A DNA stretch of 48,253 nt from a virus. The position numbers and the translations under genes are program-made. Shown here one piece after another: positions 1 through 48,253 of this stretch; positions within the stretch are counted from its first letter, which is position 1; each line of letters begins with the position of its first letter. The notes beneath the pieces were generated by a model. That model saw nothing but the letters and a program-made list of their open reading frames with translations. It was not told where the DNA came from and made no database searches. The stretch is from IMG/VR virus record IMGVR_UViG_3300043449_001549, positions 1-48,253 of that record. The stretch is one strand, 5' to 3'.

Positions 1-249
1 TACAAACTGCGGGAGCTGCGAGAGCTGATTGTCAAAGGTAGAAACACCAACGTGCGCGCCTGCCCCGAATGCTGGAACCCGGATCACCCGCAGCTACACC
101 TTGGCGAGTTCCCCGTAGATGACCCGCAAGCGCTCAGAAACCCAAGGCCCGACTTTACTGAATTTGCACAAGAACGTGCGTTGATCCTTCCAGTATTGGG
201 CGTGTCCGCCGGGGGTACCGTAGGGTACGTAACAATAGTAATATCTTAG
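1..249 (+). CDS. Zinc-ribbon virion-region protein, 5' truncated
   Basis: The left edge cuts this gene; frame 1 is open from base 1 to the TAG at 247-249 (82 residues seen). The visible part holds a CPECW knuckle followed by a DPQALRNPRPD-type stretch. From memory, short phage proteins of this kind carry a first Cys pair just before the YKLRELR segment, which would lie outside the window. It sits directly before the adaptor genes and is probably a small structural or assembly protein; the exact role is unknown. The stop codon overlaps the AGGAGA ribosome binding site of the next gene. Confidence 0.75.
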   Translation, partial: YKLRELRELIVKGRNTNVRACPECWNPDHPQLHLGEFPVDDPQALRNPRPDFTEFAQERALILPVLGVSAGGTVGYVTIVIS

Positions 250-260
250 GAGACAGGGCG

Positions 261-428
261 ATGAAAAAAAGTAACGCAGGTCCAAAGGTTGTTGTGATGC
301 CAGTTGTTCCAACGGCGTACAAAGTCGATACCGTTAATCAGTCTGTTGGTGTTAAAACCAGCGGGGTAAAGACTCGCGGCAACGGCGCAGCTACAAAAGG
401 CACAATGGCCCGTGGGCCAATGGCGTAA
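261..428 (+). CDS. Small basic phage protein (55 aa)
   Basis: ATG at 261 follows AGGAGA at 248-253 with good spacing. The product begins MKKSNAGPKVVVMPVV and ends with a Gly/Lys/Arg-rich tail (GVKTRGNGAATKGTMARGPMA region). This C-terminal style recurs in tiny proteins of podovirus structural modules. There is no membrane segment or catalytic motif. I infer a minor virion or assembly role from position only; the function is unknown. Confidence 0.72.
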   Translation: MKKSNAGPKVVVMPVVPTAYKVDTVNQSVGVKTSGVKTRGNGAATKGTMARGPMA

Positions 429-446
429 ATCATCTAGGAGAGCACC

Positions 447-611
447 ATGAAAAAACTGGAAATGGTTACCAAAGGCGGTAAAAAAGTTCCTGCGTTTGCT
501 GCTGACGGCGTAGGTAAAATGAAGAAGGGCGGCAAGGTAGGCAAAGGCGAGCACCGCATGCCCGATGGTCGCATTATGAAAGATTCCGCCCACAAGAAAC
601 CCAAAAAGTAA
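447..611 (+). CDS. Lysine-rich small phage protein (54 aa)
   Basis: ATG at 447 is preceded by TAGGAGAG at 435-442. The 54-residue product is very basic, with repeated KKGGK motifs and a KDSAHKKPKK end, so nucleic-acid or capsid-interior binding is plausible. It lies between another basic mini-protein and the head-tail adaptor gene. Similar Lys/Gly-rich mini-proteins occur at this place in podovirus genomes, but no function is established that I know of. Confidence 0.72.
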   Translation: MKKLEMVTKGGKKVPAFAADGVGKMKKGGKVGKGEHRMPDGRIMKDSAHKKPKK

Positions 612-626
612 GATGAGGGGCAGCCC

Positions 627-1259
627 GTGAACTACAGCGAACTGACGACAAATATAGAAGACATCTGCGAGCAGACGTTCACGGCACCCCAGCTCGCCAT
701 GTTTACGCAGCAAGCCGAGCAAAAAATATACACCACTGTGGACTTGCCTGCGTTTCGTAAAAACCAGACTGGCACCCTCACGTCCGGGAACAAGTACTTG
801 TCGATGCCCACGGGGATGTTGTACGTTTACTCTTTGGCGGTCATCGACGCTGACGGCGATTACTTGTACCTGATAAATAAAGACGTAAACTTCATGCGTG
901 AGGCTTACCCAAACCCGACAGACACAGGGCAGCCCAAGTACTACGCGGTGTTTGACCAAGACACGTTTATCCTCGGGCCAACTCCCAACTCCAACTACAG
1001 TTCCGAGATTCACTTCTCGTACTACCCAGAGTCTATAGTCACCGCGGGCACTACTTGGCTTGGCGAGGAGTTTGACTCCGCGCTGCTTAACGGCGCGCTG
1101 GTTGAGGCAATCCGGTTCCAGAAGGGTGAGGCTGATATGGTGGCGCTCTACGAGAAGCTGTACGTACAGGCGCTCACGCTGCTTATTCAAGTGGGTGATG
1201 GTAAACTGCGCGGAGACGCGTACCGCGACGGGCAGATAAAACGGAAAACAGGGAACTGA
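627..1259 (+). CDS. Phage head-tail adaptor protein
   Basis: The 210-residue product starts at GTG 627 behind GAGGGG (615-620). The N-terminus (helical region ending in an AEQKIYTTVDLPAFRK-type segment), the middle INKDVNFMREAYP motif and FILGPTP are features I recognise from the adaptor family of podovirus-like phages (SU10-adaptor type). Such proteins form a ring under the portal and link it to the tail nozzle. The gene ends one base before the next one starts, consistent with a tightly packed late operon. Family confidence is good; the ring role is inferred from family knowledge. Confidence 0.8.
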   Translation: MNYSELTTNIEDICEQTFTAPQLAMFTQQAEQKIYTTVDLPAFRKNQTGTLTSGNKYLSMPTGMLYVYSLAVIDADGDYLYLINKDVNFMREAYPNPTDTGQPKYYAVFDQDTFILGPTPNSNYSSEIHFSYYPESIVTAGTTWLGEEFDSALLNGALVEAIRFQKGEADMVALYEKLYVQALTLLIQVGDGKLRGDAYRDGQIKRKTGN

Positions 1260-1260
1260 C

Positions 1261-1716
1261 ATGCCAATTAGTATAACTAGCGCAATGCCTACCAGTTTTA
1301 AAGTGGAGCTGCTGAAGGGCACGCACAACTTCACTGCCGGCACGGGGGACGTGTTTAAAATCGCGCTGCTCACAGCCACAGCATCCGGTTCAGGTACGTA
1401 CGGCGCCGCCACCACCAACTACACCCAGCTGGGGTCCGACGAGCTTCCAACGGGCGGCGGGTATACCCGACCGGGCATAACGCTTACTAGCATAACCCCC
1501 GTTGCGAACGGGACATCTGCCGTGTGTGACTTTAGTGACGTGACATGGACATCAGCTACGTTTACTACGTGTGGCGCGATCATCTACAACAGCACTGATT
1601 CCGGGGCGGTATGCGCGGTGCTTAGCTTTGGCGGGGATCAGCAGGTAAGTTCTGGTGATTTTCAGATTCAGTTCCCAGTGGCCTCCGCATCGACCGCCAT
1701 TATCCGTATTGCGTAA
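1261..1716 (+). CDS. Phage structural protein of unknown function (151 aa)
   Basis: This begins with ATG two bases after the adaptor stop. The beta-rich Thr/Ser/Gly sequence contains an FKIALLTATA segment, a GGGYTRPGITLT segment and a DVTWTSATFTTCGAIIYN segment, a pattern I know from conserved hypothetical proteins in podovirus tail regions. It may be a decoration or tail-tip protein. No signal peptide or membrane segment is visible. The function is not established. Confidence 0.75.
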   Translation: MPISITSAMPTSFKVELLKGTHNFTAGTGDVFKIALLTATASGSGTYGAATTNYTQLGSDELPTGGGYTRPGITLTSITPVANGTSAVCDFSDVTWTSATFTTCGAIIYNSTDSGAVCAVLSFGGDQQVSSGDFQIQFPVASASTAIIRIA

Positions 1717-1727
1717 AGAGCGTATCT

Positions 1728-1997
1728 ATGGCACCTGTGGGGAAAATCCTACTTGAAGATGGTGGTTATTTACTGCTAGAGGACGGTGGTACGTTCCTCC
1801 TTCAAGGCGTGCTGTCGGTGTTTTTAGTATCCGGGGTTTCTGCGCAGGGGCTGGTAGGCGGGGTTAGCTTTGCGGGGTGGACAAGTGTGAACGACGCACA
1901 AACGCCCAGTTGGAGCAACGTGACTGACATGCAAACGCCCGGTTGGGTTAACGTAGGCGATACACAAACCCCTGCGTGGGCCGACATAACAGTTTGA
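1728..1997 (+). CDS. Small repeat protein of the tail region (89 aa)
   Basis: Two internal repeat types are visible. Near the N-terminus LLEDGG occurs twice (LLEDGGYLLLEDGG). At the C-terminus three tandem units follow the pattern D-x-QTP-x-W-x-(N/D)-(V/I): DAQTPSWSNV, DMQTPGWVNV and DTQTPAWADI. The LLE-DGG/NGG pattern is frequent in small phage structural proteins. It sits between two tail-related genes and is probably a virion component; the function is unknown. Confidence 0.7.
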   Translation: MAPVGKILLEDGGYLLLEDGGTFLLQGVLSVFLVSGVSAQGLVGGVSFAGWTSVNDAQTPSWSNVTDMQTPGWVNVGDTQTPAWADITV

Positions 1998-2006
1998 GGA
2001 TAAATC

Positions 2007-3011
2007 ATGGCAACGTACGTAAATGACCTACGCCTGAAAGAGATCACCACAGGGGACGAAGACGGCACTTGGGGCACCAGCACCAACACCAACTTGTCTC
2101 TAATCGCGGACGCCTTCAGCCTTGGCACAAAGAACATGGCTGCTGACGCCAACGAGACGTTCACGATGCCGGATGCAACCGCTGACGGCACGCGCTCACT
2201 GTATCTAAAGATTACCTCTGCGGTGTCCTTAACAGCAACGCGTACCGTTACACTTGGACCGAACACGGTGTCCAAGCTCTGGATCATTGAGAACGCCACG
2301 ACTGGAAGCCAGTCGATTACGGTTGCTCAGGGCTCAGGCGCTACGGTAACCGTCGCTACGGGCACGAAGGTTATGGTGGTTACGGACGGCGCAGGTGCAG
2401 GCGCTGCAGTTACGCTGGCTACCCCTACGGTAAATCTGGCATCTGGGGTTACAGGTACCCTTCCCGTTGCCAACGGTGGTACGGGCATAACGTCTTTTGG
2501 TAGTGGCGTAGCTACGTTCCTTGGCACGCCATCGAGCGCCAATCTTGCCGCTGCGGTAACTGATGAGACTGGCTCAGGCGCGCTGGTGTTTGCAACAAGC
2601 CCTACATTAGTAACGCCAGTACTAGGCACGCCTACATCAGGCAACCTGTCTACTTGTACGGCGGATGGGACTGACGCAGTTGGCTTTAGAAATATACCGC
2701 AAAACTCACAAAGCGCGGCGTACACGCTCGTACTGGCAGATGCTGGAAAACACATACTGCACCCTTCAACCGACGCCAATGCCCGCACCTTTACTATCCC
2801 TGCAAACGCTTCTGTGGCTTACCCGCTGGGCACAGCGGTCACTTTTATCAACATGACAAGCCAAGTAGTCACAATTGCCATCACAACAGACACAATGTAT
2901 TTAAGTCCTGCCGGTACAACGGGTTCCCGCAGTTTGGCTCAATATGGTTCGGCTACAGCAATTAAGCTGACTTCGACGACATGGTTGATTTCAGGGAGTG
3001 GCTTAACATGA
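2007..3011 (+). CDS. Tail-fibre-like protein (334 aa)
   Basis: ATG 2007 follows GAGGA at 1996-2000. The N-terminus (TYVNDLRLKEITTGDEDGTWG) is a common start of podovirus fibre or fibre-base proteins. The middle carries VTGTLPVANGGTG and TSPTLVTPVLGTPTSGNL, motifs that recur in phage fibre shafts. The C-terminus is beta-rich. It probably contributes to host binding. The stop overlaps the next gene's ATG in an ATGA, indicating coupled translation. Confidence 0.75.
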   Translation: MATYVNDLRLKEITTGDEDGTWGTSTNTNLSLIADAFSLGTKNMAADANETFTMPDATADGTRSLYLKITSAVSLTATRTVTLGPNTVSKLWIIENATTGSQSITVAQGSGATVTVATGTKVMVVTDGAGAGAAVTLATPTVNLASGVTGTLPVANGGTGITSFGSGVATFLGTPSSANLAAAVTDETGSGALVFATSPTLVTPVLGTPTSGNLSTCTADGTDAVGFRNIPQNSQSAAYTLVLADAGKHILHPSTDANARTFTIPANASVAYPLGTAVTFINMTSQVVTIAITTDTMYLSPAGTTGSRSLAQYGSATAIKLTSTTWLISGSGLT

Positions 3012-3697
3012 GTGGTGCGCTTCAGGCGGTATTTCAGAATCAAAGGAGATTTATTGCCCCATCAGTATCACTCGCGGGTTTGGCTTTGGGCGCTTCGGGG
3101 AACGGGAACAGGACGTTCTCAGCGGTGTCTATTGGGAGCGCAAACGCAGCAAGGCGAGTAATTGTTGTTGTAGGGGCGTCTACGGGTGGTACCCAAAACA
3201 TTACCGCCATAACCGTAGGTGGGGCTGCGTGTACCATCGCGGTAAGCCAAACAAATCCTATTAACGGGGAGGCTATAATTGCGATTACAAACGATGTGTT
3301 CCCAACGGGAACTACTGCGGACATTGTTTTAACTGCTTCGAGCGCAAGCGGTTATAACGGCATAGTTATTGGGACGTTTAGCGCGTTAAATTTGATTAGC
3401 AGTACCGCGACGGCAACCGCTTCAGCAACGGCTAACGGGGCCTCAATGGGTTTGGTTGTTCGCCCAAATGGGATAGCTGTTGGCGTAGGGGGAGCAGGAG
3501 GAGTTACCGGAGTATCGACTGGGGGTTCTTTCACAGGAGGCTTCACCGAGGAGTACTTTTATGACGGGTATGCCTCTAGCGTAGGCGTATACAGCATAGG
3601 GGGCGCTTTGGCGAGTGTGGCGGGTAGCACGCTGTCTATCTCGGGCGACATAGACGATGCGTACTTCCCTGCATTTGCGGTTGCTGCATTTACTTAG
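3008..3697 (+). CDS. Gly/Ala/Thr-rich tail-associated protein (229 aa)
   Basis: I chose ATG 3008 because it forms an ATGA overlap with the preceding stop; an in-frame ATG at 2981 would overlap the previous gene more. The product is low-complexity beta-like sequence (SVSIGSANAARRVIVVVGAS, TATATASATANGASMG, GVGGAGGVTGVSTGGSFTGG) resembling receptor-binding or fibre-tip domains. No enzymatic motif is visible. Its position directly after the fibre-like gene suggests a second fibre component. Confidence 0.65.
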   Translation: MSGALQAVFQNQRRFIAPSVSLAGLALGASGNGNRTFSAVSIGSANAARRVIVVVGASTGGTQNITAITVGGAACTIAVSQTNPINGEAIIAITNDVFPTGTTADIVLTASSASGYNGIVIGTFSALNLISSTATATASATANGASMGLVVRPNGIAVGVGGAGGVTGVSTGGSFTGGFTEEYFYDGYASSVGVYSIGGALASVAGSTLSISGDIDDAYFPAFAVAAFT

Positions 3698-3750
3698 CTA
3701 GACAAGCTCTGTGTGGTCGCAGGTAAACACAATAACGATTGAGGTAGCCC

Positions 3751-3999
3751 ATGAACATCGACGAAGTAGCACTGCGCCAAATAGTCCGCGAAGAGATGAA
3801 GTCAGTCCTCAAAGAAGTCGGGCTGCATGACGATGACGCTGGCAACGATGTACGCGACCTGCGTAGTCTGATTACCGACTGGCGTGGGATCAAAAAGACC
3901 GTCTGGCAGACCATTGCGCGTGCGGGCACATTGTTTGTTCTTGGCATACTCATGCTGGGGGCGTGGTCTAAACTCAATGGCGGGGATAGCCCTGAATGA
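3751..3999 (+). CDS. Single-pass membrane protein, DUF6127-like (82 aa)
   Basis: An acidic helical N-terminus (EVALRQIVREEMKSVLKEVG) and DLRSLITDWRGIKKTVW are followed by one hydrophobic segment at about residues 57-72. This layout matches the DUF6127-type proteins of phages, whose role is unclear. It opens the lysis block (membrane proteins, holin, endolysin), so a lysis accessory role is possible. The stop overlaps the next start (ATGA at 3996-3999). Confidence 0.65.
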   Translation: MNIDEVALRQIVREEMKSVLKEVGLHDDDAGNDVRDLRSLITDWRGIKKTVWQTIARAGTLFVLGILMLGAWSKLNGGDSPE

Positions 4000-4475
4000 T
4001 TGATCCAGTCTCAGCCTTTGCCATAGCCACTGGTGCGTACAACGCCATTAAACGTGGCATTGAGATGGGGCGCGAGATCGAGGATATGGGCGGTCAGTTG
4101 GGCACTTGGTTTGGTGCTGTAGCAGACGTAAAGGCAGCGGAAGAAGAAGCCAAGAACCCCCCGCTATTCAAGAAGCTGCTGTACAAAGGCTCGGTCGAGC
4201 AAGAAGCGATGCAGAACCTGATGCGCCGTAAAAAGATTGAGCAGCAAGAGAAAGAGCTGCGCGAGCTGATTGTCTACCGCTACGGCGTTGATGCGTACAA
4301 AGACATGATCCGGGATCGAATGAAGATCAAGGAAACTCGTACCGCGACTGAAGCGACACAGCGGCGCAAGATGCGAAACTTCATTATGAACAGCGCGACT
4401 GTTGCCGCCATAATTGCCCTGACTGGAACGCTCGTCGCGTTTGTTGTCGGTATCATTGAAAAACTCAGGGGGTAG
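3996..4475 (+). CDS. Conserved phage protein with C-terminal membrane segment (159 aa)
   Basis: The sequence begins MIDPVSAFAIATGAYNAIKRGI, then has charged coil-like sequence with KNPPLFKKLLYKGSVEQEAM and a long Lys/Glu/Arg helix, and ends with a hydrophobic segment at about residues 131-154. I recognise the MIDPVSAFA start and EAKNPPLFKKL stretch from marine and freshwater podovirus genomes, where the function is unknown. Tail-anchored topology and position between membrane proteins suggest a role in lysis or inner-membrane association. Confidence 0.7.
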   Translation: MIDPVSAFAIATGAYNAIKRGIEMGREIEDMGGQLGTWFGAVADVKAAEEEAKNPPLFKKLLYKGSVEQEAMQNLMRRKKIEQQEKELRELIVYRYGVDAYKDMIRDRMKIKETRTATEATQRRKMRNFIMNSATVAAIIALTGTLVAFVVGIIEKLRG

Positions 4476-4477
4476 TA

Positions 4478-4735
4478 ATGAACGAAGTTGATATGAAAGG
4501 GAAGCTAACCTTTGCAGTTACCCTGATGGTTTCTGCTACGCTTTGTTTTTCTGTCCTAGTAATGGTCATTGCGCTAGTGGTCGGCCTGTGGTTTGACAAT
4601 ATTGACAATGCTGAAGTATTCAAACTGATCTCCCCTGCTTTTCAGACAATTATTGGTGGATTTATTGGCCTACTTGCTGGGGTAAAACTCAGCAATGCCG
4701 ATGAAGAACCGCCCTGCCGAGGTAATAAACAATGA
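4478..4735 (+). CDS. Two-helix membrane protein, holin-like candidate (85 aa)
   Basis: Two hydrophobic segments (about residues 10-38 and 48-70) are joined by a short polar loop containing NAEVFKLISPAFQTIIGG. Size and topology fit a small holin or antiholin. The gene overlaps the next, 3TM-family holin gene by ATGA at 4732-4735. The neighbour is the better holin candidate, so this one may be a regulator. The assignment rests on topology and context only. Confidence 0.55.
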   Translation: MNEVDMKGKLTFAVTLMVSATLCFSVLVMVIALVVGLWFDNIDNAEVFKLISPAFQTIIGGFIGLLAGVKLSNADEEPPCRGNKQ

Positions 4736-5217
4736 TGACATTAGTATCTACGCTTCTGGGCTTTGCCTCAGGGGGATTACCCAAGGTGCTGGACTTCGTT
4801 CAAGACCGTGGCGACAAGAAACACGAACTGGCGCTGATGGCTGCTAATCGTGAGCGCGAGATCGCACTGGCCAAAGAAGGCTACATCGCGCAGGCCCAAG
4901 TCGAGGAGATCAAGACGGACCAAATCGCCCTGCAGACTCAGGCCCAAGAGCGCGTGGCTATGTACAAGCACGACATGAAGATCGGTGAAGGCGCGTCGAC
5001 GTGGGTCATCAACCTGCGAGCCTCTGTACGCCCCATTGTGACCTACATCTTCGTGCTGCTGTTGGTGGTCGTAGATGTGGCCGGCATCTGGTACGCCTAC
5101 TCCACTGGCGTAGCCTTCGCTGACGCAATGAACATGGTTTTCTCAGACGACGAGATGTCGATACTTGCGGCTATCATTGCATTTTGGTTTGGGTCGCAGG
5201 CGTTCAGCAAGAAATGA
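4732..5217 (+). CDS. Holin of the 3TM family (GTA_holin_3TM-like)
   Basis: The N-terminal region is amphipathic and Lys/Glu/Gln-rich (residues 20-90), followed by the family-typical ASVRPIVTYIFVLLLVVVD segment (membrane helix about 101-122) and a second helix near 142-157 ending FWFGSQAFSKK. This arrangement matches the holin-of-3TMs family found in gene transfer agents and phages. It would form inner-membrane holes that release the endolysin encoded next. Its stop overlaps the endolysin ATG (5214-5217). ATG 4732 is chosen because of the overlap with the preceding stop; ATG 4735 is an alternative. Confidence 0.75.
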   Translation: MMTLVSTLLGFASGGLPKVLDFVQDRGDKKHELALMAANREREIALAKEGYIAQAQVEEIKTDQIALQTQAQERVAMYKHDMKIGEGASTWVINLRASVRPIVTYIFVLLLVVVDVAGIWYAYSTGVAFADAMNMVFSDDEMSILAAIIAFWFGSQAFSKK

Positions 5218-5699
5218 AAATCTCCGAAGCGGGCATCCAGCTTATCAAGTCTTTCGAGGGTTGCCACAATACCCCGTATAGATGCCCTGCTGCGCTTTGG
5301 ACTGTCGGATATGGAAGGGTGCTCTACCCAGACCAAGCACGGCTGAAAACGCCAGAAAGAACGGCCTACCCGCTTAGCGCTGAGCACAATAAGAGTTTTG
5401 ATTATGACGAAATTGATGAACTGCTTGAGAAAGATTTGGTGCGATTTTCGGATGGGGTTTTACGACTATGCCCTCCTTGCGTTGATAGCCAGTCTCAGTT
5501 TGATGCAGTTGTCAGTCTTGCTTTCAACATCGGACTAGGCAACCTGCAATCCTCAACGCTCCGAATGAAGTACAATCGCGGCGATATTGAAGGTGCGGCA
5601 GGTGAGTTTCTGAAGTGGCGTAAATCAAACGGCGTTGTTCTTAGAGGGCTGGAGCGGCGCAGAGAAGCTGAAAGGATGTTATTCTTGTCTGGCGCTTAA
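5214..5699 (+). CDS. Endolysin, GH24 T4-type lysozyme
   Basis: The 161-residue product matches the phage lysozyme fold: SFEG with catalytic Glu15, then WTVGYG with Thr30. The spacing E-x8-(D/C)-x5-T is satisfied by E15-C24-T30, so this enzyme has Cys where T4 lysozyme has Asp. The QSQFDAVVSLAFNIGLGNL and GLERRREAERMLFL segments are typical of the family. It cleaves peptidoglycan glycan strands. No signal peptide or signal-anchor is visible, so release should depend on the upstream holin. ATG 5214 overlaps the holin stop; an in-frame start at 5184 would lie inside the holin gene. Confidence 0.9.
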   Translation: MKISEAGIQLIKSFEGCHNTPYRCPAALWTVGYGRVLYPDQARLKTPERTAYPLSAEHNKSFDYDEIDELLEKDLVRFSDGVLRLCPPCVDSQSQFDAVVSLAFNIGLGNLQSSTLRMKYNRGDIEGAAGEFLKWRKSNGVVLRGLERRREAERMLFLSGA

Positions 5700-5726
5700 C
5701 CGCCTACCTGTTGAGGTCGCCACACC

Positions 5727-7595
5727 ATGTTGAAAAAAATGAAGTTTGCCCCCGGCGTTAACCGAGACAACACAAGGTACTCGGCCGAAGGCACGTGGTA
5801 TGAGACTGAAAAGGTCCGTTTTTTCTCCGGCGCACCTCAAAAAATAGGCGGTTGGGAGAGACTGTCGGCAGCTACCTTTCTGGGCGTATGTCGGTCCATG
5901 ACAAACTGGGCTACGTTGGGTGGGCAAAACCTCGTATCCGTTGGCACCAACCTCAAGTACTACATTGAGCGCGGCGGCGCTTACTATGACGTGACCCCTA
6001 TCAGGCTGACTACCGCTGCCGGAGACGCGACGTTTGCCGCGACTAACGGCTCTGCTACCTTGACGGTTACTGAGACAGCACACGGCGCGCTGGCAGGCGA
6101 CTACGTTACGTTCTCCGCAGCGGTCAGTCTAGGCGGTAACATCACGGCCACTGTGCTTAATCAAGAGTACACCGTCACCACGGTTATAGGCGCAAACAGC
6201 TACACCATTACAGCAACAGCAACCGCCAACGCATCCGACGTAGGAAACGGCGGCTCCGCAACCGTAGCTGCGTACCAGATACCAGTAGGTAATGCGATCT
6301 CTGTACCTGTCGCCGGGTTTGGCTCGGGGAGTTGGGGCTCGGGGACATGGGGTGTGGGTGGTGTCACCGCTGCCGAGATGCGGCTCTGGAGCCAGAGTAA
6401 CTTCGGTGAGGACTTGTTCTTTACCTATCGCGGGGGCAAGCCTTACTATTGGGATGCCACGACGGGGGCTGCAGTAAGGGCTGTTTATGTGTCAACACTT
6501 TCCGGCGCGTCCGACGTCCCCACGATTGTAAACATTGCGTACGTGTCTGATATTTTCAGATTTGCGTTCTGCTTTGGTTCCAATGATATCGGCTCGGCTG
6601 ATATTGACCCTATGCTGATCCGTTGGTCAGACCAAGAAGACGTGGCGAACTGGACCCCAGAAGCAACGAACCAAGCGGGCAGCCTTCGGCTGTCACGGGG
6701 CTCCGAAATCATTGCCGTTAGACAATCCAGACAGGAAATCCTCGTGTGGACAGACTCTGCGCTTTACAGCATGCAGTATTTGGGGGCGGGGGAAGTGTGG
6801 GGCGCGCAGCTGCTGGGTGACAACATTAGCATCACCGGCCCTAACGCAACTATCTACGCAAACAGCGCCGCCTACTGGATGGGCAAAGATAAGTTCTATT
6901 TATACGACGGTGCGGTAAAAACTCTCTCGTGTCCAATCAGCGACTACGTGTTTTTCGACATGAACCAAACCCAGTTTGAGCAAATAGTGTGCGGGACTGT
7001 TGAACAGTTTGAGGAGATTTGGTGGTTCTACCCATCAGCAGGGTCAACTCAAAACGACAGGTACGTTCTGTATAACTACGTAGAGGGTTCGTGGGCGTAC
7101 GGCACACTGAGCCGATCAGCGTGGATGGACTCAGACCTTCGCAACTACCCGATAGCCGCTACTTACAGCAACAACTTGGTTTACCATGAGTACGGCGTTG
7201 ACTCTAACGAAACGGGCACTGCGGTTGCAATTACGGCAAGCGTCACCTCCGGGGAGTTTGCTCTGGATGACGGTGACAGATTTGTAATGGTAAACCGCGT
7301 GCTACCGGATATTACGTTCCAAGGCTCAACTGCAGACTCCCCCTCGGCGGTAATGACGCTGCTGCCGCTGGAAAATTCAGGCTCCGGGTACAACAGCCCG
7401 CTCTCCACCGGGGGCAATAGCGCCAATACCGTAACGCGTTCTGCAACGGTGCCGATTGAAGCGTTTACGGGGCAGGTATTTGTCAGAATTCGGGGTAGGC
7501 AGATGGCCGTAAAAATTGAGTCGACCGGGCTGGGCGTTGCGTGGAAACTGGGGGTTACAAGACTTGACATGCGTGTAGACGGGAGACGCGGGTGA
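5727..7595 (+). CDS. Nozzle-like tail structural protein (622 aa)
   Basis: The N-terminus (MKFAPGVNRDNTRYSAEGTWYETEKVRF, then APQKIGGWE) is a signature I know from a large conserved podovirus tail protein often placed with nozzle or tail-tube proteins. Residues of about 95-190 form an inserted Thr/Ala/Val-rich beta domain. The remainder has WSDQED, SRGSEIIAVRQSRQEILVWTDSALYSMQY and related beta-propeller-like stretches. It probably forms the short tail below the adaptor. Start ATG 5727 lies 27 bases after the endolysin stop. Confidence 0.7.
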   Translation: MLKKMKFAPGVNRDNTRYSAEGTWYETEKVRFFSGAPQKIGGWERLSAATFLGVCRSMTNWATLGGQNLVSVGTNLKYYIERGGAYYDVTPIRLTTAAGDATFAATNGSATLTVTETAHGALAGDYVTFSAAVSLGGNITATVLNQEYTVTTVIGANSYTITATATANASDVGNGGSATVAAYQIPVGNAISVPVAGFGSGSWGSGTWGVGGVTAAEMRLWSQSNFGEDLFFTYRGGKPYYWDATTGAAVRAVYVSTLSGASDVPTIVNIAYVSDIFRFAFCFGSNDIGSADIDPMLIRWSDQEDVANWTPEATNQAGSLRLSRGSEIIAVRQSRQEILVWTDSALYSMQYLGAGEVWGAQLLGDNISITGPNATIYANSAAYWMGKDKFYLYDGAVKTLSCPISDYVFFDMNQTQFEQIVCGTVEQFEEIWWFYPSAGSTQNDRYVLYNYVEGSWAYGTLSRSAWMDSDLRNYPIAATYSNNLVYHEYGVDSNETGTAVAITASVTSGEFALDDGDRFVMVNRVLPDITFQGSTADSPSAVMTLLPLENSGSGYNSPLSTGGNSANTVTRSATVPIEAFTGQVFVRIRGRQMAVKIESTGLGVAWKLGVTRLDMRVDGRRG

Positions 7596-8245
7596 GTAAC
7601 CGTGAAATTATAAACGGCGTAGCGCCCCCTGCGTTGCCGAGCCCTTCCCGGGTGTACAACGCAAAGTACGCGGACAGCCTGAACAACACCCTGCGTTTGT
7701 TTTTTAGGCAGCTTGTTAATAGCGTCAACTTGTTGACCGGGCGCAACGGCGGTCGGTTTATTGAGAGCCCCAACGGGTTGTTCTTTGATACCGCGGACCA
7801 AGCCATTGCGGCGATCAACATCGCCCAGCCGGTGCGGTTCAACCAGACTTACTTGAATAACGGCGTGATTATCAACGGCGCCACCACTTCTGAAATAACG
7901 GTCACCCACTCAGGTGTCTACAATTTTCAGTTCACCGGGCAGCTACGCAGCACGTCGGGCTCCAGCAAGTTGGTTTTTGTGTGGCTCAGGCGAAACGGTA
8001 CCGACGTTGGGTATTCTGCACGTGAGTACAGCGTATCGGGTTCTGGTAAGGAGCTGGAGATTAACTGGAGCTTTAACATTGATTTGCAGGCAGAGCAGTA
8101 TATCCAGATAATGATAGCCGCAGACAGCACCGACTTGCAGCTTGATTTTGTTGCCGCAACGTCTCCGCACCCGGGAATATCTTCAGCTGTCGTAGCGGTA
8201 AGCTTTGTATCCATCCTGCCCGATCCTTTACCGATACTCCCGTGA
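7592..8245 (+). CDS. Tail protein with C-terminal C1q-like jelly roll (217 aa)
   Basis: GTG 7592 overlaps the preceding TGA (GTGA). The N-terminal half has NAKYADSLNNTLRLFFRQLVNSVNLLTG, typical of short phage proteins following the nozzle gene. The C-terminal half (VTHSGVYNFQFTGQLRST, FVWLRRNGTDVGYSAREYSV) resembles C1q/TNF-type trimeric beta sandwiches seen in phage receptor-binding proteins. A host-attachment or tail-knob role is inferred. No catalytic residues are seen. Confidence 0.65.
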   Translation: MSNREIINGVAPPALPSPSRVYNAKYADSLNNTLRLFFRQLVNSVNLLTGRNGGRFIESPNGLFFDTADQAIAAINIAQPVRFNQTYLNNGVIINGATTSEITVTHSGVYNFQFTGQLRSTSGSSKLVFVWLRRNGTDVGYSAREYSVSGSGKELEINWSFNIDLQAEQYIQIMIAADSTDLQLDFVAATSPHPGISSAVVAVSFVSILPDPLPILP

Positions 8246-8253
8246 GGTGAAAT

Positions 8254-9591
8254 GTGAAAAAGTTTGATCGTGGCGGAGAGATTTACGGGACCATAGATGT
8301 AGTTGGTCAACGCCCCGGCGCCGGGAATTTTGGCGGTAACATCTTTGGGGGGTACTCGGGCTCTCAGAGCGGGTGGAGCGTGCCTACTGCGGGGACCGGG
8401 AGCCCTATGACCGAAGAGGAAGCGGACGCGTTCGCTCGGAAGTTTTACGAAGGTTGGGACCCTTACGGTGGGCAGTCTGTAGTAGACCGTGAAGCAGAAC
8501 TCAACGCGCTATTGGCGGAACAAGGGTATTTGGAGGATTTGAACAAGCCATACGGCGAGCTTCCAGTGTTCTTGACTGACCTGATTGGCGAGTATCCCAC
8601 TATCGGTGGCAACATACTTCCGGGCGATCAAGGCACCGCCGTTGAGCCTGCGCCAACGGGCGATGGGATTCTTGACGTACTAAAAGGTTTACCCGGTGCC
8701 GCAGTAGATACAGCCAAGTCCGCCGCAGACACACTACTCAAGCAGATTCAGGAATTCTTGCCGTTCTACGATCAATCGCAGGTGGTTTTAAACCCCAGAA
8801 CCGGACAAGCGACTATCGTGTTTGGCACCCCTCCATCCGGGTCTCCTGTTGTACAAGCTGGCAGCCTGCCAAAATCAAACACCAACGTGGGCATAACAAC
8901 CGGCGTCCCTATCCTAGACCAAGCCATTAACTCAGTCCTCAAGAGGCCGGGTGGGCTAGAGTCCGGCAGTATACGGGACGAGGTCATCAAAGTGATCTCC
9001 GAACAAGCGGGGCTAGACCCTACTACCACCGCAGGTATTCTCGGCGAAGACTTGGAGACGATCCTTGCTACTGCTAACACTGAAGCGGCAAACACAGCGT
9101 CCCGTCTCGGCGTCGACCTTACCGGGGAGAAAAAAGACGGCGTGGTCAGAGACACGGGCACCCCGGTTGTAAAAGGACCCCCCGCAGGCGATCAGATGGG
9201 GCCGACGATTGAAGAGTTGATGGGGGGAGCCGCCGCTCCAGACAGCGTTGACACCGTACTCTCTGGAGGTGACTTGACTCCAGCTGATCTTGGGGAAACG
9301 CCAAGCACTGTAGAGGGGACGCCAAGCACTGTAGAGACTGCCGGAGGCGGGGCAGCAACCCCCGGGGTGCCAACTCCTGCGCCAAGTCTTGGTATGCGGA
9401 TGGAGTCTACTGAGAAGGCGGGGCTGGCTGAAATAGACAACCAGTTTGATTTGGACGCCAGTCTTGCTGAAAATCTCATGCGCATACTGTCGGGAAAAAG
9501 CGACAACGAACAAGAGAGTGCTTATTATGGTGGCGGCAAAGTCGGGCCGCGCGCCAATATCGACGAAATTATACGGTTGTTAAGAGGGTGA
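8254..9591 (+). CDS. Probable internal virion protein (445 aa)
   Basis: Translation must start at GTG 8254 (GAGGTGA at 8243-8249 is the binding site; the ATG at 8252 is followed at once by a stop). The protein is Gly/Pro/Asp/Thr-rich and low in complexity, with a short direct repeat (GTPSTVEGTPSTVETA region). The C-terminus ends in an AYYGGGKVGPRANIDEIIRLLRG segment similar in style to tails of other internal virion proteins. It opens a run of five genes that look like ejection proteins. No enzymatic motif is recognised. Confidence 0.6.
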   Translation: MKKFDRGGEIYGTIDVVGQRPGAGNFGGNIFGGYSGSQSGWSVPTAGTGSPMTEEEADAFARKFYEGWDPYGGQSVVDREAELNALLAEQGYLEDLNKPYGELPVFLTDLIGEYPTIGGNILPGDQGTAVEPAPTGDGILDVLKGLPGAAVDTAKSAADTLLKQIQEFLPFYDQSQVVLNPRTGQATIVFGTPPSGSPVVQAGSLPKSNTNVGITTGVPILDQAINSVLKRPGGLESGSIRDEVIKVISEQAGLDPTTTAGILGEDLETILATANTEAANTASRLGVDLTGEKKDGVVRDTGTPVVKGPPAGDQMGPTIEELMGGAAAPDSVDTVLSGGDLTPADLGETPSTVEGTPSTVETAGGGAATPGVPTPAPSLGMRMESTEKAGLAEIDNQFDLDASLAENLMRILSGKSDNEQESAYYGGGKVGPRANIDEIIRLLRG

Positions 9592-9595
9592 CCCC

Positions 9596-10558
9596 ATGGT
9601 GATTCCAGATTCTATAAAAAACTTACTGTTTGACGGGGATAAACTAAGCCCTGCAAAAGTAGCCACCGCAGGTGGCCTTGGTGCCCTGCTCTACGGCACG
9701 TTGAACAAAGACAGCAAAATCGGCGAGTTCATCAATGGAAAACCGCAGCGCCCTGTCGGTTACACTGGGGGCATACCGGAGTACGAAATTGGGCGTAGTT
9801 TAGCTCCGAACGCATTTTCAACTACGACCCCCACAGGGGAGCCACGTCGACCGGGCAGTGCGGGGAGACGGTATTTTACCGACACGGCTTTCACTCCTAC
9901 TGGGAAGATCATGGGGCCGACTACGTCGCCGGTCGCAGCAAACCCATCTTCTGGTATTTTTGGGTCGCTTACCCCCGAAGCCGCGCAATCCATGCTCATC
10001 GGCATGTTTGGCGGAAGTAGCGGCGTTGCTACGCCCACTGCCGTGCCGGCGCCAAAGTACACCAACGCGCAAGTGAAAGGCACTCTCGACACGCTTATTG
10101 CGCAAAACCCGAATAGGGGGGAAGGTCTATACAGGGCGATAGGGGAGCAAATCAAATCCGAGATAGGCAAGGGTGGGGTTACACTAGAAGCTGCAGCAAA
10201 ACAGCTCGCCAGTCTTATGCCCGAGTTTAGCGAGCAGGAGATCATAGCTAAGTACAGGCAGATGGGGTTTGCGCAAGGCGGCCTTGCTTCGCTACCTCAA
10301 TCCAAGGGGTATTACTTGGGCGGCTCCACTGACGGCATGGCGGATGAAATACCTGCCAGCATCAACGGCGAGCAAGCAGCGGCGCTCAGTGACGGTGAGT
10401 TTGTGGTGCCGGCCGACGTAGTGAGTGGGTTGGGCAATGGGAACTCTGACGCTGGGGCGAAAGTGTTGTATTCTATGCTGGATAGGGTTCGCCAAGCTCG
10501 CACCGGTACAACAGAGCAAGGCCGTAAGATCGCCCCCAATAAATTTACACCCGTGTGA
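9596..10558 (+). CDS. Internal virion or ejection protein with GGxxDGMADxIPA module (320 aa)
   Basis: The C-terminal third carries a highly conserved phage module: GGSTDGMADEIPASINGEQAAALSDGEFVVPADVVSGLG, then NSDAGAKVLYSMLDRVRQARTG. I know this module from internal virion, tape-measure-like and ejection proteins of podoviruses. The N-terminal two thirds are Gly/Pro/Thr-rich linker-like sequence. Start ATG 9596 follows GAGGGTGA. The function is inferred from the module and neighbours. Confidence 0.68.
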   Translation: MVIPDSIKNLLFDGDKLSPAKVATAGGLGALLYGTLNKDSKIGEFINGKPQRPVGYTGGIPEYEIGRSLAPNAFSTTTPTGEPRRPGSAGRRYFTDTAFTPTGKIMGPTTSPVAANPSSGIFGSLTPEAAQSMLIGMFGGSSGVATPTAVPAPKYTNAQVKGTLDTLIAQNPNRGEGLYRAIGEQIKSEIGKGGVTLEAAAKQLASLMPEFSEQEIIAKYRQMGFAQGGLASLPQSKGYYLGGSTDGMADEIPASINGEQAAALSDGEFVVPADVVSGLGNGNSDAGAKVLYSMLDRVRQARTGTTEQGRKIAPNKFTPV

Positions 10559-10567
10559 GGTGATGAA

Positions 10568-11389
10568 ATGGCAGACCCCATAATTCCACAAGGCGCAAAC
10601 GTGGCAGAAGAATCTTCACTGTCCAGTTGGGCAGGCCCGTACGTCACCCAAATGCTCGGCAGGGGTGCGGCGCTATCAAACATGCCGTACTCCGCTTACG
10701 AAGGCCCGCTGACTGCCGGGCCTTCTGCACTTCAAACACAAGCATTTCAAGGGCTAGGTGCTCTTAAAGTGCCAACTTCCGGGTCTTTTACCGATACCGG
10801 CGTGATGGCAAAGTACATGAGCCCGTTCTTGCAAGGGGCTTTGGACCCACAAGTAGCGGCAGCGAGACGTGAAGCCCAGATAAGCCAGATGAACTTGCAG
10901 GGGAAGTACGGTAAAGCCGGTGCCTACGGCGGTTCACGTCAAGGTGTGGCCGAAGCCGAGCTGCAGCGCGGGCTGTTGGATAGAGTGTCCGGTATCTACG
11001 GCAAGGGCTACGAAAACGCGTTTCAACAAGCGCAAGATCAGTTTAATACCGAGCAGCAGTACGGTATGGACGTACTGGGTGCACAGCGTACTGGAGGCGC
11101 CGAGCAGCGTGCGATTGAGCAAGCGGGCGTAACTGCGGACATTGCGCAGTTTGAAGAAGAACGAGACTATCCAAAACAGAATTTGATGTTCATGCAATCG
11201 CTGTTGCAGAGGCTCCCGCTGGAGACGCAGACGTACTCGTCCTACGAGCCAACTGGGCTACAAGGGCTTCTTGCCGGCGCTACGGATGTTACTGGCCTGT
11301 ATGACCTGCTGCGAAAGTATTTCCCGGGCGGCGACAAAAAAACTGGCGCGGTAGAGTACGACGAGCAAGGGAACCCCATACCGCAGTAG
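10568..11389 (+). CDS. Conserved podovirus internal or tail protein (273 aa)
   Basis: The segment YVTQMLGRGAALSNMPYSAYEGPLTAGPSALQTQAF, then AKYMSPFLQGALDPQVAAARREAQ and GKAGAYGGSRQGVAEAELQRGLLDRV, form a family I recognise next to ejection-protein genes in many uncultivated podoviruses. The central region is Gln/Glu-rich and helical. No membrane segment is visible. It is probably packaged in the virion; the function is unproven. Confidence 0.7.
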   Translation: MADPIIPQGANVAEESSLSSWAGPYVTQMLGRGAALSNMPYSAYEGPLTAGPSALQTQAFQGLGALKVPTSGSFTDTGVMAKYMSPFLQGALDPQVAAARREAQISQMNLQGKYGKAGAYGGSRQGVAEAELQRGLLDRVSGIYGKGYENAFQQAQDQFNTEQQYGMDVLGAQRTGGAEQRAIEQAGVTADIAQFEEERDYPKQNLMFMQSLLQRLPLETQTYSSYEPTGLQGLLAGATDVTGLYDLLRKYFPGGDKKTGAVEYDEQGNPIPQ

Positions 11390-11422
11390 TGGGTACTAAT
11401 ACGTAACAGGAGCAAAACAGTG

Positions 11423-12913
11423 ATGCAACCCCAAGGTTTAGAAGCGCTGATGCAAAGCCAGCCCATGCCGCAAATGGACAACCCAAGACTTGCCGCTGCG
11501 ATGGACGTGGTAACCAGTGACGCCGAAGAGCAGATACTGGACCCGCGCACGCTGGCCATGTTGAAGTACAAAGACGCGCTTCAAGCGATGCAAGCGGCTG
11601 ACCAGATGATGGCCTCGGCGCAGCCTGCCCCTACTGCCCCTACCGTTGCTGAGCGCACTAAGCTTGCAGCCGAGCAGGGTATTGCAGGACTGGCACAACG
11701 CTTGGCCCCGGGCATACAGCAGCAGGGTGGGCAGATGGCCGCGCAGCAGGCACAACAAGCGATGCAGGGTGGGCTACCACAACTCGCGGCCCCGAACATG
11801 ACCCGGATGGCTGGTGGGGGCATTGTTGCGTTTGCCCCGGGGGGAGAAGTTGAGCCCGAAGATTCTTCGCAGGAGGGGGGTGTCCCAACTTTATCTGAAG
11901 TTTTAGCCCTACTTGGCGCTGGTGGGCGCGGAGGGGAGAGACTGCTAAGGTCCCCGATAACGCTAATGGAAAAAGCTGGGGAATACGGCCCGACGCTTGG
12001 TGAACTTGCGTCTGCGGTGGCAGCTGGGTACAAAGGTGAAGCCCCTCCAAAAATCCCCGGGATGCTTGAGCGCAGAAGCGCGGAGTCTTCTCCAACAACT
12101 GCTCCTGTGGACAACAACATGCCGCCCGCGCCTCGCGTAACACCATCTGGTGCTACCAACATGCCCGGCGGCGTTGCCAATGCAGTGAGAGCTCAACCAG
12201 ACCTGAATGTAGGTATAGCGGCTCCTGCAGCGAACACTGCGCTGGACCAACTGCGAGCACGGGTTGAAGAAGGCGCCGGTTCAGAAGGCGCCGGCAAGCG
12301 CTTCCGAGAGTTGACTGGGGTGGATGACGTTATAGAGCAACGTCGAGTCGAACAGGAGCGCCTACGGGAGCTTCAAGAGTCCCGATTCAGCCCCGAGCAG
12401 GAGAGAGGAAGGTTGTTGCGCGCGGCACTGGCCAGTGGGGCTCAGCGCGGCCTTGGTGGGTTCGGTATTGGCTACGCTGCAGAAGAAGAACGCATCGCCA
12501 ACGAAAGACAGACGTTGCAGCAGCAGGTTGTTGCTGACATGGACAAGACCATCTCTGAACTTCGCGCCCTTGGTGTCGGACAGTTCGAAGCCGAGCAGGC
12601 TGCCCAGCAGATTCACAGCGCTGAGATACGGGACCTTGCGAAGTTGGACCAAGACACTGCTATTGCGAAGATGGAAGCAGAGCTGCGCCGTGAAGGTTAC
12701 AGTGCCGAGCAAAGAGCGGCGCAGATAAAAGCGGTAAACGACTACGCGCTCCGAATGCAGATGACGCCGAAAGATGTGTACGCACTGGCCAGCGACGTGC
12801 TAAGTAGTGCATTGCCCGGGACCATGACTTTTGCGCAAGCCCTCGAGCAAGTGAGCGCTTCTTTGGATGAAGTTGCCCCCTCGGTGATAACGAATATCCG
12901 CCCAGCGGAATAA
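11423..12913 (+). CDS. Gln/Ala-rich internal virion protein (496 aa)
   Basis: AGGAG at 11408-11412 can serve either ATG 11423 or the adjacent in-frame GTG 11420. The N-terminal third is Gln/Met/Ala-rich (about residues 30-120), followed by NMTRMAGGGIVAFAPGGEVE, a motif recurring in phage internal proteins. Residues from about 270 on are strongly helical and charged (EEGAGSEGAGKRFREL, QERLRELQESRFSPEQERGR, EEERIANERQTLQQQ), probably a long coiled coil. It sits directly upstream of the giant polyvalent protein, consistent with a DNA-ejection apparatus. Confidence 0.65.
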   Translation: MQPQGLEALMQSQPMPQMDNPRLAAAMDVVTSDAEEQILDPRTLAMLKYKDALQAMQAADQMMASAQPAPTAPTVAERTKLAAEQGIAGLAQRLAPGIQQQGGQMAAQQAQQAMQGGLPQLAAPNMTRMAGGGIVAFAPGGEVEPEDSSQEGGVPTLSEVLALLGAGGRGGERLLRSPITLMEKAGEYGPTLGELASAVAAGYKGEAPPKIPGMLERRSAESSPTTAPVDNNMPPAPRVTPSGATNMPGGVANAVRAQPDLNVGIAAPAANTALDQLRARVEEGAGSEGAGKRFRELTGVDDVIEQRRVEQERLRELQESRFSPEQERGRLLRAALASGAQRGLGGFGIGYAAEEERIANERQTLQQQVVADMDKTISELRALGVGQFEAEQAAQQIHSAEIRDLAKLDQDTAIAKMEAELRREGYSAEQRAAQIKAVNDYALRMQMTPKDVYALASDVLSSALPGTMTFAQALEQVSASLDEVAPSVITNIRPAE

Positions 12914-12924
12914 CAGGACGCCCT

Positions 12925-15900
12925 ATGGCCGAGTATACGATCACAGCTGCCGACGGTAAAAAATACGTTGTTGACGCGCCTGAAGGACTTCCTCCTGATT
13001 TGGTGCGCGATGACCTTAACCGACAACTGCGAAGACAAGAACTTCGCAATCGGCCAGCTGTGGCGCCTGCTCCGATCGAACGCACGTTGATGGGTCAGCT
13101 CGGTGAAGGGCTGCGAGGTATTCCTCGTGGTGCCATTGGGTTGTTGGAGACCGCCGGTGTCGGCGCCAGTGCAATGCTGCCTGACGAAGAAGAGGCGTTC
13201 CTGCGGGAGATCATCTCTGGCGCAGCCCAGAGCGCAGCGTCTCCATTTCAACGCAAAGCCGGGTATGAAGACAGCATGGCAGGTACGTTTGGCGAGGCTT
13301 TGGGTTCCACCGTACCGTTCATACTGACCGGGGGGCTACCCGGCGTAGCCGCGCGTGTTGCCAGCGGTGTTGCTCTTGGTGGCTCCGCAGGAGCTGGTAC
13401 AGCGAGAACTCGTGCAGAACAAGCAGGTGCAACTACAGAAGAACGTGCCAAAGCAACTGCGCTGGGTGTGCTGCCCGGTGTGGCAGAAATGGTCGTCCCG
13501 GGGATGATTGTTGGGCGCCTGCGAAAAGCCGTTGGTCCCCAGCTTGCCACAAACATCACAAGCAGACTCGGCCGAGTGGCCGGCGCCGCCGGCGGTGAGG
13601 GGCTGCAGGAAGCCGCCAGTGAAATTGCGCAGAACATGATTGCGCAGGGCATATACGACCCAGAGCAGGGTGTGTTTACAAACACAGGGGAGTCCTTTGG
13701 CCTTGGTGCTGGTGTAGGCGGCCTTATCGCTGCGTTGGTGGAACTTGGTATTCGAGACCGTTCGGCTGGCGGTGCACCGCCCCCTGCTGTTGACCCCGTC
13801 GACCAAGCGGAACTGGCTGCACAACAACAGCAAGCTGGTGATCTTTTCCCAGAAGAACTTGAAGCGGCAACGAGCGACGAGCAAGTGGTCGGGGCCGCAA
13901 TGGCCAGACAGCAGGCGGCAGAAGAGGAGGCTCTGGCTGCCGAACAGGACGCGCTGGAAGCGGCGGAAATGCAGGGGCAGGAACAGCCCGACATGATCGA
14001 CATCGACGAAACCCGGCAGATACAGGATTTGTTTGATGACGAAGAACTTGCTCGGATGCAGCAAGAGGAAGACGCGCAGCTGGCTGCACAAGAAGCAGCC
14101 CGTGCCGAAACGGAGCGAGCCCGTACGGTTGAGGAAATAGCAACGCTTGATGCGCGCAGCGAAGCAGCTCGTGCAGCCGAATCGGAAGAAAAACGCAGAC
14201 AGATACTACTCCCCATCATTGAAAGCGGGCGGATCGCTGATCCCACCAACCTAGCCCGTGCGTTCAGTGCAGAACTGCGCCGTCAGGGGTTTGCCAACAC
14301 CGTCCCCACGGAGTCTGAACTTGCCACTATTGAGCGCGCGGTTGGCGTGCAACAGGCGGTAACCGCCAGCGAGACTGAGCAGGCTGCAAATGCAGCAGCG
14401 CTGCAAGCTCGGCAAGATGCGGAACAACGCGCCGGGGCAGCCCCGCTTGAGCGTTTGATCCCTGAGCGTAGGGCAGCGGCGCCAGTGGCACCAGCTGTAG
14501 TGTCACCACAAGACCAAGACCGTGCCGAAAAGGCTCGACTTAACCGTGAGCGGCTGGACCGCACGGGTCGTGGTCTGGAAGGTCAGCTTGAAATCCCGGT
14601 TATCCCCCGGGCGAAGGGCGCAGCTGCGCAAGAACCCGCACAGCAGGGGGCACCACAACAACAGGATATGTTCACCCCCGCGCAAGAAACGGATGAGGCG
14701 CAGCTGGACTTGTTCGCTCCAAGGAAAGCGGGGGCGCCTGCCGCGCCCGATCAGGGGACTGCGCCGCAACAACTGGCCTTCGACCTCACCGCTGCGCTCG
14801 ACGCTGCAGGGGTGCCCCCACAAGCGCCCGTCAGAAGGCGTGTGAACGGAATGACTCTTGCGCAAGCAAAACAAGAGTTGACTAATTTTGCTGCTGCGCC
14901 CGGGGTTGCCCCAGAGGTGTCGGCGGCCGTTACGGCACTGGTTGAGCAGGCAGCACCTGTGGAAGCTGAGGTTACTACGCCAACTGCTCCTGTTGAGGAT
15001 GCGGAAGCCCCCGTAAGCCAAGTACCCTCGTACTACATGGACAGCTGGAAGGAAGCGACGGGGCTAAACGAAGCAGATATTGCCAGATACTGGAAGCTCT
15101 CCGACGACCAACGCGGCTGGCCAGAACGCCTGATGGTTAAAGCACAGGAGGTTATTGGCGGGGGTGTGATTAGCCCGACGATAGAACATATAGGGGATTT
15201 GACAAACAGAATGGGGCCGAAACACGACCCCGGTTTTTCCTATGCGGAAACCAAAGCAAAGGCTGAAAAATACCTCAAGTCGTTGCGCAGCGGCTACGGC
15301 TTCCGCCGTGAGTTTGAAGAGAACTTGCGCAGTAACGCAAAGTTTAAAAACATGGCGTACGAAGACCACGTTGCTGAAGTTGATGCGGCGCTCAAAGCCT
15401 ATGCAGACGCTCACGCAAAACTAAAGACATACAACCCAATACAGACCCTTGCACGGGACGCGGCCGTTGCCCTCGGCAACAAACAATTTGAAAAAGCAGC
15501 GGGTCTTTTGGAAGACATGTTGAGCCGTATGCAGACGCGCGAGCAGTTTTTTCAAGAGATGAAACCCGGTACGGAAGCAGCTGCTCCGGCTACTACGCCC
15601 GCTGCGGTCAAGCCAGCCAAGCCCGCCAAGCCCGTTGTCGCCAAAGCGGAACCCGTGGAAGAAGATCAGTTTGATGAAACAGACCCGTTTGAAGAAACAA
15701 AAGCGGAGCGCGCGGCGCGGCGCAAAGAAGAGAAGTCACAGGAAGGCATACGAGAGAAGATCGACAACATAAACCGTGCCATCGACGCCGACATTGAGCG
15801 GGTCACTCCCATTGACATAAGCGACGCCATTGAAGCGGTTGCTGAAAGCGACCCGCTGTTTACAGACCGCCCGACCAAGGGCGCAGAGAAACAATGGTTG

Positions 15901-18900
15901 AAGGGCCTCAAGAAGACGGACCCGGAACGAGCCGTTGCGGTGCTCAACGCCATACGAAGCGAGAAAGACATACCACCGATTGAGTTGCCGGACATTGTCC
16001 CCACCCGGAAAACCAGCGCAAACCAAGACAGCCCCTCCGGCACTATCGAAGTTGATGGTAATCAGCGTCCTACGACCAACAGCAAAGGGCAGCGTATCGC
16101 GGATACCGAGGAGAAGATTCGCGCGTTCTACAAGTGGTTCGGTGACAGCAAGGTGGTGGACGATCAGGGTAGACCGTTGGTGTTGTACAGAGGGATTAAC
16201 ACCCCTGCGGAAGGTGCGCTCAACGCAGAAGCTAGAGAAGGGTACGCAGTGTTTGCTTCACCATCCCCGTGGGTCGCCAACACTTATGCAAACCCGGGAG
16301 CTACAAGTTCCGATCAGGTGCAGGGCTCACTTGTGCCTGTTTATGTAAAAGCAGATGCGCTTATCGAGTTCCCCGTAACGGTGAGCACATACGACGGTCG
16401 TCGTAGGTTTGACATGTTCGAGTTTGATCGTCGGGCTAAATACCTTAGCCCGGGGCAAGTTCTTATTGTTCGTAAAATTGTTGACGTTGGCCCTCGTGCG
16501 CGTAAAGAACTTGATCCCGAGTACCTATATAGTTACGAAAACGACGTCTACTCTTGGGGAAAAGGGACGTCAGTAAAATCCGCAATCGGCAACAAGGGCA
16601 CCTTTGATCCTGCCAGCCCAAAAATAAACCAAGCGCAGGATGAAGCATCGTACTCAACTGACTTGTCTCCGTACATAACTGACTTTGATAGCGCGGTCGC
16701 CGCTATCGTGAAATACGCCAGTAACCCTGCGCAGAAGGAAATCGCACAGAAACTAGCGGCCCGACTGATGCAGCTCAAGGCGGCGGGGTTTGAGTTTTCT
16801 CTGGAAATTACCCCCGAGGGTTACGCTCTACGCGGCGCTAGAGGTTTGAGCGCAATTGATTTTTCCGGCCTTGGTGAAGCAACCACTGTAAAAATAACAC
16901 TGAATCACCCCAGCAACGGCAAGCAGTCCGGCACGGGGTGGGTAGTTGTGGCCCATGAACTGGCCCATGCGGCAACGCAAGCGCAGATAAAATACGCGCC
17001 AAGGGGGACAGCTGCGGCCAAACTTAACAGACTGTTCGACGATGTTGTTGCCCACTTTAACCAAAGGGTGAAGGAAGGCAACCTTACGGAGTTTGAGAAA
17101 AGCATATACAACCGGGGCAATAACGCGCTGCAAAACTCAGATGAGCTGTTGGCTTGGGGTTTAACCAGCGAACCCATGCAGCGGTGGCTTGATAGCATAA
17201 AGTCCAAAAACGGCTCCTTCTTGAGCAGGCTTTTCGACGTCGTATCTTCTGCGCTGGGGTTCTCTAGCAACGACACCGCCCTGAGTGAGCTGATGTCTGT
17301 TGCTGACGGGCTGTTGACTGAGACTATTGATACATACACTGAAGTTGCAAACAAGCAAGGGCAGTCTTTCGGGAAACAAGAAAACGCAACCGGATACCCT
17401 TCATGGGCACTTAGTCTTGCACTAGGAAAACCTATTGTGTGGGCGGAGAAAGACGCCGCGCTGATACAAGCGCAGTCGATAATGGGTAAAAAAATATACC
17501 TTGTGGCGACACCTAAAGGAGCGAGCCGAGTTGATGTTGGTTCGTACACAGGTAACTTGCTGCCCCCGGCCCGGTTAAAAGAAGTTCAAGCCGTTGCAGC
17601 CGGGATGCAAAAAACCAGCGCCAACGTCGATAACACTATACAGGCAGCCGAGCGAGCTCTCACCGACCAGTCCCCTGCGGCCAACAACCGCTTCCTGAAC
17701 GTGCAAGGGGCGCAGCTAAAATCCACTTCCAAACCAATGAAGTCAAAGCCGGTACGTGATGCTGTAGCCAAAGTGATGGGCACGTCAGCGGGCTCTGCGG
17801 CAGGTAACGCCGCCCGTGTCGTGTTGACGTGGGGTCTCCCGTTGCCGGCGCTAAACGACTACGTGCAGTCCTACATCAGGACCAAGGGCCCTGCGTACGC
17901 GCTTTTTGCCGACGTTGTTAAGCGTTACACAGAAACCGCCGTTAAGTTTGAAGGCGCCATGCGACAGTTTACTGACGGTATCACGGCACAGATCACCCGA
18001 ATGGGGGATTGGAAGGTGGCGAACGCGGATAAGTACGCGGCTATGACAGACCTGTACTTTGGGGGGTCCCACAAGCGGGTGGACCTGACCAAGCCTGAAA
18101 GCGAGTATGTAGGGAACCCGGAGAAACTCACTGCGTATCGTAAGCTGAAGAAGCAGTACGATGCCATTGGCCCAGCAGGGCAGGCTATTTATAGGCAGAT
18201 GCGTGTAATCCACAATCAGCAGTTTAAGCAGATTTCTCAACAAGTGTTCAACCGCGTGTACGATGCAACCCAAGATAAAGCAATGGCAACTCGCATTCAA
18301 AACGAGTTTGTTAAGCAGATGCGGGAGAAGGGGCCCCTCGAAGGCTACGCGCCGATGCTGCGCCCGAGCGGTAAGCACATGCTGAAGTACGTCGGGAAGG
18401 ACGGCGAGCCCGCGTTCGAGATATTTACAAACCCCAACGACCAAGCAGCGCGCAGGCAGCAGCTCCTTGAAGAAGGTATTAGTGACAAAGACATTAACCC
18501 GTTTATAGGTGGAGACCTCCGTGCGTTTGATGGCGTCGTGCCTTCCAGTTTCCTTGGGCAGCTTGTAACCACTCTCAAAGAGAGCAAGGTCGAAGATGGC
18601 GCCGCCAAAACCGCGCTGATTGAATCCGTTATGGCGCTGGGCGTCGCTATGTCGCCGTCCAATTCGGTGCTGGAGCGCCTTGCCTCACGTAAAGAGGTTG
18701 CAGGTTACATACGTGACCCGTTCTGGGCGTTTCAAGAAGGCACGATAGGGCTCGGCCGAAAGCTGATTAACATGGAGTATGGCGCACAGCTTAACAAAGA
18801 AGTTGCCAACATGGAGGCCACGCGCAAGAACATCGGAAATGACGCGACAGTGGCCTCTATCGTAGAGGACATTACTAAACGAGCCAAGTACTCTGCCAAC

Positions 18901-20538
18901 CCAAGTCAGAGCTGGTGGTCAAACCTGTTCACAACCGGAACCTACGGGTGGACGCTGGGGTTTAACGTCTCTTCCGCAATCGTGGACTTGTCCTCACTCG
19001 TGCTCGTCACCGGCCCGTACCTGACGAGAACCTACGGGTTTGCAAAGACTCACCGGGTGATGATGGCCGCCGCAAAAGACATACTGGGAATGGGCACGTC
19101 GGCAGATGTGGAGACGTTGGTAACTCAGGGTCTGGAGGGCGCCGCGCTACAAGAGGTGCTGCAGACACTGGGCACAAAGGATCGGGACATGGTGCGCAGA
19201 AAAACGCTGCCTTCCGTGCTCAACATTGACTTTAACGACCCGGCGCAGCAGAAGAAGTACGGCTATCTTAAGCCGTTAGTAGATAAGGTGCGCGAGGCCG
19301 GTCACTCTGAGCGGTACTCTGAGCTGGCTGAATCGGCGGAGTTTGGCGAAAGCAACGCACTGTCTAAGTGGTCAGCACGAATGGGGTTCATGATGAACGC
19401 CAGTGAGCGCTTCAAGCGAGAGGTTGGATTAAAGACCGCGTACGACTTGGCACTCGCCGAGTTTGGTAAAAATCCAACGCAAGCGCAGAGAGAAGAAGCT
19501 GCGCAAAAGGCCATGGACATGAGCTTGCTGCTCAACGGGGGGTCAACGGCGGTAACAGGCGCGCGGTTCCAACAGCAAGATATTGCGCGTGTAGCGTTTA
19601 TGTACCGACGGTTTGCGGCGCTGCAGATGTACCTGCAAACAAAGACAGCCTATGACGCCACCATGAACGATGACCCCGACGTTAAGAAAGCGGCCCGTGC
19701 GTTCGCCGGGTACACCATGTTAACTTCCGCGGCTATGGTCGGAGTTAAAGGTATGCCAATGATGGGCGCCGTCGCCGGGTTGTGGGCAATGTACGGGGCG
19801 CTGTTCGGGGAAGAAGACGAAGACAACTCACTGGATAACTTCCTGCGTACGCACTTGGACCCAATACTGGTCGAGGGTATACCGAACATACTCACCAACG
19901 CCAACGTCGCTGGGCGAATGGAGATGACCAATCTCCTGATCCGAGACTCCAACCTGCCGAACGACGCCACGTTGGCTGACATTGTTGCCGCTCACTTTGG
20001 CGGACCTGCATACGGTTCAGTTAGTAGGGCGTATCGCGGCGCTGGGTTGATTGCAGAAGGGGAAATCCAGCGCGGGGTAGAAAGTATGTTGCCAGCGTCG
20101 TTCTCTAACGTATTCAAGTCTGCGAGATTCTTAACAGAAGGTGCTATCGAGACGATGCGGGGCGACGCCGTTACGGAGATCAGCCCATTCGGCGCGCTGT
20201 CACAAGCGCTTGGTTTTGCTCCGGCCGATTACGCTAGAACCATGGACTTTAATGTCGGGGACTCTAACGCTGAGCGCAGAATAAAAACCAAACGAACTGG
20301 GCTGTATGAAGCGGTCTACGTTGCATACCGCGTTGGCGATACCGGCGGCGTTGCGCAGGCGATAGAGAAGATAATTGAGTTTAACGCGCGCTACCCAGAG
20401 TTCGGTATAACTTCCGAGGGCTTGCGACAGTCCATTAAAGGCCGGGACAACAACACGCAGAAAATGATTAGGGGCAGGTTGCCGGACGAGAGAATGCGAG
20501 GCAATACCCTAGAGCGTGCGGAGGATTGGGGCTTCTAA
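12925..20538 (+). CDS. Giant polyvalent internal protein with ART-like and zincin domains (2537 aa)
   Basis: This is the longest gene here. The N-terminal YTITAADGKKYVVDAPEG start is typical of phage large polyvalent proteins. Residues of about 60-285 are Gly/Ala-rich and hydrophobic (possible membrane or channel part); 285-540 are acidic, helical and Gln/Ala-rich. At about 1068 a FYKWFGDSKVVDDQGRPLVL segment followed by YRG and FASPSPWVANTYA matches ART-PolyVal ADP-ribosyltransferase-like domains. At 1343-1348 AHELAH gives an HExxH zincin site (H1344, E1345, H1348), with D1406-E1407 downstream as a possible further ligand. The C-terminal 900 residues match large polyvalent C-terminal domains (HFGGPAYGSVSRAYRG, then GFAPADYARTMD). 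I infer that it is injected with the DNA and modifies host proteins or the cell wall. Confidence 0.8.
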   Translation: MAEYTITAADGKKYVVDAPEGLPPDLVRDDLNRQLRRQELRNRPAVAPAPIERTLMGQLGEGLRGIPRGAIGLLETAGVGASAMLPDEEEAFLREIISGAAQSAASPFQRKAGYEDSMAGTFGEALGSTVPFILTGGLPGVAARVASGVALGGSAGAGTARTRAEQAGATTEERAKATALGVLPGVAEMVVPGMIVGRLRKAVGPQLATNITSRLGRVAGAAGGEGLQEAASEIAQNMIAQGIYDPEQGVFTNTGESFGLGAGVGGLIAALVELGIRDRSAGGAPPPAVDPVDQAELAAQQQQAGDLFPEELEAATSDEQVVGAAMARQQAAEEEALAAEQDALEAAEMQGQEQPDMIDIDETRQIQDLFDDEELARMQQEEDAQLAAQEAARAETERARTVEEIATLDARSEAARAAESEEKRRQILLPIIESGRIADPTNLARAFSAELRRQGFANTVPTESELATIERAVGVQQAVTASETEQAANAAALQARQDAEQRAGAAPLERLIPERRAAAPVAPAVVSPQDQDRAEKARLNRERLDRTGRGLEGQLEIPVIPRAKGAAAQEPAQQGAPQQQDMFTPAQETDEAQLDLFAPRKAGAPAAPDQGTAPQQLAFDLTAALDAAGVPPQAPVRRRVNGMTLAQAKQELTNFAAAPGVAPEVSAAVTALVEQAAPVEAEVTTPTAPVEDAEAPVSQVPSYYMDSWKEATGLNEADIARYWKLSDDQRGWPERLMVKAQEVIGGGVISPTIEHIGDLTNRMGPKHDPGFSYAETKAKAEKYLKSLRSGYGFRREFEENLRSNAKFKNMAYEDHVAEVDAALKAYADAHAKLKTYNPIQTLARDAAVALGNKQFEKAAGLLEDMLSRMQTREQFFQEMKPGTEAAAPATTPAAVKPAKPAKPVVAKAEPVEEDQFDETDPFEETKAERAARRKEEKSQEGIREKIDNINRAIDADIERVTPIDISDAIEAVAESDPLFTDRPTKGAEKQWLKGLKKTDPERAVAVLNAIRSEKDIPPIELPDIVPTRKTSANQDSPSGTIEVDGNQRPTTNSKGQRIADTEEKIRAFYKWFGDSKVVDDQGRPLVLYRGINTPAEGALNAEAREGYAVFASPSPWVANTYANPGATSSDQVQGSLVPVYVKADALIEFPVTVSTYDGRRRFDMFEFDRRAKYLSPGQVLIVRKIVDVGPRARKELDPEYLYSYENDVYSWGKGTSVKSAIGNKGTFDPASPKINQAQDEASYSTDLSPYITDFDSAVAAIVKYASNPAQKEIAQKLAARLMQLKAAGFEFSLEITPEGYALRGARGLSAIDFSGLGEATTVKITLNHPSNGKQSGTGWVVVAHELAHAATQAQIKYAPRGTAAAKLNRLFDDVVAHFNQRVKEGNLTEFEKSIYNRGNNALQNSDELLAWGLTSEPMQRWLDSIKSKNGSFLSRLFDVVSSALGFSSNDTALSELMSVADGLLTETIDTYTEVANKQGQSFGKQENATGYPSWALSLALGKPIVWAEKDAALIQAQSIMGKKIYLVATPKGASRVDVGSYTGNLLPPARLKEVQAVAAGMQKTSANVDNTIQAAERALTDQSPAANNRFLNVQGAQLKSTSKPMKSKPVRDAVAKVMGTSAGSAAGNAARVVLTWGLPLPALNDYVQSYIRTKGPAYALFADVVKRYTETAVKFEGAMRQFTDGITAQITRMGDWKVANADKYAAMTDLYFGGSHKRVDLTKPESEYVGNPEKLTAYRKLKKQYDAIGPAGQAIYRQMRVIHNQQFKQISQQVFNRVYDATQDKAMATRIQNEFVKQMREKGPLEGYAPMLRPSGKHMLKYVGKDGEPAFEIFTNPNDQAARRQQLLEEGISDKDINPFIGGDLRAFDGVVPSSFLGQLVTTLKESKVEDGAAKTALIESVMALGVAMSPSNSVLERLASRKEVAGYIRDPFWAFQEGTIGLGRKLINMEYGAQLNKEVANMEATRKNIGNDATVASIVEDITKRAKYSANPSQSWWSNLFTTGTYGWTLGFNVSSAIVDLSSLVLVTGPYLTRTYGFAKTHRVMMAAAKDILGMGTSADVETLVTQGLEGAALQEVLQTLGTKDRDMVRRKTLPSVLNIDFNDPAQQKKYGYLKPLVDKVREAGHSERYSELAESAEFGESNALSKWSARMGFMMNASERFKREVGLKTAYDLALAEFGKNPTQAQREEAAQKAMDMSLLLNGGSTAVTGARFQQQDIARVAFMYRRFAALQMYLQTKTAYDATMNDDPDVKKAARAFAGYTMLTSAAMVGVKGMPMMGAVAGLWAMYGALFGEEDEDNSLDNFLRTHLDPILVEGIPNILTNANVAGRMEMTNLLIRDSNLPNDATLADIVAAHFGGPAYGSVSRAYRGAGLIAEGEIQRGVESMLPASFSNVFKSARFLTEGAIETMRGDAVTEISPFGALSQALGFAPADYARTMDFNVGDSNAERRIKTKRTGLYEAVYVAYRVGDTGGVAQAIEKIIEFNARYPEFGITSEGLRQSIKGRDNNTQKMIRGRLPDERMRGNTLERAEDWGF

Positions 20539-20542
20539 AAAT

Positions 20543-20578
20543 ACCCCCGGCAAAAAGATGAGGGAGAACGCCGGGGGT
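20543..20578. terminator. Hairpin terminator between convergent transcription units
   Basis: The arms ACCCCCGGC (20543-20551) and GCCGGGGGT (20570-20578) pair perfectly around an 18-base loop. On the minus strand the stem is followed by TATTTTTA (20543 down to 20536), giving a good intrinsic terminator for the leftward replication operon. On the plus strand there is no T-run after the stem, so it would act only weakly on the late transcript. The T-run overlaps the stop codon of the giant gene. Confidence 0.7.
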
Positions 20579-20608
20579 GCTGGAGTTAAACAACCGACTG
20601 AGAGTGTA

Positions 20609-20812
20609 TCAAGCCAGTCGCCAGAAGCGAACCCCCTGCATTTTATTCTCTACCCGGCACCGGTGGTCGCAAACCCAGCTTCGGTATTCGGCAATCTCAT
20701 AGAACTGCGAGACTGCCTCTACCATATCAATGCAGGGCACGAACACAGAACACCCGGGATCGAAGGTCTTCCAGTTCACCACCATGCGTAAACCGTCGGG
20801 GGCCAAGTCCAT
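20609..20812 (-). CDS. Conserved phage protein, DLAPDGLRMVVNW family (67 aa)
   Basis: The product reads MDLAPDGLRMVVNWKTFDPG, then SVFVPCIDMVEAVSQFYEIA and a MQGVRFWRLA end. I recognise the combination NW-x-SVFVPC and GVRFWR from small phage proteins near replication genes; the function is unknown. The frame stays open upstream to 20887, but that would overlap the primase gene by 59 bases. ATG 20812 (or GTG 20818) lies just after the primase stop at 20829, so I prefer it. It is the last gene of the leftward operon. Confidence 0.62.
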   Translation of the reverse strand: MDLAPDGLRMVVNWKTFDPGCSVFVPCIDMVEAVSQFYEIAEYRSWVCDHRCRVENKMQGVRFWRLA

Positions 20813-20828
20813 GGCCACCCCGCGGTTG

Positions 20829-23711
20829 TCATTCTTCCTCGGCTTTCGTGGTGCTACTGTCGACTTCATCTTCGGTTCCCACATCACTCAGCCACGACGC
20901 GCCTTGGAGCATCAGCACACTCACCGGCGGCAGGTTCAGCTTGGTGCCCTTGCCCATACGCTTTGAGACCACCTTGGCGCCGCACGGCATGTCGCGCAGT
21001 TCCCTGATAACCCCGTTGTAGTCTATCTGCCGGTCTGCGCACCACGATCTGAAAGGCTTCGGCATCAGGTACAACGTGTTGCTGTCCGTCTCCAGCCGGC
21101 CCAGCAGCGCCACGCGGGGCATTGCTTCCGGCACCACGAGATGGTCCAGCACATCTGGTCGACTACTACCATCAGCCCGACCGTCACTGGAGTTGCGGAT
21201 ACGCAGGAAATCATTCACGTTGGCGTAGAAATAGTCGCTGACAACCTGCATCGCGTCATGGTTGTACATGTTGATGTCGTCGTCCTTGTAGTCGCGCAGG
21301 TAGTTCACCACCCAGTCGATCAACGCTTTGACATCGTACTGTATGTACTTCAGGCGCTTGGCAATCAGCAGACCAGTTATTACGCACGCCGCTTGCGCGG
21401 ACCAGAATCGGTTCTGTGCAGTCAACCCGGCACGAGCGTCGATGTTCATCTGAATGCTGACCAACAGCTTCTGGATTTCATCCACATTGTTCATGATGTA
21501 CTGCAGGTACGGGATCGCGCCGTGCCCAAAGTGCATTTCAATGGACTTCGCCAGCTGGTCCGTGTCGTGCTTGGCCAGCTTCTTTTTCTGCGGGGAGAAC
21601 TCCAGCACACGCTGCATTTCTGCTTTGGGTGCGTCCTTGTACGAGTTAACCTTGGAGATGAGGCTCGCATTGCCAGTGGTGACGCATATAAAGCTCCACG
21701 GGTCCCCGCGCCAGCGTGAGGAGTTCGCACCCTGACTCAGCCGGCCGCGCTGCTTGCCGCTGGGAATCTGATAGATGAAGTCGCTGGCCTCTTTTGGGTG
21801 CATGTTCGTCATTTCGTCACAGAACAGCGGCAGGTCTTTGAGCGTCTCCGCGTAGTTCATCTTGTCGTGATACGTATCACGCTCAAACTTCACGTACTTG
21901 GCAGGGTCTGCCCACAAACTGGCAGCTGCCAGCAGCGCCGTGGTCTTGCCGTAGCCTGAGTCCTTGCTGTGGAAGTGGAATATGGACCCCTTGATCGCTG
22001 TCATCTTGGTTAGCACTGAGCCGAATGCTGTGCCGATAATGTACTGGTATGACTCAAACCCGGGCTTGTTGAAGAACTCCATGTTCTCTTTCCACTCGTC
22101 CATAGACCCCTGCGGTTCAAACATAGGGAACAGATGCGAGGTCTTGGTTGAAGGAGCGTTGAGCTCCACACGATCCGGCAGAACGCGGGCGCGCCCCAGC
22201 GTGAACGCAGAGAACTCTTCATCCACCCAACCGAACTGTCTGCGGCTAAGGTCCGCTGCAGATGTGTGTTCCAAGCTGGATACCCACTTTATTACGTATG
22301 TCATCAAAGCCTCCCAATGTGCGGTCGTGGCAACAGCCACGCTATTTCTGGACAGATACTTGCGCAGCTCATCACGAGTGGTCGCCGCAGTAAGCGGCAC
22401 TGTGAATTCTTTTACCCCGTCGTACGGCATGTGCACGCGCACCACAACAGAAGCCCCTTCCTCTGGGTCTTCTATTCGACGCAAGACATAAAGGTCGTGC
22501 TCGTACACCAACATTTCAATAGAGTCGCCCTCCCTATTTTCCGTTTCAAAGTACACCCCCCCGTTCTTGCCCCTGAAATACGGGCTCGGGTACTTAGGGA
22601 TGGTGTACGCCTGCAGCTCCACAGCCTTCATCTGTTCCGGCCGATCGAACACGACGTTGTCTTCGTCCTGTGCCCTGATGATTTCTTTACCCAGCTGGAT
22701 CGGAGACGTGAGCTTCCCGTTGTTAGGGCAGTTTGCACATACCCCCGGGTTGAGGCTATCGAATGTCGCGCAGTGGTACGGCCCTGCCGTTGCCTTGGCT
22801 TTGCGTTCCGTGACGTCAGCGTCGTAGTCTGGGTGCCGACGCGAGATGATGTGGATAGCCTTCTCACCGTCCACGCAGTTCACCGCGATCGACAACCCTG
22901 CCCGCCACAGCGGCTCTTCAACGTCTGCTTGGTTGGTCGTCAGATTCGCAAGCTGTAGGCAGCCACGGCCCTTGGCGCTCTTCTCCAAAATGGTTTTGAA
23001 TCGGCTGGTGGCGTTACCCATCAGCGATGCCATCATGGGGTCTGCTGCGCTAGAGCGGGTCTTCTTGGCCGGCAGCGCACCTTCCGGCACGTAGTGATCC
23101 AGAATGGCTTTGAACTTGTCCAGTGATACCACCGGCTCCAAATCTGCGAGCACCGCCACGTTCTTCGGCGGACTATCTTTGTGATTACGAGTGCCCGGGC
23201 AGCGCAGTACTCGCGCGCTGTCAGCCGGGACGACCGGGTCTATGTTCAGCCCATGGTTGATGCACATCTGCTTGAAGCGTTGTGCCAGAGGTACCCAGCT
23301 GTCTTTCGCCAAGTCTTCGTCCATTGTCCAGTATACGTGCAGCCCACGGCCAGAGTTCACCATCGTCGGCTTGGGTAGCTGGTGCGCCTGACAAAATACC
23401 CTGACTGCCTTCACTGCAGCTTGTTGTGTAGGAAAACCTTTATCGCCCTTGTCCTTTCCGCAGTCCAGATCAAGGAAAAATGAGCGCAGCTTCTCGGCGT
23501 TGTCCGCGGTGCGTTTGCCCGGGGTAACAAAAGAGGCCAGCGCGAAGTATACATCGTGGTTGTTTTCGTCAAGGTGTAGCGCCTGTTCTTCCATATCAGC
23601 GATTGATGTAAAGAACTTTTGCGTAATCTGCTTCTGCCCAACCTTAACGGCAAATATGCAGTAGTGCTGCCCGTCCGCAAGCACATGTTCTAAGAATTTT
23701 ATTGCGCCCAT
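20829..23711 (-). CDS. Primase-helicase: PrimPol-type primase fused to helicase-like ATPase (960 aa)
   Basis: The N-terminal part has an AEP/PrimPol signature: FFLDLDCG (D81, D83) and SGRGLHVYW (S120-H125), then DPVVPADSARVLRCPGT. A Cys cluster (C314, C325, C328, in CANCPNNG) is probably a zinc site of the linker. The C-terminal half resembles DUF927-type helicase ATPases: Walker A SKDSGYGKTT (582-591), Walker B LPLFCDEMT (D632, E633). The protein would unwind DNA and make primers at the phage fork. It follows the SSB-like gene in the same operon. Full-length fusion looks intact. Confidence 0.85.
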   Translation of the reverse strand: MGAIKFLEHVLADGQHYCIFAVKVGQKQITQKFFTSIADMEEQALHLDENNHDVYFALASFVTPGKRTADNAEKLRSFFLDLDCGKDKGDKGFPTQQAAVKAVRVFCQAHQLPKPTMVNSGRGLHVYWTMDEDLAKDSWVPLAQRFKQMCINHGLNIDPVVPADSARVLRCPGTRNHKDSPPKNVAVLADLEPVVSLDKFKAILDHYVPEGALPAKKTRSSAADPMMASLMGNATSRFKTILEKSAKGRGCLQLANLTTNQADVEEPLWRAGLSIAVNCVDGEKAIHIISRRHPDYDADVTERKAKATAGPYHCATFDSLNPGVCANCPNNGKLTSPIQLGKEIIRAQDEDNVVFDRPEQMKAVELQAYTIPKYPSPYFRGKNGGVYFETENREGDSIEMLVYEHDLYVLRRIEDPEEGASVVVRVHMPYDGVKEFTVPLTAATTRDELRKYLSRNSVAVATTAHWEALMTYVIKWVSSLEHTSAADLSRRQFGWVDEEFSAFTLGRARVLPDRVELNAPSTKTSHLFPMFEPQGSMDEWKENMEFFNKPGFESYQYIIGTAFGSVLTKMTAIKGSIFHFHSKDSGYGKTTALLAAASLWADPAKYVKFERDTYHDKMNYAETLKDLPLFCDEMTNMHPKEASDFIYQIPSGKQRGRLSQGANSSRWRGDPWSFICVTTGNASLISKVNSYKDAPKAEMQRVLEFSPQKKKLAKHDTDQLAKSIEMHFGHGAIPYLQYIMNNVDEIQKLLVSIQMNIDARAGLTAQNRFWSAQAACVITGLLIAKRLKYIQYDVKALIDWVVNYLRDYKDDDINMYNHDAMQVVSDYFYANVNDFLRIRNSSDGRADGSSRPDVLDHLVVPEAMPRVALLGRLETDSNTLYLMPKPFRSWCADRQIDYNGVIRELRDMPCGAKVVSKRMGKGTKLNLPPVSVLMLQGASWLSDVGTEDEVDSSTTKAEEE

Positions 23712-23740
23712 ACCCCACCAGCTTTCTTTAGAGACGACAA

Positions 23741-23758
23741 GGGGCGCCGGAGCGCCCC
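23741..23758 (-). terminator. GC-rich hairpin between SSB-like and primase genes
   Basis: GGGGCGC (23741-23747) and GCGCCCC (23752-23758) pair around the CGGA tetraloop, about 30 bases downstream of the SSB-like stop on the minus strand. Only a weak TT follows, so it is more likely an attenuator or mRNA-stabilising stem that sets the SSB-to-primase ratio than a full terminator. Confidence 0.45.
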
Positions 23759-23787
23759 CGCCTTAAAGTATGTACAGCCTACTGAGC

Positions 23788-24807
23788 TTAGTCGTCCCAC
23801 TCACCGAGCAGGTCGTCCAGATCGCTAGCCGGTTCTTCCTTGGGAGCAGCTTTCTTGCTGCTGCGCACAACAGGCTCGTCATCCTCTTCTTCAACAACAG
23901 GGGCGGCTTTCTTCTTTTGCACAGGGGCCGGTTCGTCGTCATCTTCTTCAACAACAGGAGCTGCTTTCTTCTTTGCCTTCGGTGCTGGTTCTTCCTCTTC
24001 CTCGACAACAGGCGCCGCTTTCTTCTTGGTGGCAGCCTTCTCGGCCGGCGCAGCTTGACGTGGGGCCTTCTCACCGTCGTACGCGCCAACGGTCAGGGTG
24101 ATGGCATCCTTGGCTTCGGGGGAATCGCGCATCTCCAGCGCTGTCTCCAGCTCTTCTTGATCCAGTGGGCGCACTGCGCTGAAGGACAGCTTGGGCTGTT
24201 CACTGGCAACGTCGAACTTCATGCGGGTGACCACGGAGATCGCGTGCACTGAGTTTGCCGCCAAGAACTTGCCGTACGCCTGCAGGCCCATCTTGCCGTC
24301 CTTGCCGTCACCGAACACGCTGGTGGCTGGCAACTGCAGCTGATACACCTCTTTCTTCTCGATGTCGCCATCCAGCAGCACTGCAACGCGCTGGGAGAAA
24401 CGGCAGGCGCGGGACTCGCCCTGACCGGAGCCCTTGATGTTGTTCGGGCAGGTCATGCACTTGTCGCTCTGGCGCTGGTCTTCCGGTACTGACGCGTCGG
24501 GCTTCTGGGTGTCAGAGGACCAGCACGTGGGGGGAACTGCCGTCGCCTTTGAATCGTAGGCGCCTTCGTAGTACTGGCGGGACACCGGTGCGGCGTTCAC
24601 CAGAATGACATCCAGTGTGCGATCTTCACTCACGTAGACTTCTTCGCCGTTTACCACCTGACGAAACGCCTTGCCCTTAATGGAGATGCGACGGTTGCCG
24701 GAGCCTCCGCTACCGCCGGCGATGGTCTTGGTAATGCTGTCTTCAAAACCGGCCGGCATAGCGGGCATCTTGAATTTCTTGCCTTCAAACAAAGTTACGT
24801 TGCTCAT
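23788..24807 (-). CDS. Putative single-stranded DNA-binding protein with acidic tail (339 aa)
   Basis: The last residues, SDLDDLLGEWDD, form an acidic tip of the type phage SSBs use to recruit partners. The body has a likely four-Cys metal site C95-x21-C117-x2-C120-x14-C135. Residues of about 250-320 contain three near-repeats of KKKAAPVVEE followed by acidic residues and EPAP, a flexible charged linker. I infer SSB function from the acidic tail, the size and the position directly before the primase-helicase; no OB fold can be proven by eye. SD GAGGA lies before ATG 24807. Confidence 0.62.
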   Translation of the reverse strand: MSNVTLFEGKKFKMPAMPAGFEDSITKTIAGGSGGSGNRRISIKGKAFRQVVNGEEVYVSEDRTLDVILVNAAPVSRQYYEGAYDSKATAVPPTCWSSDTQKPDASVPEDQRQSDKCMTCPNNIKGSGQGESRACRFSQRVAVLLDGDIEKKEVYQLQLPATSVFGDGKDGKMGLQAYGKFLAANSVHAISVVTRMKFDVASEQPKLSFSAVRPLDQEELETALEMRDSPEAKDAITLTVGAYDGEKAPRQAAPAEKAATKKKAAPVVEEEEEPAPKAKKKAAPVVEEDDDEPAPVQKKKAAPVVEEEDDEPVVRSSKKAAPKEEPASDLDDLLGEWDD

Positions 24808-24833
24808 ACAATCCTCTGCGTTTAGTTTGGTTG

Positions 24834-25058
24834 TTACAAATCCAGCTCGAGTTGCTTACGCCCTTCGGCATTATCGGCACTCAAATGGTCGCGCACCTTA
24901 TCATAGTCAAACCGGTACGTGGTCCGGGTACCGCCGGCGACGGCGATGTACGAACTCTTTGGTATCTTCCCCTGCTCCATCCAAGTTCTGACGGTGAGGC
25001 TGGACACCTGCAAGCGGTCAGCCAGCTCACCTATTTTGATAAGGTTATCGCCACTCAT
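24834..25058 (-). CDS. Small HTH DNA-binding protein (74 aa)
   Basis: Residues 6-37 (IKIGELADRLQVSSLTVRTWMEQGKIP) form a MerR/excisionase-type winged helix start: IGELA, then a recognition helix VRTW and EQGKIP. The remainder has RTTYRFDYDKVRDHL, like excisionase or MerR-like mini-proteins. It may regulate phage promoters or help replication. It overlaps the upstream gene's stop by one base (TAATG), so translation is coupled. It is one of very few clear DNA-binding regulators in the window. Confidence 0.75.
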   Translation of the reverse strand: MSGDNLIKIGELADRLQVSSLTVRTWMEQGKIPKSSYIAVAGGTRTTYRFDYDKVRDHLSADNAEGRKQLELDL

Positions 25059-25474
25059 TACTTTCTCCGAATGCTAATCTGGTACTTCGTTTCCGTGTTC
25101 ATGCCGGGGGGCAGTACGTCGGGGTGGTCTTCCAAAAACTGTTTCACGTTACCTTGATGCAGGCGCTTCTCCAGCAGGTCAGGCACCTTGTGCTCAAGCA
25201 CGAACTCGTGCATCGCAGCCCAGTCGTTGGTCCAGTAGTTGGTCGTCGTGGTGCGGTAGAACAGCCCCGACTTCGTGCGGGCCCCCTCCACACCGTGCTC
25301 CCTGCAGTAGTCCAGCAGCGCGCCCTTCACCAACGCCATCTGGTCAGCCAGCTCTTTTGTCTGCTCTTTGTAAGCATTGGTGAGCTCGTCGTTCTTCTCT
25401 TTCATCTTCAGGTAGACCCGCACCAGCTTGGTCAGCTTGGGGTCTTCGGTCTCAACTGCTTTCTCGGTTGCCAT
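25058..25474 (-). CDS. Conserved phage protein of replication module (138 aa)
   Basis: Helical, charged N-terminal half (LVRVYLKMKEKNDELTNAYK), then ALLDYCREHGVEGARTKSGLFYRTTTTNYW, DWAAMHEFVLEHKVPDLLEKRLHQGNVKQFLE and a PPGMNTETKYQISIRRK end. I know this family as conserved in phages beside replication genes, without a proven function. ATG 25474 is preferred to an in-frame TTG at 25486. The short leader contains AACAACCA, part of the leader motif shared by other early genes. Confidence 0.7.
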   Translation of the reverse strand: MATEKAVETEDPKLTKLVRVYLKMKEKNDELTNAYKEQTKELADQMALVKGALLDYCREHGVEGARTKSGLFYRTTTTNYWTNDWAAMHEFVLEHKVPDLLEKRLHQGNVKQFLEDHPDVLPPGMNTETKYQISIRRK

Positions 25475-25525
25475 GTTGGTATCCAATGGTTGTTTGTGAT
25501 ACCCACTCTACTATCCTTATTTATA

Positions 25526-27064
25526 CTACGCAAGCACTTTCTTATACAAATCTATCATAGCAGAGTGGACGTTGACCTTGGTCTCCAGCATCGCAAACAC
25601 GTGGGCTTCCGCCTCTGAACCCTGCAGCTGCACCACGGTGCACTTGTTTTTTTGCCCGGATCGGTGAACCCGCGCGTTCGCTTGCTCGTATATCTCCACT
25701 GAGGATGTCGGCCCCCACCACACGACTGTGTCCGCTGCAGTGAGCGTTACCCCGTGCGCCGCAGCTTGCGGTTGTATCACCAGCACCCGAGGGCTGTCCG
25801 TGGTTTGAAACCTTTGGAAGATGTCTGTGCGGTTGGACGCACTCACGCCACCGTTGATAATGTCCGCGCTGATGCCGTCGCTGTTCAGCCGGGCGGCCAG
25901 AACTTCTATGACGCTGCGGAACGGGGCGAAGATCAATACCTTGTTCTCGGTCTCGGCGATCACTTCCATGAGCACTTTGTACCGGCTGCTGATGTCGAAC
26001 TCCACTGTCTCCCCGTCTTCGCTGTACACCGCCCCTGCCGAAATCTGCAGGAGTTTCCCCAGTTTCACCGCTGCGTTTGCCGCCGTTATCTGCTCCCCCG
26101 CCGCCTCAATTATCATTTTTTTCTTCATGATGGTGTAGTACTTGATCTGCTGCGGGGTCAGCTCCACGCGGCGCTTGACGGTAACCATGTCGGGTAAGTC
26201 CATGCACTCTGCCTTTGTGAAGCGTATTGCCGGCTGCAGGGCCTCATGCACGATCTTTTTTGAGTCGGGTCGCGGTATATACTTGAACTGGGTCAGCTTG
26301 TACATCACAAGGTCACGAAACGCGGTGAAGTACTTCGGCACGCCGTTGGGGTTCACAAGTTTTGCCAGTCCGTAGGCGTCCTCCGGGGACTGCGCCGCCG
26401 GGGTCCCTGTCATCATCCACAACCACGTGTCCGGCCCCACCAACTGCTTGAGAGCTTTCCATCGCTTTGTCTGCACGTTCTTCACATAGGTCGCCTCATC
26501 GCAAATGATGAGGTCGAATCGGCCGTACTTCAGATCGTCCAGAGAATTGACCACTGTGTCGTAGTTGGTCACGACGAACTCCGCGTCGCTCTCTATCACG
26601 GCTTTACGCTTTGCTGCGCTGCCGTGGGCAATGTCCACCTTGCGGTGCATGATGGTCTTGAAGAAGTCGGACCTCCACGCCACGTCCATGATGGACAGGG
26701 GACACACCACCAGCACACGCTGGATAATCCCTGCGGTTATCAGGTAGTCGGCCGCCCACGCTGCAGCTGCGGTCTTTCCACTGCCTTGTTGGTTAAAGCA
26801 AAACGCTCGCCGGTGCAGTGTCAGAAACTCAGCCGTGGTGCGCTGATGCGCGAACGGGGTGTACAATCCGGGCCAACCGTATGACCTATTTATAGGCGAT
26901 GGGACTTTCTTGACGCCGATGTTCTTCAACACCTGCATCTCCTCCAGTCCCCAGTTTACTGCGACTCGCCCATCCGATAGTTGTTTGCTTTTAGGGATCG
27001 TGTTTAATATCTGCTGCGGATTGCGTACCCGCAGCAGCACCGCTTTGTTATCGTAAATCTGCAT
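25526..27064 (-). CDS. SNF2-family DEAD-like helicase (512 aa)
   Basis: Superfamily 2 motifs appear in order: Q-type entry GLYTPFAHQRTTAEF, Walker A QQGSGKT (G94-T98), motif Ia VVCPLSIMDVAW, motif II IICDEAT (D189, E190), motif III MMTGTPAAQSPED, motif V AAAHGVTLTAADTVVWWGP and motif VI EQANARVHRSGQ. This is the SNF2/helicase-like ATPase type common in phage replication modules, probably a DNA translocase used in replication or recombination. Length is normal for phage members and all motifs look intact. Confidence 0.9.
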   Translation of the reverse strand: MQIYDNKAVLLRVRNPQQILNTIPKSKQLSDGRVAVNWGLEEMQVLKNIGVKKVPSPINRSYGWPGLYTPFAHQRTTAEFLTLHRRAFCFNQQGSGKTAAAAWAADYLITAGIIQRVLVVCPLSIMDVAWRSDFFKTIMHRKVDIAHGSAAKRKAVIESDAEFVVTNYDTVVNSLDDLKYGRFDLIICDEATYVKNVQTKRWKALKQLVGPDTWLWMMTGTPAAQSPEDAYGLAKLVNPNGVPKYFTAFRDLVMYKLTQFKYIPRPDSKKIVHEALQPAIRFTKAECMDLPDMVTVKRRVELTPQQIKYYTIMKKKMIIEAAGEQITAANAAVKLGKLLQISAGAVYSEDGETVEFDISSRYKVLMEVIAETENKVLIFAPFRSVIEVLAARLNSDGISADIINGGVSASNRTDIFQRFQTTDSPRVLVIQPQAAAHGVTLTAADTVVWWGPTSSVEIYEQANARVHRSGQKNKCTVVQLQGSEAEAHVFAMLETKVNVHSAMIDLYKKVLA

Positions 27065-27072
27065 TGTTGCCC

Positions 27073-27324
27073 TTACTTCTTCGGTGTGTGCCCGTTGCGG
27101 CTGCGGTTCTTACTGGGGGACTCCAGCTTGTAGCCGTCGGCGTTGGTGCCGCCGTTCTTCATCATTTTGTTGTGAGAAACGTCCTTGCCGGCGCGGTCAA
27201 TGCCCTTGGCGTCGTACGCCCTTCTGGCACGCTGTCGCTCCATGCGGGCCTCGTGCTCCCCCCGGGCCTTGGCAGTCTTGGCTTCTTGCTTGTAGTCACG
27301 CTTGTAGTCTTTTGAACTGGGCAT
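27073..27324 (-). CDS. Small basic HNH-like protein (83 aa)
   Basis: The sequence is strongly basic with DYKRDYKQEAKTAKARGEHEARMERQRARRAYDAKG, followed by DVSHNKMMKNGGTNADGYKLESPSKNRS. The second half follows the HNH pattern (D-x-H...GG-x-N...L-x-x-x-NR) seen in small phage HNH-like proteins, but it lacks Cys zinc ligands. Start ATG 27324 overlaps the upstream TGA (TGATG). It may be a structure-specific nuclease or only a DNA-binding derivative. Confidence 0.62.
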   Translation of the reverse strand: MPSSKDYKRDYKQEAKTAKARGEHEARMERQRARRAYDAKGIDRAGKDVSHNKMMKNGGTNADGYKLESPSKNRSRNGHTPKK

Positions 27325-27671
27325 CACGCTTTCTCCTCGATTATTTTCCTGACCAGATACCTGTGGCCTATCTGCACGTACTCTCTGCCCCCGTGCCTCA
27401 TGATTATGCAGCGGTAACGGGGCTGCCCGACCAGCACGTCATTGTGCAGCATCCCGCCGTCTTCCAGTATTTTACGAGCCAGAAAGTCGTAGCTGTCTAC
27501 GCTGAGTAGTCGGGCCAGAGACACGGTTTCAAAATTCACGGGTAACGCGCCCATGCGTTCATACTCCCCGATTTCACACCATCGTTTATCGTAGGCGGGC
27601 GGTTTTGACGGATCAATCCCCATTATTATGTGCGCCCCGCCTACTCCCGTTGTCGCATTTGCTGTCGGCAT
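27324..27671 (-). CDS. Hypothetical phage protein (115 aa)
   Basis: I do not recognise a named domain. Visible features are a Gly-rich start (NATTGVGGAHIIMGIDPSKPPAYDKRWCEIGEYERMGALP), LARLLSVDSYDFLARKILEDGGMLHNDVL and RYRCIIMRHGGREYVQIGHRYLVR. It is soluble and of mixed charge. Both ends overlap neighbours (TGATG at each side), so it is translated as part of the replication operon between the Cas4-like nuclease and the HNH-like gene. Confidence 0.62.
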   Translation of the reverse strand: MPTANATTGVGGAHIIMGIDPSKPPAYDKRWCEIGEYERMGALPVNFETVSLARLLSVDSYDFLARKILEDGGMLHNDVLVGQPRYRCIIMRHGGREYVQIGHRYLVRKIIEEKA

Positions 27672-28339
27672 CACATGTTCCTCCCGTTATGAGGGCAGCT
27701 CAGTACCACGCAGTACTTTTTGCACAGCCCTGATGTTTTGGGGTTCCACACCCCCGAGTCGATCGCCGTCAGTATTCGGCCGTAGCGTTTCAACCACTTC
27801 GCCCACAGCCCCGGCGCATCACTGCGCTTGTACTGCCTGCAAATGAACGCTTTTGCTATCACAAAGAACAGCGCCGCATCGACTTCTTCGACGTCCGGGA
27901 AGTGCTTGAACGTCGCCAGCGCCATCAACTCCAGCTGGTCTGTGTCTGCGTACTTGGCACTTGCCCCGGCCTTGTAGTCGAGCACCTTCGCCTTTGTTCC
28001 GTTGATGATACTGAGGTCCGAGATGCCACGCCACCACACTTTCGGGTCGTCCATGGCACAGGCTTCGAGGTCTTCGGTCAGGCCCATCTTGTACTCGCAC
28101 AACTTCTCACCCGGCAGTGCCTTGAGCTTGTCCAGTGACCGTCGAGCGAACTCAAACTGCGGGGGTAACTGCGCTGTGCCGGCTACGTAGAACTCCGCAG
28201 CCTCGTGAAACATCTCACCGTACATCGCCGCGTCGTTCTGCTCGTCCTTAACGTCCTTCTTGATCTTGAGGTGGTAGTACTTCCTCGGGCACTGCTCAAA
28301 CAGCTTGATGGCGCTGAACGACCACGTTGGGTTTTTCAC
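27671..28339 (-). CDS. Cas4/RecB-type PD-(D/E)xK nuclease with likely Fe-S cluster (222 aa)
   Basis: GTG 28339 overlaps the polymerase stop (GTGA), which fixes the start; the open frame upstream is a shadow. RecB-family motifs: WSFSAIKLFEQCPRKYY, G41-x3-H45, E82, D108 in GISD, D121-Y-K123, and Q135. One Cys near the N-terminus (C17) and three at the C-terminus (C206, C210, C215) reproduce the iron-staple layout of Cas4 and AddB, so a 4Fe-4S cluster is likely. Phage relatives act as recombination exonucleases beside DNA polymerase, as here. No CRISPR array is present. Confidence 0.85.
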   Translation of the reverse strand: MKNPTWSFSAIKLFEQCPRKYYHLKIKKDVKDEQNDAAMYGEMFHEAAEFYVAGTAQLPPQFEFARRSLDKLKALPGEKLCEYKMGLTEDLEACAMDDPKVWWRGISDLSIINGTKAKVLDYKAGASAKYADTDQLELMALATFKHFPDVEEVDAALFFVIAKAFICRQYKRSDAPGLWAKWLKRYGRILTAIDSGVWNPKTSGLCKKYCVVLSCPHNGRNM

Positions 28340-30255
28340 TTGGCGTCTCCGTAGGTGTCGGCGATGTCGCCTTCTGACCATGTTATCAGCTGCGGCCACC
28401 AGACTGGAGGCGTTCTCATGATGCGCTGCGCTGTGTCCAGCACGTGCTGGGCCGTGTCTTCATGCACCACGTACACCAGCTCGTCGTGCACCATCAGGCT
28501 GGGGCGCAGTCCGTTCAACGCTTTGTACACCGCGAATGCGTTCTCGGCGATGATGTCTCTGGCCAGCGCCTGCACGATGTTCTCGTCAATCTTCCCGGCA
28601 TATATCCTCGCGCGGTTGCGCCCGGTGCCATACCACCACTCGTCTCTGCGGTTCCCGCCCTCCTCGATATGAAGCGCCGGGTAGCGTATGTGCCGGCCGC
28701 TGGGCAGTACCAGCGCGTTCTGCGTCGTGGTCACCAGCCCCCAAGGGTCAACCTCGTACGTGTCGCCGGCAGCTATCCCCGGCAGCATGTCGTGGCATGT
28801 TCTCCACCCCTGAACAATTTCTTGGTACTCGTCGCGCCAACGATACGTGATCTTCTCAGACTCCTGCAGATCAAGGTCGACCCCGCCCATCAGCTTGGCT
28901 ACCTTCTGGAAGGTGGGTGCACCGGCACCAAACCCCAATCCCAAGTGCGCTACCTTGCCCACCTGCCGCTGTGCCTTCGACACGTCCGCCTCGGGGATGG
29001 TGTACAGCTTTGCAGCAAAGTCTTTGTACAGGTCGGCCTTATCTGGCGAAGCCTTATACAGCGCCATCGAAGTTGGGACTTTCCACAAGAAGTGGTTTAC
29101 ACGTAGTTCAATACCGGAGAGGTCAGCTACCACAACCTTGTACCCGGGCGGAGCTATCATCGACTTACGCAGTGCGTCAGCCAGCTTTGGCTTGGTCGGG
29201 TCTACCCGGTTCAGATTCTGCGGGTTATAAATGAAGCCTGACCAGCGGCCCGTGGTGTCGGCCCCGCAGTAATGCAGTGGGATCGGCAGTCTTCCGCGCA
29301 GTGCCTTGCCTGTTGCAAGAAACGACTCCAGCCGGGTCTGCAGGATAGTAGACTTCACATCCAGCCGCGTACTCGCCGCTAACGCAACCACTGGGTCTTC
29401 GTGCTCCTGCAGCGCAAGGAACGCCTCGTCCGTTTTGGACAGCGCCGGTATCATCTTCTCCGGGTTTGATGGGCTCGGCTTCATCGGCACGTCCACCCCC
29501 AGTGACTCCAGCAGCAGCTTGAACCTCGGAGTAGAAGCAAGCATGCTGCGCACGCCTTCCTCTACGTCCTCCACATCTTCGTGGGCGTCGCCGTACAGGA
29601 TGAGCCCCATAGCTTCGAGCGCCCGGTGCTTCTGTATCTGGCAGTCGCTCAGTGCCTTGTTCAGTACCTGCCGGCTCAGCATGAACTTGGGCTCCACCAG
29701 CATCCGTATCGTGGCGTCTATCTGCCACAGCTCGATGGAGTTGTAGTGCTTGAGCAGGAGCTTGAAGAGTGCGTGGCACTGGTCGGTGTCATCACGGTTG
29801 TACGTTCGCATGGCGTTGACTTCTTCGGCGGTGAAGTCGCACAGGTGCCGTCCCTTGGTGTTGAGCAGGACGGTGTTGTCTTTGACACCCAGCTTGTAGT
29901 ACTCGACCAGCTTGGCCAGAGACAGCCCGCAGGTCTTGCTGTGGATGGGTCTCGCCATAGCCAGCGTGCACCCCCACACTTTGGGTTGTACCTTGAAGCG
30001 CCACGCAAGAATCATCGCATCAAACGCAGACATGTTGTGGGCGACTAGCATTACATCTGACCAGTCTTGTGCGTCCAGATGTTCACGGATCGCGGCTTCA
30101 CCGAAGATAACCTGCGTCGGCGCGTCGTCGTATTTGACCGCCATGGATATAATCTCGGTGTCAGGGTGCATCACGTATTCTATGGGGCTCATCTTGGACA
30201 GCGAGTGTGTCTGCGACCAGTACGTTTCAAAATCGGTTACGACAAGTCGCATCAT
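28336..30255 (-). CDS. Family A DNA polymerase with 3'-5' exonuclease (639 aa)
   Basis: DEDDy exonuclease motifs: D8-F-E10-T, HNMSAFD (D79) and Y152-x3-D156. Polymerase motifs: motif A VVADLSGIELR (D378), motif B QRQVGKVAHLGLGFG (430-443) and motif C MVHDELV (H590, D591, E592). Motif A has LSG where E. coli Pol I has YSQ, a variation seen in phages. This is the replicative polymerase. SD GGAGAA precedes ATG 30255, which overlaps the upstream stop (ATGATG); ATG 30252 is also possible. Confidence 0.93.
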   Translation of the reverse strand: MMRLVVTDFETYWSQTHSLSKMSPIEYVMHPDTEIISMAVKYDDAPTQVIFGEAAIREHLDAQDWSDVMLVAHNMSAFDAMILAWRFKVQPKVWGCTLAMARPIHSKTCGLSLAKLVEYYKLGVKDNTVLLNTKGRHLCDFTAEEVNAMRTYNRDDTDQCHALFKLLLKHYNSIELWQIDATIRMLVEPKFMLSRQVLNKALSDCQIQKHRALEAMGLILYGDAHEDVEDVEEGVRSMLASTPRFKLLLESLGVDVPMKPSPSNPEKMIPALSKTDEAFLALQEHEDPVVALAASTRLDVKSTILQTRLESFLATGKALRGRLPIPLHYCGADTTGRWSGFIYNPQNLNRVDPTKPKLADALRKSMIAPPGYKVVVADLSGIELRVNHFLWKVPTSMALYKASPDKADLYKDFAAKLYTIPEADVSKAQRQVGKVAHLGLGFGAGAPTFQKVAKLMGGVDLDLQESEKITYRWRDEYQEIVQGWRTCHDMLPGIAAGDTYEVDPWGLVTTTQNALVLPSGRHIRYPALHIEEGGNRRDEWWYGTGRNRARIYAGKIDENIVQALARDIIAENAFAVYKALNGLRPSLMVHDELVYVVHEDTAQHVLDTAQRIMRTPPVWWPQLITWSEGDIADTYGDAK

Positions 30256-30461
30256 TCTTCTCCAAATGTTTTTAGTTTTTCCAACTTCCTATGTGCTTCG
30301 TGTTCCGTGATCGGCCTTGCCGCGCTGACCCCTCTGGGCACGGCAGTCACCTTACCGCCCTTGGCAAGGTACTGCTTGATCTGCTCTTCCAGCTTCTCGC
30401 GCTCAGGGTTCTGCTTGTCGGGTGCGCGGCTCAGGTTGTGGTAGTAGGTGTTGCTTCTCAT
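30252..30461 (-). CDS. Small phage protein with YLAKGGKVT motif (69 aa)
   Basis: The product has EREKLEEQIKQYLAKGGKVTAVPRGVSA, a short motif I know from tiny phage proteins, sometimes placed with transcriptional regulators, followed by a Lys/Glu helix. It might be a small HTH-like factor. It overlaps both neighbours by ATGA-type junctions and precedes the DNA polymerase gene. The function is unknown. Confidence 0.65.
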   Translation of the reverse strand: MRSNTYYHNLSRAPDKQNPEREKLEEQIKQYLAKGGKVTAVPRGVSAARPITEHEAHRKLEKLKTFGEE

Positions 30462-30910
30462 TTCACACGCTCCTGTGCTGCGCTCTCACCGGCCAGCGCG
30501 AAATACGCTGCCCCGTCCTCGTAACTGTCTGCACGATACCCGCCCTGCTGCGCCCTGACCATCTTCAAGCAGGCCATGAACAGCCAGCCCTGCTCCTCGG
30601 TGAGCTTGGCCTCCGTCAGCGTGTTGAACATCGCCACCGTCTTGCCCATGCTGCGCTCGCCCTGCGGCTGGTCGTATGTCGCCGCCCGCTCCTCCATGTG
30701 ACCGATTGCGGTCTTTAGTATTTGCGGGGCAGTGGGTGCCTCTCGCGGTTGCTTGTCTATCCAGCCCTCAAGCTCTTTTTCTGTCCGTTCGCTCAGGTAC
30801 TGCGCCCCAGCCTCCACGCTGCGCATGATTAAGTGCTCTTCGCAATACCCTGATGCGTCTGTCCTTGAATTCAAACAACCGCCTACTTGGCAATAAACGT
30901 AGTGAATCAT
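30458..30910 (-). CDS. DUF6378-like protein with N-terminal Cys motif (150 aa)
   Basis: ATG 30910 follows AACCAACAAGGAGAACAC, a strong binding site, and overlaps the preceding stop. The N-terminus has a C-x4-C...C-x2-H motif (YCQVGGCLNSRTDASGYCEEH), probably a zinc finger. The C-terminal part (ERAATYDQPQGERSMGKTVAMF, LTEEQGWLFMACLKMVRAQQG, DSYEDGAAYFALAGE) is the phage DUF6378 type. The biochemical role is unknown. The fusion of zinc motif and DUF is the notable feature. Confidence 0.72.
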   Translation of the reverse strand: MIHYVYCQVGGCLNSRTDASGYCEEHLIMRSVEAGAQYLSERTEKELEGWIDKQPREAPTAPQILKTAIGHMEERAATYDQPQGERSMGKTVAMFNTLTEAKLTEEQGWLFMACLKMVRAQQGGYRADSYEDGAAYFALAGESAAQERVK

Positions 30911-31110
30911 GTGTTCTCCTTGTTGGTTGTAATTTGAAACTCGGTAGGCACGCCCAGTCGCAGCGCCCAGTCGCGCAGTTTTTCCTTGTCTGGCATTGGC
31001 TGCTTGCCGGTGACACAGTGCCAGATTTCTTGCTCTACAGCAGCGCGGCGGTTCAGTTCGTGGTACCCGGCTTTCAGGTTGCGAAGTCGCCAGAGTAGTC
31101 GGCGGATCAT
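30907..31110 (-). CDS. Hypothetical small protein (67 aa)
   Basis: Basic helical start (MIRRLLWRLRNLKAGYHELNRR), then EQEIWHCVTGKQPMPDKEKLRDWALRLGVP. The second part resembles short phage accessory proteins that I cannot name. It overlaps both neighbours by ATGA, so expression is coupled. Its 3' end encodes the AAGGAGAACAC leader of the next gene. Confidence 0.62.
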   Translation of the reverse strand: MIRRLLWRLRNLKAGYHELNRRAAVEQEIWHCVTGKQPMPDKEKLRDWALRLGVPTEFQITTNKENT

Positions 31111-31292
31111 GGTATCGGCTCCTTGTCGATGATGGCGCGGAAAATAAAATCAAACAGGCCCGGAGACAGCTTTAGCTTGCGTGCAATGTGCGGGTCATTG
31201 CAGTCACATGCTTGGGACTTTGCAAACGCACTTTCCTGCTGCATGTACGGAGCAGAACATTTTTTACATCTATCCGCTGTTGTGGTGGGCAT
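31107..31292 (-). CDS. Small Cys-containing protein ending AIIDKEPIP (61 aa)
   Basis: The N-terminal half has C9-x2-C12 and a later Cys pair (CDC), suggesting a zinc knuckle. The C-terminal AIIDKE matches the ends of the next two upstream genes at both protein and DNA level, and the same bases provide the AAGGAG site for the downstream gene. Start ATG 31292 forms a TAATG junction. The function is unknown. Confidence 0.6.
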   Translation of the reverse strand: MPTTTADRCKKCSAPYMQQESAFAKSQACDCNDPHIARKLKLSPGLFDFIFRAIIDKEPIP

Positions 31293-31537
31293 TATGTGTT
31301 CTCCTTGTCGATGATGGCTTGCACTTCAGCAGCCATGAATTTCTTTCCTGAATCAATCAGAGCCTCCCGTATTTCAATCAAGTCCTCCACCGGCACTATC
31401 CTGTGGGTGTCTGGGATTATCCACATCGTTGAAGCGGTGTTTTGGCCGAACGTGGTAACGGGGGCAGGCTCGGTGCACTTGGCTTGTATTCCGCTATATG
31501 CCCACAGCGGGACATCGCCTTCCGGCTTCAGTTGCAT
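31292..31537 (-). CDS. Hypothetical protein, DTHRIV/AIIDKE paralogue A (81 aa)
   Basis: ATG 31537 is chosen because AAGGAGCAATC precedes it; the longer open frame has no such site. Its second half (PDTHRIVPVEDLIEIREALIDSGKKFMAAEVQAIIDKE) matches the end of the upstream gene (PDTHRIVSVKLLK...AIIDKE), so these two are tandem paralogues. It overlaps the upstream gene by 10 bases. The function is unknown. Confidence 0.62.
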   Translation of the reverse strand: MQLKPEGDVPLWAYSGIQAKCTEPAPVTTFGQNTASTMWIIPDTHRIVPVEDLIEIREALIDSGKKFMAAEVQAIIDKENT

Positions 31538-31800
31538 GATTGCTCCTTGTCGATGATGGCTTGCGCTTCTTCGCACGCCTCCATGAATTCGTCTTTGTAA
31601 TAAGAAACTCCAACTAGCGTTTTCAGCAACTTTACACTCACTATCCTGTGGGTGTCGGGGAGGGCGTAGAGCGCACAAACCCTCTGCAATCGCGGGTTAT
31701 TCTTTTCAAAGTTCCATGCAATTTGCTGTTCGTCTGCAAAGCCTGTTACCCCTGTTTCTTTGTGCTGGTACATCCACGCCACCGGCTTCAGCTCTTGCAT
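31528..31800 (-). CDS. Hypothetical protein, DTHRIV/AIIDKE paralogue B (90 aa)
   Basis: Starts MQELKPVAWMYQHKETGVTGFADEQ, a type of opening known from phage proteins of unknown function (KPVAWMY), followed by ALYALPDTHRIVSVKLLK and a final AIIDKEQSCN. It is the longer member of the tandem pair and probably the parent of the shorter one. SD GGGAGG lies upstream of ATG 31800. Confidence 0.65.
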   Translation of the reverse strand: MQELKPVAWMYQHKETGVTGFADEQQIAWNFEKNNPRLQRVCALYALPDTHRIVSVKLLKTLVGVSYYKDEFMEACEEAQAIIDKEQSCN

Positions 31801-32105
31801 ACATCCTCCCTGTTAATAACACGCCGCCCCTCTGACAGTTCAGCAAATTCGCTGGTAATGACGACAGTGTGGTGGGGATGGCAGTGCTTGTGCATCCACC
31901 ACATCATGCTCCTTGCAGCCTCGTCAAAGTCTTCGCCCGCATTCAGGTCTGCGCTAGCCTGCATCAGTCTCGCGTCCTGCATCCCGGCGTCATAGCCGCG
32001 CTGGAAAGTGGATAGTTGTTTTTCATCCGATGGATGGCTGTGCCCGCTTGTAGTGGTGAGCACTTCAACGGCAATCTTTATTCGGTTGGCAAATGTCAGT
32101 TTCAC
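31788..32105 (-). CDS. Hypothetical phage protein with His-rich C-terminal half (105 aa)
   Basis: GTG 32105 overlaps the preceding TGA (GTGA) and fixes the start. The sequence has LTFANRIKIAVEVLTTTSGHSHPSDEKQLSTFQRGYDAGMQDARLM and then MMWWMHKHCHPHHTVVITSEFAELSEGRRVI. The HKHCHPHH cluster could bind metal. No family name is recognised. Confidence 0.6.
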   Translation of the reverse strand: MKLTFANRIKIAVEVLTTTSGHSHPSDEKQLSTFQRGYDAGMQDARLMQASADLNAGEDFDEAARSMMWWMHKHCHPHHTVVITSEFAELSEGRRVINREDVCKS

Positions 32106-32470
32106 TCTCCCACCTCCCGCGCCGTGGCGCTTACCTGCTCCTGTGAGGCGGCGAGCATGGCTTGGTACATGCGTTTGTAAATATCTTTCATCACAGCCCA
32201 CGGCACGTTTACCCGGAGGATAATCTCCCCTTTTCCGGCACACCCGTGACACCCCCGACCTTCGCAGTCTTGGCAGCGTTCATGGGATTTTACGGAGAAT
32301 TCCCCCATACATTCGGCCTTCATTTTCTCGCTTATCATCGGCACTTCAGCCACCAGCACCTTGCCTGCGAACAGGGCGCGGAGGTCGTATTCAGATACAA
32401 CGTACTCTCCTATATTGTCAGCCACCAGCAGGTGATCCTCTAGCCACTTCTCCAACTGTTCAGCGTTCAT
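32102..32470 (-). CDS. Protein with DnaJ-like zinc knuckle (122 aa)
   Basis: Residues 66-82 read CQDCEGRGCHGCAGKGE, a C-x2-C-x4-C-x2-C arrangement like the DnaJ-type CxxCxGxG zinc fingers. The flanks are helical (MNAEQLEKWLEDHLLVADN and PWAVMKDIYKRMYQAMLAA). It may be a small metal-binding regulator. ATGA overlap with the upstream gene; GTGA overlap with the downstream one. Confidence 0.63.
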   Translation of the reverse strand: MNAEQLEKWLEDHLLVADNIGEYVVSEYDLRALFAGKVLVAEVPMISEKMKAECMGEFSVKSHERCQDCEGRGCHGCAGKGEIILRVNVPWAVMKDIYKRMYQAMLAASQEQVSATAREVGE

Positions 32471-32919
32471 TGTGAAACCTCCAGTGCTGCGAGAAGCAAG
32501 TCTGCCGCAGATACGGCATCGCGCATTACAGCGTCGTTAGTCCTTGCGTGGTGTGGGTTAGAAAGCAGCCCCTGCATCGCCGCCATTGCAAACTGCTCGC
32601 GCTTGGTCAGCGTGTGTGACACCACAGGCAGTGCGTCTTCCTCGTCGGTAACGTCCAGTTGAACGGCGCAGGTGTACACATACCCACCCCCACGTGATGC
32701 TGTCTTCTGCACTTCAACACGGCCAGCTTCCCGTAGCCCCCGGATTGCGTCGCGTATGGCTAGACGCAGGTCGTCCACGTCCATGCTGGTTAAGAGTCTC
32801 TTACCCGACATGTCTATCGCGTACTTCAGGTCCTTCGTGGTAAAGGGTTTGCCGTTCAGGCTGTAGATCACATCCTCCACCGCGCCACGGCGGGACCAGC
32901 TTGAGTATAGGGGGGTCAT
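32467..32919 (-). CDS. Hypothetical protein with winged-helix-like region (150 aa)
   Basis: ATG 32919 follows GGAGG with spacing of about 8; the open frame upstream is an extension without a site. The segment AVEDVIYSLNGKPFTTKDLKYAI, then DVDDLRLAIRDAIRGLREAGRVEVQKTASRGGGYVYTC, reads like a winged-helix DNA-binding domain (helices followed by a basic beta wing). This is an inference from pattern; no family is recognised. Confidence 0.6.
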   Translation of the reverse strand: MTPLYSSWSRRGAVEDVIYSLNGKPFTTKDLKYAIDMSGKRLLTSMDVDDLRLAIRDAIRGLREAGRVEVQKTASRGGGYVYTCAVQLDVTDEEDALPVVSHTLTKREQFAMAAMQGLLSNPHHARTNDAVMRDAVSAADLLLAALEVSQ

Positions 32920-33086
32920 GGCAAGTACCTCCACGCCAGCACGACAACACCGGCGGCGACCAACACCGCGCCGAACAGCGTAGCCAAACCGTACACCACG
33001 CCAACCCTGTGCGGGAAGGTGTTCGCATCCCACACACAGTCCAGCACCCACGATATAAACAGAATTGCTATTCCAATTGCGATCAT
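32916..33086 (-). CDS. Two-helix membrane mini-protein (56 aa)
   Basis: The product begins MIAIGIAILFISWVLDCVWD (first hydrophobic segment) and contains a second at about residues 27-52 (VGVVYGLATLFGAVLVAAGV). Start ATG 33086 and stop TGA 32916 both form ATGA overlaps with the neighbours, which supports it as a real coupled gene. Its leader and first codons resemble those of the next upstream membrane gene, suggesting an old duplication. Confidence 0.68.
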   Translation of the reverse strand: MIAIGIAILFISWVLDCVWDANTFPHRVGVVYGLATLFGAVLVAAGVVVLAWRYLP

Positions 33087-33361
33087 TTCACCCACTCCCC
33101 GCGCTCGATACAGACACGCAACGGCATCATTGTTTTAGTCGCGGCGTTATAGGTCATGCGCGCTTCGTACTCAACGCACGGGTTGTTGGCCTCTTGATCC
33201 AGTGCCAAAGAAATCCCCCATGCCAGCCCCAACACACCAACAGCCCCAAGCCCCCACGCCAATAGGTCATTAACGCCATTACTCCCAAACCGGTCAATAC
33301 TCTTACCGAAGGCCACAAACCACACGATCACCACCAGTATCCAAAAAGTTATTGCGATCAT
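33083..33361 (-). CDS. Two-helix membrane protein (92 aa)
   Basis: ATG 33361 is one base after the stop of the upstream gene and follows GAGGTG. Hydrophobic segments lie at about residues 1-18 (MIAITFWILVVIVWFVAF) and 33-54; the C-terminal 35 residues are polar and contain two Cys. It may be an inner-membrane accessory protein. The first 37 bases of its leader and coding start are repeated at 33864-33900. Confidence 0.65.
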   Translation of the reverse strand: MIAITFWILVVIVWFVAFGKSIDRFGSNGVNDLLAWGLGAVGVLGLAWGISLALDQEANNPCVEYEARMTYNAATKTMMPLRVCIERGEWVK

Positions 33362-33372
33362 TTCACACCTCT
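33336..33372. repeat. Direct repeat copy 1 flanking an AT-rich gene
   Basis: A 37-base segment spanning the start of the 92-aa membrane gene matches 33864-33900 with two mismatches. The copies are 528 bases apart and bracket one AT-rich gene, as expected if that gene was inserted or the junction was duplicated. Confidence 0.8.
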
Positions 33373-33839
33373 TGCGCCGTGGCGCACAGTGCCGCATCAA
33401 TTAAACCAATAAGACGTTTGGCATTTTTAGAATTTGTCCAAGGCACAGTGCTATCGTTACACGTAAACCACATCCAATCTCTACCGGCTCTATCTTTGCC
33501 ACAGGCAGTAAGAAAAGCTTTCATTTCAGGGCTTTCTATATCTGCAATGGCAGAGTCAAAATCATTGTAATTAACCCAATCAAGGTATGAACCGCAATAA
33601 CCAATGGGCTTATATTCGCGGTTCAATACAATAACTTTGCTGCTATCTTTATCGAGTTTTTGTATGCAGTACGGAATAAAATTTCGCAGACACCGAGCAG
33701 CTCGTTTGCTGTAACCGCCTGTGCCATATTTATAGTTTTTGTACTCTTCGTAAGAATCAAATCCAAGCACACTAACGAGCGCCGATCTTGATGCCTCAAG
33801 ATGCAGTAGCCATTTTTTATCCGCCCTATCTTTTCTCAT
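33363..33839 (-). CDS. AT-rich accessory protein, probable insertion (158 aa)
   Basis: About 40 percent GC against roughly 60 percent nearby. The protein is charged and aromatic-rich: LEASRSALVSVLGFDSYEEYKNYKYG, KVIVLNREYKPIGYCG, DWVNYNDFDSAIAD and GRDWMWFTCNDSTVPW. The NREYKPIG phrase occurs in phage proteins of unknown function. SD AGGAG precedes ATG 33839. The gene sits between 37-base direct repeats, so I infer recent acquisition. Confidence 0.68.
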   Translation of the reverse strand: MRKDRADKKWLLHLEASRSALVSVLGFDSYEEYKNYKYGTGGYSKRAARCLRNFIPYCIQKLDKDSSKVIVLNREYKPIGYCGSYLDWVNYNDFDSAIADIESPEMKAFLTACGKDRAGRDWMWFTCNDSTVPWTNSKNAKRLIGLIDAALCATAQEV

Positions 33840-33889
33840 GTTATTCTCCTGCCGAGCACCATTAGTATCCAGAAAGTTATTTCGATCAT
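33836..33889 (-). pseudogene. 17-codon remnant of a duplicated membrane-gene start
   Basis: ATG 33889 to TGA 33836 encodes MIEITFWILMVLGRRIT, nearly the same start as the 92-aa membrane protein (MIAITFWILVV). It overlaps both neighbours by ATGA and carries the AGGAGAATAAC site of the next gene. It is probably a truncated duplicate that may still be translated as a leader peptide. Confidence 0.5.
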
Positions 33890-33900
33890 TTCACACCTCT
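33864..33900. repeat. Direct repeat copy 2 flanking an AT-rich gene
   Basis: Second copy of the 37-base repeat (35 of 37 bases match 33336-33372). It covers the last codons of the SleB-like gene and the start of the remnant peptide. Confidence 0.8.
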
Positions 33901-34284
33901 ATAAAACACATGGTCATTAACTCGCCCGACAACCTGCCCGGTACTGGCCCAGTCTGGACGCACCCGCATCGCGTGGTAGTGAGTCGCCTCTCCAACTACC
34001 GGGGCACTGCGGCCCTCATACACTGCTGCTGCGATCAGCTGCGCCACTCTCCACGGCACATCGTCGGTGGGCTGGTCAGACTTGCCGTCGCAAAAGAAGC
34101 TGAACTGGCACTCGTTTCGAGTCTCGCCGCCTTCGTAGACTACACTGCAGGCATCACTGGGGTACCGTGGGTCGTGGACTCTGTTCATGACCACTTGGGC
34201 CACTGCGTACTGCCCAGCGATCGGCTCACCTCGGGCCTCCCAGTACACCGCCATTGCGATGCACATCACTTCGTAGAGGATCAT
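33886..34284 (-). CDS. SleB-type cell wall hydrolase (132 aa)
   Basis: The segment AVYWEARGEPIAGQYAVAQVVMNRV, then ECQFSFFCDGKSD and AVYEGRSAPVVGEATHYHAMRVRPDWA, is the SleB/Hydrolase_2 family signature; the catalytic Glu of EARGE is E16. SleB enzymes are lytic transglycosylases. ATG 34284 is chosen because AAGGGGGAA precedes it. No strong signal peptide is visible. Its place in the early replication cluster, far from holin and endolysin, is unusual and may mean a virion or superinfection role. Confidence 0.85.
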   Translation of the reverse strand: MILYEVMCIAMAVYWEARGEPIAGQYAVAQVVMNRVHDPRYPSDACSVVYEGGETRNECQFSFFCDGKSDQPTDDVPWRVAQLIAAAVYEGRSAPVVGEATHYHAMRVRPDWASTGQVVGRVNDHVFYRGVK

Positions 34285-34400
34285 TGCCAGTTCCCCCTTG
34301 TAAACCCCAGCATCAAAACGCACCACGGGGACACCTGCCACATCAAGAGGCCCGTCACCACAATCAACACACAGTTTTGCACGTAATCCATTTTGTTCAT
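34281..34400 (-). CDS. Membrane mini-protein upstream of SleB (39 aa)
   Basis: ATG 34400 to TGA 34281 encodes MNKMDYVQNCVLIVVTGLLM followed by a second apolar stretch. Both ends overlap neighbours by ATGA (34397-34400 and 34281-34284). GAGGTGG lies just before the start. One or two short membrane segments are likely. Placement right before SleB suggests it could help export or anchor the hydrolase; this is inference. Confidence 0.6.
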   Translation of the reverse strand: MNKMDYVQNCVLIVVTGLLMWQVSPWCVLMLGFTRGNWQ

Positions 34401-34615
34401 CGCACCACCTCCACTTCTGCTTCAGTCTCTATCCACACCTTGGCACCGCAGGACAGCGGATCATCTGGGCTGTACACCACCCGGCTGGGGCCATGTACCA
34501 CCACTTCGTTGCACGTGGTGTTGTCTTTGTATGTCTTGACTGTGAGAACAGGCAGGTCCGCGCCCTTGGCGTTCGCCTTGATGTTGTGCTGGTTTACGTG
34601 TATGCGTGTTTTCAT
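34397..34615 (-). CDS. Hypothetical small protein (72 aa)
   Basis: Begins MKTRIHVNQHNIKANAKGAD, then PVLTVKTYKDNTTCNEVVVHGPSRVVYSPDDPLSCGAKVWIETEAEVEVV. I know this pattern (MKTRIHVNQH-IK-N) from phage early regions, where the function is unknown. It is beta-rich and acidic at the end. It overlaps both neighbours by ATGA. Confidence 0.68.
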   Translation of the reverse strand: MKTRIHVNQHNIKANAKGADLPVLTVKTYKDNTTCNEVVVHGPSRVVYSPDDPLSCGAKVWIETEAEVEVVR

Positions 34616-34860
34616 TCCACCACCTCAACCTTGCCCAGCAGCTTGACCGCCCCGACTTCGCGCTTGGCGACGCCCCCAACGTGGTATGCCTGCCTCTTGG
34701 CACCTGTACGACTACCGTACCCGGTGCTGCCGTTGCCACCTATGTCATCGACGCGGACCACACGCAGCCGCTTGGGGCTTATCGCTTCGGCTTGCGCCGT
34801 GACAACTTCGTTCCGCCATCCGGCGGGTGTAAATACTGATGTGTTGTACTTGATTATCAT
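34612..34860 (-). CDS. Hypothetical small basic protein (82 aa)
   Basis: MIIKYNTSVFTPAGWRNEVVTAQAEAISPKRLRVVRVDDIGGNGSTGYGSRTGAKRQ with a short basic centre. The style is that of conserved phage early proteins. SD GAGGAA is 8 bases before ATG 34860. It ends in an ATGA overlap with the next gene. The function is unknown. Confidence 0.65.
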   Translation of the reverse strand: MIIKYNTSVFTPAGWRNEVVTAQAEAISPKRLRVVRVDDIGGNGSTGYGSRTGAKRQAYHVGGVAKREVGAVKLLGKVEVVE

Positions 34861-34871
34861 CGTCTTGTTCC

Positions 34872-35132
34872 TCAGTGAACTGTGTCGTCATCGTCATCAA
34901 ACGCGCCATTGACATCCAGCGTGGCGGCGACGCTTTGCAGCACCACTTCTGCCGGGACTTGGTAGTACATAGACAGCATCACCAGCGCGTTGGTCAGGGC
35001 GCTCAGCGTAGCTGCTTTCTTGAACGCGGCACTCTTACCAGCCGTACTTTCTGCCCAGTTGTCAGTGACCAGCGCAATGCTCGTCACCAATTCCTGTACT
35101 GCTTCTTTTGCGCCTTCCGGTGCGTTAATCAT
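34872..35132 (-). CDS. Hypothetical helical protein with acidic tail (86 aa)
   Basis: ATG 35132 follows AACAACCAATAGGAGCAACAACC, a copy of the repeated early leader, which decides the start; the frame upstream has no site. The protein is helical (EGAKEAVQELVTSIALVTDNW, KAATLSALTNALVMLSMYYQ) and ends GAFDDDDDTVH. The acidic end recalls SSB-like or partner-recruiting tails. The function is unknown. Confidence 0.63.
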   Translation of the reverse strand: MINAPEGAKEAVQELVTSIALVTDNWAESTAGKSAAFKKAATLSALTNALVMLSMYYQVPAEVVLQSVAATLDVNGAFDDDDDTVH

Positions 35133-35356
35133 GGTTGTTGCTCCTATTGGTTGTTTAATGTGGTCTGCCAGATAAACCGCTGACAGCACCGGTGCGCAAT
35201 CGAAGCACGTGTCCTCGATAACATCAGAAGTTGTTCCCGACGGGGCAACCAATGCGTCGTCTCTACGTGGTGGGGGAGCATTCTAAAACCGTCCACTCAC
35301 TCCTTGCGCTGCCGGTGTTTTACCCCACCTCCGGCTGGGGGCGACATGTCTGTTTA
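35133..35356. other. 224-bp intergenic stretch
   Basis: No convincing gene is seen here on either strand. It carries one SD-like leader at its left end and a degenerate copy of the TTTACTAG inverted repeat at its right end (35353-35372). It may hold the promoter of the 34.9-20.6 kb leftward operon, but no clear -35/-10 pair is visible. Confidence 0.5.
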
Positions 35357-35372
35357 CTAGGATTCTTGTATT
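35353..35372. promoter_or_regulatory. Inverted-repeat element, copy 1 (degenerate)
   Basis: TTTACTAGGATTCTTGTATT matches the consensus TTTACTAGAATTCTAGTAAA at 16 of 20 positions; the right arm is eroded. It spans the stop codon of the 78-aa gene (35357) on the minus strand. Confidence 0.45.
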
Positions 35373-35593
35373 TCCGCTTCGCCGAGATGCAGCGCGCCAA
35401 ACTTGGCCACTTCCCGGCCCAACTCAAGCTGAGTTCTAGCGACCTTAACTTCTGCATATAAACTTTCGTTCACTTGCGCCGCAATTTTGGTAACTTCTTT
35501 TGCTTTGTGCACATCAAATGTTCCGTTGGCTACGTTGTTAATCGCGGAGCACAAGAACGCTCTCAGCTCTCCAGTGTTTGTGATTTTTGACAT
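35357..35593 (-). CDS. Conserved small phage protein (78 aa)
   Basis: MSKITNTGELRAFLCSAINNVANGTFDVHKAKEVTKIAAQVNESLYAEVKVARTQLELG matches a family I know from many phages (MSK-TNT-ELR-FL start, KAK-I---A-Q---S---E): helical, no known function. AT-rich. ATG 35593 overlaps the upstream gene by 31 bases. Confidence 0.72.
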   Translation of the reverse strand: MSKITNTGELRAFLCSAINNVANGTFDVHKAKEVTKIAAQVNESLYAEVKVARTQLELGREVAKFGALHLGEAEIQES

Positions 35594-35964
35594 TTCAAAA
35601 CCTCTTTATAAAGTTTGTTAGTTAAGTATCTAATTTCCAGCGCTTCTTTTTTTGCTTTAGCAATCGGCTTTACTTTGTTCCAACACCCCATGCACAGAAC
35701 TGCTTTGCGTGCATTCTCAGACTCTGGCTTGTCGTTCAGGTTTGTGTCCCAGCCATAAACACCAGTGCGCCAATGAACTTTTTTACGTGTCCCTAAAACT
35801 TCGCACAGTTCACAATTTCTCAGGGGGGTGTACCAAACACAATCAAACCGCTTACCAAACTTTCCGTTCTTCAAAACCCTTCTAACGTAAGTCAACTCCG
35901 CGTACGGGCTTATATAAACGCGGGTTTTTCCTTCATGTTCATAGAATCCACGCCACATACACAC
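35563..35964 (-). CDS. AT-rich protein with two CxxC pairs (133 aa)
   Basis: C51-x2-C54 (NCELCEVLG) and C91-x2-C94 (LCMGCWNK) suggest one zinc ribbon split by about 36 residues; the layout is vaguely HNH- or recombination-endonuclease-like, but no HNH residues are certain. GC is about 42 percent. GAGGTG precedes ATG 35964, and an intact inverted-repeat element ends only 8 bases upstream. Probably a transferred accessory gene. Confidence 0.65.
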   Translation of the reverse strand: MCMWRGFYEHEGKTRVYISPYAELTYVRRVLKNGKFGKRFDCVWYTPLRNCELCEVLGTRKKVHWRTGVYGWDTNLNDKPESENARKAVLCMGCWNKVKPIAKAKKEALEIRYLTNKLYKEVLKCQKSQTLES

Positions 35965-35971
35965 CTCTTAA

Positions 35972-35992
35972 TTTACTAAGAATCTTAGTAAA
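35972..35992. promoter_or_regulatory. Inverted-repeat element, copy 2
   Basis: The arms TTTACTAAG and CTTAGTAAA are separated by AAT. It lies between the VRR-NUC stop and the start of the 133-aa gene, directly 5' of the GAGGTG site. The same variant occurs at 38866. Confidence 0.75.
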
Positions 35993-36000
35993 TCGGTCAG

Positions 36001-36294
36001 CTACCCCGACGCCTTGAGTACCTGCGTGAGCAGGTCCACGTTCTCTTCGTTGACTACGAGGGCAAGCCCGCCGGCTGCGGTAATCGCTGCTAAATTCTTG
36101 TCCTGCAGTGCCGTGGTCTTACCCTTTCCTGCTTTACACTCGATGCCGATGAACCGCCCGTCAAGGCAGCACACGATGTCCGGCACGCCGCTCGATCCAA
36201 ATCCGCCCGTCACCGGGTAGAAGTAGTACGCGCCCATCGCCTTGAGCTGCGCAACGGCGCGTTGTTTCACTTTCTTTTCCGGCGTCATTGCCAT
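36001..36294 (-). CDS. VRR-NUC domain nuclease (97 aa)
   Basis: A stand-alone VRR-NUC module: AVAQLKAMGAYYFYPVTGG, GVPDIVCCLDGRFIGIECKAG with the PD-(D/E)xK catalytic set D39, E52, K54, then a final helix-strand ALVVNEENVDLL. Phage members cut structured DNA such as Holliday junctions. ATG 36294 or 36288 may be used. Its stop is 9 bases before inverted-repeat copy 2. Confidence 0.88.
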   Translation of the reverse strand: MAMTPEKKVKQRAVAQLKAMGAYYFYPVTGGFGSSGVPDIVCCLDGRFIGIECKAGKGKTTALQDKNLAAITAAGGLALVVNEENVDLLTQVLKASG

Positions 36295-36315
36295 GTCGGC
36301 CTCTGATGACAGTAG

Positions 36316-36564
36316 TCAGTCGGGGTACACCCAGAACACGTGAGTGCCCATGCGCCTGCCGATACCGTCTATGTCGTGAGTGGGGGGTGGAGGTTGCATT
36401 ATTTGTAGCTTTCTTAACTTATTTTGTATCCATTGTGGCATGTTGTCAACTGTTCTGTACCACCCGTCCAACCCGAACTGCGCGGGGTCGAGCTCGAACG
36501 CAGTGACTTCTATCTGCCACTCCCCCTCGGGTCGGAACGCAACTCTGAGTACATCATTTCTCAC
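36316..36564 (-). CDS. Hypothetical phage protein (82 aa)
   Basis: GTG 36564 is set by GAGGAGG six bases upstream. The C-terminal THDIDGIGRRMGTHVFWVYPD end matches a phage family (DI-GIGRR---VFWV) of unknown function. There is a proline run (QPPPPTHD) before this motif. It sits between the VWA gene and the VRR-NUC gene. Confidence 0.66.
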   Translation of the reverse strand: MRNDVLRVAFRPEGEWQIEVTAFELDPAQFGLDGWYRTVDNMPQWIQNKLRKLQIMQPPPPTHDIDGIGRRMGTHVFWVYPD

Positions 36565-36573
36565 GGGACCTCC

Positions 36574-37737
36574 TCATACGTACACTACGCGGCCGACTGG
36601 CGGCACTCGCTTTGAGCCGATCACACACCACAGCACTGGCACGTCCCACTGCCCCCATGACCACACCCACCCATCGGTCAGCATCACCACAGCCTGCGGC
36701 TTGATGTTCTTCTCCCGCAGATAGTCAGCGACACACGCGGCATCTGTACCCCCTCCCCCGGCGGGCTTGGTTGACGTGGCGAGGGTCGCCATAGTGCCCA
36801 TGTCGTATAACTCCTCACGCTGCACCTTCTCATCCCAGTAGATCAGACGCAGCGTCTGGGGCTTGACCTGCTCGCAGATACCTGAGACCTCGGAGAGAAA
36901 CTCACGCAGGGCCACACGATCAATACTGCCGGAGGTATCCACACCCACCACAAGTTCTTCCACCTGCTGACTCACACCGCTGGGCATATACATGCCATCC
37001 CCGATATACCGGCGGTTGGGTCGTGCCCACGTGGCGTAGTCGTTGCCGGCACAGGTTGTACTGATGAACTCACGCAGCTCGGCCCGCCAGTCCACCTTGG
37101 GCGCAAGCAGCTGGTCCAAGCTCAGGGTACTGCCACCCCCGGCTTTCTTGGCGACCATCTCCCCCTGACGCAGCGCGGAGTCAATCTGCTCGGCCAACTC
37201 CTGCACCTCGTCATCCGTCATGTCCTGCGCAGACTCCCAGTCGTGGTCATCCATGCCCTCACCCTTGCCGCTACCGTTGCCCCCTTCGTCGGGCAGCAGA
37301 GCAAACACCTGCTGCACACTCATGCCGGTGTACTTGACGTCCAGCAGGCACAGGGCAGGGGCGGGCCAGTCCATGGACGCCTTGACGCCGTTCTTTATCA
37401 GCTCCTGCACCCACAGGTTGACAACGTAATCGGCCGCTGCGTTGGCCTTGCGCGGGTTGATCTTCCACAGGTGATCCCATGTGGTCAGGTGCCGGTACAT
37501 CTTGTGCCCCATCTCGTGCAGGATACAGCCGCGCAGGGCGCTGTCTGAACAGGCTTTGACGAACTTGCGGCCGTACTTCTCGTTGACCCCGTTGGTGCGC
37601 GCCGTGGGTAGTTTCTCCTCAATGGTGCGCTTGCCGATCATCATCACGGCACACAGGGGCAGCAGGTACGGCTCCCCCATCAGGGCATATATGGCCTTCT
37701 CCAGCCGTTGCTCCTCGCTTACGCTGATGTTGAACAT
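36574..37737 (-). CDS. VWA-like protein with N-terminal zincin motif (DUF2201-like, 387 aa)
   Basis: The N-terminal half has LHEMGHKMYRH (H74-E75-x2-H78), the metallopeptidase-like motif of the DUF2201 N-terminal domain. An acidic Gly-rich linker (150-205) leads to a C-terminal VWA-type domain with a MIDAS-like D267-T-S-G-S271 and later MLTDGW. It overlaps the MoxR-type gene by TAATG, so the two products are made together and probably form an AAA+/VWA chaperone pair. All motifs look intact. Confidence 0.82.
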   Translation of the reverse strand: MFNISVSEEQRLEKAIYALMGEPYLLPLCAVMMIGKRTIEEKLPTARTNGVNEKYGRKFVKACSDSALRGCILHEMGHKMYRHLTTWDHLWKINPRKANAAADYVVNLWVQELIKNGVKASMDWPAPALCLLDVKYTGMSVQQVFALLPDEGGNGSGKGEGMDDHDWESAQDMTDDEVQELAEQIDSALRQGEMVAKKAGGGSTLSLDQLLAPKVDWRAELREFISTTCAGNDYATWARPNRRYIGDGMYMPSGVSQQVEELVVGVDTSGSIDRVALREFLSEVSGICEQVKPQTLRLIYWDEKVQREELYDMGTMATLATSTKPAGGGGTDAACVADYLREKNIKPQAVVMLTDGWVWSWGQWDVPVLWCVIGSKRVPPVGRVVYV

Positions 37738-38822
37738 TACTGGTCACCCCCGAACAGGTAGCTGAACTTGTGCACCCACTGCGTGAACCCCGGGGAGTTC
37801 ATCACCACCGCACGGCGCGTCTCGTTGTACTTGGAGGACCGCACGCCGTTGACGAACAGGGACTGCGCCTCGTTGGGCAGGCGCTGCAGGTAGGTGTGCC
37901 ACGCGGCGACCCACTCCTTCTCGACACACCCGAGTACGCGGAACACCACCATGCACAGTGCGGCAGTGTTGTCCGGCACCAGTGCGGTGTCGGGGGTCTT
38001 CTTGATCGACTCCAGTGACGGCAGCTTGTCTGCCATCTCGATGAACACCGCGAGGTTCTGCGCAGCCTCACTCCCCAGCGTGCCGATCAGTGCAGCGGTC
38101 AGCGTCTGACGGTCCAACAGGTGGCGCTTCTTGAGCCAGTGGGACGCCTTCTCCAGTGAACGCGGCGTGACGAACGCAGCGCGGGAGGAGCGCGGGTGGT
38201 AGATGTACAGGTTCTCGTCGGGGTCTTTGACCTCCTCAAAAGACTGCATGCAGTGGGGGTTGTCTTTGGTCCACCCGAGGATCGTGTGGTCCACGCCGTT
38301 GTTGATGCCCCACTCGATGAACTCCAGCGCCGTGGGCTTGCGTGTCGTCACCACAGTGATGCGGTTGCGGGCATGGGGCGGCAGCACGTCACCGACTCCC
38401 TCGATGCCGAGGTTGGTCGTGGCAAAGACGATGGAGCCTTCGGGCAGTGGGTATGAGCCGATCTGAAACTCCTGCATCACGCGCAGCAGGGCGTTCTTTG
38501 TGCTGGGGTCGGCCTTGCCGTACTCGTCGATCATCAGGATCAGGGGCTTGCCCAAGTGCACGCCGAACTCCTCGTTGGGCGCGAAGCGCACGAAGTCGTT
38601 GCCGTCGAGGTCCTTGAGCTTGGGCAGCATCGTGTCGCCGAGGCTCTTGGTCGTGCAGTCGAAGTAGCACGGGATGTGCCCGGGCAGTGCCAGTGCCAGT
38701 GACTTGAGCAAGGATGTCTTGCCGCAGCCCATGTGGCCTTGGATGAGCACAGTAGTGCGGTCGCCCTGTGAGGCGAGAATGAGGTTGTGCGCTTGCTCGA
38801 GGTTGAGGTTGTACATTTGCAT
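37737..38822 (-). CDS. MoxR-type AAA+ ATPase (361 aa)
   Basis: Walker A QGHMGCGKTS (G29-T36), Walker B LILMIDEYGK (D99, E100), sensor 1 VFATTN (N137) and ARNRITVV arginine region identify an AAA+ ATPase of the MoxR/dynein-like AAA_5 group. MoxR proteins work with VWA partners to remodel or insert cofactors into target proteins. The partner gene follows directly. The leader has two hairpins (38866-38886 and 38840-38860) and the repeated AGGAGCAACACC site before ATG 38822. Confidence 0.88.
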   Translation of the reverse strand: MQMYNLNLEQAHNLILASQGDRTTVLIQGHMGCGKTSLLKSLALALPGHIPCYFDCTTKSLGDTMLPKLKDLDGNDFVRFAPNEEFGVHLGKPLILMIDEYGKADPSTKNALLRVMQEFQIGSYPLPEGSIVFATTNLGIEGVGDVLPPHARNRITVVTTRKPTALEFIEWGINNGVDHTILGWTKDNPHCMQSFEEVKDPDENLYIYHPRSSRAAFVTPRSLEKASHWLKKRHLLDRQTLTAALIGTLGSEAAQNLAVFIEMADKLPSLESIKKTPDTALVPDNTAALCMVVFRVLGCVEKEWVAAWHTYLQRLPNEAQSLFVNGVRSSKYNETRRAVVMNSPGFTQWVHKFSYLFGGDQ

Positions 38823-38839
38823 GGTGTTGCTCCTGTGTG

Positions 38840-38860
38840 TGCGCCACGGGATGTGGCGCA
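38840..38860 (-). promoter_or_regulatory. Strong hairpin in MoxR leader
   Basis: TGCGCCAC and GTGGCGCA pair perfectly around a five-base loop, between the inverted-repeat element and the binding site of the MoxR-type gene. It has no T-run and is therefore more likely a translation-control or mRNA-protecting stem than a terminator. Confidence 0.6.
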
Positions 38861-38865
38861 GTTGG

Positions 38866-38886
38866 TTTACTAAGAATCTTAGTAAA
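38866..38886. promoter_or_regulatory. Inverted-repeat element, copy 3
   Basis: Arms TTTACTAAG and CTTAGTAAA with spacer AAT, identical to copy 2. It lies between the 315-aa gene stop and the MoxR-type start, 44 bases from the ATG. Confidence 0.75.
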
Positions 38887-38908
38887 AGGTTTGGTTGGTT
38901 GGTTGGGG

Positions 38909-39856
38909 TCAGAACCCAAGGCTCGGTAGTGTGGCAATCACGTCGTCCACGGCTTTCTTGGTGGCGCGGCGCAGTCTGTGGTCTTCACGCAGGTCGTCCG
39001 CGTCGATGCCGTGCAGGGCGTCACGCAGTGCCTGTGCATTGTCCTTCATGGTCTGGTTACCGGTGAGGTTGCAGGCGTCCATCAGGTCCACCATCTCCAG
39101 CACGTTGCTCACCAGCGTGTCGCGGAATACTTTCTTGGTGTCCTTGTCGCCGTAGTCCAGCCGCTCGGACATACGCTCGGCCACTGTCCGCACCCTGCCG
39201 TTGACGTCAGCCATCGCCGCTTCCAGCTGGTTGCGGTAGTACGACTGGTAGTGCGCAGCCAACTCCTCCTTGGCGCTCGCCTCTATGTCGATGCGCCAGT
39301 CCTTGGCCTCAGAGATGGGGATGTACGTGAACCCGAACCCGAACTTGGTCTGCAGCGCAGCCACCGAGGGGTACTCATTGGGGTTGAACAGATCGCCCAG
39401 CTTGACTTGTGCTTGCGTGATCTCCCAGTTGTAGGAACTGAGGAACACATCGACCAGCGCAAAGTACTCGGTCTTGAGTGCGATCATCGCCTCGTTGTAC
39501 TTGAAGTACCGGGTGGTGGGCAGCAGCCGCATCCCGGTGTCAGACCACGGCATGGTCATGGCGTAGTGGGCGTTGCGTGCATTGGCAGCAAACTTGAGCA
39601 CCGCACTCAATTCGGCGCAGTCTCCCAGCAGCTTCTTGTTGACGTTGGCCACACCTGTGGAGGCACGGTTGTCGAGGGTTACCTTCTGGCTCGCACTCTT
39701 GTCGAGCTTGCGCCCTGCCCAGTTGCGGATGGACAACTCCACCATCATGGCACTGCCTGAGATAGAGGGCACTGCGATCTTCGGGGCCTGTGCAAAGTTC
39801 AGCGCAGGGATAGTCGGGTACTCTTGGTCGTCGTTCGGGGTTGTCAGGTCGTACAT
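38909..39856 (-). CDS. Conserved phage protein associated with MoxR/VWA genes (315 aa)
   Basis: Features SAMMVELSIRNWAGRKLDKSASQKV, NVNKKLLGDCAELSAVLKFAANARNAHYAMTMPWSDTGMRLLPT, LGDLFNPNEYPSV and a long charged helical C-terminal half. I recognise this family as a regular neighbour of MoxR/VWA pairs in phages, and it may be the client or adaptor of that pair. The leader AACCAAGGAGCAACACC precedes ATG 39856. No catalytic motif is visible. Confidence 0.75.
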   Translation of the reverse strand: MYDLTTPNDDQEYPTIPALNFAQAPKIAVPSISGSAMMVELSIRNWAGRKLDKSASQKVTLDNRASTGVANVNKKLLGDCAELSAVLKFAANARNAHYAMTMPWSDTGMRLLPTTRYFKYNEAMIALKTEYFALVDVFLSSYNWEITQAQVKLGDLFNPNEYPSVAALQTKFGFGFTYIPISEAKDWRIDIEASAKEELAAHYQSYYRNQLEAAMADVNGRVRTVAERMSERLDYGDKDTKKVFRDTLVSNVLEMVDLMDACNLTGNQTMKDNAQALRDALHGIDADDLREDHRLRRATKKAVDDVIATLPSLGF

Positions 39857-39886
39857 GGTGTTGCTCCTTGGTTTGGGTTGTTTTGC

Positions 39887-40069
39887 TTACTCGCACTCTG
39901 GTCTATCTACTTCATTGCCGTTGACTAATACCTTGAGTTCACCGGCCTGCATGGCTTCTTTTATTTTCAGAACCGCGCCGCAGGTGAAGGTGATTACAAC
40001 GCCGCCATCGTAAGCGTCAATGTAATTGCAGGACTGCACTGTCCGGCCTTCGAGGTGTAATGGGGTCAT
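39887..40069 (-). CDS. Hypothetical small protein (60 aa)
   Basis: MTPLHLEGRTVQSCNYIDAYDGGVVITFTCGAVLKIKEAMQAGELKVLVNG, a short beta-rich protein with no named family. It is the first gene downstream of the promoter at 40148-40177; inverted-repeat copy 4 and the leader AACAACCAAGGAGCAACACC lie before its ATG. Confidence 0.68.
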   Translation of the reverse strand: MTPLHLEGRTVQSCNYIDAYDGGVVITFTCGAVLKIKEAMQAGELKVLVNGNEVDRPECE

Positions 40070-40087
40070 GGTGTTGCTCCTTGGTTG

Positions 40088-40107
40088 TTTACTAGAATCC
40101 TAGTAAA
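40088..40107. promoter_or_regulatory. Inverted-repeat element, copy 4
   Basis: TTTACTAGAATCCTAGTAAA, with one central mismatch. It sits in the 5' leader of the 60-aa gene, about 35 bases downstream of the predicted transcription start and 18 bases before the ATG. Confidence 0.75.
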
Positions 40108-40134
40108 TTGTTTGGTTTCAATTACTTACTGCTC

Positions 40135-40150
40135 AATGTACATGTACATT
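40135..40150. promoter_or_regulatory. TGTAC-N2-GTACA operator over the -10 of P40177
   Basis: AATGTACATGTACATT is a perfect 16-base palindrome overlapping the -10 element and the presumed start site. A dimeric repressor bound here would block RNA polymerase. Confidence 0.65.
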
Positions 40151-40177
40151 ATAGCATACTTCATCATGCTGTGTCAA
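40148..40177 (-). promoter_or_regulatory. Sigma70-type promoter for 60-aa gene unit
   Basis: TTGACA (40177-40172) and TATAAT (40153-40148) are both perfect consensus, with 18-base spacing. It faces left towards the 60-aa, 315-aa, MoxR and VWA genes. The -35 overlaps the stop of the upstream gene. Confidence 0.8.
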
Positions 40178-40503
40178 GTTACACGGATACCCGCCACTCG
40201 CAGCATCTCGTCAAGCTCGGCTGTCGGCAGTGGGGCGCAGTCTTTTCCATACGGGTGACACTGACCGGACTGCTTGCTAGTGCTATTGCTGAACCTCTCG
40301 CAGTTCTTGAACCATGTGTCGGTGCGGGTGTCGCACACAAACATCGGCCAGTACCCGTAGCTATACACCACGTACAGGTGCCTTACGTGTCGCCCGCTGA
40401 TGGCGTAGCCATTCTCGGACTGCTCGTTCTTTGCGCCGTTGAACTCTTGGCACTTGAGCACGTAAGGGCGGGCGTTGGGGTTGGTGACTGTTGGTGTTCT
40501 CAT
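40174..40503 (-). CDS. Conserved phage protein, DUF8033-like (109 aa)
   Basis: ARPYVLKCQEFNGAKNEQSENGYA, then HLYVVYSYGYWPMFVCDTRTDTWFKNCERFSNSTSKQSGQCHP, a pattern I know from phage proteins with a YVVYSYG---WPM---- core (DUF8033-type). The function is unknown. The leader contains CACAGGAGCCACAAGC before ATG 40503, which overlaps the upstream stop. Confidence 0.72.
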   Translation of the reverse strand: MRTPTVTNPNARPYVLKCQEFNGAKNEQSENGYAISGRHVRHLYVVYSYGYWPMFVCDTRTDTWFKNCERFSNSTSKQSGQCHPYGKDCAPLPTAELDEMLRVAGIRVT

Positions 40504-40961
40504 GCTTGTGGCTCCTGTGTTGTGGTTGGCTGGTCAAATTGCAGGGGCTTGCCCCCACGCGGGAACTCGGCGTGCACAATCAAATCAAAGTTGTCGTAAA
40601 GAATTTGCATCCTGTCCTGCAGCGCGTCTCTGTCCATTTCGGCGGAGTCATTCGGCTCCAAGATGTCTAGCACAGTGTCGCTTGTTTCTTCCCCTACACG
40701 AACAAATGCTGTGCCCGCGCCGTTCTCTCTGGCGAGCTCCTGCAGCATGTGGTGTCCCTGCACATCAGGGAAACTGTCGTACCACTTCACGTCCTCAAAC
40801 CCGGCGAATATGAACCCGTCTCCCCCTGTACTGCGGCTGTACTCCAGCAGTGCTTCTCGCACAGTGTCCGGCTGGAAGGCCACCACCTTGAGTGCAAACT
40901 CTTTTAGTTTTTCGTCGTTTTCAAACACAATGCCCAGCCCCACGTCGCTGCGGTACCCCAT
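40500..40961 (-). CDS. Hypothetical phage protein (153 aa)
   Basis: ATG 40961 is set by AAGGAGAACTGAC. Begins MGYRSDVGLGIVFENDEKLKEFALKV, then FAGFEDVKWYDSFPDVQGHHML, ENGAGTAFVRVGEETSDTV and DLIVHAEFPRGGK. The MGYRSDV start and the WY-x-FPDV segment occur in conserved phage and bacterial proteins of unknown function. The frame upstream overlaps the previous gene and is a shadow. Confidence 0.7.
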   Translation of the reverse strand: MGYRSDVGLGIVFENDEKLKEFALKVVAFQPDTVREALLEYSRSTGGDGFIFAGFEDVKWYDSFPDVQGHHMLQELARENGAGTAFVRVGEETSDTVLDILEPNDSAEMDRDALQDRMQILYDNFDLIVHAEFPRGGKPLQFDQPTTTQEPQA

Positions 40962-40962
40962 G

Positions 40963-41157
40963 TCAGTTCTCCTTCGGGCAGCTGCCCGCTGTGTTGTTGT
41001 AGTCCGGCCAGCCGTACTCGCCGTTGGTTTCGGTCCATATCTGCACCATCTCGCAGTGCAGGTCTTGCTCGGACGTGTCCGGTGCGGCGTCGCCAAACGC
41101 TATGGCCAGCCCGAGGGCCAGCAGCGCGGCTGAGATTAGTAGTGCGTTGGTCTTCAT
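40963..41157 (-). CDS. Small exported or lipid-anchored-like protein (64 aa)
   Basis: Signal-peptide-like start MKTNALLISAALLALGLAIAFG, then CEMVQIWTETNGEYGWPDYNNTAGSCPKEN. The C-EMV-IW...GWPDY---C pattern recurs in short secreted phage proteins. No lipobox Cys follows the hydrophobic stretch directly. It probably resides in the periplasm. Starts with an ATGA overlap; a longer open frame upstream is out of context. Confidence 0.7.
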   Translation of the reverse strand: MKTNALLISAALLALGLAIAFGDAAPDTSEQDLHCEMVQIWTETNGEYGWPDYNNTAGSCPKEN

Positions 41158-41930
41158 GCGTCTTCCCCTTCGTGCTCCTGCGTTGTTATCCACTCGCCGA
41201 AGTCGGCCATGGCCCGCTCGATCTGTTCCTTGCTGAAGTGCGGGATGGTGTCGCACAGTCCTGACTCCACTGGGTTGTAGCCGAAGAACCCCCAGCATGA
41301 GTCCACCTGCTCCCACTCGCCGGTGGCGTTGTCCAGCCGCTCCACGGTGTATCCGTACACGCTGCCCGTGAGGTAGTCGTCGTATGTCTTCACCTCGCTG
41401 CGCAGGTACTCCTCGATCTTCTTGCGGCGGGCCTTGGTCAGTATTTTCCAACCGTACTCGGCCTTGATCTTGTCAATCGTCACGTAGATAAACCCCACCT
41501 GCCCTGAGTCCCACGGGCAAGAGAATGCACTGGTACGCATCGTGATCCCGCTGTGGTCGTACAGGTAGAGGGGCAGCTCGATGATGTGCTGCGCCAGCAC
41601 ACGATCTACACGTGCTTCGGCGTAGTTGTCCACTTCCCGCTGCGCTTGCAGCCACTCACGGGAGCCATACGTCAAGCCTATCGCGTCACGCAGTCTCTCG
41701 CACTCACGCTCCAGCGTCACCGATAGCGCGGGCCGGTACTTCTCGGCCATGGCAAGGCGGTACTCGCCGGGGGTGTGGTCTGGCTGTTCGTCGCCCAGTG
41801 TGTGACGGCGGCTCCAGCACACCATCTTGCCGAAGTTGCCCCACTCACGGGGTGAAGACGGATCGTTGTCGTACTCAATCTTGAGGCGGTACACGGGGTT
41901 GATCCCCGGCAGTTGCAGTTGGTCAGTCAT
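41154..41930 (-). CDS. Conserved phage protein of unknown function (258 aa)
   Basis: Contains YDNDPSSPREWGNFGKMVCWSRR, YTLGDEQ-type segment, ELPLYLYDHSGITMRTSAFSCPWDSGQVGFIYV and VYGYTVERLDN...DSCWGFFGY. This is a family I recognise from many phage genomes, but no function is known. The strongly conserved LYLYDHSG and CPWDSGQVGFI motifs suggest an enzyme-like core. Leader GCAACCAAGGAGAACGAC precedes ATG 41930. Confidence 0.78.
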   Translation of the reverse strand: MTDQLQLPGINPVYRLKIEYDNDPSSPREWGNFGKMVCWSRRHTLGDEQPDHTPGEYRLAMAEKYRPALSVTLERECERLRDAIGLTYGSREWLQAQREVDNYAEARVDRVLAQHIIELPLYLYDHSGITMRTSAFSCPWDSGQVGFIYVTIDKIKAEYGWKILTKARRKKIEEYLRSEVKTYDDYLTGSVYGYTVERLDNATGEWEQVDSCWGFFGYNPVESGLCDTIPHFSKEQIERAMADFGEWITTQEHEGEDA

Positions 41931-42099
41931 TGTCGTTCTCCTTGGTTGCTGTCGCGGTGTTTACCCAGTGTTGACGCCATGCCCGGTCGAGCCGAGCGAG
42001 GCGCTTCTCTTCTCTTGCAAGTTCGTTCTTCAGTGCAGCCACTTTGCCCCACTGCTCATCGAACTCGTCCCACAGTTGTGCCGTTTTATCGTCGTTCAT
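41923..42099 (-). CDS. Small charged helical protein (58 aa)
   Basis: ATG 42099 to TGA 41923 encodes MNDDKTAQLWDEFDEQWGKV, then ALKNELAREEKRLARLDRAWRQHW, probably one long amphipathic helix or coiled coil. It overlaps the upstream stop by ATGA and the downstream start by eight bases, and its last codons contain the downstream gene's AAGGAGAAC site. This interlocking supports it as real. Confidence 0.65.
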   Translation of the reverse strand: MNDDKTAQLWDEFDEQWGKVAALKNELAREEKRLARLDRAWRQHWVNTATATKENDND

Positions 42100-42443
42100 A
42101 GCAGTTCCTCCGGGATGACTACATCATCGCCAAGTTTTGATTGGACGAAGCAGCGGGCTGCTGAGATCAGGGGCCAGTGCGAGAGTTGAATACTCCGGGC
42201 TTCGTCGTCGTAGTTGTACTGGATGCACGCCCCCCACCAACCGTCTTGACGTTGGTTCAGGCTTATATGTTCCCGCTCGATGATCGGCCCCATGAGGGAC
42301 CAGTCAGTTGATGGCTTCCATGTCACTCCCGGAATATCAGGGATCAGAAAGACTTTGCGCTTACTACCCCACCGCACAGGGACTCCTTCGCACTTTGCCA
42401 CCGCCCAGTCGAGCGCGGCACCTGTCAGTTCAGATGTTTTCAT
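42096..42443 (-). CDS. DUF2591-family phage protein (115 aa)
   Basis: MKTSELTGAALDWAVAKCEG is the hallmark start of DUF2591, followed by YSPSTDW-like PSTDWSLMGPIIEREHISL and a final ISAARCFVQSKLGDDVVIPEEL. It is widespread in phages; the function is unknown. The leader ATCCAAGGAGAACGAG lies directly after inverted-repeat copy 5. Confidence 0.88.
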   Translation of the reverse strand: MKTSELTGAALDWAVAKCEGVPVRWGSKRKVFLIPDIPGVTWKPSTDWSLMGPIIEREHISLNQRQDGWWGACIQYNYDDEARSIQLSHWPLISAARCFVQSKLGDDVVIPEELL

Positions 42444-42458
42444 CTCGTTCTCCTTGGA

Positions 42459-42478
42459 TTTACTAAGTTCTTAGTAAG
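42459..42478. promoter_or_regulatory. Inverted-repeat element, copy 5
   Basis: TTTACTAAG and CTTAGTAAG are separated by TT; the last base breaks symmetry. It lies 15 bases before the DUF2591 start, abutting the ribosome binding site. Confidence 0.7.
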
Positions 42479-42501
42479 TGGGTTGGTTGGGTTGGTCTGA
42501 G

Positions 42502-43035
42502 TTAATCTTGCACCAGCACGCGGTAGCGATCACCTGCCAGCGCACCGCATATCTCGCAGTTGTCGTGCTGGAAACCATAGGTGATTGAAGTCAGCACCGC
42601 GTGTCCCGGCAGCCTGTCCACGCTGTCTGCAACGTGCGCGGCTTCGGCATCATCCAGCGCGGACAGGTCGGCATTGGCAATGTACATGCAGCAGTCTTGG
42701 CAGGCTGCGTACTCCGTCCAGCCATCCGGCACAGGTGGGTTCTCCCCGAAGAAGTTTATGTACTCCTGCTCGTCCATCAGGTGTGGGTGCACCAGCCACA
42801 GGTCGCCGTCTTGGTACAGGTACCCACCCTCTGCGGTCTTGGCCTTGCCGAGGACGGCGTCCCACGCCTCCCAGTACCACTCGCCATCCGGCGCGGTGCA
42901 CGAGAGGATGGCAATGTCCGCATCGTTCTCGGCAATGCCGAACAACGACAGGTCGAAATCCTGCGCGAATCGCTGGGGTATGTAGACGCCGCTGGCGTCG
43001 GTGATAAGCAACTGTAAACCTTGTGTCTTTTTCAT
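42502..43035 (-). CDS. Hypothetical phage protein with Cys pairs (177 aa)
   Basis: MKKTQGLQLLITDASGVYIPQRFAQDFD, WYWEAWDAVLGKA, YLYQDGDLWLVHP, then CQDCCMYIANAD and DNCEICGALAGD. The DA-GVYIP-FA start and YQDGDLW motif are known from conserved phage proteins. The two C-x2-C pairs probably form a zinc site. The function is unknown. SD AGGAG lies before ATG 43035. Confidence 0.72.
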   Translation of the reverse strand: MKKTQGLQLLITDASGVYIPQRFAQDFDLSLFGIAENDADIAILSCTAPDGEWYWEAWDAVLGKAKTAEGGYLYQDGDLWLVHPHLMDEQEYINFFGENPPVPDGWTEYAACQDCCMYIANADLSALDDAEAAHVADSVDRLPGHAVLTSITYGFQHDNCEICGALAGDRYRVLVQD

Positions 43036-43067
43036 TTGTCATGCTCCTGTTGTTGGGTGTGGTTGGA

Positions 43068-43088
43068 TTTACTAAGAATCTTATTAAA
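43068..43088. promoter_or_regulatory. Inverted-repeat element, copy 6
   Basis: TTTACTAAG and CTTATTAAA around AAT, with one mismatch in the right arm. It overlaps the stop of the 93-aa gene and precedes the 177-aa gene leader. Confidence 0.7.
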
Positions 43089-43365
43089 CTTGTTCAGGGT
43101 CGCCGTACTCGGACGGTATGTCCATCGCGCAACCGCAACACTGCAATGGTGCGCCTTCCCAATGTATCTCGGCGGCGTACGCCTGCCAGCCCGATCTGTC
43201 ATTGTCGCGGGTAGCACGCAGGATACTGTGGTAGTTCTCTTTGACGCAGTGGGCGCACATACTATCGCCGTCTGCCATTATCATTACCTTTGCGTAGCCA
43301 CCCGGCCATGCGTAGGGGGCCCGGATGATGTCCTTGATTGCGTTGATGCGGGTTCTTGTGTTCAT
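43084..43365 (-). CDS. Conserved phage protein with two CxxC pairs (93 aa)
   Basis: ATG 43365 is set by AACCAAGGAGCATGACACC. IKDIIRAPYAWPGGYAKVMIMADG, then C37-x2-C40 and C76-x2-C79 followed by PSEYGDPE. The APYAWPGGY and terminal I-S-YG- features are a phage family I know, of unknown function, probably zinc-binding. First gene downstream of promoter P43519. Confidence 0.76.
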   Translation of the reverse strand: MNTRTRINAIKDIIRAPYAWPGGYAKVMIMADGDSMCAHCVKENYHSILRATRDNDRSGWQAYAAEIHWEGAPLQCCGCAMDIPSEYGDPEQV

Positions 43366-43423
43366 GGTGTCATGCTCCTTGGTTGTAGGCACATCTGAGG
43401 TGCCGGTTTACTTACTTTACTTA

Positions 43424-43443
43424 TTTACTAGAATTCTAGTAAA
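43424..43443. promoter_or_regulatory. Inverted-repeat element, copy 7 (perfect)
   Basis: TTTACTAGAATTCTAGTAAA is a perfect 20-base palindrome, about 41 bases downstream of the predicted start site of P43519 and upstream of the 93-aa gene. Confidence 0.8.
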
Positions 43444-43479
43444 CGGGCTTGGGTCGGGGCGCTCATTGCTTCTCTCATT

Positions 43480-43491
43480 TGTACGTGTACA
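43480..43491. promoter_or_regulatory. TGTAC-N2-GTACA operator at P43519 start site
   Basis: TGTACGTGTACA has symmetric TGTAC and GTACA arms and touches the -10 element, as at P40177. A repressor site is the simplest reading. Confidence 0.6.
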
Positions 43492-43519
43492 GTATAACAC
43501 GTTACAGTGTGTTTGTCAA
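43491..43519 (-). promoter_or_regulatory. Sigma70-type promoter P43519
   Basis: TTGACA (43519-43514) and TATACT (43496-43491) are separated by exactly 17 bases. It faces left into the accessory early genes and is the strongest promoter seen in the window. Confidence 0.82.
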
Positions 43520-43557
43520 GTCGAAAAGCCGCAGCCCAGCAAACACGCGGGAGGTAT

Positions 43558-44059
43558 GGAAGTATATAGGTATGTGACTTCGTTTTCTTAAAAAACGGCA
43601 TTGAGTAGTTATCCTGTGTTGAAGAAATTCGGGCGGAAAAGTAGGTACTGTGCAGTTGAGGTATTTCCTGAAACCCAGCAATGGCGCGGGAAGTAGCTAT
43701 AGTATGGAAGTATGTAAAATAAGTTTATTAGGGTTCAAAAATCACTTTCTGCACTCATTTTAGCATTTTTTCCGGCTCTCGACTGCAAATTGCCAAAAAC
43801 AGAGTCCCGTTGGCCAAAAGTACTTTTTCCTTACATACTTCCCTACTTCCCTACCTCCCGCGTATTCCGTGGCCTCCAGCGATATGCAAGAAATACCTCT
43901 ACTATACATTACATACTTGTGACAGTCTCACCGCAGTATAACAAAACAATGAAGTATTTACAGAAAACGAGGTCACATACTTCCTACAGTACATACCTCC
44001 TCTTTTTAAACTATAACAAGCAATGCTAGTTTTCTGAAAAAACGCGCTCACATACTTCC
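43558..44059. repeat. Iteron-like GGAAGTATGT repeats
   Basis: Exact cores (either strand) at 43706-43715, 43833-43842, 43975-43984 and 44050-44059; close variants at 43558-43567, 43911-43920 and 43991-44000. Three longer blocks share CGCGGGAGGTA or CGCGGGAAGTA followed by the core: 43546 onward, 43684 onward, and inverted near 43833-43865. Confidence 0.65.
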
Positions 44060-44072
44060 TACATTACCTACT

Positions 44073-44092
44073 TTTACTAGAATTCGAGTAAA
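44073..44092. promoter_or_regulatory. Inverted-repeat element, copy 8
   Basis: TTTACTAGAATTCGAGTAAA, one mismatch from a perfect palindrome, at the right end of the iteron-like region. Confidence 0.72.
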
Positions 44093-44150
44093 TCGCCGCT
44101 TATCTTATTTTTACTTAAACCTGATCGGGGGCGGCCGCTGCCCGCTGCTC

Positions 44151-44190
44151 ACTACAGGTATCAACTACTAACTTCAACTACAGGTATCAA
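44151..44190. repeat. Two copies of ACTACAGGTATCAA
   Basis: The 14-base unit occurs at 44151-44164 and 44177-44190, 26 bases apart, next to the terminator of the 196-aa gene. Confidence 0.7.
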
Positions 44191-44211
44191 AAAGCCCGGC
44201 GAACCGGGCTT
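44189..44211 (-). terminator. Intrinsic terminator of the 196-aa gene
   Basis: AAGCCCGG (44192-44199) and CCGGGCTT (44204-44211) pair around CGAA; on the minus strand the stem runs into TTTTTG. It lies about 30 bases past the 44240 stop. Confidence 0.85.
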
Positions 44212-44239
44212 GGTTGGTGCGCCGTCCGTGGCGCTGCAT

Positions 44240-44830
44240 TTACCAAGTCATTTCAGCTTCAGCTGCATTCAAGTGCTCAAGAATCGCTTCTCGATTTTCA
44301 CAGTCACTGCCCGCAACTTCAAGAATCAATGCTTTGAGCATTGCCCGAACATCACCCGCCATTGTCGGCGCGGTTTCCTTTTCCGCCTTTTCTTCCTTCG
44401 GCGCGTCCGCGTCCGCGTCCGCGTCCGCTTCTGCCTTCGCAAGATCAGGGTTCAGCGTGCGCCACGCCGTTTCGACCATGCCGCGAAAACCGGCAAGATA
44501 TGTGCTGACCTCAGATGTAAGTTTGTTGCGCTCGGTTTGCTTGCCCGCTTTGTTTGCCATTTTTGGGTCAGTTGCCCACAATTCAAACTCCGGCTTCGTA
44601 AGCAAACCGGACGCGATTAACCCCTGCAATCCAGCAAAGGTCCCCCCGCTGATAAGTCCGGACTTAACGCCGTCTTTCGTGAACATGTGGCCACGTCCGC
44701 CAGCAGCAGCAATTGCTTCGGCTGCCTTCTTTCTTGCGCTCTTTGCGCTTCGCTCTTTCGCGGCGCCTTCGCGTATCAGTGTGGCCATGTCGGAAGTAAT
44801 GATGAAAGTCTGAACAGTTGAAGTAGTCAT
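44240..44830 (-). CDS. Single-gene transcription unit beside putative origin (196 aa)
   Basis: I recognise no family. The N-terminal half is Ala/Lys/Gly-rich (AKERSAKSARKKAAEAIAAAGGRGHMF), with LISGGTFAGLQGLIASGLL and WATDPKMANKAGKQTERNKLTSEVSTYLAGFRGMVETAWRTL. A hinge of DADADADA (four GCGTCC units in the DNA) joins an acidic C-terminal helix. It has its own consensus-like promoter, an inverted-repeat element upstream and a strong terminator, so it is expressed independently. A regulator or replication initiator is a reasonable guess from context. Confidence 0.75.
   Translation of the reverse strand: MTTSTVQTFIITSDMATLIREGAAKERSAKSARKKAAEAIAAAGGRGHMFTKDGVKSGLISGGTFAGLQGLIASGLLTKPEFELWATDPKMANKAGKQTERNKLTSEVSTYLAGFRGMVETAWRTLNPDLAKAEADADADADAPKEEKAEKETAPTMAGDVRAMLKALILEVAGSDCENREAILEHLNAAEAEMTW
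44403..44428. repeat. GCGTCC tandem hexamer (four units)
   Basis: Four GCGTCC units encode the Asp-Ala repeat of the 196-aa protein on the minus strand. Copy number is likely to vary between relatives. Confidence 0.8.
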
Positions 44831-44873
44831 TCTGTATTGCTCCTGATTGTGTCGGGGCAGAAGTGCGCCGATC

Positions 44874-44908
44874 TATGTACATAATAGCACACAATCTCCT
44901 ATTGTCAA
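44874..44908 (-). promoter_or_regulatory. Sigma70-type promoter with TGTACA site for the 196-aa gene
   Basis: TTGACA (44908-44903) and TATTAT (44886-44881) have 16-base spacing. TATGTACATA (44874-44883) overlaps the -10, similar to half of the operators at the other two promoters. Confidence 0.7.
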
Positions 44909-44924
44909 GTCATAGCGCAAGCCA

Positions 44925-44944
44925 TTTACTAGAATTCTAGTAAA
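44925..44944. promoter_or_regulatory. Inverted-repeat element, copy 9 (perfect)
   Basis: TTTACTAGAATTCTAGTAAA, identical to copy 7. Here it lies upstream of the -35 rather than in the leader, between the divergent 196-aa gene and terminase genes. Confidence 0.8.
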
Positions 44945-45288
44945 AGCAGGCACATGGCGGACCCCACCCACCCGGCACCCCCCGCTAACCACAGATCAGG
45001 TGGCACGCTCTACATCAAACTAATCCAGCCAAACGATTTCCATTTTTGTGAAATTCCACAGCGTTTCCGTCACTTTGACGGAGTTCATATTTCGCAAACC
45101 CCTCCACAAAGAAAGACACTTGGCGCCGCAATATCCGCCAACACCCCCACCCCCTCTTTACAGAAATCGGCCGGCGCAGACCCCACCCCCCTCAATACAG
45201 CAACACCCCCCGTCAAGGGGACCCACATTGACATACGGGGTATACGCAGCGCACACTATGCGAATCGGCCCTTTTCAGGCTTGCAACC
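44945..45288. other. 344-bp gap upstream of small terminase
   Basis: No convincing gene. It has several C-tracts on the plus strand (near 44963, 45147 and 45180-45210), a 17-base inverted repeat TCCGTCA-CTT-TGACGGA (45066-45082) and a TTGACA at 45228 without a good -10. It may contain the packaging site or late promoter; nothing proves it. Confidence 0.45.
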
Positions 45289-45939
45289 ATGACGGTGATG
45301 ATTTTGAACGCAGACCGTGCGGTCCCAATGACAGGTGAAGTCCAGAACATAGACCTGCGCGAGCGCATCAGTGCAGCGGCAGCGACCCTCGACCTCCTGT
45401 CTGAGGTGGGATACGAGTTCGACATAAGCGATGACGACATCGCAGCAGCCAATGACTTGGCCAAGTCCTTTGCCAAGGACCCCGCAGCAACCTCCAAAGC
45501 AACAACCCACAGACGTGCCTCCGGGCTGGCGCCAGCCACGATCGCTCTTGTCAAAACAATTTTAGACGAGTTCGGGCATGAGATCGTAGAAAGCTCCAAA
45601 GCGATCCGAAACCTTGTTATCAACAAGCTCATCATTGAGTCAGAGAACCCCGACGCACGAATCCGCATAAAGGCGATCGAGATGCTGGGGAAGATGTCGG
45701 ACGTTGCCCTGTTCACAGAGCGCAGTGAGGTGCTGATAACGCACCAGAGTACCGACGACCTCAAGAGCAAGCTCAAGGAGAAGCTGCAGAGACTGCGCGA
45801 GAACACCCTGACACTTGTGCCTAACAACGACGGCATCTACGAGGCGGTGGAGTTCAATGACGTGCCGAGGATAGAGTCGGGCCACTTCCACTTGGATGAG
45901 GCGATGGAGGAGCTTGGTATTGAAGACTTTATCAAGTAA
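45289..45939 (+). CDS. Terminase small subunit (216 aa)
   Basis: Helical N-terminal DNA-binding part, then ALVKTILDEFGHEIVESSKAIRNLVINKLIIESENPDARIRIKAIEMLGKMSDVALFTERSEVLITHQSTDDLKSKLKEKL. The KA-E-LGK-SDV-LFTE---V-ITH motif is one I know from podovirus small terminases. It recognises phage DNA for packaging with the large subunit, encoded 10 bases downstream. The start at ATG 45289 lacks a strong binding site; ATG 45298 is possible. Confidence 0.82.
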   Translation: MTVMILNADRAVPMTGEVQNIDLRERISAAAATLDLLSEVGYEFDISDDDIAAANDLAKSFAKDPAATSKATTHRRASGLAPATIALVKTILDEFGHEIVESSKAIRNLVINKLIIESENPDARIRIKAIEMLGKMSDVALFTERSEVLITHQSTDDLKSKLKEKLQRLRENTLTLVPNNDGIYEAVEFNDVPRIESGHFHLDEAMEELGIEDFIK

Positions 45940-45949
45940 CACCAGCAGC

Positions 45950-47512
45950 ATGGACGGTCTCATCGTCGCCAGAGAACCGGTGCAGTTCAGCCGGGAAGAG
46001 CTGGATTTCCTGCTCGATAACATTGAGCACTTGGACCCCTCCGAGGCGCAGGAGCTACTGCAGATAACACAGGTGCTGGAGGAGCGGGAGTTCGCCCAGC
46101 GCTGCCGAGACGACTTGATCGAGTTCTGCAAAGCCATGCAGGAAGGATATAAGGTGGGCACCCACCACAAGCACTTGGCCAGTCTGCTGATGGACTGCGA
46201 GAGAGGGGAGAAGGACCGGGTGACGGTCTCCATTGCTCCGCGACACGGCAAGAGCCAGATGACGTCTATCTTTTTCGCGGCGTGGTTCTTGGGCCGAAAC
46301 CCCAGCAAGCAGGTGATGCTGGTGTCCCACACTTCCGATTTGGCCGTCGACTTCGGTCGAAAGGTGCGTAACCTCTTTGACACCCCTGCGTACCAGAGCA
46401 TATTCCCCGGGGTGCACTTGGCGATCGACTCAAAGAGCGCGGGTCGATGGAACACTAATAAAGGGGGCGTGTTCTACGCCACTGGTGTGGGCTCATCACT
46501 GGCCGGACGGGGTGCGGACTTGCTGATTGTGGACGACCCCCACTCGGAACAGGACATGTTGGCGGGCAACTTCGCCTCGCTGGACATTGCCTATCAGTGG
46601 TTCCTGATCGGCGCGCGTACGCGCCTGATGCCCGGTGGGCGCGTGGTGATCGTCGCCACACGCTGGCACAAGAGTGATCTAATAGGAAAACTGATCGCGG
46701 ACATGTCCAAGGACGAGGGCGTAGACCAGTACCACGTGGTGGAGTTCCCTGCCATCCTCAACGAGAACACCGACAAGGAGAAGGCGCTGTGGCCTGAGTT
46801 TTTCGACCTCAAGGCGCTCAGCCGCACGCGCTCAACCATGCCGGCGTACCAGTGGAACGCCCAGTACCAGCAGAACCCCACCGGTGACACAAGTTCAATA
46901 TGCAAGCGCGAGTGGTGGAGGCAGTGGGAAGAGGAAGACCCGCCCGACTGCGAGTATATAATCCAGTGCACGGACGCCGCTGCAGAGCTCAACAACCGCT
47001 CGGACTACACCTCAATAACCACGTGGGGTGTCTTCTGGAACGACGCCACGTCAATGAACAACATCATCCTGCTCAACTCGGTGCGCGAGCGCCTTGAGTT
47101 CCCGGAGCTTAAACAAAAGGTGCTGGACGAGTATACTTACTGGCAGCCGGACAGTGCGCTGGTGGAGAAGAAGTCCAGCGGCACGCCGCTGTATCAAGAA
47201 CTGCGCAGGATGGGGGTGCCCGTCGGCGAGTATACGCCGCACCGCGGGACAATAAACAACCCCAACAACAAGTACGTGCGCCTGAACGCTGTGGTGGACA
47301 TGATAAGAGAAGGGCTCGTGTGGGTCCCACGCACCCGCTGGGCGGAGCAGTTGGTTGAAGAACTGGCGGAGTTCCCGTATGGTGACCACGACGACGTGGT
47401 GGACACTACCATCATGGCATTGACACGATTCCGGCAGGGTGGGTTCGCCCAACTGGCCACAGATCAGAAAGAGGAGCCGAGAATGTTTCGGAACCGTAAC
47501 GGATATTATTAA
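45950..47512 (+). CDS. Terminase large subunit (520 aa)
   Basis: ATPase: Walker A-like APRHGKSQ (96-103) and Walker B LLIVDDP (D195, D196). Nuclease: QCTDAAAE with first acidic residue, VEKKSSGTPL and DHDDVVDTT near the end. This is a full-length TerL that drives DNA into the capsid and cuts it. ATG 45950 follows the small subunit closely; the frame is open back to ATG 45896, which would overlap the previous gene by 44 bases. Neither start has a strong binding site, so translational coupling is likely. Confidence 0.92.
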   Translation: MDGLIVAREPVQFSREELDFLLDNIEHLDPSEAQELLQITQVLEEREFAQRCRDDLIEFCKAMQEGYKVGTHHKHLASLLMDCERGEKDRVTVSIAPRHGKSQMTSIFFAAWFLGRNPSKQVMLVSHTSDLAVDFGRKVRNLFDTPAYQSIFPGVHLAIDSKSAGRWNTNKGGVFYATGVGSSLAGRGADLLIVDDPHSEQDMLAGNFASLDIAYQWFLIGARTRLMPGGRVVIVATRWHKSDLIGKLIADMSKDEGVDQYHVVEFPAILNENTDKEKALWPEFFDLKALSRTRSTMPAYQWNAQYQQNPTGDTSSICKREWWRQWEEEDPPDCEYIIQCTDAAAELNNRSDYTSITTWGVFWNDATSMNNIILLNSVRERLEFPELKQKVLDEYTYWQPDSALVEKKSSGTPLYQELRRMGVPVGEYTPHRGTINNPNNKYVRLNAVVDMIREGLVWVPRTRWAEQLVEELAEFPYGDHDDVVDTTIMALTRFRQGGFAQLATDQKEEPRMFRNRNGYY

Positions 47513-47523
47513 GGACCAAGAAA

Positions 47524-48253
47524 ATGGCGATTGAACGCAGCTTGTATGAGATGCCGCAGGGGCTACCGACTGAAGGTCTTGGTATTGAAATCGAGATGGA
47601 CGCGGGCCCGACAGAAGCAGAGATCACAATGCTCGAGGATGGTGGGGTCGAAGTTACCCTGTCCCCAGAAGACGCCCCCGACGAAGAGCTGGACTCCGCT
47701 CCGTTTGACGCCAACTTGGCTGATTACCTCGATGAGGGCCTACTGCTGGAGCTGGCCACTGAGCTGACTGGGGCAGTGGAGGCTGACATCAACAGCCGCA
47801 AGGACTGGGCAGATACGTTCGTCAAGGGTCTTTCCGTGCTGGGCTTCAAGTACGAGGAGCGCACCGACCCGTGGGAAGGCGCCTGTGGCGTGTACTCCAC
47901 CGTGCTGGCCGAGGCGGTAATCCGCTTCCAAGCAGAGGCAATGTCCGAGACATTTCCTGCAGCGGGGCCTGTCAGAACCAAGATTATTGGGGAAGTTACC
48001 CGAGAAAAAGAAGACGCAGCCATGCGTGTTCAAGAGGACATGAACTACGAGATAACCGAGGTAATGAGCGAGTACAGGCCCGAGCATGAGCGGATGCTGT
48101 ACACCCTCGGTTTAGGAGGCTCCTCATTCAAGAAAGTGTATTTTGACCCCAACATCGGACGGCAGGTGGCCATTTTTATACCTCCGGAAGACGTCATTGT
48201 GCCTTACGGCGCCTCTACTATAGAGAGTGCCGAGAGAGTAACGCACGTGATGC
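47524..48253 (+). CDS. Portal protein, 3' truncated
   Basis: ATG 47524 is 11 bases after the TerL stop with AAGGA at 47511-47515. The 243 visible residues contain DINSRKDWADTFVKGLSVLGF, RTDPWEGACGVYSTVLAEAVIRFQAEAMSETFPAAGPVRTKIIG and MNYEITEVMSEYRPEHERMLYTLGLGGSSFKKVYFDP, the signature of podovirus portal proteins. It forms the dodecameric DNA channel of the head. The right edge of the window cuts it; family members are normally well over twice this length. Confidence 0.9.
   Translation, partial: MAIERSLYEMPQGLPTEGLGIEIEMDAGPTEAEITMLEDGGVEVTLSPEDAPDEELDSAPFDANLADYLDEGLLLELATELTGAVEADINSRKDWADTFVKGLSVLGFKYEERTDPWEGACGVYSTVLAEAVIRFQAEAMSETFPAAGPVRTKIIGEVTREKEDAAMRVQEDMNYEITEVMSEYRPEHERMLYTLGLGGSSFKKVYFDPNIGRQVAIFIPPEDVIVPYGASTIESAERVTHVM

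Follow-up and report, generated by a model that had tools for sequence, protein, structure and literature searches.

The window, the 48,253-nt stretch of DNA analyzed here, derives from an uncultivated, podovirus-like phage (IMG/VR record IMGVR_UViG_3300043449_001549). Its leftward early region holds three strong promoters, several conserved genes, and every copy of a dispersed palindrome. The features are listed below in order of descending coordinate.

44925..44944: palindrome TTTACTAGAATTCTAGTAAA, 16 nt 5′ of the −35 of the first early promoter
44881..44908, minus strand: first early promoter, TTGACA-16-TATTAT
44240..44830, minus strand: first early gene (196 aa, all-alpha product), candidate palindrome reader, with a variable motif near RNKLTSEVSTYLAGFRGM
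44189..44209, minus strand: terminator-like hairpin GCCCGG-TTCG-CCGGGC followed by a T-run, 3′ of the first early gene; read by eye from the sequence and absent from the scan's list
44073..44092: palindrome TTTACTAGAATTCGAGTAAA, a half-site chimera past the terminator-like hairpin, at the edge of the origin-like region
43500..44100: AT-rich, origin-like non-coding region containing repeats, both direct and inverted, and with palindromes near both ends
43491..43519, minus strand: second early promoter, TTGACA-17-TATACT
43424..43443: palindrome TTTACTAGAATTCTAGTAAA, in the leader 3′ of the second strong promoter
43068..43088: palindrome TTTACTAAGAATCTTATTAAA (21 bp), intercistronic, start codon 32 nt downstream
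42459..42478: palindrome TTTACTAAGTTCTTAGTAAG, between cistrons, 15 nt ahead of a start codon
40148..40177, minus strand: third early promoter, TTGACA-18-TATAAT
40088..40107: palindrome TTTACTAGAATCCTAGTAAA, in the leader 3′ of the third strong promoter and 18 nt ahead of a start codon
38909..39856, minus strand: conserved gene for a DUF3150-like protein (315 aa; weak Pfam match)
38866..38886: palindrome TTTACTAAGAATCTTAGTAAA (21 bp), 5′ of the MoxR-like ATPase gene, as in relatives
37737..38822, minus strand: conserved gene for a MoxR-like AAA+ ATPase, preceded by a palindrome in the examined phages
35972..35992: palindrome TTTACTAAGAATCTTAGTAAA (21 bp), start codon 13 nt downstream
35353..35373: ninth copy, degenerate with one half-site intact, overlapping the stop codon of a 78-aa ORF (35357-35593)

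A first-pass annotation of this DNA had described nine copies confined to the early region. Eight are good copies at exactly the positions it gave; the ninth, at 35353, is degenerate, with three mismatches in its right half and the other half, TTTACTA, intact, and relatives G001-G003 carry better copies at the apparent counterpart of this site. The confinement is borne out, as no good copy occurs in the rest of the 48 kb. With up to three mismatches allowed, the exact 20-mer occurs four times in the window versus 0 in 100 shuffles, and half-site pairs at no more than one mismatch number 8 versus 0 in 20 Markov shuffles; a chance origin of these palindromes is excluded. The proposal that symmetry is kept by paired changes holds in part. 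The 20- and 21-bp lengths and the paired inner-arm changes are real, but the changes are not always paired: the 44073 copy joins a TTTACTC half to a TTTACTA half, and further chimeras occur in relatives G008, G009, and G022. Because the inner arms of these copies are unpaired, the half-site emerges as the varying unit. The copy said to lie upstream of a promoter, at 44925, does so, and its placement is repeated in relatives L090, G008, G006, and G022.

Syntenic copies are present in at least 10 close relatives, and 123 of 165 related IMG/VR loci carry a palindrome family of their own in the same places: 5′ of the first promoter of the early region, around a non-coding stretch that looks like an origin, and directly before the Shine-Dalgarno sequences of early genes. 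The leader region of the DUF3150-like gene also contains a palindrome in relatives. The palindrome sequence is uniform inside each phage and different between phages, with 8-11 dispersed copies per genome. GTTAGTG-N3-CACTAAC is the commonest version among relatives, and this architecture of 7-bp arms and a 3-bp spacer in many copies is shared by most of them and by Planktothrix phage Pag-Yong1, a cultured relative with a similar family; the 20-21-mer of the window is spaced differently. Such families were not found in the stretches read of Pelagibacter phages HTVC027P, HTVC023P, 023Pt_psg01, and DSL-LC04. Half-site spacing differs by 1-2 bp inside one genome for 129 of 737 copies, a variation that is unusual for a rigid dimer and counts against an operator function.

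The reported association with 5′ leaders and ribosome binding sites extends to the relatives, in which a Shine-Dalgarno sequence and start codon lie 10-30 nt downstream of 192 of 629 near-perfect copies, compared with 32 of 629 random positions (this count replaces a gene-call distance histogram that was unreliable for distant AT-rich phages). Neither of the outcomes that the annotation had set against its own claim, random placement with respect to genes and loss of arm covariation, was found in relatives, and its view that the palindrome itself is under selection is supported by their keeping it, placed at gene starts. On the 5′ side of gene starts, 308 copies fall on the sense strand and 48 on the opposite strand. 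This preference would suit an RNA role too and also counts against an operator function.

Whether the element acts as a dimer binding site or an RNA hairpin had initially been left undecided. Leader hairpins, protein-bound or alone, could control early-gene translation or mRNA processing, in keeping with the mainly sense-strand placement at gene starts, Shine-Dalgarno sequences often no more than 10 nt from a copy, the variable loop length, and the long arginine-rich helix of the first early protein, which could conceivably bind RNA. Sense-strand mismatches are without the expected bias, however, with G-U and A-C about equally common (25 versus 26 in leader copies; 41 versus 35 overall). The first copy in relatives usually lies 5′ of the first promoter, one copy in the window sits beyond the terminator-like hairpin, half-site chimeras disrupt pairing, and the spacer sequence occurs in either orientation. 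Given the lack of a G-U excess and the copy 5′ of the first promoter, we favor reading the palindromes as DNA dyads; the RNA hairpin was dropped as the main reading and is judged improbable. Promoters of the N4 type, hairpins used by a virion RNA polymerase, were also considered, prompted by a weak 132-aa vRNAP match in a 2537-aa protein. This idea was abandoned since sigma70 promoters precede two of the leader copies and the hairpin sequences differ between phages.

Four comparisons between phages that are nearly identical but differ in palindrome (L062/L064-L065, L035/L046, L095/L112, and L125/L126) connect the dyads to a particular gene. In each, another palindrome has replaced the first, in place, at every site or nearly so; for L062/L064-L065, each state is backed by two separate contigs. 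Gene-by-gene comparison revealed that the first early gene differs in all four. Its identity falls to 0.23-0.27 in three of them, compared with 0.89-1.00 for typed neighbors, and in L062/L064-L065 and L035/L046 no other gene with a partner present has diverged. Among pairs with ATPase identity above 0.85, mean first-gene identity is 0.715 where the half-site is the same (103 pairs) and 0.335 where it differs (19 pairs), while the ATPase and DUF3150 identities display no such difference. Permutation inside close-relative groups reached the observed association in 27 of 5000 trials for the first gene, versus 814 of 1000 and 413 of 1000 for the controls. The nearest neighbor by first gene shares the half-site in 44 of 60 cases, hardly more than by ATPase (42 of 60), and the sample contains very few independent switch events. 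L046 carries GGTAGTCC at most sites and retains one GTTAGTG site and two hybrids. Half-sites also pair with motifs in the first protein: GTTAGTG with QQQIGA(R/K)..DF, GTTAGGG with QQQIGSK.KDL, and GTTAGGC with QQQIGSRLNRV. The motif differs between L125 (RRFVTTEMGSRLGK) and L126 (KRWIQQQIGSRLNR).

The family of the first-gene protein is all-helical and matched no Pfam, PHROG, or PDB family and no recognized DNA-binding domain. A fold search gave no clear match, an absence that does not argue for a new fold. Relatives were absent from plasmids and, by tblastn, from phage records; none was confirmed in bacterial genomes, though motif stretches matched there. The gene in first position in Pag-Yong1 (UMO76074.1) has no convincing homology to the family.

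Of the two binders suggested originally, the 196-aa protein fits and a 74-aa HTH_17 protein (window 24834-25058) does not. The latter was matched in 14 of 14 relatives in one search, as a conserved regulator might be, but L093 and L094 encode nearly identical HTH_17 proteins alongside different palindromes (TTTACGG versus GTTAGTG), which excludes it as the specificity factor, and L190 and G011 have identical HTH_17 proteins with different inner arms. That a conserved regulator other than the first-gene product, such as this one, sets the specificity is very hard to credit. Relatives also carry another small HTH family ahead of the DNA polymerase gene, which was set aside after its HMM drifted across several domains; no HTH counterpart of it was found in the window.

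Concerted switching would also suit incompatibility groups. The palindromes could be sites for replication, segregation, or DNA organization, with the first protein marking the early/origin region in a ParB-parS-like or initiator-like manner and gene starts favored merely because intergenic DNA is free for sites. The 8-11 dispersed copies and those near either end of the AT-rich non-coding region with its many repeats agree with this unlikely though not negligible alternative; the strong bias to 10-30 nt before starts, as opposed to any intergenic place, argues against it. Palindromes are prone to template-switch correction, and uniformity inside each genome could reflect mobile or recombinogenic elements that spread themselves and are homogenized by gene conversion, with no recognizing protein. 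This appears quite improbable for sites whose positions are syntenic and conserved, whose sequence is replaced in place, and whose exchange is accompanied by a change of the first gene.

From sequence comparison, we assign a probability of roughly two-thirds to the palindromes being operator dyads of one phage regulator, the candidate being the first early gene product. The basis is that each phage has one set of sites, exchanged whole together with the first gene in near-identical phages, a pattern that resembles a code for self-recognition. The locus is best read as an operator/stoperator-like early regulon that switches specificity in concert in phages with no detected integrase. The first-gene protein would bind the palindrome as a dimer, and binding would damp or gate early transcription, through autoregulation at the first promoter and, within the operon, through sites that act much like roadblocks or stoperators. 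The first-promoter site lies about 55-65 bp 5′ of the start, and an activator role there may be possible. A bolder version, to which we give slightly less than even odds, is a compatibility-type system in which the all-helical family reads the dyad code via a short variable helix motif, and a type switch consists of replacing one gene and then converting 7-10 sites singly, with exclusion among co-infecting relatives as the probable driving force. Specificity would diversify because the regulator of a resident phage would shut down any co-infecting relative that shares its sites, whereas a new type would escape. Neither a tyrosine integrase (PF00589) nor a serine recombinase (PF00239) was detected in 17 records, which are possibly incomplete. 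If correct, the operator reading would provide a natural experiment in the joint change of specificity of a regulator and its many operators, with nearly identical genomes that represent the stages before, during (L046), and after the switch, and with a readable protein motif, as well as testable protein/site pairs for a new sequence-reading family.

Literature searches returned no description of this palindrome, supporting the earlier impression that it resembles no known phage regulon. Phage-specific pairs of a protein and an early-leader element that differ between relatives are familiar from the lambdoid N/nut boxB systems, and the pairing of candidate protein and early element is similar here. 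The boxB hairpin forms in RNA and has a conserved loop, whereas the loops here vary, RNA-pairing bias is absent, and one copy lies 5′ of a promoter.

The stoperators of L5 and other Cluster A mycobacteriophages are many short sites of one repressor spread through a transcription unit, with a consensus that varies among related phages in step with the regulator, the basis of heteroimmunity (PMC6550527, PMC9283540). Here too, transcription units contain multiple sites near gene starts, and the consensus changes between relatives together with the putative regulator. L5 stoperators, however, are 13-mers that lack symmetry, mostly share one orientation, and are bound by a monomeric repressor (PMC6550527, PMC9283540); the present sites are dyads of 17-21 bp. 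The L5 repressor, gp71, is of the HTH type; the candidate protein is all-helical with no domain recognized in Pfam, PHROG, or PDB family searches. Cluster A phages are also temperate, with an integrase or parABS (PMC6550527, PMC9283540); the 17 records here, possibly incomplete, yielded neither recombinase. Heteroimmunity-like logic would, if the operator reading holds, extend to phages with no detected integrase.

The SAS/ESAS elements of Cluster K lie near translation starts of early/non-structural genes, and their inverted-repeat consensus differs between subclusters, with an RNA hairpin unsupported by the authors (PMC3203893). The palindromes here are similarly tied to early-gene starts and vary between relatives. 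SAS, the asymmetric 13-mer GGGATAGGAGCCC, lies right at the start site, and ESAS has 17-bp arms and 4-13 bp spacers (PMC3203893); no SAS-like 13-mer common to early leaders was found in the leaders read here.

Similar in architecture is Corndog of Cluster O, with many copies of the 17-bp dyad TGTTCGG-N3-CCGAACA, which are frequently located at gene starts, mostly lie apart from promoters, and fall inside genes in about one-third of cases (PMC4351075). Corndog has no integrase, and its authors, for whom the dyad function was unknown, suggested a dimeric protein (PMC4351075). Most relatives here share the 7-bp arms, 3-bp spacer, and high copy number. One dyad sequence, with no identified partner, serves all of Cluster O (PMC4351075), while the present dyads differ from phage to phage, and the first-gene protein has no tblastn relative in the phage collection. 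An operator role here would suggest a function for such unexplained start-associated dyads of other phages.

A family of inverted repeats, 20 or 21 bp in length, occupies the leftward early region of this uncultivated IMG/VR phage (packaging and replication genes podovirus-like), with nothing of similar quality elsewhere in the window. The first-pass annotation had listed nine copies. Eight were recovered at exactly the coordinates reported, while the ninth, at 35353, retains one intact half-site (palindrome arm) but is degenerate and overlaps a stop codon. Searching for the exact 20-mer with up to 3 mismatches returned 4 occurrences versus 0 in 100 shuffles, and half-site pairs with at most 1 mismatch numbered 8 versus 0 in 20 Markov shuffles. 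The half-sites are TTTACTA or TTTACTC; symmetry kept by paired arm changes describes the family only in part, as the copy at 44073 joins one of each. A promoter scan placed three early promoters in this region.

Early promoters of the window
44881-44908, leftward: first early promoter, sigma70, strong
43491-43519, leftward: second early promoter, sigma70, strong
40148-40177, leftward: third early promoter, sigma70, strong

One palindrome lies 16 nt upstream of the −35 of the first promoter and the leaders of the second and third carry one each, in agreement with the annotated upstream and 5′ leader positions. Four more, in short intercistronic gaps, precede a start codon by 13-43 nt, and one borders a ~600-bp AT-rich, repeat-rich noncoding region. 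This AT-rich noncoding stretch at 43500-44100 (GC about 0.40), where repeats are both direct and inverted (ACATACTTCC, GTTTTCTGAAAAAACG) and GC skew changes locally, is a candidate replication origin; distant phages possess a comparable noncoding region with AATGTTCTAATGTTCG repeats.

Syntenic copies were found in at least 10 close-relative records, as TTTACTAG in some, TTTACTCA in others, and mixtures in still others. Wherever readable, a copy precedes the first promoter in these relatives, its distance to the −35 being 11-16 nt for the window and four records (L090, G006, G008, G022). More distant loci were fetched using the MoxR-like ATPase, the 315-aa DUF3150-like protein, and primase, and de novo clustering identified an own palindrome family in 123 of 165. 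GTTAGTG-N3-CACTAAC is the commonest; further half-site types include GTTAGGG, GTTAGGC, GTTAGTCC, GTTATAC, TTTACGG, CCTGACC, and TGTATACA. In near-complete relative genomes (46-67 kb), the palindromes cluster in a single early module. Random placement relative to genes in related phages had been named as grounds for abandoning the element; instead, a Shine-Dalgarno sequence and start codon follow 10-30 nt downstream of 192/629 near-perfect copies versus 32/629 random positions, an association far weaker on the opposite strand. Of the 24 phages whose first promoter scored well, 19 have its −35 at 15-46 nt (104 nt in one) downstream of the first copy. Most fetched relatives also share a module of DUF3150-like protein, MoxR ATPase, and VWA/DUF2201 (window 36574-39856, minus strand). 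A second, related palindrome, CTGACTGCACCTGCAGTAAG (e.g., L184:1682-1701 and 2256-2275), stands upstream of GGC-TAC-rich repeat genes encoding Gly/Tyr-rich proteins in G003, G004, G010, and G023, and could represent either another type of dyad or a leader duplication; such repeat genes also occur in L012.

Certain pairs of phages bear different palindromes at their early-region sites despite near-identical ATPase and DUF3150 proteins. The best case, with each state assembled in two separate records, is L062 and L063 (GGTAGTCC) versus L064 and L065 (GTTAGGG; ATPase identity 0.99-1.00). The pairs examined, all from metagenomic contigs, represent a small number of switch events, four in total; the other three are L035 (GTTAGTG) versus L046 (GGTAGTCC), L095 (GTTAGTG) versus L112 (TTTACGG), and L125 (GTAGTCC) versus L126 (GTTAGGC). 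With mostly GGTAGTCC sites, one retained GTTAGTG, and two hybrids (unconverted and half-converted sites at 9959, 11078, and 12501), L046 appears from its sites to have been caught midswitch.

The first early gene (window 44240-44830, minus strand; 196 aa) differs in all four pairs by gene-by-gene comparison, in which identities below 0.2 reflect genes uncalled or cut off in the partner. It is the sole diverged gene among those with a partner present in L062/L064 and L035/L046; a small neighbor has also diverged in L095/L112, and in L125/L126 it is 0.77 identical while several other small genes differ too. From gene calls by a simple in-house caller, with some starts picked by an in-house scorer, 73 first genes were extracted, and the aligned members form one family spanning the window clade and distant phages; some, e.g., among the GGTAGTCC and TTTACGG types, have diverged too far for motif placement. 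Where two phages exceed 0.85 in ATPase identity, their first genes average 0.715 identity if they share the half-site versus 0.335 if they do not. Permutation within close-relative groups reached this effect in 27/5000 shuffles, with ATPase and DUF3150 controls unremarkable. This covariation supports the 196-aa protein as the candidate binder proposed by the first-pass annotation. A short motif, [KR]RYWQQQIGxxxxD, varies with half-site, is visibly altered in L125/L126, and lies in a long helix of confident all-helical AlphaFold2 models (pLDDT 87.6 for the window protein, 91.2 for L013); sequence-family and fold searches returned no family or clear fold match. The other proposed reader, a 74-aa HTH_17 protein, was ruled out as specificity factor because it is near-identical in L093 and L094, whose palindromes differ. 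This HTH_17/MerR-like protein (window 24834-25058, minus strand) is present in every near-complete relative searched and ends in QLELDL, resembling a beta-clamp binding motif that several relatives show as well.

Were the palindromes selected for RNA pairing, one of two readings originally offered, G-U should outnumber A-C among sense-strand mismatches. No such excess was observed at positions 3-8 of all copies (41 G-U vs 35 A-C) or positions 3-9 of leader copies (25 vs 26). Together with the location of one copy ahead of the first promoter and of another past a terminator-like hairpin, and with the half-site chimeras, this points to DNA half-sites, the other reading. Half-site spacing differs by a base or two in ~1/6 of copies, so a flexible dimer or other geometry has to be assumed.

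On this evidence, in which every link between protein and palindrome is comparative, the simplest account is that the palindromes constitute the operator set of the first early protein, which would occupy the site at its own promoter plus sites along the operon. Sites inside the transcription unit suggest repression or a roadblock; the position of the site at the first promoter would also allow activation there. Type switching may reflect heteroimmunity-like exclusion, by analogy, in which the regulator of an already resident phage would act on any co-infecting relative that shares its sites. A search of 17 records, some perhaps incomplete, turned up neither tyrosine integrase nor serine recombinase, so classical lysogenic immunity is not an obvious reason.

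Among known systems, Cluster A mycobacteriophage stoperators are nearest in logic (PMC6550527, PMC9283540), the 17-bp Corndog dyads, whose 7-bp arms flank a 3-bp spacer, in site architecture (PMC4351075), and Cluster K ESAS in their placement at gene starts and in having inverted repeats specific to subclusters (PMC3203893). In the literature searched, none of them is reported to have a partner protein that switches along with the full set of sites between genomes that are otherwise identical; nor had the first-pass annotation recognised the element among known phage regulons. Planktothrix phage Pag-Yong1 carries ~29 CGGTTCA-N3-TGAACCG-like sites within positions 15001-65000 of OL906435.1, several before gene starts and one preceding its first leftward gene, UMO76074.1; being an isolated, cultured cyanobacterial phage, it makes a laboratory test available. 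Separately, the 2537-aa protein encoded at window 12925-20538 (plus strand) gave DarB-like matches, and its match to N4-type virion RNA polymerase is short and weak.
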